DNA of 32,479 nt from Gemmatimonadota bacterium (GTDB taxonomy: Bacteria; Gemmatimonadota; Gemmatimonadetes; Gemmatimonadales; Gemmatimonadaceae), in contig JAGWYS010000014.1 of assembly GCA_018969225.1 (NCBI GenBank), positions 1-32,479 of the forward strand, read 5' to 3'. The notes beneath the pieces were generated by a model. That model did not search any database, was not told where the DNA came from, and saw only the letters and a list, made by a program, of their open reading frames with translations. Made by a program: the position numbers and the translations under genes. Shown in pieces: positions 1 through 32,479 of the stretch (positions are counted from its first letter, which is position 1; every line of letters starts with the position of its first letter).

Positions 1-3
1 CAT

Positions 4-28
4 GGGGCGTCGGGGTGAAGGACGCCCC
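4..28 (-). terminator. Possible terminator hairpin after fabH
   Basis: A perfect 8-bp inverted repeat (GGGGCGTC at 4-11, GACGCCCC at 21-28) with a 9-base loop lies five bases beyond the fabH stop codon on the minus strand. The stem is strong, but no run of U follows it, so termination may be inefficient or factor-assisted. Calling it a terminator rests on position and stem only. Confidence 0.45.
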
Positions 29-32
29 AAGC

Positions 33-1166
33 TTACTGCCGCAGCACCGCCTCCGCGAACTCCGGCGCCATGAGCCCGGCGCGCGAGCGCCCGTGCGGGT
101 CCTGCGTGGCCCGCACGCGGTTCACCAGCTCCAGCGCGCTCTCGCGGCAGGGCGGCAGCTCCCGCGCCGACTCCCCCAGCGGCGTCACCCGCTGGCCCCA
201 CCGCACCAGCAGCGAGTTGTAGGTGAGCCCGCCCCCGAACGCCGGCATCAGCAGCAGCGCCCCGGGGCGCACCCGCCCCTCCTCCAGCGCCTCCGCCAGC
301 GCCACCGGCACCGTGGCCGCGCTCATGTTGGCGTACTTCTGCACCGTCAGCATCACCTTCTCCATCGGGATCCCGGCGTACTTCGCCACCGCCTCGATGA
401 TCCGCAGGTTGGCCTGGTGCGGCACCACGAGGTCCACATCCTCGGGACGGTACCCCGCCTGCTCCAGCACGCGCTGCGACGCCGCCGCCATCGCCGACAC
501 CGCGCGCTTGAAGATGGCCTGCCCGTCGAAGTCCCAGATGGTGTCGCCGAAGGTCACGTCGCGCCCGCTGTAGGTGCACCCGAAGCCGCGCACCCGCAGC
601 GTCTCGCGCCCCTCGGCGTCGCACCCCAGCACGCTCCCGATCATCCCCTCCTCGCGGTCGGTGGCCTGCAGCACCACCGCCGCCGCGCCGTCGCCGAAGA
701 GCACCGCCACGTTGCGGTTGCTCCAGTCGAGGTAGCGGCTGATGAGCTCCACGCCGATCACCACCGCGGTGCGGATGGCCCCGGTGCGGATCATCGCCGT
801 GGCCGTCGCCAGCCCGTAGCAGAAGCTGGTGCAGGCGGTGTTGAGGTCCATCGCCGCCGCGCGCGTGGCCCCCAGCGCCACCTGCACCCCCGACGCGCTG
901 TTCGGCACCAGCTCGTCGTTCGACACCCCGCCGTAGATGATGAGGTCCACCTCGGCCGGGTCCACCCCCGCGCACGCCAGCGCGCGCGCCGACGCCACCG
1001 CGGACAGCTCGATCGCGCTCACGTGCGACACGCGCCGCTCCCGCATCCCGGTGCGGGTGCGGATCCACTCGTCGGTGGTGTCCAGGAAGGTGGACAGGTC
1101 GTCGTTCGTGAGCACCGCGGGGGGCATGCACTTGCCCCACCCGGTGATGGCCGCGTAGGTGGTCAT
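33..1166 (-). CDS. fabH: 3-oxoacyl-ACP synthase III (FabH-like ketoacyl synthase)
   Basis: Cytoplasmic condensing enzyme of the thiolase fold. FabH proper joins acetyl-CoA to malonyl-ACP to start fatty-acid synthesis; relatives make other acyl starters. The 377-residue product has the full Cys-His-Asn triad: C112 in NTACTSFCYG, H250 in VPHQANLRI and N280 in YANMSAATVP. It also has the early D-x2-EWIRTRTGMRERR block and the FGDGAAA motif. The reading frame stays open far upstream, but the family begins at MTTYAAITGWG, so ATG 1166 is chosen; no good Shine-Dalgarno is seen. The catalytic part ends near residue 326. About 50 further residues (from PLGESARELPP) extend past the usual family length of about 320. 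No acpP, fabD or fabF is adjacent, so a starter-unit role outside core lipid synthesis cannot be excluded. Confidence 0.93.
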   Translation of the reverse strand: MTTYAAITGWGKCMPPAVLTNDDLSTFLDTTDEWIRTRTGMRERRVSHVSAIELSAVASARALACAGVDPAEVDLIIYGGVSNDELVPNSASGVQVALGATRAAAMDLNTACTSFCYGLATATAMIRTGAIRTAVVIGVELISRYLDWSNRNVAVLFGDGAAAVVLQATDREEGMIGSVLGCDAEGRETLRVRGFGCTYSGRDVTFGDTIWDFDGQAIFKRAVSAMAAASQRVLEQAGYRPEDVDLVVPHQANLRIIEAVAKYAGIPMEKVMLTVQKYANMSAATVPVALAEALEEGRVRPGALLLMPAFGGGLTYNSLLVRWGQRVTPLGESARELPPCRESALELVNRVRATQDPHGRSRAGLMAPEFAEAVLRQ

Positions 1167-1233
1167 TTCGGAATGGGAGGGAGGGAACCGTCGCCCGCAA
1201 TCATCGCCTGCTGCGCACGGGCGCGGGAGGGGG

Positions 1234-1707
1234 TCAGGGTGGAGCGGGAGCGGTGAGACGCTCCGCCCGCACCCCGAACGCGATGGCCGCCCCCACCAGC
1301 TGCCGGTCGCTGGAGTACACCACGGCTTCGCCGGCAAGCGCCGCCGAGGCGAGATGGATGGCGTCGGCACTGCGCAGGCAGGTCGAGGGCGGGAGCGTCC
1401 GAAACACGGCGGCCACCCGCTCCCACACCGGGTCCGCACAGGGCACCAGGTGCCACACGCCCCGTTGGATGTCCTGCGCGAACTGCTCGCCGCACACGTC
1501 CGCCTCCTCCGGCGAGCACCGCCCTTCACGCACCCGCCGATGCAGCGCCGAGGCGAATTCCGCGCGCGCCAGCTCGGAGGTGACCAACCGGGGGACCCGC
1601 AGGGCCAAGGCCCGCACCGGCGCGCTGTCCGCCTCCGGCACGTAGCACTTGAGCACGTACGCGCTGTCGAAATACGCCGAGCGAATCGGCAGGGGCTCGG
1701 GGGTCAT
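1234..1707 (-). CDS. PIN-domain toxin, VapC-like ribonuclease
   Basis: Toxin half of a type II toxin-antitoxin pair; PIN proteins are Mg2+-dependent RNases that usually cut tRNA or rRNA. The 157-residue product shows acidic residues expected of the active site: D14 in YFDSAYVLKCY, E45/E50 in TSELARAEF, the aspartate of RSADAIHLASA, and a late VYSSDRQL block. The frame is open further upstream into the antitoxin gene, but ATG 1707 gives a normal PIN start and lies 13 bases after the antitoxin stop, as expected for a co-transcribed pair. It ends 67 bases before the fabH start on the same strand. The RNA target cannot be told from sequence. Confidence 0.88.
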   Translation of the reverse strand: MTPEPLPIRSAYFDSAYVLKCYVPEADSAPVRALALRVPRLVTSELARAEFASALHRRVREGRCSPEEADVCGEQFAQDIQRGVWHLVPCADPVWERVAAVFRTLPPSTCLRSADAIHLASAALAGEAVVYSSDRQLVGAAIAFGVRAERLTAPAPP

Positions 1708-1720
1708 GCGGCAGGCTCCG

Positions 1721-1969
1721 TCACCGCTCGTCGCGATCGGCCGACACGTCCTCCATACTGTCTCCCTCCACCAAACGCTCCTGCAGCCGGGCAAACGCGG
1801 GCAGCAACGGCCGAGTGGCGAAGGTCACGCGATCGGCATCCGGGGTATAAGGCACCAGCGTCGCCACCGGACGCCCCCTGTCGGTCACAATGACCGAATA
1901 TCCCGCCGCTGCCTCCCGAACCAGCGCACCAGTTTGCTCATGCAGCGCCCTGATCGAGACATATTTCAT
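1721..1969 (-). CDS. Phd/YefM-family antitoxin
   Basis: DNA-binding antitoxin partner of the downstream PIN toxin. The 82-residue product starts MKYVSIRALHEQTGALVR and continues with the block GYSVIVTDRGRPVATLVP, the usual Phd/YefM fold signature: a short N-terminal helix-strand unit that binds DNA and dimerises. The C-terminal part (FARLQERLVEGDSMEDVS) is the expected toxin-wrapping tail. A GTG three codons earlier (1978) is possible, but ATG 1969 fits family starts better. The start codon overlaps the perfect palindrome 1969-1987, so autorepression by the antitoxin or the toxin-antitoxin complex is very likely. Exact antitoxin subfamily is inferred from short motifs. Confidence 0.85.
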   Translation of the reverse strand: MKYVSIRALHEQTGALVREAAAGYSVIVTDRGRPVATLVPYTPDADRVTFATRPLLPAFARLQERLVEGDSMEDVSADRDER

Positions 1970-1987
1970 GTGACACACTGTGTCACA
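1969..1987 (-). promoter_or_regulatory. Palindromic operator of the toxin-antitoxin operon
   Basis: TGTGACACA C TGTGTCACA is a perfect 9-bp inverted repeat with one central base. Its left edge overlaps the first base of the antitoxin ATG. An AT-rich AGAATT, a candidate -10 element on the minus strand, follows at about 1987-1992. Size, symmetry and position match an autoregulatory operator for a Phd-type dimer; binding is inferred. Confidence 0.75.
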
Positions 1988-2018
1988 ATTCTGTGGTCAG
2001 CGCCAGCCCCGTCCCCCC

Positions 2019-2876
2019 TCACCCCCCCCACCGCTTCCGGTCCGCCCGCGCCCCCAGCTGCGCCCAGGTCAGTACCACGTCCGTCCGCCCCACCGCCCAC
2101 GGCGCCACGTCGTACGGGTTGTACAGGAAGCGCACCCCCTCCGCCACGATCCCCGCGTTTCCCGGCACCGGCAGCCGCTGCACCTCGGCAAACAGCAGCT
2201 CCCGCAGCGGCGGCGGCGCCGCGGGGTCCTCTGCCTTGGCCCGCACGAACCCCGCCTCCAGCAGCGGCACCAGCGCCGCCGTGTCGGCCACCATGGCGGT
2301 CACCGGGATCGCGGCGCCGGTGCGCAAGTCATAGCTGCGCAGCGTCGCCTCGTACTGCCCGTGCGCCCCGCCGGTGAAGGCGGTCGCCTCCACCTCCACG
2401 GTCAGCACGCGCGCCGAGGCCCAGGCCACCCGGGCGGTGACCGCGTGCAGGTAGCCGCCCTCCCAGTCGGGGGAGAGCCGACGTTGCGCGCGCAGGTCGC
2501 GGTGCAGCCGCGCCACGACGGCGTCAACATGGGCCGACAGCGACCGGCCGGCGGGGACCCCGGCCAGCGTCCGCAGCGTATCGCCCAGCGCCGCCAGGAC
2601 CGGCGCCAACGCCGCCGAATCGGCGCCGGTGGCGTCGGGGGCCACCGCCAGGCGCGGCAGCACGACCGTGGCCTCGGCGCAGGAGCTGTCCGTCACGCAC
2701 CGGCGCGCGGTCACCGAATCGACCTCGACCACCCGCGCGATCACCGGGGGCGGCGGCACCACCACCACCTCACCGGCGGGAGTGGCAGGGCGTTCGGCCG
2801 GCGCGGTGCAGGCCGCCACAGCCAGAACCACGGTCGGGAGCAGGACCGACAGGGGAAAGCGACGGAGGGGCAGCAT
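2019..2876 (-). CDS. Lipoprotein with RsiV-like DUF3298 domain
   Basis: 285-residue predicted lipoprotein. The N-terminus MLPLRRFPLSVLLPTVVLAVAAC is a signal peptide with lipobox AVAAC, lipidated at C23. The second half carries features of the DUF3298/RsiV C-terminal domain: TAFTGGAHGQYEATLRSYDL followed by RTGAAIPV, then near the end FLYNPYDVAPWAVG, matching the family's NPY-x-IAP block. In RsiV this domain binds lysozyme. Other family members are envelope proteins of unknown ligand, so lysozyme or cell-wall binding is only a suggestion. There is no transmembrane anti-sigma segment, so it is not an anti-sigma factor. It is divergent from the glycosyltransferase at 3071 and has its own leaderless-type promoter. 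Confidence 0.82.
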   Translation of the reverse strand: MLPLRRFPLSVLLPTVVLAVAACTAPAERPATPAGEVVVVPPPPVIARVVEVDSVTARRCVTDSSCAEATVVLPRLAVAPDATGADSAALAPVLAALGDTLRTLAGVPAGRSLSAHVDAVVARLHRDLRAQRRLSPDWEGGYLHAVTARVAWASARVLTVEVEATAFTGGAHGQYEATLRSYDLRTGAAIPVTAMVADTAALVPLLEAGFVRAKAEDPAAPPPLRELLFAEVQRLPVPGNAGIVAEGVRFLYNPYDVAPWAVGRTDVVLTWAQLGARADRKRWGG

Positions 2877-2888
2877 GGGGGTAACCTA
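2877..2888 (-). promoter_or_regulatory. Leaderless-type -10 element
   Basis: On the minus strand TAGGTT (2888-2883) is followed by exactly six bases (ACCCCC) and then the ATG of the DUF3298 lipoprotein. No Shine-Dalgarno fits in the gap. The spacing predicts transcription starting at or beside the start codon. It is one of five identical arrangements in the window. No obvious -35 box is seen. Confidence 0.6.
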
Positions 2889-3019
2889 GGGCGCCTGTCG
2901 GGCCCCCGCAGCGCCCAATTTTCCGTAAACAGGAACAGGCCCGCTCGTCCCCGCGGGTATTGCGACGTCGCGCTCGGCTCGTCTTCCGTGGCACGGGTCC
3001 CGCCCCGGTCCCCGGTGCC

Positions 3020-3036
3020 CGGTGGCCGCGCCACCG
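3020..3036 (+). other. Stem-loop in the leader of the first glycosyltransferase
   Basis: CGGTGGC CGC GCCACCG is a perfect 7-bp stem with a three-base loop, 34 bases before ATG 3071. The 194-bp divergent spacer 2877-3070 otherwise shows an AT-richer patch near 2918-2931 that may hold the plus-strand promoter. A role in attenuation is conceivable but not shown. Confidence 0.35.
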
Positions 3037-3070
3037 AGGGGCGAGGGGCCGACACCATGGAGAGCGCGCG

Positions 3071-4165
3071 ATGGCTGGAGGGCGGGGGATACCGCGGGTG
3101 CTGATGGTCCTGCCGCGGTTGGAGACCGGCGGGATGGAGTGCACGGTGCTGGCGCAGGCCCACCAGCTCCGCGCCGCCGGCGTGGAGGTGGCCCTCGCGG
3201 CCCTCTCCCCCGGCGGCGACCTGGAGGAGCAGGCGGCGGCGCGGGGGGTGCCGGTGGTCAGCACCCCCGGGGTGACCGACCTGAAGAGCGGGGCGGCCTT
3301 CGTGGGCGCCGCCGCCACGCAGGTCGGGGCCACCCTGGTTCATAGCCACACGGGCGCGTGGCTGCCGTCCGCCATCGCGGCGCGGCGGTTGCGGGTGCCG
3401 CACGTGCACACCCGCCACGGCTTCAATCCGGGGGCCACCGCCGCCGTCAGCGAGTTCCTGGCGGCACGCGCCACCAGCCACGTGGTGTGCGTGTCCGAGG
3501 AGCTGGCGCGGCATGGCCGGCAGATCCTCCGCATCTCCAGCGCGCGCCTGGAGGTCGTGCCCAATGGCGCGGACCTTGCCACCCTCCCTGAGCCCGCCCC
3601 CGTCGCAGCCGACGCCGACCCGGCGCTGGTGATGGTGTGCCGGCTGGTGACGGTCAAGAACATCCCCCTGGTGCTGGAAGCGCTTCGGCTGGTGCGCCCC
3701 CGGGTGCCGCGGCTCACGCTCACCCTCATGGGCGACGGTCCCGAGCGGGAGGCGCTCACGGCCCGGGCCGAGGCGCTGGGGGTGGCCGATGCGGTGCGGT
3801 TCCTGGGGATGGTGGAGCGGCCCTGGTCGCACCTCCCCCCCGGGGGGGTGTTCGTGCAGTCCAGCGACTCGGAGGGGCTGTCGGTCAGCCTCATCGAGGC
3901 GATGGCGATGGGGTGCCGGGTGGTGGCCACCGCCGTGGGGCAGACGGCCACCTTCGTGGACGGCGCCCCCGGCGTGCGGCTGGTCCCGCCGCGGGAGGTG
4001 CCCCCCATGGCCGCCGCCCTCGAGGCGATGGCGTGCATGGCCCCCGGCGAGGCGCGCCATCTGGAAGCGGCCAACCGGGCCCATGCGCGGGCGGTGGGGG
4101 GGGTAGGGCGGGTGGTGGAGCGGCTGCGGTCGCGCTACGCCGCCCTCGCAGCCGCGCAGGGATGA
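3071..4165 (+). CDS. Glycosyltransferase family 4 (GT-B fold)
   Basis: Cytoplasmic or membrane-associated retaining glycosyltransferase moving a sugar from a nucleotide donor to a glycan or lipid-linked acceptor. The 364-residue product begins RVLMVLPRLETGGMECTVL, the N-terminal GT-B nucleotide-fold strand and GG loop. VVPNGAD follows mid-protein, and the C-terminal donor domain carries VCRLVTVKNIPLVLEAL, LMGDGPERE and DSEGLSVSLIEAMAMG, the E-x7-E motif that contacts the sugar-nucleotide. ATG 3071 is chosen because it follows GGAGAG at a good distance; upstream codons in frame look non-coding. It is the first plus-strand gene of the glycan locus. Sugar and acceptor are unknown. Confidence 0.93.
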   Translation: MAGGRGIPRVLMVLPRLETGGMECTVLAQAHQLRAAGVEVALAALSPGGDLEEQAAARGVPVVSTPGVTDLKSGAAFVGAAATQVGATLVHSHTGAWLPSAIAARRLRVPHVHTRHGFNPGATAAVSEFLAARATSHVVCVSEELARHGRQILRISSARLEVVPNGADLATLPEPAPVAADADPALVMVCRLVTVKNIPLVLEALRLVRPRVPRLTLTLMGDGPEREALTARAEALGVADAVRFLGMVERPWSHLPPGGVFVQSSDSEGLSVSLIEAMAMGCRVVATAVGQTATFVDGAPGVRLVPPREVPPMAAALEAMACMAPGEARHLEAANRAHARAVGGVGRVVERLRSRYAALAAAQG

Positions 4166-4179
4166 CCTGACCCCCCCGC

Positions 4180-4221
4180 CGCGCGTCCTTGGTCGCGCGG
4201 CGCGCGTCCTTGGCCGCGCGG
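4180..4221 (+). repeat. Tandem pair of 21-bp repeats, each a hairpin
   Basis: Two abutting 21-bp units (4180-4200 and 4201-4221) differ at one base (T or C at unit position 14). In the first, CCGCGCG (4179-4185) and CGCGCGG (4194-4200) can pair around TCCTTGGT; the second forms an equivalent stem. They lie in the 146-bp gap between the glycosyltransferase and MBOAT genes. Possible roles are a transcription attenuator or a protein-binding site. Confidence 0.6.
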
Positions 4222-4311
4222 CAGGGCGGCGGCCTCCCCGTCCTCCCGCCCCGGCGATCCGGCCGGGCGTTCACCTCCGCGGGCTACCCGCAACCCTGGG
4301 GCAGTGCACAG

Positions 4312-5709
4312 ATGCTGTTCAACAGCCTGGAGTTCCTCCTCGGCTTCCTGCCGGTGGCGTACCTCGTGTTCTGGTCCCTGCGCGGGGCCCAGTCGCGGTA
4401 CGTCTGGCTGACCATCAGCGGGTACGTGTTCTACGGGTGGTGGGACCCGCGGTTCACGCTGCTCATGGCGTTTTCCACGCTGGTGAGCTTCACGGCCGGG
4501 CTGGGGATGGCCCGCGCCCCGCTGGGGTCGTCGCGGCGGCGCGCCTGGCTGGTGGTGCCGGTGGTGGTGGACCTCTCGCTGCTGGGGTTCTTCAAGTACG
4601 CCAACTTCGCGCTCGACACCGTCCGGGAGGTCACCACCTGGGCCGGCGCACCGGTGGCGCTCCCGCACCTGGACATCATCCTCCCCATCGGGATCTCGTT
4701 CTACACGTTCCACACCATCAGCTACATCGTGGACGCGTACCGGGGCGACATCACCCCCACGCGCAACCTGTGGGAGTACGCCGCCTACGTGTCGCTCTTC
4801 TCACAGCTGGTGGCGGGCCCCATCGTGCGCTTCCGCCAGGTGGAGGCCGACCTGGAGCAGCTGGGCGCCGACAGCCGCACGCGGTGGCTGCGCCGGGGGA
4901 TCGCGTTCTTCGTGATCGGCCTGGTGGAGAAGGTCCTCGTGGCCGACACGCTGGCCGCCCTGGTGGACCCGGCCTTCGCCGGGTGGCGGACGCTCTCCAC
5001 GGCGGGGGCGTGGCTGGCGACGCTGGGGTACACCTTCCAGCTGCTCTTCGACTTCTCGGGCTACAGCACGATGGCGGTGGGGCTGGGGTTCCTGTTCGGC
5101 ATCCGCATCCCGCAGAACTTCAACGCCCCCTACCAGTCGCTCGACCCGTCGGAGTTCTGGCAGCGCTGGCACATCTCGCTCTCCTCCTGCCTGCGCGACT
5201 ACGTCTACATCCCCTTCGGCGGCAACCGCCTGGGGGTGGCGCTCACCTACCGCAACCTGATGCTCACCATGCTCATCGGCGGGCTGTGGCACGGGGCCGC
5301 GTGGACGTTCGTGGTGTGGGGGGGGTACCACGGGCTCCTGCTGTGCGCCCACCGGCTTGGGCGGCGGCAGTGGGACGTGCTCCCCGCGCCGGTGCGGCAG
5401 GGGGGGATGTTCCTGGCGGCCATGGTGGGGTGGGTGTTCTTCCGCGCCACCAGCTTCGAGGAGGCGCTCCACATCCTGCGGACGATGGTGGTGCCCACGG
5501 CGGGGCAGCTCCCCAGCGACCTGAACCTCGGGCTGGTGGGGGTGACGATGGCGGTGGCGGCCTGGTGGAGCCTCCGGGGCCCCACGCCGCTGGCGATGGT
5601 GGAGCGCGGGGCGCCGTCGCGCCGGGTGGCGCTGGCGCTGGCGTTCGGCGCCAGCCTCGCGCTCATCATCACGGCGCGCCCGTCGCCGTTCCTCTACTTC
5701 CAGTTCTGA
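4312..5709 (+). CDS. MBOAT-family O-acyltransferase, AlgI-like
   Basis: Polytopic membrane protein of 465 residues that passes an acyl group, usually acetyl, across the membrane to a polysaccharide, as AlgI, PatA and DltB do. Signature blocks: LGFFKYANF near residue 100, PIGISFYTFHTISYIVDAYRG near 125-145, AGPIVRFRQ, then DPSEFWQRWHISLSSCLRDYVYIPFGGNR and GGLWHGAAWTFVVWGGYHG with the invariant catalytic histidine H327. The frame is open upstream, but MLFNSLEFLLGFLPVAYL is the standard AlgI-type start, so ATG 4312 is chosen. It ends two bases before the SGNH-fold gene at 5712, which indicates an operon. Substrate is inferred to be the glycan made by this locus. Confidence 0.95.
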   Translation: MLFNSLEFLLGFLPVAYLVFWSLRGAQSRYVWLTISGYVFYGWWDPRFTLLMAFSTLVSFTAGLGMARAPLGSSRRRAWLVVPVVVDLSLLGFFKYANFALDTVREVTTWAGAPVALPHLDIILPIGISFYTFHTISYIVDAYRGDITPTRNLWEYAAYVSLFSQLVAGPIVRFRQVEADLEQLGADSRTRWLRRGIAFFVIGLVEKVLVADTLAALVDPAFAGWRTLSTAGAWLATLGYTFQLLFDFSGYSTMAVGLGFLFGIRIPQNFNAPYQSLDPSEFWQRWHISLSSCLRDYVYIPFGGNRLGVALTYRNLMLTMLIGGLWHGAAWTFVVWGGYHGLLLCAHRLGRRQWDVLPAPVRQGGMFLAAMVGWVFFRATSFEEALHILRTMVVPTAGQLPSDLNLGLVGVTMAVAAWWSLRGPTPLAMVERGAPSRRVALALAFGASLALIITARPSPFLYFQF

Positions 5710-5711
5710 CC

Positions 5712-6842
5712 ATGGCCAACGGGACGCGTGCGACCGGGGTGTTGGGGGGACTGCTTGCGCTGGTGGCCGGCGCCGTGGCGTTCGAGGGGACGGTGCGGCT
5801 GGACGACTGGGCCCGCTTCGGCACCCCGCTCGCCTCGGGGGCGTCGTCGCTGGGGGACCTCGTGGTGCGCGACTCGCTGGGCATCCACGCGCGCCCCGGG
5901 GGGGCGTTCCGCCAGTTCGTCATCAACCGTCGCGGGTTCCGGGGGCCGGAGACGGCCGCGCTCCCCGAGCCGGCGCTGGTCATCGCGGCCAGCGGCGCCT
6001 CGGAAACCTTCGGGCTGTACGAACGCGCCGGGGGGGAATGGCCGCGCCAGCTGGAGGACACGTTGCGCGCCCGCTGCGCGGTGCCGGTGCAGGTGCTCAA
6101 TGCCGGGTTTGCCGGCATGGCGCTCCCCACGGTGATCCAGGATGTGGAGCGTCGGCTGGCGCCGCTGCGCCCCGATGTGGGGGTGTACTATCCCACTCCG
6201 GCCCAGTACTTGGAGGCCGAGCGCCCGGTGGCCACCCCCCCGGTGACGCACCCCACGCCGCCGCCGCCGCCCTGGCGGCTGCGCGCCGTGCCACGCACGC
6301 GGGACGCGCTCAAGCGGGCCGTGCCGGAGGCGGCGCTGGACCTGGTGCGGCGTCTGGACACGCGGCGGCAGCGCCAGGCGCTGGCGGACGCCCGGACGGG
6401 GGCGCACGCGGACACGGTGCCGCGTGACCGGCTGGCGGCGTACGAGGAGGACCTGCGCCGCCTGGTGGGGGTGTACCGCCGGGCCGGGATCACGCCGGTG
6501 CTGGTGGTGCACCAGCACCGGTTTGCCGACACCGTGTCGCAGGAGGCGCGGCGGACGCTGCGGGCGTGGGAGCGCTTCTACCCCCGCTACAGCGGCCGGG
6601 TGCTGCTGGCCTTCGACGACTCGGCGGCGGTGCGCACGCGCTGGGTGGCGCGCGACTCGCAGCTGCTGGTGGTCGATCCGCGGGCGGCGTTGCGCGCCCG
6701 CGGGACGGCCGCGTTTGCCGACTTCTCGCACTTCACCGACGACGGGGCCGCCCTGTTCGGGGGAGCGGTGGCCGCCGCGGTGGCTGCCCACCCCGACGCG
6801 GGTGCCGGATGCCGCGCCCCCGGTCCTGCGGGCCGTCCGTGA
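5712..6842 (+). CDS. SGNH-hydrolase-fold protein, likely extracytoplasmic acyl-transfer partner of the MBOAT protein
   Basis: 376-residue protein with an N-terminal membrane anchor or uncleaved signal (VLGGLLALVAGAVAF, residues 10-24). The SGNH features are a block I serine in AASGASETFG (S97) and a late D-x2-H pair in ADFSHFTDDGAALF (D337, H340). AlgJ/AlgX and PatB-type partners pair with MBOAT proteins in the same way, finishing acetyl transfer or removing acetyl groups outside the cytoplasmic membrane. It starts two bases after the MBOAT stop codon. The middle (residues 200-290) is poorly conserved and rich in Arg and Pro. Overall resemblance to known families is low outside the motifs, so acetyltransferase versus esterase activity is open. 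Confidence 0.78.
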   Translation: MANGTRATGVLGGLLALVAGAVAFEGTVRLDDWARFGTPLASGASSLGDLVVRDSLGIHARPGGAFRQFVINRRGFRGPETAALPEPALVIAASGASETFGLYERAGGEWPRQLEDTLRARCAVPVQVLNAGFAGMALPTVIQDVERRLAPLRPDVGVYYPTPAQYLEAERPVATPPVTHPTPPPPPWRLRAVPRTRDALKRAVPEAALDLVRRLDTRRQRQALADARTGAHADTVPRDRLAAYEEDLRRLVGVYRRAGITPVLVVHQHRFADTVSQEARRTLRAWERFYPRYSGRVLLAFDDSAAVRTRWVARDSQLLVVDPRAALRARGTAAFADFSHFTDDGAALFGGAVAAAVAAHPDAGAGCRAPGPAGRP

Positions 6843-7082
6843 GCGCCCGCGCGCGGCGGGGCCCGGTGGCCCGATTGGTGCACCCGCCCCCCGGTGGCCG
6901 GCGCCCCCGCCGGCCGGCCGCCCCGCGGCTGTTGCGCCGCCCCGGTCTCCGCCGTCCATGTACGTGACCCGTTTCCCCGCCCAGCCGGCCCGGGGGGTAT
7001 CCCTGCGTCCGGCATCCCCCATGGCGTTTCGCGCCGCGTCCCGCCTTCAGGCACGTCCGGCTGGCGGCGCGGGGGTGCGCCC

Positions 7083-8456
7083 GTGACGGTCCGGCGCCTG
7101 CGCCCGGCGACCGGGGAGTCCCCGGCCATCGCAGCGCCCCCCGGCGGGGAGTCATCGCTGCTGATGCACGCCGCGTGGCTGATGTCGGTGATGCTCATCC
7201 TGCGCCCGCACGAGCTGGTCCCGGCCATCGCCCCGGTGCGGCCGGTCATCCTGACGACGCTGTTCTCCATCGCGGTGCTGGCGTTCAAGGCGCCCTGGCC
7301 GCAGGTGACCGGCAACCCGGTGGCGCGGCTTTATGCCATGTACCTGGGCTGGGCCATCCTCACCGCGCCCTTCGCCCTGTATCGCGGCGCGACGGTGCTC
7401 ATCGTCCAGAAGATGATGGTGTCGCTGGTGTTCATGGCGCTCATCGCGGCGCTCCCGAGGCGGCTGGGGACGATCCGGACGCTGGCCAACCGGTTCCTCT
7501 TCGCCTATCTCGTGTTCGCGGCGCAGGTGCTCCGCGCCGGCAACGTGGGGGGCACGGGGCGCATCATGGGGCTCACCATGTATGACTCCAACGAGCTCGC
7601 CGTGCTCGCCGTCACGGCGTTCGGCCTGGCCATCGGCGCCATCCGGACGCCCGGGGTGTGGAGCCGCCTCGTCGGCGCGGCCAGCGCGGCGCTGAGCCTC
7701 ATCATCATCGTGCGCTCGGGGTCGCGCGGCGGCGGGATCGCGGCCGTCGTCGCCCTCGCCCTCACGCTGCTCCTCTTCCGCGGGCGGTGGCGCGTGGCAG
7801 GGATCTTTGCGGGGGTGGTGTTCACGCTGCTGGCGATGAGCAACCCCATCTTCCGCGACCGCATCTCGACGGTGGACGAGGTGTCCAGCGACTACAACAT
7901 GACCACCTACAACGGCCGCTGGGAAATCTGGAAGCGGGGCATGTCGTACATCGCCAAGGATCCGGTGATGGGGGTGGGCGTGAACAACTTCACCGAGGCC
8001 GAGGGGCGCAAGCGCCAGGAGAACGGGGTGAAGGGGATGTGGGCCAACGCGCACAACGTCTTCGTGCAGGTGGGGGCGGAGCTGGGGCTGGTGGGGCTGG
8101 GCATCTTCCTGGCGCTCATTGGCGCGGGGTGGCGCGGGGCGCTGGTGGCGTGGAAACACCGCGCGCACCCGGCGGCGATGCCGGAGCTGGCCGTCGCCAT
8201 CGGTGGCCTGGTGGTGGGGGCGGTGTTCCTCAGCCTCGCGTACACGGAGTACGTGTTCTTCCCGCTCGCCCTCGGCGCGGCCGCCGGGCTGGAGTGGCGG
8301 ACGGCTCTTCGGTCCCCCGTGGCCGTGCCGGCGTCGTCCGGCGCCGGGCCCGCCGCCGGACGACGCGTGGCGGGCGCGCGACATCCGCGCAGTCCGCGGT
8401 GGCGCGGCGGCGCGGCGGCGGGGATCCTCCCCGCGCCAACCCAGCTGCCGTCGTAG
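7083..8456 (+). CDS. O-antigen ligase / Wzy-like polymerase family membrane protein
   Basis: Polytopic inner-membrane protein (about 457 residues) of the WaaL/Wzy/TuaE group, which polymerises glycan repeats or ligates them to an acceptor on the periplasmic face. Seen: multiple hydrophobic segments, IIIVRSGSRGGGIAA (the SRGG motif of the Wzy_C domain), a large loop with NGRWEIWKRG, GVGVNNF and WANAHNVFVQVGAELGLVGL with the conserved HN. The start is uncertain: GTG 7083 gives the longest sensible form, and ATG 7164 lies 12 bases after GGGGAG and immediately before the first membrane segment. The 240-bp gap 6843-7082 shows no gene and no clear promoter. The last 45 or so residues are low-complexity, and a 13-bp inverted repeat lies in their coding DNA. 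Confidence 0.88.
   Translation: MTVRRLRPATGESPAIAAPPGGESSLLMHAAWLMSVMLILRPHELVPAIAPVRPVILTTLFSIAVLAFKAPWPQVTGNPVARLYAMYLGWAILTAPFALYRGATVLIVQKMMVSLVFMALIAALPRRLGTIRTLANRFLFAYLVFAAQVLRAGNVGGTGRIMGLTMYDSNELAVLAVTAFGLAIGAIRTPGVWSRLVGAASAALSLIIIVRSGSRGGGIAAVVALALTLLLFRGRWRVAGIFAGVVFTLLAMSNPIFRDRISTVDEVSSDYNMTTYNGRWEIWKRGMSYIAKDPVMGVGVNNFTEAEGRKRQENGVKGMWANAHNVFVQVGAELGLVGLGIFLALIGAGWRGALVAWKHRAHPAAMPELAVAIGGLVVGAVFLSLAYTEYVFFPLALGAAAGLEWRTALRSPVAVPASSGAGPAAGRRVAGARHPRSPRWRGGAAAGILPAPTQLPS
8331..8366. repeat. Perfect 13-bp inverted repeat in the 3' end of the ligase gene
   Basis: GCGTCGTCCGGCG at 8331-8343 and its exact complement CGCCGGACGACGC at 8354-8366 flank a 10-base loop. It sits within the low-complexity C-terminal coding tail, about 90 bases before the stop. 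It could be an early terminator-like structure or a target for DNA-binding proteins; function unknown. Confidence 0.6.
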
Positions 8457-8503
8457 CGTAGCGGCGCGCGAAGGAGCGGCGCGCGCGATGCGCGTCGCAG
8501 CGC

Positions 8504-8563
8504 CTGGCGGTGCGGCGTCTGGCGGTGCGGCGTCTGGCGGTGCGGCGCCTAGCGGCGCGGCGG
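8504..8563. repeat. 15-bp tandem repeat, three and a partial unit
   Basis: CTGGCGGTGCGGCGT occurs at 8504-8518 and 8519-8533, CTGGCGGTGCGGCGC at 8534-8548, and a degenerate unit begins at 8549. The last unit contains the stop codon of the minus-strand glycosyltransferase. The array fills much of the 92-bp gap between two convergent genes. Copy-number change in the spacer units would alter only the spacer, but change in the last unit could alter the glycosyltransferase C-terminus. Confidence 0.75.
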
Positions 8564-9703
8564 CGCGTCCATCACCGCCCGCAGCGCCTGCTCGGTGCTG
8601 CGCACCATGGCCGCGATGCTGAACTGCTCCACGATGCGGGCCCGGGCGATCGCCCCCTGCCGCGCCCGCGTCTCGGCGTCGCCGGCCAGCGCGACCAGCC
8701 ACGCGTCCGCCAGCGCCGCGGCGTCGCCGATGGGCACCACGGCGCCCGTGTCGCCGATGACGAACGCGCTGTCGCCGCAGTCGGTGGCCACGCACGGCAC
8801 CGCCGAGGCCATCGCCTCCCCCAGCACGTTGGGGAACCCCTCGCCGTAGGCGGACGTCAGCGTCACCAGCGACGCGCCGCGAAACGCGGACTCGACCGCC
8901 GTCTCCTCGGGGAGCAGCCGCACCGCGCCCTCGATCCCCAGCGCCCGCGCCTGCGCGTGGAACGCCTCCACCGCCTCCGACGGGCCGCGCCCCATGGCCG
9001 CCAGCCGCACGTCGGGGCGGTGCGCCAGCAGCCGCGCCGCGGCGGTCAGGAACGTGGCGTGGTCCTTCATGGGATCCAGCCGCGCCGGGAGCAGGATGAG
9101 CGGCTCGTCGGCGCCATACCCGTGCCGCGCCCGCCACCGCGCCCCGTCCGCCGCGTCGGGGCGGAAGCGGTCGGTGTTGATGCCGTTGGGGATCACCAGG
9201 CACCGGTCGGCGGGATAGCCGCGCGCCACGTGGAAGCTCCGCCCCGCGTGCGAATTGGCGATGGAGCGGTCGGCCCACCGCGCCAGCTGGCACCCCAGCT
9301 GGAACACCCGGTAGCGGAAGGTGCCCAGCGAGCCGGAGGGCTGCGTGGACACGCGGATCCCCCACACCACCGGGCACCGCAGGAGCCCGCCCAGCAGCAG
9401 CGCCACCTCGTTGGCCCCGGACATGTAGCCGTGCACCACCGTGGGGCCGAACGCGCGCGCCTCCGCCAGCAGCGCGCGACCGAAGCGCACCGTGTCCCAC
9501 CGCCCGCGCTTCGCCGGACGCAGCAGCGTCACCCCGGCGGGCAGCTTGGCCTCAAGGACGCCCCCCGCGTACATTGGGGCGATCGCGACGGCGTGCCCCT
9601 CGGCCACCAGCCCGCCGGCCAGGTTGAGCAGCTGGCGCTCCGCCCCGCCCACCTCGAGCGCTCGGATGATGAACAACACGCGAATCTGCGGTGCAGAAGC
9701 CAT
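8549..9703 (-). CDS. Glycosyltransferase family 4 (GT-B fold)
   Basis: 384-residue retaining glycosyltransferase. N-terminal GT-B part: IRVLFIIRALEVGGAERQLLNLAGGL with the GGAE loop. The hinge region has CLVIPNGINTDRFRP. The donor-binding half has LILLPARLDPMKDHATFLTAA, LAAMGRGPS and SAYGEGFPNVLGEAMASAVPCVAT, the E-x7-E type motif, followed by GDTGAVVPIGD. It is convergent with the ligase gene and divergent from the GT-A-type gene whose start lies about 10-67 bases away, so both may be driven from one short control region. ATG 9703 is the first family-like start. The 15-bp repeat touches its stop codon. Donor and acceptor are unknown. Confidence 0.93.
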   Translation of the reverse strand: MASAPQIRVLFIIRALEVGGAERQLLNLAGGLVAEGHAVAIAPMYAGGVLEAKLPAGVTLLRPAKRGRWDTVRFGRALLAEARAFGPTVVHGYMSGANEVALLLGGLLRCPVVWGIRVSTQPSGSLGTFRYRVFQLGCQLARWADRSIANSHAGRSFHVARGYPADRCLVIPNGINTDRFRPDAADGARWRARHGYGADEPLILLPARLDPMKDHATFLTAAARLLAHRPDVRLAAMGRGPSEAVEAFHAQARALGIEGAVRLLPEETAVESAFRGASLVTLTSAYGEGFPNVLGEAMASAVPCVATDCGDSAFVIGDTGAVVPIGDAAALADAWLVALAGDAETRARQGAIARARIVEQFSIAAMVRSTEQALRAVMDAPPRR

Positions 9704-9718
9704 GGGGACGCGGTGTCA

Positions 9719-9754
9719 GTGGTGACGCAGGTGGTGACGCAGGTGGTGACGCAG
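9719..9754 (+). repeat. Three exact 12-bp tandem repeats at the 5' end of a glycosyltransferase gene
   Basis: GTGGTGACGCAG is repeated three times without change (9719-9754) and the next bases begin a fourth unit. Read in the frame of the downstream gene, each unit encodes Val-Val-Thr-Gln and contains two GTG codons. Depending on the start used, the array is either leader DNA or a repeated N-terminus. A whole-unit copy change would keep the frame. Confidence 0.8.
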
Positions 9755-9769
9755 GTGCGGCGGCGCCTC

Positions 9770-10696
9770 ATGCGGGAGCTGCAGGCGGCCGCCTGGCGCC
9801 GTACCGCCCGCATGATCGACGCCACGCCCCCGACGGGGGCGGCGCGCCACGCCGTCACGGTCCTCACCATGGTCGGCACCCGCGAGGTGGACGCCTACCT
9901 GGTGGCCCTCAAGTCCTTCCACCGGTACCTGCCGGCGCAGGTGGAGGTGATGGACGACGGGTCGCTCACCGAGGACGACCGGCGGCGCCTCGCGCATCAT
10001 GTGCCGGGGATCCGCTTCAGCACGTACGCCGACGTCCCGGCCGACCGGTGCCAGTCGGGGGGCTGCTGGGAGCGCCTCTACCGCATTGCCGCGCTCAACC
10101 GCGACCAGTACGTCATCCAGCTGGACTCGGACACGGTCACCACCACCGACCCGACGGAGGTGCGCGCCGCCGTGGAGGCGGGGCGCGGGTTCGTGATCGC
10201 CGGCGGGCTGGAGGGATCGGCGCTGGTGGACTACGCGTCGGCGGCGGCGGCCGCGCGGCTGCAGCCGCTGGGGCACATGCAGCGCGACGCGGAGATCGCC
10301 CTCCCTCACCTGGCCTTCGGGAGCCGGTACGTGCGCGGCTGCGCCGCCTTCTGCGGCTTCCCCCCCGGCAGCGTGACGCGCGAGGGCATCGAGGCCATCC
10401 ACGCCGTCATGGCCGGGCACCTCGGGGCGCGCTGGAGCGAGTGGGGGAGCGAGCAGGTGGCGTCCAACCTGCTCGTGGCCAACGCGGCGGGGACGCAGGT
10501 GCTCCCCGCCCCGAAGTACTGCTCCCACTACCCCGAGTCGTACCACCTCGTGCGCCGCCCTGAGATCGCCTTCGTACACTTCATCGGGAGCCACCGGTAC
10601 GACCGCGGCAACTACCGCGCGCTCGCCCGGGACGCCCTCGACGCGCTCGCCCGCCGCGGCCAGGGCGGGTCCGGCGCGGGCGCCGGATCCGCCTGA
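9770..10696 (+). CDS. GT-A-fold glycosyltransferase-like protein
   Basis: 308 residues if begun at ATG 9770; GTG codons at 9713 or in the 12-bp repeats would add up to 19 residues. Visible motifs: an N-terminal strand HAVTVLTMVGTREVDAYLVALKSF, an acidic MDDGS turn, and a DXD-type metal and nucleotide-sugar site in YVIQLDSDTVTT. Near the C-terminus FVHFIGSHRYD resembles the terminal His-x-x-Gly block of GT8-like enzymes. Cysteines near the middle (CQSGGCW, CAAFCGF) are unusual. The gene is divergent from the GT4 gene and convergent with the lipoprotein gene, separated by 22 bases with a hairpin. The fold call is fairly secure; the family assignment and substrate are not. Confidence 0.72.
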   Translation: MRELQAAAWRRTARMIDATPPTGAARHAVTVLTMVGTREVDAYLVALKSFHRYLPAQVEVMDDGSLTEDDRRRLAHHVPGIRFSTYADVPADRCQSGGCWERLYRIAALNRDQYVIQLDSDTVTTTDPTEVRAAVEAGRGFVIAGGLEGSALVDYASAAAAARLQPLGHMQRDAEIALPHLAFGSRYVRGCAAFCGFPPGSVTREGIEAIHAVMAGHLGARWSEWGSEQVASNLLVANAAGTQVLPAPKYCSHYPESYHLVRRPEIAFVHFIGSHRYDRGNYRALARDALDALARRGQGGSGAGAGSA

Positions 10697-10713
10697 GGCC
10701 GCGGCGGGCCTCA
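10694..10713. terminator. Short hairpin between convergent genes
   Basis: TGAGGCC and GGCCTCA form a 7-bp stem with a six-base loop. It begins at the stop codon of the plus-strand glycosyltransferase and ends five bases before the stop of the minus-strand lipoprotein. Position suggests a bidirectional terminator, but there is no U-tract on either side. Confidence 0.4.
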
Positions 10714-10718
10714 CGCGA

Positions 10719-12464
10719 CTACCGCCGGTACCAGAGGTACTGGTAGGAGTCGTAGTACTGCTGGTTGAACTGCTTGCTCCCCGCCAGCCACGCCCCCGCC
10801 ATGGCCCCGTCGGCGATCGAGTCGGCCACGGCCACGTACCGGCGGTCCCCCGTCTGCCGCCCCACGAAGGCGAAGCCGTTCACGATCAGCATGTTGAGGT
10901 CCGGCACCGGCAGCAGGTCGTCGGGACCCGTGCACTGGACGTCGATGTACGTGAACGCACGGCTGGCCGGGCGCCACGAGCTCTGGTGCAGGTAGTCCAC
11001 CGCCCGCCTGATGGTGGTCACCACCGCCGGGTTGGCCGTGTGCCGCTCGTAGTACTTGATGAGGGCGTCGTTCTGGAGCCCCACCATGAAGTTCCCCTGG
11101 TGGCTGCACCAGTTGGGCCAGGCGTAGCGCCCGTCGGGCTGCTGGAGCGACATGATGTTGTTGACGTAGGCCGTGGTCTTGGCGGCCCAGCCGTCGCTGG
11201 TGTCCCCCAGTTCCCACGCCAGCAGGCTGGCCACCAGCATGCGCGCCTGGATGCGCCCCTCGATGTACTCCCCGGTCGGGTTGGCCAGCGCGGCCGGGCT
11301 GAACGCCGCGGTGGCGCGGCCGGCCGAGTTGACCACGGCCGTCCGGGACGCCGGGTCGCCGGTGAGCCAGTAGTGCATCGCCACCCCCTCCAGCGCCATC
11401 CAGTGCGGCGACGGGTTGAAGCCGCTCCCCGCCAGGTACTGGTCGCGGTAGTTGATCGCCAGCGCCACGGCGCGCTTCCAGTACTCGAGGTCCCCCGACC
11501 GGATCCAGTAGGCGAAGTGGTTGGACGCCCGGTCGTAGTAGTTCGAGTACTCCCACTGGGCGCCGTTGGCCGCCCAGTGCTGGTCGGCGAAGGTGCGGAA
11601 CTGGCTCTCGTAGAGGGTGTTGGGGTTGTCGGCCACCGAAATGGTGGGCCCCACCAGCCCGGTGGACAGCAGGAAGGCCCGGTCACGGGGATAGGTGACG
11701 GCCGGAGGCGTGGCGGCGGGGATCGGCCACGGCGCCGGGTCGGCCGTCGTGCGCGTGACCCCCACGTTGAGCTGCATCGTGGTCACCGCCGGATTGGCCT
11801 GGAACTGCAGCAGCACGGCCCGCAGGCTGCCGTCGGCGTAGCGCCCCTGCAGCGCCTGCAGCACCCGCGGCACCTCCTTGGTGCCGTCGGAGAGGGCCGT
11901 GGTCGCCAGGTCCTTCTCGAACAGCCACCCCTTGGGGAGGGGGATGCCGTTGGAGGAGAGCGGCGCGGCCGCCGCCGGGTCCAGCACCGTCAGCGCCAGC
12001 GCCAGCTGCTTGGTGGGCGCGGGGGGTGGCGGGGGCGGCGGCGTGGCCGTGTCGGTGGCGGGGCGGTCGGCCACCGACATCGGCACCGTCGCGCTGCAGC
12101 TCGAGAGCGTGGCCATCAGCACCACGGTCCCGGCGCGGAGCCCGCGGGCGTAGCTCCCCGCGATCGACACGATGGACGTGTTGCTGGAGCTCCAGACGGG
12201 CGTCCCGGAGATCGTCTGGCCGTTGACCTTCCGGCGCAGGAGGATCGTCGAGAGCTTCGCGCTGTCACCCACCAGCAGGGAGCTGTCCGTCGCCGTGGCC
12301 AGGAGGCAGGACGTCGTGGAAGAGGTGGTGGCCATGAGGGGGTCGGGGAGATCGGCTCCCGGGGACACCGGGGCGTCCCGGCAGGCGCCGAGGACAGCCA
12401 GGAGCGGGAGCAGTAGCGCGCCAACGCCCGCAAGGCGTCGGCCAGTGACAGTAGACTGGTCCAT
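10719..12464 (-). CDS. Secreted lipoprotein: bacterial Ig-like domain plus alpha/alpha-toroid-like domain, behind a c-di-GMP riboswitch
   Basis: 581-residue predicted lipoprotein. The signal peptide ends in the lipobox VLGAC (C28). Residues of about 50-135 look like a BIG2-type Ig domain (DSAKLSTILLRR, PVWSSSNTSIVSI, GLRAGTVVLMATL). A Thr/Pro linker with seven prolines in a row follows. The remainder, of about 420 residues, is rich in Trp, Tyr and His with repeated helix pairs (YYDRASNHFAYWIRSGDLEYWKRAVALA, HWMALEGVAMHYWLTGD, RIQARMLVASLLAWELGD, LQQPDGRYAWPNWCSHQ), the look of an (alpha/alpha) toroid as in polysaccharide lyases and glycosidases. No known catalytic signature is recognised, so the enzyme idea is inference. 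The start ATG 12464 lies just after the riboswitch. Confidence 0.8.
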   Translation of the reverse strand: MDQSTVTGRRLAGVGALLLPLLAVLGACRDAPVSPGADLPDPLMATTSSTTSCLLATATDSSLLVGDSAKLSTILLRRKVNGQTISGTPVWSSSNTSIVSIAGSYARGLRAGTVVLMATLSSCSATVPMSVADRPATDTATPPPPPPPAPTKQLALALTVLDPAAAAPLSSNGIPLPKGWLFEKDLATTALSDGTKEVPRVLQALQGRYADGSLRAVLLQFQANPAVTTMQLNVGVTRTTADPAPWPIPAATPPAVTYPRDRAFLLSTGLVGPTISVADNPNTLYESQFRTFADQHWAANGAQWEYSNYYDRASNHFAYWIRSGDLEYWKRAVALAINYRDQYLAGSGFNPSPHWMALEGVAMHYWLTGDPASRTAVVNSAGRATAAFSPAALANPTGEYIEGRIQARMLVASLLAWELGDTSDGWAAKTTAYVNNIMSLQQPDGRYAWPNWCSHQGNFMVGLQNDALIKYYERHTANPAVVTTIRRAVDYLHQSSWRPASRAFTYIDVQCTGPDDLLPVPDLNMLIVNGFAFVGRQTGDRRYVAVADSIADGAMAGAWLAGSKQFNQQYYDSYQYLWYRR

Positions 12465-12483
12465 GGTCCGCTCAGGTAACAGG

Positions 12484-12586
12484 TTCGGAAGCCCGACCGG
12501 CCTGGTGTGCCCCGGAGGTGGGGCACGCGGTAGCCTCGTGGCTTTGCGTCCCGCGCTTTCGCGCGGTTTGCCGTTTCGCGCGGTTG
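12484..12586 (-). ncRNA. Cyclic di-GMP-I riboswitch (GEMM-I)
   Basis: On the minus strand the core matches the c-di-GMP-I aptamer: GGCAAACC (12572-12565), a short stem with a GAAA tetraloop, then GGGACGCAAAGCC running to about 12538. After this come the tetraloop-receptor side GAGGCTACC, a long stem GTGCCCC/GGGGCAC (loop ACCTCC), and a GGTCGGGCTTCCG 3' closing segment resembling the family's GGGTTACCG end. Only about 20 bases separate the aptamer from ATG 12464, so translation control is more likely than termination. Outer P1 pairing is weak by eye. The rest of the 429-bp divergent spacer 12465-12893 holds one further hairpin (12637-12656) and the asnB promoter. Confidence 0.9.
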
Positions 12587-12636
12587 ACCCGCGGCCCATG
12601 CCCGTGCACCTGGCGCAGGCTGGCCCGGCCACCACC

Positions 12637-12656
12637 GGGGCGACACCCGTCGCCCC
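12637..12656. other. Perfect hairpin upstream of the riboswitch
   Basis: GGGGCGAC ACCC GTCGCCCC is a perfect 8-bp stem with a four-base loop in the divergent spacer. It lies about 50 bases upstream of the aptamer in the minus-strand sense. No U-tract follows. It might insulate the two divergent units; function unknown. Confidence 0.4.
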
Positions 12657-12881
12657 CCTGCCGCCGCCGCGGGGCGTGCCCGCGACGCGCCAAGGGGGAA
12701 GGCCGCTCCACCGACCGGGGTGACGGGAGCCTCCTTCCTCCCCACCCCGGCATCGCGTCCACCGCCACAGTGGACCCTCTCCCCGGCGCCGAATCGTATG
12801 CGCGGGGGGGGCGGGGAGTTCATCCTGCGGTGTCCTCCGTCACCGGACGCCGGCGCGCCGCCCCCCCCCGGCGCGCGCGCC

Positions 12882-12893
12882 TATATTGCGCGC
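12882..12893 (+). promoter_or_regulatory. Leaderless-type -10 element of asnB
   Basis: TATATT (12882-12887), six bases GCGCGC, then ATG 12894. The hexamer is the only AT-rich stretch in a long GC run. The same geometry recurs at 2877-2888, 15982-15993, 19940-19951 and 27348-27359. No -35 box is visible in the upstream G/C run. Confidence 0.65.
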
Positions 12894-14813
12894 ATGTGCG
12901 GAATCGTCGGCACCTTGCGCCTGCGCGAGCGCGTGGACCCGGAGCGGCTCGTGGCGCAGCGCGACACGCTGGTCCACCGGGGCCCCGACTCCGCGGGGCT
13001 CTGGATCGCGCCCGACGGCCGCGTCGGGCTGGCCCATCGGCGGCTGGCCATCATCGACCTCTCCCCCGGCGGTCACCAGCCCATGGTGGACCCCCGCACG
13101 GGCGCGGTGATCACCTTCAACGGCGAGATCTACAACTACCGCGCGCTCCGGGACGCGCTCGCCGCCCTCGGCCACGAGGCCGCCACGCAGTCGGACACCG
13201 AGGTCATCCTCCTGGCCTACCGGGCGTGGGGGGTGGACTGCCTCCCCCGGCTGCAGGGGATGTTCGCCTTCGCGCTGTACGACCCGCAGCAGCACCGCCT
13301 GCTGCTGGCGCGCGACCGCGCCGGCGAGAAGCCGCTGTTCCTCTGGCGCACCGAGGGGCAGCTGAGCTTTGCCAGCGAGGTCAAGGCGCTGCTGGCCGAC
13401 CCGGCCTGCCCGCGGCGCCTCACCCTCGACGGCCTCAACGCGTACCTCGCGTACGGGTACGCCACCGGCGAGCACACCCTCTGGGCCGACATCTCGCAGC
13501 TGCCCCCCGGCGGGTGGATGACGGTGGACACCCGCACGGGCGAGACCGCCAGCGGGGCCTACTGGACGCTGCCGCAGCCGCCCATGTCGGCCCCGTCCGC
13601 CGGCGGCGCGGCGGACGACGGTGACCTCGAGGCGCTCGCCGCACGGCTCGATGGCGTGCTCGAGGGCGCCGTGCGCCGGCAGCTGGTGGCCGACGTGCCG
13701 GTGGGGATCCTGCTCAGCGGCGGGGTGGACTCCAGCCTCGTGACGGCCATGGCCGCCCGCGTCAGCGAGCGGCCGGTGCGCACCTTCACCGTGCGCTTCC
13801 CCGACGCCCCCCACGCCGACGAGGGCCCCTTCGCCCGCCAGGTGGCGCAGCACTTCGGTACGCACCACACCGAGCTGGAGGCGGAGCCGGCCACCCCCGA
13901 CCTGCTGCGGACACTGGCCGCGCAGTACGACACCCCCATTGCCGACTCCTCGATGCTCCCCACCTACCTGGTCAGCCGCGCCATCCGGCGCGAGGCCACG
14001 GTGGCGCTGGGGGGTGACGGCGGCGACGAGCTGTTCGGTGGCTACCTGCGCTACCCCGCGCTGCTGCAGCAGGCGCAGTGGCGCCGGCAGCTGCCGGCGT
14101 GGGTGCGGCGTCCCCTCGCCCGGGGCGCGCTGGCGTTCTGGCCGCCCACGGCGCGCGGACACGGCTGGCTGGAAGCCCTGGGCGGTTCGGCGGAGGAGGG
14201 GCTGGCCGCCGCCGGCCGTTTGCTGCGCCCGCGGGAGCGGCAGGCCCTCATCCCCCGCCTGCGGTCCGCAGCGGCGGAGCGGGTCCTCGCCCCCGAGCGG
14301 CTGCGCGGCACGCTGACCCGCGACCGCGAGGGGCTGGTGGCCCGCGCCACCGCCCTGGACTTCGCCACCTACATGGTGGACGACGTGCTGGTGAAGGTGG
14401 ACCGCGCCAGCATGCTGGCCTCGCTCGAGGTGCGCGCCCCGCTGCTGGACGCCGAGATGATCACCTTCGCCTTCGGCGCCGTCCCCGACGCGGCCAAGGT
14501 CTCGCCGAGTGCCCGCAAGCGACTGCTGCGCCAGCTGGGGCGTCGCCTGCTCCCTCCGTCGCTGGACCTCGCGCGCAAGCAGGGGTTTGCCATCCCGGTG
14601 TCCGACTGGATGCGCGGCCCGTGGCGCCCGTTGCTGCGGCCGCTGCTGGAGGACGCCGCGCACCCGCTGCTGGGCGCGCTGCTGGACCGGGACGGGTGCC
14701 GCCGGTTGGCGGCCCGGCTGGACGCCGGCGCGCCCGTGGGGGAGCCGCTCTTTGCGCTCCTGATGCTGGGGCTGTGGGCCGACGCCTACCGGGTCAGCGA
14801 CGTGGCGGGGTGA
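12894..14813 (+). CDS. asnB: Glutamine-hydrolysing asparagine synthase family amidotransferase
   Basis: 639-residue cytoplasmic enzyme with the class II glutaminase domain first and the ATP-dependent synthetase domain second. Start MCGIVG leaves Cys2 as the N-terminal nucleophile after Met removal, which fixes ATG 12894. Glutaminase markers: HRGPDSAGLW, HRRLAIIDLSPGGHQP, FNGEIYNY. Synthetase markers: the PP-loop SGGVDSS (about 275-281), ALGGDGGDELFGGY, DRASMLASLEVRAPLLD and the late ARKQGFAIPVSDWMRG. It could make asparagine. Embedded among glycosyltransferases, however, it may amidate a sugar acid or lipid-linked precursor, as reported for AsnB-like proteins in other polysaccharide loci; that is inference. 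Its 3' end overlaps the convergent GT2 gene by 20 bases. It is divergent from the riboswitch-controlled lipoprotein. Confidence 0.95.
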   Translation: MCGIVGTLRLRERVDPERLVAQRDTLVHRGPDSAGLWIAPDGRVGLAHRRLAIIDLSPGGHQPMVDPRTGAVITFNGEIYNYRALRDALAALGHEAATQSDTEVILLAYRAWGVDCLPRLQGMFAFALYDPQQHRLLLARDRAGEKPLFLWRTEGQLSFASEVKALLADPACPRRLTLDGLNAYLAYGYATGEHTLWADISQLPPGGWMTVDTRTGETASGAYWTLPQPPMSAPSAGGAADDGDLEALAARLDGVLEGAVRRQLVADVPVGILLSGGVDSSLVTAMAARVSERPVRTFTVRFPDAPHADEGPFARQVAQHFGTHHTELEAEPATPDLLRTLAAQYDTPIADSSMLPTYLVSRAIRREATVALGGDGGDELFGGYLRYPALLQQAQWRRQLPAWVRRPLARGALAFWPPTARGHGWLEALGGSAEEGLAAAGRLLRPRERQALIPRLRSAAAERVLAPERLRGTLTRDREGLVARATALDFATYMVDDVLVKVDRASMLASLEVRAPLLDAEMITFAFGAVPDAAKVSPSARKRLLRQLGRRLLPPSLDLARKQGFAIPVSDWMRGPWRPLLRPLLEDAAHPLLGALLDRDGCRRLAARLDAGAPVGEPLFALLMLGLWADAYRVSDVAG

Positions 14814-15981
14814 CCGACGGGCCCTCCTGGGGCGCGGCCGTGTGCGCCGCCGCGTCCCACACGGCCCAGCGCCCCGTGGACCCGAACACCACCGCGCGCC
14901 CCAGCGCCCACTGCAGCGCCACCCCGAAGGCCAGCGCGTCCCGCACCCGCCGCCGGCCGCCAGGCCACAACAGCAGCGCCCCCACCACGCTGGCCGCCGC
15001 CAGCAGCCCCGCCGTGCCCAACGCCGCCAGCAGCGAGGCCAGCTGCGCGGTGGCAGCGGCCAGCAGCAGCAGCATCCACATGGGCGAGGTCAGCCGCGCC
15101 AGCTTGTGCAGGTAGAACGCCCCGCGCACCGGGTTGGCGCGCGTGCGCAGCGCCGGCAGCAGCTGCAGCAGCTGCAGCACCCCGGTCTGCGTGCGGGTCT
15201 TGCGCGTCACCTCCGCCCCCACGTCGAAGGAGCGGCTGTCCCACGCCCTGGCGGCCGGCACCACCCCCACGCGCCACCCCTCCAGCACCAGCCGCATCGG
15301 CACGTACACGTCGTCCAGGATGGTCCCCGGCGGCAGCGGGGCCCACTGTGCCGTGCGCAGGGCGTACACCGCGCCGGTCACCCCGATGCTGGCATGCACC
15401 AGCATCTCCTGCCGGCGCAGGAACCGCTCCAGCGCCCAGTACGCGCGCAGCGGCGACGCGTCAGACGGGAGCACCAGCGTGCCGGATATGGCGCCGAAGT
15501 CGGGGTCCTCGATGGCGGCCACCAGCTCGGGAATCGTCCGGGCGTCAAACCGCTGCGCCGTGTCGGCAAACACCAGCACCTCGGCGTCGGTGGCGGCGCG
15601 CACCCCGGCATTGACGGCGCACGCCTTCCCCCCGGGGGCATCGGCGGCCACGGTGGTGACCGCATCGCCGAAGGGCGCCAGCGCCGCCGCCGCGGGGGCG
15701 GGGTCGCCATCCACCGCCACCACCACCGCCAACCGGTCGCGCGGGTGATCCGATTCCAGGAGGTTCCGCACGCGCGCCACCACCGCCTCGGGGCTCGCGC
15801 GGGTGGCCAGGATGACCGCCACCCGGCGCTGCGCCGCGGCGCGGGGGTCGGGGCGAATGGGGCGCGGGCGCCACTGGGCCCGCACCCACATCACGGCCGG
15901 ATACCCCAGCCAGATGCCAAGCAGCGCGCCGGCGGCCAGGGCGCCGGCCGCCAGCGCCCCCCAGGTCGATGCGACGTCCAT
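14794..15981 (-). CDS. Membrane glycosyltransferase family 2
   Basis: 395-residue processive-type GT2 with an N-terminal membrane segment (LAAGALAAGALLGIWLGYPAV) and two or three hydrophobic segments near the C-terminus. The catalytic core runs from RRVAVILATRAS through GGKACAVNAGV, VLVFADTAQRF (DXD-like, with only one aspartate in the usual place), VTGAVYALR, GTILDDVYVPMRLVLEGWRVG (the acidic ED/DD position) and TRKTRTQTGVLQLL, which replaces the Q/R-x-x-RW loop. It probably extends a polymer or transfers a sugar to a membrane acceptor. Start ATG 15981 has a leaderless-type promoter. The end overlaps asnB by 20 bases tail to tail. Confidence 0.9.
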   Translation of the reverse strand: MDVASTWGALAAGALAAGALLGIWLGYPAVMWVRAQWRPRPIRPDPRAAAQRRVAVILATRASPEAVVARVRNLLESDHPRDRLAVVVAVDGDPAPAAAALAPFGDAVTTVAADAPGGKACAVNAGVRAATDAEVLVFADTAQRFDARTIPELVAAIEDPDFGAISGTLVLPSDASPLRAYWALERFLRRQEMLVHASIGVTGAVYALRTAQWAPLPPGTILDDVYVPMRLVLEGWRVGVVPAARAWDSRSFDVGAEVTRKTRTQTGVLQLLQLLPALRTRANPVRGAFYLHKLARLTSPMWMLLLLAAATAQLASLLAALGTAGLLAAASVVGALLLWPGGRRRVRDALAFGVALQWALGRAVVFGSTGRWAVWDAAAHTAAPQEGPSVTPPRR

Positions 15982-15993
15982 GCCGCCAATCTA
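15982..15993 (-). promoter_or_regulatory. Leaderless-type -10 element
   Basis: Minus-strand TAGATT (15993-15988), six bases GGCGGC, then ATG 15981 of the GT2 gene. Same geometry as four other genes in the window; TAGATT looks like the core consensus. Confidence 0.65.
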
Positions 15994-16162
15994 GCACGCC
16001 TCGCACGTCCCACCGGCGCCCGCTTTGCTTCCGCAGGGCGTACCCCTTAATTGCGATAGCCATGCACCACGCCCCCCCCGACCAGCGCGTCCCTCCCGGG
16101 TCCGCGTGCGGCCGTGCCCGCCGCCCCCGGCCGCCTCGTGCACCCGTCGCAACGGAGGCCCC

Positions 16163-17170
16163 GTGTCCATCGCGGTCGTGATCCCGGTCCGCGACCGGGC
16201 GGCGCTGCTGGAGCGCTGCCTGGGCGCGCTGCGGGAGGCGGCGGCACAGGCGGAGCGCCACGGGGCGGGGCCGGTGCGCGTGGTGGTGGCCGATCACGGG
16301 TCGCGCGACGGGACCGTGGCGGTGGCCGAGCGCTTCGCGCCGCTGGTGTCGGTGGCGCACAGCCGCGCGCGCACCGTGGCCGGCGTGCGCAACGACGGCG
16401 CCGCCGCGGCGGAGGCCGCCCTGGACCCGGCGCTGCTGGTGTTCCTCGACGCCGACTGCATCGTGCCGCCGGGTTTTCTCGTGGCCTGTGGCGAGGTGCT
16501 CGCCGAAACCGGGGGCGCCGCCGCGGGGTGCGAGGTGGTCTCCCCCGCCGACGGCCACTGGACCGAGCGCACCTGGGACGCCATCCACCGCCCCGGGGGC
16601 GACGGCCGCCGGTACTTCATCAACTCGGCCTGCTTCGCCGTGCGCAGCGCGTGGTTCCGGCGCATCGGGGGGTGGGACGCGGAGCGCACCACCAGCGAGG
16701 ACGTGGACATCTGCCGGCGGCTCACCATCGCCGGCGGACGCATGGACCAGTCGGAACGGCTGGCCGTGCTGCACCTGGGGAACCCGCAGTCGGTGGCCGG
16801 CGTCTATCGCCGCGTCCGCTGGCACAGCGAGGGGGTGGCTGAGCGCGGCCGGGCGGTGCAGTGGTCGCGCTACATGGTGGCCACGCTGGGGCACGCGCTG
16901 CTGGCGGTGGGCGGCACCGGCGCGGCCGCGTGGCTGCTGTGGCACGGGGACGCGGCGCGCGCCGCGCTGGCGCTGGTGGCCGGCTGGTTCCTGATGCCGC
17001 TGCTGTTCGTGGTCGCGCGCGCCGTGCAGTACCGCCGCTGGATGCCGTGGATGGCGGGCACGGCGCTCATGGCCATCACCTTCCCGGCGCGCCTGCACGG
17101 CATGGCCCGGGGGTGGTGGCGCAGCGTGCGCCGCCGCGCGGCGGCCACGACGCCTCCCGTGGCCGCGTGA
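16163..17170 (+). CDS. Glycosyltransferase family 2
   Basis: 335 residues. The start is GTG 16163, chosen because GGAGG lies five bases upstream and because the GT2 fold begins at once with VSIAVVIPVRDRAALLERCL. Further motifs: VVVADHGSRDGTVAVAE, VRNDGA, LLVFLDADCIVPPGF (DXD metal site), FINSACFAVRSAWFRRIGGWD and TTSEDVDICRRLTIAGG (acidic general-base position). A C-terminal pair of hydrophobic stretches (GHALLAVGGTGAAAWLLW and VAGWFLMPLLFVVARA) anchors it in the membrane. It overlaps the VanZ-like gene by four bases (GTGA), so the two are translationally coupled. The 181-bp divergent spacer upstream contains an AT-richer TTAATTG near 16050 as a possible promoter. Confidence 0.92.
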   Translation: MSIAVVIPVRDRAALLERCLGALREAAAQAERHGAGPVRVVVADHGSRDGTVAVAERFAPLVSVAHSRARTVAGVRNDGAAAAEAALDPALLVFLDADCIVPPGFLVACGEVLAETGGAAAGCEVVSPADGHWTERTWDAIHRPGGDGRRYFINSACFAVRSAWFRRIGGWDAERTTSEDVDICRRLTIAGGRMDQSERLAVLHLGNPQSVAGVYRRVRWHSEGVAERGRAVQWSRYMVATLGHALLAVGGTGAAAWLLWHGDAARAALALVAGWFLMPLLFVVARAVQYRRWMPWMAGTALMAITFPARLHGMARGWWRSVRRRAAATTPPVAA

Positions 17171-18492
17171 ACCCTGTCCGGGGCGCCACCGCGCGCCTGG
17201 TGGGGTGGGGTGGGGTGGCGGCCAGCGTGGCGCTCATCCTGCGGGCCACGCTGGGGGGAGACTTCAGCATCCCGCCCGTGCGCATCCCCGGCGCGTGGTG
17301 CCTGGTGTGCGGCCCCGGGTGGCTGATGGACGCCGTGAGCAACGTGGTGCTCTTCCTCCCGCTGGGGGGATCGCTGGCAGTGGCCGGAGTGCGCGCAGGC
17401 CCCGCCGCCGCCCTGGCCGCGCTGCTGTCGCTCACGGTGGAGGCGCTGCAGGCCGCCGGCATCCCACCCCTGCGCTCCCCCTCGCTGGCCGACCTGGTCA
17501 CCAACACCACGGGGGGCGCGGCCGGCGCGCTCCTGGTGCAGGTGGCGCCCCTCCTCCTGGCCCCCACCCGGGTGGTAGCCAGGCGCCTGCTGGCCGGGTG
17601 GATGGCCGGCGTGCTGGGCACGCTGGCGCTCACCACCGTGGCGCTGCAGCCGCCCGTGGTGACGGGTGACCCGGGGCCGTGGACCGCGGCCCGCAGCCCC
17701 TCCACCCACGCGCCGGGGTATGGCTGGTATGGGGGCGTCCTCGAGGAGGTCCGGGTCAACGGGCACGCGGACCCCCCGCGCGGGGGTGGTCCCGTGGTGC
17801 TGGTCACCAGCGGCCGCCCGGCGGCGGTGCACGTGTCGGCCACGCTTCGTGGACGCGACCCGCGCGCCTACCAGCGGGCCATGGTGTTCCTCCACACCCC
17901 TGGGGACACCATCCCCTATGCGCTCCTCAGCCAGCACGGCCGCGACCTGCGGTGGGAGCTGCGCACCCGGGGCTACGCCTGGGGATTGTTCACCCCGTCG
18001 GTGCGGCTGCGCTCGGCGCTTCCCGAAGTGGCCGCAGGCGGCATCCCGCCCCTCCGCATCGACGCGCAGGGGGGCAACGGACGGCTCTGGCTGGCGGCGC
18101 AGCCGGCGCCCGACGCCCCCGTCCATCACGTGGAGGCGCAGCTCTCCCCCGGCGCCGGCTGGGTGCTGCTGCAGAGCGTGGTCCGGCTGTCGGACCCCAT
18201 GGCCCCCGTGGTGCGGTTGGCCTGGTACCTGGTGCTGCTGGCCCCGTTGGCCTACTGGAGCCGCTGGGTGGGTGTCGCGCGGGCGGTGGCTTCCGTCGCC
18301 CTCGTGGTGGCCGGGGTGGCAGGTGCCGCGTGGGCGGGAGGGCTCCCCCTCCCCGATGCCGCCGACTGGGGATCCATGGGCGTGGCCGGCGCCGCGGGGC
18401 TGGTGGGCGGATGGATGGGCGGACGTGGGCGCTCGGGGCCAGCGGGGAGGGCCCGCGCCGGCACGGCGGCCCGGGCCGGGGCGCCCATGTAG
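17167..18492 (+). CDS. VanZ-like membrane protein with a beta-rich ectodomain
   Basis: 441 residues, starting at GTG 17167 inside the stop of the GT2 gene. The first 140 residues carry the VanZ-family signature: DAVSNVVLFLPLGGSLA, SLTVEALQAAGIPPLRSPSLADLVTNTTGGAAGALL (E-x-LQ, D-x3-NT-x-G). VanZ itself lowers teicoplanin sensitivity by an unknown route, and many VanZ-like proteins sit in polysaccharide loci. Residues of about 165-345 form a soluble segment (YGWYGGVLEEVRVN, VHVSATLRG, AQLSPGAGWVLLQSVV) that reads like a LamG/concanavalin-type sandwich. Two more membrane segments follow. The last 241 bases overlap the convergent acyltransferase gene. Function is unknown; a glycan-linked envelope role is inferred. 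Confidence 0.8.
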   Translation: MNPVRGATARLVGWGGVAASVALILRATLGGDFSIPPVRIPGAWCLVCGPGWLMDAVSNVVLFLPLGGSLAVAGVRAGPAAALAALLSLTVEALQAAGIPPLRSPSLADLVTNTTGGAAGALLVQVAPLLLAPTRVVARRLLAGWMAGVLGTLALTTVALQPPVVTGDPGPWTAARSPSTHAPGYGWYGGVLEEVRVNGHADPPRGGGPVVLVTSGRPAAVHVSATLRGRDPRAYQRAMVFLHTPGDTIPYALLSQHGRDLRWELRTRGYAWGLFTPSVRLRSALPEVAAGGIPPLRIDAQGGNGRLWLAAQPAPDAPVHHVEAQLSPGAGWVLLQSVVRLSDPMAPVVRLAWYLVLLAPLAYWSRWVGVARAVASVALVVAGVAGAAWAGGLPLPDAADWGSMGVAGAAGLVGGWMGGRGRSGPAGRARAGTAARAGAPM

Positions 18493-19175
18493 CAGTGCCC
18501 CGCCGCCAACGTGCGGAACTTGGGCACCACCGTCAGCGCCCCCACCTGCGCCCCGGGTTCGGCGGTCACGCCAATCCCCACCACGCTCCCGGTCCCCACC
18601 AGCACGCCGGCCCCCAGCCGCACCCGCGCCGTCTTCAGCACGCCGCGCTCCACCACGTGCCCCGACACATGCGCGTCGGAGCCGATCACCACGCCGTCGC
18701 CGAACTCGAGCAGGTTGTGGTCCATCAGCGCCAGGCTGTTCACCCACACCCCGCGCCCCAGGCGCGCCCCGTTGAGGCGCAGGTACCAGCTCCACGCGGG
18801 CGTGGAGCGAAAGGCCGGGCCGGCGAAGACGCGCACCACGTGGATGGTCATCAGGTAGCGGGCCCAGGTGAGCACCGCCCAGCTCCCGGCCATCACCGGC
18901 TCCTTGAGCCCGCTGGCCGTGCGCCACCCCAGCAGCCGCGTCGCGCCCGCGGTACAGATCATGAGGAGGAAGGCCCCCAGCAGGTACAGCGGCACGAACG
19001 CCAGCGCCGCGAGCGCCAGCCGCTGCCAATCCGGGAGCGGCCACGTCCCCTGCCACGCCACGAACGCCACGGCGGGGAGGACGGCGATCCCCAGCAGGAC
19101 CGTCTCCACCACCGCCACCGTCAGCGTCGCCCATGCGATCCGCCCCGCCCGTCGCCACCACCATGCCGTGTGCAT
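18252..19175 (-). CDS. Membrane-anchored left-handed beta-helix (hexapeptide-repeat) acyltransferase
   Basis: 307 residues. The first 115 contain three or four hydrophobic segments (AWATLTVAVVETVLLGIAVLPAV, LALAALAFVPLYLLGAFLL). The next 110 form hexapeptide turns (GARLGRGVWVNSLAL, LEFGDGVVIGSDAHVSGHVVERGVLKTARVRLGAGVLVGTGSVVGIGVTAEPGAQVGALTVV, written as one region 18500-18780) and end in CYMGAPARA, the usual acetyltransferase finish. The layout resembles the C-terminal half of Pls/PosA-type synthetases. A good GGAGG precedes ATG 19175. From about residue 230 on, the protein is a Pro/Ala-rich tail read opposite the VanZ-like gene, probably little more than read-through to the first stop. Likely role: acylating a glycan or lipid carrier. 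Confidence 0.82.
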   Translation of the reverse strand: MHTAWWWRRAGRIAWATLTVAVVETVLLGIAVLPAVAFVAWQGTWPLPDWQRLALAALAFVPLYLLGAFLLMICTAGATRLLGWRTASGLKEPVMAGSWAVLTWARYLMTIHVVRVFAGPAFRSTPAWSWYLRLNGARLGRGVWVNSLALMDHNLLEFGDGVVIGSDAHVSGHVVERGVLKTARVRLGAGVLVGTGSVVGIGVTAEPGAQVGALTVVPKFRTLAAGHCYMGAPARAAVPARALPAGPERPRPPIHPPTSPAAPATPMDPQSAASGRGSPPAHAAPATPATTRATEATARATPTQRLQ

Positions 19176-19927
19176 CGCCGGTCCCTCCGGCCGCCACCGT
19201 GCACGGATCGGGCCCGCCGCTCCTGTACGTCCCCGGGCTCGACGGCACCGGGCTCCTGTTCTACCGGCAGGTGCGCGCGCTGCAGCACCGCTTCACCGTC
19301 ATCACCCCGCGGCTGCGCGACGAGGCGCGCACCCTGGACGCGCTGGTGGCCGACCTTCGGCACCACCTGGACGCCACCGCCGGCGCGGAGCCCGCGGTGC
19401 TGGTGGGCGAGTCGTTCGGCGGTGCGCTGGCCATGGCCTTCGCGCTGGCGCACCCCGGGCGCGTGCGCGCGCTGGTGGTGCTCAACTCCTTCCCGCGCGT
19501 GCGCAACCGGCTGGCGCTCCGGGCCGCCAGGGCCGCCACCGCCGTCCTGCCCTGGGGGGCGATGGCGCTGGTGCGGCGCCTCACCGCCTTTCGCCTGCAC
19601 TCGGGACACACGCATCAGGACGAGGTGCGCCGCTTCCTCGTGCTCACCGCCCGCACCACCCGCACCGGCTATCGCAACCGGTTGCGCATGCTGACCGGAT
19701 GCGACCTCCGCGCGCGGCTGCCGCAGCTGGCGGTCCCCACGCTCTTCCTGGCCGCCGACCGCGACCGCCTGCTCCCGTCCCTGCGCGAGGCGCGGGAGAT
19801 GGCCCGGCTGGTGCCGGGGGCCGTGCTGCAGGTGCTGGAGGGGCACGGGCACAGCTGCTTCCTGGCCGAGTCGGTGGACCTCGACGCCATCCTGCGCGGC
19901 TGGGAGGGGGGCGGGCTCGTCCCCTGA
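19133..19927 (+). CDS. Alpha/beta-hydrolase-fold enzyme
   Basis: Up to 264 residues. The core is clear: PLLYVPGLDGTGLLFYRQ (oxyanion strand and loop), nucleophile elbow VGESFGGALA with S94, acid in LFLAADRDRLLPS, and histidine in EGHGHSCFLAES. The substrate is not evident; thioesterase, esterase and lipase-like members all share this pattern. The start is unsure: ATG 19133 and ATG 19163 both lie inside the 5' end of the divergent acyltransferase gene, whereas GTG 19199 would avoid the overlap and still keep the fold, which begins around residue 25. No Shine-Dalgarno supports any of them. The Rieske oxygenase gene follows 24 bases later but has its own promoter-like hexamer. Confidence 0.85.
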   Translation: MRSAPPVATTMPCASPVPPAATVHGSGPPLLYVPGLDGTGLLFYRQVRALQHRFTVITPRLRDEARTLDALVADLRHHLDATAGAEPAVLVGESFGGALAMAFALAHPGRVRALVVLNSFPRVRNRLALRAARAATAVLPWGAMALVRRLTAFRLHSGHTHQDEVRRFLVLTARTTRTGYRNRLRMLTGCDLRARLPQLAVPTLFLAADRDRLLPSLREAREMARLVPGAVLQVLEGHGHSCFLAESVDLDAILRGWEGGGLVP

Positions 19928-19939
19928 GCGCCGGGGGCG

Positions 19940-19951
19940 CAGATTGTCGGC
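19940..19951 (+). promoter_or_regulatory. Leaderless-type -10 element of the Rieske oxygenase gene
   Basis: CAGATT (19940-19945), six bases GTCGGC, then ATG 19952. It lies in the 24-bp gap after the hydrolase gene, so the oxygenase can be transcribed separately. Same geometry as at 2877, 12882, 15982 and 27348. Confidence 0.6.
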
Positions 19952-21037
19952 ATGGCCCCCGTCTTCCCCTTCGACCCCGACATCGCGCGCGCCGCCACCA
20001 TCCCGGCGCGGCTCTACCACGACCCCGTCTACCTGGAGCTGGAGCAGGCGCGCGTGTTCGCCGCCACCTGGCAGCTGGTGGGGCACCTGGGGCAGCTGGC
20101 GGCCACCGGCGACTTCCTCACCGCCACCGTGGGGCGCGACAGCATCGTGGTGCTGCGCGACGGCGACGCGCTGCGCGGCTTCCACAACGTGTGCCTGCAC
20201 CGGGCGGGGCCCGTGGCGCACGGCTGCGGGCGGCGGCAGACGCTGCAGTGCCGCTACCACGGGTGGAGCTACGGGCTGGACGGGCGGCTGCTGCGCACCC
20301 CGGGGATGGAGGGGTGCGAGGGGTTCCGCCCCGAGGAGATGCGCCTCGTGCCGGTGGCGGTGGCGGCGTGGGGACCGCTGGTGTTCGTGAACCTCGACGG
20401 CAAGGCGCCGCCGCTGGCCGAGGTGCTGGAGGACATCCCGCAGCGCGTGGCGCCCTTCCGCTGCGAGGGGATGCGCCACGTGATGACGCGCAGCTGGGAC
20501 ATCGCGTGCAACTGGAAGGTGTACGTGGACAACTACCTCGAGGGGTACCATGTCCCCGTGGTGCATCCGCAGCTGCACAAGGAGCTGGACATGGACCACT
20601 ACCGGGTGGAGCCGCGCCGCTACGTGTCGCTGCAGCACGCGCCGCTGCGCCCGGTGCACGGCGGCCATGGCGAGCGGCGCTACGACCCGGCCGCCACCGA
20701 CACCCCCGAGGCCGTGTACGCGTGGCTGTTCCCCAACACCATGCTGAACGTGTACCTGGGGCAGATGCAGACCAACGCGGTCATCCCCGTCGGCCCCGAC
20801 CGGTGCCGCGTGGTGTTCGACTGGTACGCCACCGAGCCGCCGGCCGACCCGGCCACCGACCCGGCCTGGACGCGCCTCACCGAGTTCAGCGCGCTGGTGC
20901 AGGACGAGGACATCGCCATCTGCGAGGCGGTCCAGCGGAACCTCCGCTCGCGCGTCTATGACCGCGGGCGGTACGCCCCCCGCCACGAGAACGGGGTGCA
21001 CCATTTCCACGGGCTGCTGCACGAGTTCCTGACCTGA
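19952..21037 (+). CDS. Rieske [2Fe-2S] ring-hydroxylating-type oxygenase, alpha subunit
   Basis: 361-residue non-haem iron oxygenase subunit. Rieske centre: C81-L-H83 and C100-R-Y-H103, giving C-x-H-x16-C-x2-H. Mononuclear iron site: NWKVYVDNYLEGYHVPVVHP with H200 and H205, and a late acidic residue in the block VQDEDIAICEAVQRNL. Such enzymes hydroxylate or demethylate aromatic rings, quaternary amines or sterols with electrons from a separate reductase. No reductase or ferredoxin is next to it. The late block is shared with quaternary-amine and choline-type members, but substrate cannot be assigned. ATG 19952 is supported by the promoter spacing. Neighbours are an alpha/beta hydrolase and the J/PilZ protein; a functional link to the glycan locus is not evident. 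Confidence 0.93.
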   Translation: MAPVFPFDPDIARAATIPARLYHDPVYLELEQARVFAATWQLVGHLGQLAATGDFLTATVGRDSIVVLRDGDALRGFHNVCLHRAGPVAHGCGRRQTLQCRYHGWSYGLDGRLLRTPGMEGCEGFRPEEMRLVPVAVAAWGPLVFVNLDGKAPPLAEVLEDIPQRVAPFRCEGMRHVMTRSWDIACNWKVYVDNYLEGYHVPVVHPQLHKELDMDHYRVEPRRYVSLQHAPLRPVHGGHGERRYDPAATDTPEAVYAWLFPNTMLNVYLGQMQTNAVIPVGPDRCRVVFDWYATEPPADPATDPAWTRLTEFSALVQDEDIAICEAVQRNLRSRVYDRGRYAPRHENGVHHFHGLLHEFLT

Positions 21038-21140
21038 GGGGCGCGCGGGGGGTGTGCCCTCCCCCGCCCCTTGCGCGTCAGGAGGGGTGACGGCGGGAGC
21101 GCCCCGCCACGCCCGGTCCGCCTGTGCCACCCCTGACGCC

Positions 21141-22112
21141 ATGTCGCTGAACCGCCGCAACTACTACCGGATGCTGTACGTCCAGCCGGACGCGCCCTTC
21201 CCGGTGATCAAGGCCGCCTACCGTACCTTGGCGGTCGCCGAGGAGCGCGCCACGGGAAGCACCTCCGCCCTCCTCACCGAGGCGTACACGGTGCTGTCGG
21301 ACCCGGTGCTGCGGGCGGCCTACGATGCCAAGACCACGGTGCGGACGCGCCACTCGCCCATGCCGGCATCGGCGCGGGCGACGGTGTCGGCGACGGTGTC
21401 GGCGGCGGCCGAGGACGGGCCGCCCACCCTGACCGTCATGCCCCCCCGGCACCCGATGGCCACGGGGATCGGCGCGCGGCGCCCCCAGCCCTCGCCAGCG
21501 CCGGCCCCCACCCCCCGGGCGCCTGGCCACGCGGCGCCAGCGGCGAAGGCGGCACCGACTCCGCAGGCCCCGGCGGCTCCGGCTCCGGCAGTGGCGCCAC
21601 CACCGGCCCCGGCAGCGGCAGCCCACGGCACCAAGGCGGCCCCGCCCTCCGCGGAGCGCTCAGCGCCGTCAGGCAAGTCCCCCGCCGAGGGGGCGCAAGC
21701 CGCCTCCGTGGCCTGCCCCATGTGCCAAACCCCCCGGACGGGGCGCGTCACCGCCGACACGCGCTGCGCCAAGTGCCAGGCCCCGCTGGCACCCATCACG
21801 CGCCCCTCTCGGCCGCGGGCTGCGGCGGGGAACGAGCGCCGCGTCATCCCCCGGGTGGGGCGCACCGACTGGGCCACCCTGCAGGCCCCGTGGAACGCCG
21901 AGCCCGTCCGGGTGCGGCTGCGCGACCTCTCCGCCGACGGGATCAGCGTGTACAGCTCCACCCGGATCGCCCCGGGCACCCGGGTGCGCATCGGCAACGA
22001 GCGCTTCGACCTGGTGGCCACCGTGGTGGGGTGCCGGACCGTCCGGCACGTGTACTCGCTGCACGCCCGCCTCGAAACCGCGTGGGTGGCGCCCAAGGCG
22101 GCCGCCAGCTAG
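21141..22112 (+). CDS. Degenerate J-domain, zinc-ribbon and PilZ protein (predicted c-di-GMP effector)
   Basis: 323 residues in three parts. Residues 6-63 look like a J-domain (NYYRMLYVQPDAPFPVIKAAYRTLA, then LLTEAYTVLSDPVLRAAYD), but the HPD tripeptide needed to stimulate DnaK is missing; VAEERATGS stands there. Residues 65-185 are an Ala/Pro linker. C192, C195, C209 and C212 form a zinc-ribbon-like CxxC pair. Residues 231-315 are a PilZ domain with R-x3-R (R234 to R238) and D-x-S-x2-G (DLSADG, 262-267), the two motifs that grip c-di-GMP. ATG 21141 starts directly before the J-like region. It likely binds c-di-GMP and signals through a partner met by the J-like domain. The 103-bp gap upstream has a GGCGGG/CCCGCC hairpin, possibly ending the oxygenase transcript. 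Confidence 0.85.
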   Translation: MSLNRRNYYRMLYVQPDAPFPVIKAAYRTLAVAEERATGSTSALLTEAYTVLSDPVLRAAYDAKTTVRTRHSPMPASARATVSATVSAAAEDGPPTLTVMPPRHPMATGIGARRPQPSPAPAPTPRAPGHAAPAAKAAPTPQAPAAPAPAVAPPPAPAAAAHGTKAAPPSAERSAPSGKSPAEGAQAASVACPMCQTPRTGRVTADTRCAKCQAPLAPITRPSRPRAAAGNERRVIPRVGRTDWATLQAPWNAEPVRVRLRDLSADGISVYSSTRIAPGTRVRIGNERFDLVATVVGCRTVRHVYSLHARLETAWVAPKAAAS

Positions 22113-22122
22113 CCGCCAGCAG

Positions 22123-22146
22123 CGGCCGGCGGGCGCCCCCCGGCCG
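22123..22146. terminator. Hairpin between convergent genes
   Basis: CGGCCGG (22123-22129) and CCGGCCG (22140-22146) pair around a ten-base loop that can itself pair in part. It lies in the 50-bp gap between the stops of the PilZ gene and the amidohydrolase gene. No U-tract on either strand, so the call rests on position and stem. Confidence 0.4.
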
Positions 22147-22162
22147 TCGCCAGCGCCGCGCG

Positions 22163-25100
22163 CTACCGCCCCGCCGTTCCCGCCTTCACCGCCGGGGGCG
22201 CGGGGCGGTTGGGCACCACCGGCCCCGCCTTCTTCGCCGGCCACTGCTCGGCCAGCGTCTCGGCGTCATACAGCCGCCCGTTCTTCATCACGTGGCGCAG
22301 CGTGTTCGTGTTGCGCAGCGCCTCCAGCGGGTTGCCGTCCAGCACCAGCAGGTCGGCCAGCTTCCCCGGCTCCAGCGACCCCAGGTCGCCGTCCAGCCCG
22401 ATCGCCTGCGCCCCCACGATCGTGGCCACGCGCAGCGCCTCGTGCGGCGTCATCCCGCCGCTGGCCATCGCCCACAGCTCCCAGTGGTACCCCAGCCCCT
22501 GCAGCTGGCCGTGGCTCCCGATCCCCAGCCGCCCCCCCGCCCGCAGGATCTTCGTGGCGTCCGCCGCCAGCTGCGGAAACACGTACTCCTCGTCGCGGAA
22601 CCACCCGCCCGCCGTGCTCCCCCCCGGCAGCGTGGCCATGCGCCGCCGCGTCTTCTGCGCCAGCTCCTCGTACGCCGTGAACCGCTGCAGCTTGGGGTCG
22701 GCCCACGGGTTCTCCTTGGTGTAGTACCAGTTCTCCGCCCACGGGCCGCCGTAGTTCACCAGCAGCGTCGGCGTGTACGTCCGCCCCGACCACGCGAAGA
22801 ACCCGGTCACGTCCGCCCCCAGCGGCGTGATCCCCATGCTGTGCTCCAGCCCCGGGTAGCCGTCGATGGTCTCCGTGAGGTTGAGCTTCACGTCCAGCGA
22901 CCCCTCGGTGGTGGGCATCAGCTGCTGTTCGCGCGCCGCCGTGATGATCCACTGCCGCACCTGCCGCACCCCCGCCACGTACATCTTCAGCGTCTGCGTG
23001 CCGTAGTACTGGCTGTAGCGCTTCAGCACCGTCCGCGCGTGCGCCTGGTCGCGGATGTTGTCGGTGTTGAACACCCCGGGGCCGGTGCTGTAGATGCGCG
23101 GCCCGAGGATCCGCCCCGCCTCCACCTGGTCCTGGTACGTCAGCACGTCGGTGGTGCCGGTCTGCGGGTCGCGCGTGGTGGTCACGCCGTACGCCAGGTT
23201 GGCCAGGTACGCCCACGGCTGCGCCTCGTGCAGCGTCCCCCGCTCGGCGCGCAGGTGCGCGTGCGTGTCCACGAAGCCGGGGATGATGGTCTTCCCCGCC
23301 ACGTCGATCACCGTGGCCCCCGCCGGCACCGCCACGCGCCCGGTGGCCCCCACCGCGGCGATGCGCTGGTTGGTCACCACCACGTCCCCCTGCGCGATCA
23401 CCTCGTCCCCCTTCATGGTCACCACGCGCGCACCGCGCAGCACCACGCTCCCCGACGGCGCGTCGCGCCGCGCCGCCACCAGCACGCGCCGCTCGTCGGG
23501 GGCGTACGGCGCCGGGCGCAGCGAGTCGGCCACGGTGCTGTCGCGCCGCGACGCCGTGACGGCCGAGTCGCGCGCGGCCGCGGCGGCGAGGTCGTAGGTG
23601 ACCACCGCGTTGCCGATGGACCACAGCACCCGGTCGCCACGCGCGCCCCAGGCCGGAAACTGCCCGCCGATGTCGGTGAGCTGGCGCACCGGCACCACCG
23701 CCGACGCCGGGTCGGCCACGCTCACCGTGGCCTGCGCGCCGCGCGGGGGGAGCACGGTGGTGTACAGGTCCTGGTTGATCTGCGCCAGCACCGTCTTGCC
23801 GTCGGGGGCGATCATCGTGAGCGACGCCGGCGTCCCCGGCGAGTTGGGCTCCTCGGGGTGCAGCCGCAGCAGTTCCAGGTCGGAGAGCGTGGGGGTGTCG
23901 TGGTCATGGTCGTCCACCGCGCCGCCCGCCCCCGCCCCCACCACGCGCACATGCCGCTGCTCGTCGGTGCCGTCCCAGCGGATGGACACCAACCCGTTGG
24001 CCGCGCTCGACAGCCAGATGCGCCCGGCGTCCTGCGTGAAGTGCGGCTTGCTCCGCCCCGCCGCCCGCGCGATCACCACCGCCGCGCTCCCCTCCGCGGT
24101 GGCCGGCGCCGCCGCATACCACACCAGCTGCGTGGGAAGCGTCACCCCGGTCTGGTCCTGCCGCCCCTGCGCCGCCGTCTGCGTCACCACGATCCGGTCC
24201 CCCGCGGGCGACCACGCGGGCTGCCGCAGGAACGCGCGCCCCTGGCTCAGCGGCACGGCCGCCGCCGGCATCGCCGCCGCGGCCCCCCGCGCCCGCCCGC
24301 CGCGCGCGGGCGCCATCGCCGCCTTGTACAGCCGCCCGCCATCGGCGCTCCACGTCACCCACGCCAGCCACGCCCCGTCCGGAGACCACGCCGGCTCGGC
24401 CTCGATCGCGTCCAGCGCCGACACGCGGCGCGGCGTCCCCCCCGGCCAGTCCATCACGTACAGCTGGTCCAGCGCCACGAACGCGAGACGCGTCCCGTCG
24501 GGAGAGAGCGCCACGTCGCGCACCTGCCGCACGGTGAAGGTGGCGCTGTCGCTGACGGGATACCGGAACGCCAGCGCGGGCCCCGCCTCGATGGTCGTGC
24601 GCACCCGGAACGGGATCTCCGCTTGCCCGCTGCCGTCCACCGCCACCTTCCACAGCTTGTTGCCGTAGCTGGCCACCAGCGCCTTCGAGTCGGGGGTGAA
24701 GCTCATCCCCGGCAGCGCGTCCATCGGCGCGCGCGACTCCATCTCGTCGCGCTGCGTGGGGTACGCCAGCCACCGCTCCGCACCGGTGGCCAGCTCCCGC
24801 AGCCGCAGCCCGGTCTTCTCCTCGTAGCGCGACCCGTACACCAGCCACTTCCCGTCGGGGCTGAGCGTGGGGCGCACCGCCGAGCCGTAGCGCGACGACT
24901 GCGCCTCGCGCTCGCCGGTCTCGCGGTCGTACGCGTACAGCTGGTACTGCGGGAACTGCGCGTTGTAGTGCCACGCGCCCGCGCGCTGCGTGTACCACAG
25001 CTGCTTCCCGTCGGCGCTGAACGCCGCGCCGGCGCGCTGCTGCGGTTGCGCCTGCCCCTGCCCGGTCCCGGCAGGGTCGGTCACCAGCGCCATCCCCGCG

Positions 25101-25627
25101 CCCCCCGCCACGTGGTACATCCACAGCGTGGGCAGCCCGCCGCGGAACCCGCCCTTGCTGGCCACGATGTACTGCCCGTCAGGGCTGTAGTCAGGGGAGA
25201 GGTACACGTTTGCCGTGCCGCGCGTGATCGCCCGCACTGTCTTGGTGGCCACGTCCACCACGTGGAGGTTGTCCGCCCCCTGCCGGTCGGAGACGAACAC
25301 CACCGACTTGCCGTCGGGGCTGAAGCGCGGCTGCGCGTCGTACGCCATCCCGCTGGTCAGTGGCGTCGCGTCCCCGCCGACGATGGGGAGGAGGAACAGG
25401 TCCCCCAGCATGTCGAACACCAGCGTCTGCCCGTCCGGGCTCACGTCCACCGACAGCCAGGTCCCCTCGCGCGCGTCCAGCGCATACCGGCGCGCCGGCG
25501 CCAGCGGCAGCGTGGGCTCGGCGCCGCGGCCCCCCCCGCGCGATGGCGCCCCCTGTGCCGGCACCACGAGGGGAAGGAGCAGCGCGCAGGCAACCGGGAG
25601 CAGGCGGAGGCGGGAGGGGAGCGGCAC
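22163..25627 (-). CDS. Secreted PD40 beta-propeller / amidohydrolase fusion protein
   Basis: 1154 residues. A signal peptide (LRLLPVACALLLPLVVPAQG) is followed by two blocks of TolB/WD40-like propeller repeats up to about residue 740, each marked by S/T-PDG (VSPDGQTLVF, FSPDGKSVVFVSDRQG, YSPDGQYIVAS, LSPDGKWLVYGS, WSPDGAWLAWV). An amidohydrolase domain follows: SVVLRGARVVTM, IDVAGKTIIPGFVDTHAHLRAE (HxH metal ligands), GLEHSMGI, GSHGQLQGLG and the closing block LGSLEPGKLADLLVLDGNPLE. The family is known as periplasmic amidohydrolase-related proteins, probably peptidases or amidases; substrate unknown. Start is GTG 25627, the last start before the signal peptide. A CAGATT hexamer lies about 50 bases upstream. 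It is convergent with the PilZ gene. Confidence 0.92.
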   Translation of the reverse strand: MPLPSRLRLLPVACALLLPLVVPAQGAPSRGGGRGAEPTLPLAPARRYALDAREGTWLSVDVSPDGQTLVFDMLGDLFLLPIVGGDATPLTSGMAYDAQPRFSPDGKSVVFVSDRQGADNLHVVDVATKTVRAITRGTANVYLSPDYSPDGQYIVASKGGFRGGLPTLWMYHVAGGAGMALVTDPAGTGQGQAQPQQRAGAAFSADGKQLWYTQRAGAWHYNAQFPQYQLYAYDRETGEREAQSSRYGSAVRPTLSPDGKWLVYGSRYEEKTGLRLRELATGAERWLAYPTQRDEMESRAPMDALPGMSFTPDSKALVASYGNKLWKVAVDGSGQAEIPFRVRTTIEAGPALAFRYPVSDSATFTVRQVRDVALSPDGTRLAFVALDQLYVMDWPGGTPRRVSALDAIEAEPAWSPDGAWLAWVTWSADGGRLYKAAMAPARGGRARGAAAAMPAAAVPLSQGRAFLRQPAWSPAGDRIVVTQTAAQGRQDQTGVTLPTQLVWYAAAPATAEGSAAVVIARAAGRSKPHFTQDAGRIWLSSAANGLVSIRWDGTDEQRHVRVVGAGAGGAVDDHDHDTPTLSDLELLRLHPEEPNSPGTPASLTMIAPDGKTVLAQINQDLYTTVLPPRGAQATVSVADPASAVVPVRQLTDIGGQFPAWGARGDRVLWSIGNAVVTYDLAAAAARDSAVTASRRDSTVADSLRPAPYAPDERRVLVAARRDAPSGSVVLRGARVVTMKGDEVIAQGDVVVTNQRIAAVGATGRVAVPAGATVIDVAGKTIIPGFVDTHAHLRAERGTLHEAQPWAYLANLAYGVTTTRDPQTGTTDVLTYQDQVEAGRILGPRIYSTGPGVFNTDNIRDQAHARTVLKRYSQYYGTQTLKMYVAGVRQVRQWIITAAREQQLMPTTEGSLDVKLNLTETIDGYPGLEHSMGITPLGADVTGFFAWSGRTYTPTLLVNYGGPWAENWYYTKENPWADPKLQRFTAYEELAQKTRRRMATLPGGSTAGGWFRDEEYVFPQLAADATKILRAGGRLGIGSHGQLQGLGYHWELWAMASGGMTPHEALRVATIVGAQAIGLDGDLGSLEPGKLADLLVLDGNPLEALRNTNTLRHVMKNGRLYDAETLAEQWPAKKAGPVVPNRPAPPAVKAGTAGR

Positions 25628-25676
25628 GGGCGGGCTCTCGGTGGGAGGAGAGGAAGCGCGGAACGGGGCCGGGAAG

Positions 25677-25682
25677 AATCTG
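25677..25682 (-). promoter_or_regulatory. Possible -10 hexamer upstream of the amidohydrolase gene
   Basis: Minus-strand CAGATT (25682-25677) matches the hexamer used by the leaderless genes but lies 49 bases before GTG 25627, so this transcript would have a leader. It sits in the 96-bp gap after the upstream gene, which is otherwise featureless. Confidence 0.35.
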
Positions 25683-25723
25683 CATCCGCCCGGGCGCGCC
25701 CGCCCGCTCCACCAGCGCGGCCG

Positions 25724-27064
25724 CTACCGGTACAGCGCCAGCGCCTCCACCCGCCGGTTCACCTCCGCGCGCCACCGCGCCGTCTCGGCCCCCGCCATCC
25801 CGCCGTACGCCTGCGCGAACGTCGCCGAGTCCACCCCCTCCGGCAGCCCCGCCACGGAAGGGAAGCACGCCGCCTCGGTCATTCCCGCGGCCAGCTGCGC
25901 GGCCAGCCGGGCGGGATCCCGACGCGCCAGCTCCCCCAGCCGCGTCCCCGCCAGGTCGGCCGCGAGGTCGGCGAAGCTGAAGCCGCTTCCCCCCGCGCGA
26001 CTGTCGCTCACCTCCTTGTACACCCCCACCGCCTGCGCCAGCGGCGAGCTCCCCTCCACCACGAGCACCGCCGACACCAGGAAATGCTTGGCCAGGTCCT
26101 GGCGCCCCCCCAGCACCACCGGCTGCTGCGGGAGCAACGGCCAGGACGCCGCCGAGGGGAGCAGCCGTCCCAGGGGGCGGTCCACGGCATAGAGCGCCAG
26201 CGTCAGCAGCGCCGCGCGCACCTCCGGGGCCGCGTCGCCCGACGCCTCACCGCGCCGCGCCGCCAGCGCCATCAGCGGGGGCAGCAGCGTCACCATCGGC
26301 CGCGCGGGGGCCGTCGCCCCCCCCGCGGTCGCCCCCGCCGTCAGGTCCGCCAGCAGCCGGTCGTGGTACACGCGCAACCGCCCGCGCTCGGCGGGCGTGA
26401 CGACGTTGTCCATCACCCCGCTGGCCATCCCCGCCGTCCACCGATACCGCACCTCAAGCGCCCCCGGGGCGATGCGCACCCCGTCCAGCGCCCCCAGCAG
26501 CGTCGGCAGCGACGTCGCCAGAGTGGGAGCCAGCGGCAGGCGCGCCAGCACCACCGGCACCAGCCGTGCGACCAGCGCCCGCGGCACCGGCATCGCCCCC
26601 ACGCGCACGCGCGTCACCTCGGGGCGTGGCGTCCCCTCCCGCAGCCACACGCGCACGTTGATCCAGCGCCGCCACGGTCCCACCTGGCGCGCCACGCTGG
26701 CCGTCAGCTCGGCCTCCCCCGCGTGCAGCGTCACCCCGCCGCGCACCCCGGGGAGCCGCTGGGCGGCATGCGCCACCAGCAGGTCGGCATCCCGCTGGGT
26801 GACCGTCATCACCCGCGCCTCCCCGGTTGGCGCCTGCCGCGGGTCGTTGGCACGCAGCAGCGCCAGCGCGCGCTCCACGTCCTGCACGTCCACCGCCAGG
26901 TCGGCCGCCACCGCGGGCTCCGCCTCCAGCACCAGCAGCACCGCCCCGAGCGCCAGCACCGCAACCAGCGCCATCAGCACCGCCACCAGCCGCGCCATCC
27001 CCCCCGCCGGCCGCGCGCGCCGCCGGGCGCGCACCCGCGGCACGGGAGCAAGGATCGGGGCCAC
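25724..27064 (-). CDS. Membrane-anchored protein of unknown function
   Basis: 446 residues from GTG 27064, or 424 from ATG 26998, which follows a G-run and starts at the membrane segment (MARLVAVLMALVAVLALGAVLLVL). I do not recognise a named domain. The rest is mostly extracytoplasmic, with a beta-rich stretch (GVRGGVTLHAGEAELTASVA, WRRWINVRVWL) and then helices. The C-terminal third has a striking block: GGRQDLAKHFLVSAVLV, about 15 residues, VYKEVSDS, GGSGFSFADLAADLAGTRLGE. The D-x2-KH, KE-x2-DS and GFS-x2-DL order recalls the DUF2279/VanZ-type pattern of small membrane proteins, but these residues appear to lie outside the membrane here. GTG 27064 lies one base after the stop of the 54-residue gene, so the two are probably co-translated. 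Confidence 0.78.
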   Translation of the reverse strand: MAPILAPVPRVRARRRARPAGGMARLVAVLMALVAVLALGAVLLVLEAEPAVAADLAVDVQDVERALALLRANDPRQAPTGEARVMTVTQRDADLLVAHAAQRLPGVRGGVTLHAGEAELTASVARQVGPWRRWINVRVWLREGTPRPEVTRVRVGAMPVPRALVARLVPVVLARLPLAPTLATSLPTLLGALDGVRIAPGALEVRYRWTAGMASGVMDNVVTPAERGRLRVYHDRLLADLTAGATAGGATAPARPMVTLLPPLMALAARRGEASGDAAPEVRAALLTLALYAVDRPLGRLLPSAASWPLLPQQPVVLGGRQDLAKHFLVSAVLVVEGSSPLAQAVGVYKEVSDSRAGGSGFSFADLAADLAGTRLGELARRDPARLAAQLAAGMTEAACFPSVAGLPEGVDSATFAQAYGGMAGAETARWRAEVNRRVEALALYR

Positions 27065-27065
27065 G

Positions 27066-27230
27066 TCAGCGCGTCACGACGTAGTACAGCACGTAGAGCC
27101 ATCCCAGCAGCCCGTGCACGATCGCCCACAGTACCGACTGGTGCACATGGAAGGAGATCGCCATCGCCAGCGCGGAGCCGAAGCTCACCCCGGCCTTGGT
27201 CACGGACATGGTGGCGGAGTCTTTGGACAT
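27066..27230 (-). CDS. Small membrane protein, 54 residues
   Basis: An ATG at 27230 opens a 54-residue frame ending in TGA at 27066-27068. The product has a short polar start (MSKDSATMSVTKAG) and a long hydrophobic stretch (VSFGSALAMAISF, then SVLWAIVHGLLGWLYVLYYVV) ending in TR. This could be one or two membrane helices with a His-x-His at the turn. The pattern SFGSALAM...S.LWAI.HG.LGWLYV.YY recalls a small uncharacterised protein family I believe occurs in several phyla (from memory). Its codons keep a strong GC third position except in the hydrophobic core. It directly precedes the 446-residue protein with a one-base gap. Function unknown. Confidence 0.75.
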   Translation of the reverse strand: MSKDSATMSVTKAGVSFGSALAMAISFHVHQSVLWAIVHGLLGWLYVLYYVVTR

Positions 27231-27275
27231 GGAGAGGAACGCGGAGGGAGCCGAACCAATGGGACGCGCACTCGC

Positions 27276-27281
27276 AATCTA
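27276..27281 (-). promoter_or_regulatory. Likely -10 hexamer of the small membrane protein operon
   Basis: Minus-strand TAGATT (27281-27276), 45 bases before ATG 27230, in the 129-bp spacer shared with the divergent DUF4153 gene. Same hexamer as the leaderless genes, but here with a short untranslated leader. Confidence 0.45.
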
Positions 27282-27347
27282 AGCCGCGCACCGCCCCCGC
27301 CGGCCGGATGGGCGGGCGCCCCGTCCACGCGTGGCACGTCCAGCGCA

Positions 27348-27359
27348 TAGCTTGAGGGG
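27348..27359 (+). promoter_or_regulatory. Leaderless-type -10 element of the DUF4153 gene
   Basis: TAGCTT (27348-27353), six bases GAGGGG, then ATG 27360. The GAGGGG could also serve as a Shine-Dalgarno but would touch the start codon, which is too close. Same geometry as four other genes in the window. Confidence 0.55.
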
Positions 27360-29255
27360 ATGTCCCCGTTGCGTCTCCCCAGCCTCGACGCCGTGCGCGA
27401 CGCCGCCGTGCGCACCGCGCGCCGGTTCCCCGAGGTGCTCCTCACCGCCGCGGTCGCCACCGGCATCGCCTGGCGGCTCGCGGACAGCGACGGCACCCTC
27501 ACCCGCTGGGAGGCCGCGATGGCGGCCTCGGCGCTGGGGCTCCCGCTCCTCCTCACCGCCGCGCTGTTCGCCGAGGGGCGCGGGTGGCGCGGCCTGGCGC
27601 GCCTGCTCCCCTCCGCGCTGGGGGTGGCGGTGGTGGTCGCCTTCGCCGTCGGGTGGACGCGCTGGACGCTGGACGCCCGCCTCCTCCGCTTCGGGCTGGC
27701 CGCGGCGGCCTGCCACTTCGCCACCGCCGTGGCCGCCTTCGTCGCGCGCCCGGACACGACCAGCGGTCGCGCCTTCTGGCAGTTCAACCGGACGCTCTTC
27801 CAGCGCGGCCTCCTCACCGCGCTCTACGGGGTGGTGCTCTTCGGCGGGTTGGGCGGGGCGCTGGGCGCGCTGGACGCGCTGTTCGACGTCACGATTCGCC
27901 CCATCTGGTACGCCAGGCTCTGGATCGCCCTCCTGTTCGGCTTCGGCACCTGGTTCTTCCTGGCCGGCATCCCCGACCCGCCCGACGCGCTCGCCGACTC
28001 GGAGGAGTACCCCGACGGGCTGCGCCGCTTCGCGCAGTATGTCCTCGTGCCGCTGGTGGCGGTGTATGTGGCCATCCTCACCGCCTACTTCGGCAAGGTG
28101 CTGGTCACGCAGCGCTGGCCCTCGGGGTGGATCGGCAACCTGGTGTCGGCGGTCACCGTCACGGGGTTGCTGGCGTGGCTGCTGGTGCACCCGCTCGAGG
28201 GACGCGAGGCGCACCGCTGGGTGCGCCCCTTCACGCGCGGGTTCTTCGCCGCGCTCCTGCCATCCATCGGCATGCTGTGGGCGGCGCTCTACCAGCGCGT
28301 GGGGCAGTACGGGCTCACGGCGCGGCGCGTCATCGCCCTGGCGGGGGCGCTCTGGCTCACCGGCATCGCGCTGCACTACCTGCGCGGGCGCTCCCGCGCC
28401 ATCCAGGTCATCCCGCTCACGCTGGCGCTCGCGGCGGCCGTGCTGTCCGCGGGGCCGTTCAGCGCCATCACGCTGGCCGCGCGCAACCAGCGGGGGCGCG
28501 TGGAGGGGGCGCTGGCGCGCCACGGCCTGGTGCAGGGCGGCCGATGGGTGCCCGCCCGGGCGCCGCTGGGCGCGCCGGACGCGGGGATCGTCACCGGCGG
28601 CGTGCGCTACCTCGCCGAGGTGCAGGGCGCCGACGCCTTCGCGGGGGTGCTCCCCGACTCGGTGCTGCGCCCGGCCCTGCCCGACCGCCCTGTCAGCGCG
28701 GACTCGCTCGCCTCCCTCGAGCGGCGGCGGCGGCGTCCCGAGGAGGTCGCCACGCGCGTCCTGCGCTACGTGGGCGGCGACGCGCTGGCTGCCGCCACCG
28801 GCGCCCCCCCGCGCTCCGTCTCCATCGACGGGGTGCGCCGTGCGGAGTTTGCGCACGAGGGGCCCCTGGCGGTGTCGGGGTACGACTGGGTGCGGACGGG
28901 GCGCGTGGCGAGCAACGGGGACGCGCTGGAGCTGGGCGCCGGGCACCGCTTGCGCGTGGCCACCGGCGGCGACGCGCTGGAGCTGGTGCGCGATTCGGCG
29001 GTCGTGGTGCGCCTGCCGCTGGCGGCGCTGTTGCGCGAGGTGGTGGACGCCGAGGCGGCCGGTGACGGCGCGCCGCGCCCCCCGCGCGCGCTGGACGGTG
29101 CCGCCAGTGGCGTGCGGCTGCGCGTGCGGGTGGAGGAGGTGCAGGTGGACTGGCGCGCCGGCAGCGGCCGGCTGGCCAACGCCACCGTCACCGCCCTGCT
29201 GGCAGTGCCTTCCGCCGCCCCCGCCCCGCCCGGCTCCCCGTCCCCCCGTCGCTGA
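27360..29255 (+). CDS. DUF4153-family polytopic membrane protein
   Basis: 631 residues with about ten or more hydrophobic segments in the first 385 residues, then a soluble C-terminal region of about 245 residues. Family-like blocks: RAFWQFNRTLFQRGLLTALYGVVLFGGLGGALGALDALF, FGTWFFLAGIPDPP, YVLVPLVAVYVAILTAYFGKVLVTQRWPSGWIGNLVS (the block is spread over 28030-28150), and HPLEGREAHRWVRPFTRGFF. These match the DUF4153 pattern, whose function is not known. The C-terminal part (YLAEVQGADAFAG, RPEEVATRVLRYVGG, SVSIDGVRRAEF) looks like the accessory domain seen in some members. Nine bases separate it from the oxidoreductase gene, suggesting co-transcription. No link to the glycan locus is visible. 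Confidence 0.85.
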   Translation: MSPLRLPSLDAVRDAAVRTARRFPEVLLTAAVATGIAWRLADSDGTLTRWEAAMAASALGLPLLLTAALFAEGRGWRGLARLLPSALGVAVVVAFAVGWTRWTLDARLLRFGLAAAACHFATAVAAFVARPDTTSGRAFWQFNRTLFQRGLLTALYGVVLFGGLGGALGALDALFDVTIRPIWYARLWIALLFGFGTWFFLAGIPDPPDALADSEEYPDGLRRFAQYVLVPLVAVYVAILTAYFGKVLVTQRWPSGWIGNLVSAVTVTGLLAWLLVHPLEGREAHRWVRPFTRGFFAALLPSIGMLWAALYQRVGQYGLTARRVIALAGALWLTGIALHYLRGRSRAIQVIPLTLALAAAVLSAGPFSAITLAARNQRGRVEGALARHGLVQGGRWVPARAPLGAPDAGIVTGGVRYLAEVQGADAFAGVLPDSVLRPALPDRPVSADSLASLERRRRRPEEVATRVLRYVGGDALAAATGAPPRSVSIDGVRRAEFAHEGPLAVSGYDWVRTGRVASNGDALELGAGHRLRVATGGDALELVRDSAVVVRLPLAALLREVVDAEAAGDGAPRPPRALDGAASGVRLRVRVEEVQVDWRAGSGRLANATVTALLAVPSAAPAPPGSPSPRR

Positions 29256-31807
<2,552 letters not shown>

Positions 31808-31814
31808 CCCGGCG

Positions 31815-32357
31815 CTACCCGCGCGCCATCGCCAGCACCGCCTCCCACTCGGCGGGGGTCACCGGCACCACGCTCAGCCGCCCCACGCGCACCAGCGCCA
31901 TCTCGGCCAGCGCGGGGGCGGCCTTGATTTCCGGCAGCGTCACCGGGCGCGGCAGCCGCTCCACCGCTTGCAGGTCCACCATGTACCAGGTGGGGTGCGC
32001 CGGGTCGGAGTCGGGATCGAAGTACGGGTGCGCCGGATCGAACGCCGTGTGGTCGGGGTACCCCGCGCGCACCACGCGGCACACCCCCACGATCGCCGAG
32101 GGCGTCGCGTTGGAGTGGTAGTAGAACGCCAGGTCGTCCACCTGCATCCCGTCGCGCAGGAAGTTCCGCGCGCCGGTGTTGCGCACGCTGTCCCAGCAGG
32201 TGGTGCGGTCGGGGGCGCGCTCCAGGTCCTCCCAGGAGAAGACGTCGGGCTCCGACTTCACCAGCCAGTGGCGCCGCTCCCCGCGGCGCCGCGGCGCAAA
32301 CACCGCCGCCCACTTCCCCTGCTCATACGGCATCGACTGCGGCGGCTTCTTCGGCAC
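31815..32357 (-). CDS. EVE-domain protein (thymocyte nuclear protein 1 homologue)
   Basis: 180 residues; EVE domains are PUA-like folds thought to bind modified bases in DNA or RNA. The domain covers almost all the protein: HWLVKSEPDVFSWEDL, WDSVRNTGARNFLRDGMQVDDLAFYYHSN (32060-32190), PSAIVGVCRVV, AGYPDHTAFDPAHPYFDP, WYMVDLQAVERLPRPVTLPEIKA, and LVRVGRLSVVPVTPAEW. GTG 32357 is chosen because GGAGG lies four bases upstream; ATG 32333 is the alternative. It is convergent with the SulP gene, seven bases apart. The hexanucleotide array begins 24 bases before its start. Standalone EVE proteins of this length are common; no restriction partner is adjacent. Confidence 0.9.
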   Translation of the reverse strand: MPKKPPQSMPYEQGKWAAVFAPRRRGERRHWLVKSEPDVFSWEDLERAPDRTTCWDSVRNTGARNFLRDGMQVDDLAFYYHSNATPSAIVGVCRVVRAGYPDHTAFDPAHPYFDPDSDPAHPTWYMVDLQAVERLPRPVTLPEIKAAPALAEMALVRVGRLSVVPVTPAEWEAVLAMARG

Positions 32358-32380
32358 CCCACCTCCGTAACGTTGGCCCC

Positions 32381-32479
32381 CACCTCCAACTCCATCTCCA
32401 ACTCCACCTCCAACTCCACCTCCACCTCCACCTCCACCTCCACCTCCACCTCCACCTCCACCTCCACCTCCACCTCCAC
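32381..32479. repeat. Hexanucleotide tandem repeat (CACCTC)n at the window edge
   Basis: About 16 units of CACCTC, with early variants CAACTC and CATCTC, run from 32381 to the end of the window and probably beyond. The variants cluster at the gene-proximal end and the distal units are identical, the usual sign of recent expansion at one side. On the minus strand one frame reads as alternating Glu-Val, which I do not take as a real protein without the flanking sequence. It lies upstream of the EVE gene. Confidence 0.9.

What the first reader, a model, noticed from the sequence alone, without database searches (positions are those of the whole stretch)
12464..12586. c-di-GMP-I riboswitch directly in front of a secreted Ig-domain lipoprotein of unknown activity
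The minus-strand core GGCAAACC, GAAA tetraloop and GGGACGCAAAGCC are seen in sequence and are diagnostic of the GEMM-I aptamer. It ends about 20 bases before the ATG of a 581-residue lipoprotein that I cannot place in a known enzyme family. In a glycan locus this points to a surface or matrix protein switched by c-di-GMP, probably by hiding the start region. The riboswitch class is known; the controlled gene looks undescribed.
Basis: partly seen in the sequence, partly recalled or inferred. Interest (0 to 1): 0.85.

Follow-up and report, generated by a model that had tools for sequence, protein, structure and literature searches.

The report
c-di-GMP riboswitch before glycan-enzyme-like lipoprotein
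A well-known type of RNA switch that senses the bacterial signal c-di-GMP sits just in front of a gene for a membrane-anchored lipoprotein that resembles sugar-polymer-cutting enzymes, and the same arrangement recurs in related bacteria.

Summary
The riboswitch is real and ordinary: RF01051 at 12484-12582 (-), 60.1 bits (cut-off 35), the only one found in the host draft genome, ending 19 nt before the ATG of a 581-residue lipoprotein. The host belongs to Gemmatimonadota. It has a lipobox, a weak Ig-like segment, a segment matching the PcRGLX N-terminal RIFT barrel (profile-profile probability 94.6%; control 0.1%), and a C-terminal (alpha/alpha) toroid whose modest model best matches GH76. No Pfam or NCBIfam family covers it. 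Strong relatives: at least 25 places in 14 of 395 genomes. Of 22 with visible upstream DNA, 7 have the riboswitch 16-29 nt before the called start, 1 is the second ORF behind one, 2 follow a riboswitch-led copy, 12 have none. More broadly, of 97 Gemmatimonadota GEMM-I sites read, 66 lead into a gene with a strict lipobox (66 of 77 with a usable start; control 22 of 116), and 40 of the 77 carry Big_2. Best reading: c-di-GMP controls translation of an anchored, probably glycan-active lipoprotein, part of a phylum-wide GEMM-I/lipoprotein regulon that my library searches did not find described. Direction, ligand binding and activity are untested.

The parts
12484..12582 (-). c-di-GMP-I (GEMM-I) riboswitch aptamer
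   Evidence: cmscan RF01051, 60.1 bits, complete model
12473..12612 (-). possible enclosing P1 helix: 12601-12612 (one base bulged) pairing with 12473-12483, reaching the edge of the weak Shine-Dalgarno-like UGAG
   Evidence: In the MFE of the leader with 30 or 45 nt upstream, free and constrained, and with 60 nt upstream only when constrained; not tested by covariation
12462..12483 (-). spacer with weak SD-like GAG, and start codon ATG (12464-12462)
   Evidence: sequence; 19 nt spacing
10719..12464 (-). 581-aa lipoprotein with weak Ig-like segment, PcRGLX-like RIFT-barrel segment and C-terminal (alpha/alpha) toroid
   Evidence: translation; hhalign with control; AlphaFold2/Foldseek; relatives
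2960..17170 (.). surrounding glycan locus: GT4-type glycosyltransferases (2960-4165, 8549-9703), MBOAT (4189-5709), Wzy_C ligase (6894-8456), asparagine synthase (ORF to 14813), GT2 (14794-15981, 16025-17170); the ORFs 5709-6842 and ending at 10696 had no Pfam family
   Evidence: Pfam

Best explanation
A canonical c-di-GMP class I riboswitch sits in the 5' leader of a gene for a membrane-anchored lipoprotein. The mature protein is an Ig-like stalk carrying a PcRGLX-like RIFT-barrel segment and an (alpha/alpha) toroid, probably an enzyme that cuts a polysaccharide. c-di-GMP binding is inferred to change access of ribosomes to the start region 19 nt downstream, since there is little room for a terminator and none was found. 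My lean is that ligand stabilises the helix enclosing the aptamer and lowers translation at high c-di-GMP, about 0.55 to 0.45. The protein would remodel the cell's own exopolysaccharide or an environmental glycan as cells change between free and attached life. Shown here: the aptamer, the spacing, the lipoprotein signal, the recurrence, the remote family link. Inferred: ligand binding, translational mode, direction, enzymatic activity, substrate, exposure at the surface.
For: RF01051 60.1 bits. 9 GGDEF and 6 EAL matches in the host genome. Of 22 relatives with visible upstream, 7 have a GEMM-I 16-29 nt before the called start, 1 is the second ORF behind one, 2 follow directly behind a riboswitch-led copy, 12 have none; the seven direct cases lie in 6 genera. 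Start-to-aptamer spacing over 77 leaders: median 22 nt, range 9-44; no terminator-like site in 12300-12900. Anti-SD motif upstream of the aptamer in 31 of 64 leaders, 17.7 expected from shuffles (the window leader is not among the 64, and leaders are related, so the strength is overstated). Toroid: Foldseek top hits GH76 4d4b E 5.1e-4 and 6zbm E 5.8e-4; AGE epimerases from E 0.016, PL BACCELL_00875 from 0.064, GH105 from 0.14 and GH88 from 0.22. RIFT-barrel segment against a PcRGLX-type alignment: hhalign probability 94.6%, E 6.7e-8, control alignment of four glycosyltransferases 0.1%. The family profile scores 12 of 14 PcRGLX-type proteins at 5.6-35.0 bits, against at most 3.6 bits for proteins off those contigs, and no reversed sequence is reported; best matches are collinear at N-lobe and toroid.
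Against: Model confidence is modest (mean pLDDT 52.6, about 69 over residues 161-400, pTM 0.60, two sequences); only 2 Foldseek hits reach E 0.001 and TM-scores by query are about 0.4-0.5. hhalign aligned only the N-lobe, not the toroid. PcRGLX_1st is not reported for any of 22 members at E 1, and neither is the central PcRGLX_2nd. No catalytic residue was proven; the GH76 Asp-Asp pair (recalled) is not evident. Twelve of 22 relatives lack the riboswitch, including the 76% identical own-genome paralogue. Upstream-SD pairing does not exceed mismatched pairs in 34 leaders (p 0.17). RBS opening cost is high in both states (free/constrained 7.8/7.6, 12.4/13.2, 10.1/12.1, 7.2/8.0 kcal/mol for four leader lengths).
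Confidence: 0.68

Rival explanations
1. The toroid domain does not cut glycans and is a glycan-binding or structural matrix protein, with the riboswitch making it in the attached state, like V. cholerae Vc1 and GbpA (positive control by c-di-GMP).
For: Vc1 positively regulates the GlcNAc-binding attachment protein GbpA (PMC4744006, abstract and passages). One riboswitch-led relative, L069 second copy, carries a ricin-type lectin domain. Only one acidic residue, D160 of the YDR motif in A1 numbering, is invariant.
Against: Conservation of YDR, R253 (invariant) and H213, Q290, N373, K413 (90% or more) suggests an active site rather than a mere scaffold.
Confidence: 0.22
2. The riboswitch has lost its function or controls something other than this gene; its place before the lipoprotein is incidental.
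For: The 76% identical paralogue has no riboswitch; riboswitch presence is scattered on the family tree, at least 5 changes forced and no more clustered than shuffles; some c-di-GMP riboswitches of C. difficile are non-functional (PMC6366702, passages).
Against: Complete aptamer with matching contact bases, 19 nt spacing, and the same pairing with six further relatives from several genera.
Confidence: 0.08

Closest known systems
Vc1 GEMM-I riboswitch upstream of gbpA, Vibrio cholerae (PMC4744006, abstract and passages)
   Same: Class I aptamer with the same kind of contact residues, before a secreted carbohydrate-binding attachment protein; no terminator reported between aptamer and ORF
   Different: There transcription starts 225 nt (annotated start) or 244 (experimental start) before translation and the motif lies in the first 111 nt; here the aptamer ends 19 nt from the ATG. 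The regulated protein differs (GbpA against a lipoprotein with RIFT-barrel segment and toroid)
PcRGLX-type proteins (PF19501/PF21345/PF21346; solved PcRGLX, e.g. 5xq3)
   Same: RIFT-barrel-like segment followed by (alpha/alpha) toroid; weak profile matches well above controls
   Different: No central PcRGLX_2nd beta-sandwich found; lipobox and Ig-like segment added; not reported by Pfam at E 1
GH76 alpha-1,6-mannanase (alpha/alpha)6 fold
   Same: Best structural matches of the toroid model
   Different: 11-15% identity in the seven top GH76 rows; GH76 catalytic Asp pair (recalled) not evident

Membership tests
c-di-GMP-I riboswitch (RF01051) | Covariance-model score above gathering cut-off | tested here: met
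   60.1 bits against 35, full model
c-di-GMP-I riboswitch (RF01051) | Ligand-contact residues equivalent to G20, A47, C92 | tested here: met
   Matching bases by alignment to the consensus; residue names from PMC4744006 passages; mapping mine
c-di-GMP-I riboswitch (RF01051) | Binds c-di-GMP and changes expression | not testable with these tools
   Needs in-line probing and a reporter
PcRGLX-type protein | N-terminal RIFT barrel (PF19501) | tested here: inconclusive
   Family profile against 13 PcRGLX-type proteins: probability 94.6%, 52 columns (control 0.1%); PF19501 not reported for any of 22 members at E 1
PcRGLX-type protein | Central beta-sandwich (PF21345) | tested here: not met
   Not reported in 22 members at E 1; 13 of 13 PcRGLX-type proteins match it
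PcRGLX-type protein | C-terminal (alpha/alpha) toroid | tested here: inconclusive
   Toroid-type proteins are the best structural matches of a modest model; weak profile matches in the toroid; hhalign did not align it
GH76 | Catalytic Asp-Asp pair (recalled) | tested here: not met
   No invariant acidic pair in A1
Bacterial lipoprotein | N-terminal hydrophobic stretch ending in lipobox cysteine | tested here: met
   LLAVLGAC at residues 21-28

The most novel reading that the evidence does not exclude
In Gemmatimonadota the GEMM-I riboswitch, lipoprotein signal and Ig- or lectin-like stalk form an exchangeable front end placed before many different glycan- or protein-acting domains (this toroid family, GH26, GH6, PL14, subtilases), so c-di-GMP sets the displayed lipoproteome as a whole by translational gating. 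Two same-genome paralogue pairs share the toroid while only one of each has the riboswitch front end: the window against its dockerin-bearing copy, and two copies in G245, one with riboswitch, lipobox and ricin-type lectin, the other with none of the three found.
Probability: 0.4. Interest if true: 0.65.

Novelty: new member of a known kind. Interest (0 to 1): 0.5.

Why it matters
It would give a phylum for which I found little c-di-GMP literature (five papers holding both words in the library) a concrete c-di-GMP output: a set of lipoproteins, many with Ig-like domains and some glycan-active, behind one riboswitch class. It also attaches an uncurated protein family to a known fold group and so to a testable activity.

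Tried and rejected
Single-sequence AlphaFold2 of the whole protein: pLDDT 36, useless. PDB sequence search with the family profile: only 5bp8, E 0.97. Viral contigs: 20 stretches matched a pattern, none a relative. Plasmids: one record with a relative, Gemmatirosa kalamazoonensis plasmid 1, 26% identity, no GEMM-I in the 13.4 kb fetched. General complementarity of the region 5' of the aptamer to the SD/start: window duplex -17.6 kcal/mol, ranks 3-4 of 34, but the set as a whole is not above mismatched pairs (p 0.17; 3 of 37 leaders dropped for far starts); a shuffle control gives a mild excess (mean z -0.56). Free against aptamer-constrained folds do not fix the direction. I first took the DnaJ protein at 21054-22112 for a PilZ carrier; Pfam shows only DnaJ at E 0.01. 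Census drops: 30 sites came as loci, one of them (L047) being the L073 site and so not counted twice; a few listed sites near contig ends were not fetched; of 97 read, 4 had no ORF, 5 were one response-regulator-like group, 11 had starts under 8 or over 60 nt away; 77 remained. Counted without these drops it is 66 strict lipoboxes of 93 called genes. The control of 116 genes contains family members and riboswitch-led lipoproteins and was allowed any start in its first 60 codons, so it is high. Sites were taken from the top of the score-ordered list, not at random. In some searches only 3, 10 and 4 candidates per genome were scored, so those counts are lower bounds. In one search the ORF that I picked for L163 was too short (359 residues); the longer one scores 9.0 bits.

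Full report
One Rfam family matches the 32.5 kb window: RF01051 at 12484-12582 (-), full model, 60.1 bits, E 1.5e-9 (repeated). The aptamer ends 19 nt before the ATG at 12464 of a 581-residue ORF ending at 10719. It is the only such element found in the host draft genome (86.3% complete), which has 9 GGDEF and 6 EAL matches, so c-di-GMP is very likely made and degraded there. The host is placed in Gemmatimonadota through relatives: G041, of its order, has a contig of the same length as a named Gemmatimonadetes contig holding the same gene, and G080, of its family, has a relative at the place where the Gemmatirosa kalamazoonensis plasmid has one. The RNA is a standard member of its class.

The protein. 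P0001 has lipobox LGAC, a sub-threshold Ig-like segment, and no Pfam or NCBIfam family at the cut-off. A search of 395 genomes of the phylum found relatives. The profile search matched 22 of 395 genomes at E 0.001; 25 places in 14 genomes have E of 2e-16 or better, the rest are weak. Only 4 candidates per genome were scored, so this is a lower bound. Four of the 25 are cut by a contig end (G000 C67, G170 C221, C621 and C379:19960). Twenty-two sequences were aligned (A1; position 1 is residue 152 of P0001): Y159, D160, R161, R171 and R253 are among 11 invariant columns; H213, Q290, N373 and K413 are 90% or more.

Fold and remote family. AlphaFold2 with a two-sequence alignment gave mean pLDDT 52.6, about 69 over residues 161-400, pTM 0.60. 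Foldseek against the PDB put GH76 mannanases first (4d4b, E 5.1e-4; 2 hits under 0.001), then, among weaker hits, AGE epimerases (E 0.016 up), polysaccharide lyase BACCELL_00875 (0.064 up) and GH105/GH88 (0.14 up), all (alpha/alpha) toroids by established knowledge. The N-lobe motif recalled PcRGLX. PF19501 was found in 11 of 200 genomes of the phylum, none of them the host. I fetched 14 places and aligned 13 (A4). Profile-profile comparison gave probability 94.6% over 52 N-lobe columns; four window glycosyltransferases as control gave 0.1%. The family profile scored 12 of 14 PcRGLX-type proteins at 5.6-35.0 bits; among 123 control ORFs, apart from family members and ORFs on the PcRGLX contigs, the best was 3.6 bits, and no reversed PcRGLX-type sequence was reported. 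The best matches are collinear at N-lobe and toroid. All 13 match PcRGLX_2nd, which is not reported in the window family. So it probably works like, and is distantly related to, these proteins, but is not filed as a member.

Recurrence of the riboswitch. Loci of 24 of the 25 places were scanned (G245 C2:1369763 was not fetched). In two (G170 C221, C621) the ORF runs to the contig end. Of the other 22, the riboswitch lies 16-29 nt before the called start in 7 (window, L064, L071 first copy, L069 second copy, L065 long ORF, L066 second ORF, L074). L073 has it before a 132-residue lipoprotein ORF that overlaps the relative's ORF. Two tandem copies (L065, L071) follow directly behind. Twelve have none (L063, L066 first, L069 first, L070, L072, L075, L076, L077, L078, L079, L080, L081). 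L064, L069, L071 and L073 score best as RF03167, a close Rfam variant; L065, L066 and L074 as RF01051. On a tree of 22 members, counting 9 with (tandem copies included) and 11 without, the label needs 6 changes, 5 of them forced by well-supported branches; shuffles need 6.8 on average and about 40% are as low. It is thus scattered, gained or lost often. The own-genome paralogue (76% identical) has a dockerin segment and no GEMM-I. In G245 the riboswitch-led copy has a ricin-type lectin, its neighbour has no Pfam family.

A phylum-wide pattern. RF01051 was found above its cut-off in 202 of 395 genomes (with strict filters and at most 10 candidates a genome). I read 97 sites: 8 attached to this family, 29 others brought in by the search, 60 more fetched. 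93 had an ORF; 77 had a start 8-60 nt downstream and were not the response-regulator-like group. A strict lipobox is in 66 of these 77, or 66 of all 93, against 22 of 116 control genes scored generously. Pfam on the 77, many cut at the locus end: Big_2 in 40, Big-like 21, Big_1 21, GH26 6, subtilase 5, ricin lectin 3, GH6 1, PL14 1; also one GGDEF and one EAL. The sites are the better-scoring ones, not a random sample.

Mechanism. Median aptamer-to-start spacing is 22 nt (9-44) over the 77, leaving little room for a terminator, and no terminator-like site was found around the window's leader; control at translation start is the simplest reading. A possible P1 helix encloses the aptamer and reaches the weak SD. 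Anti-SD motifs upstream of the aptamer are in 31 of 64 leaders, 17.7 expected (leaders with a clear SD only, so not the window's), but matched upstream/SD pairs are no better than mismatched ones (34 leaders, p 0.17). Opening the window's start region costs 7-13 kcal/mol with or without the aptamer constraint. I lean slightly to OFF at high c-di-GMP. Class I switches act in either direction (PMC6366702, passages; PMC4744006, abstract and passages).

Novelty. Library searches for c-di-GMP-I riboswitch with Gemmatimonadetes (none), c-di-GMP with riboswitch and Gemmatimonad (one), Gemmatimonas with GEMM and riboswitch (four), c-di-GMP with riboswitch, lipoprotein and Ig-like (one, on Leptospira) and Gemmatimonadota with c-di-GMP (five) gave listings whose titles and abstract starts do not describe this regulon; I did not read those papers. 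The library lacks most subscription papers. GEMM control of motility, adherence and membrane genes is a known theme (PMC6366702, passages), so I call this a new member of a known kind.

Noticed in passing
G000:C67:1-8000 (L063): Own-genome paralogue of the lipoprotein, 76% identical over residues 147-540, with a dockerin type I segment and no riboswitch, next to a Sortilin/BNR-type protein that also has a dockerin near its end: possible dockerin-based assembly in this bacterium.
   Followed up: partly
L043, L048, L049, L050, L102: GEMM-I sites 11 nt before a conserved 312-residue response-regulator-like protein (the name is my reading of the sequence); in L043, L048, L049 and L050 the SD (GAGGAG) abuts the aptamer and could pair within P1, which looks like a translational OFF design.
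   Followed up: no
window 21054-22112 (+): DnaJ-domain protein with a long Pro/Ala linker and an unassigned C-terminal domain; a PilZ-like look was not confirmed by Pfam.
   Followed up: partly
L051, L096, L105: GEMM-I sites before secreted-looking proteins without a lipobox that share the N-terminal sequence GLFNRPFYIGAYLGEADSRTE; six of the 77 census proteins match GH26 in Pfam, and these may be among them.
   Followed up: no
L073:7477-7872 (-): Small 132-residue lipoprotein ORF between the riboswitch and the toroid gene, overlapping the latter's ORF.
   Followed up: partly
L165:644-2944, L166:4354-5475, L170:3224-4543: Further ORFs on PcRGLX contigs that match the window family's profile (24-31 bits), so such contigs hold clusters of these proteins.
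   Followed up: no
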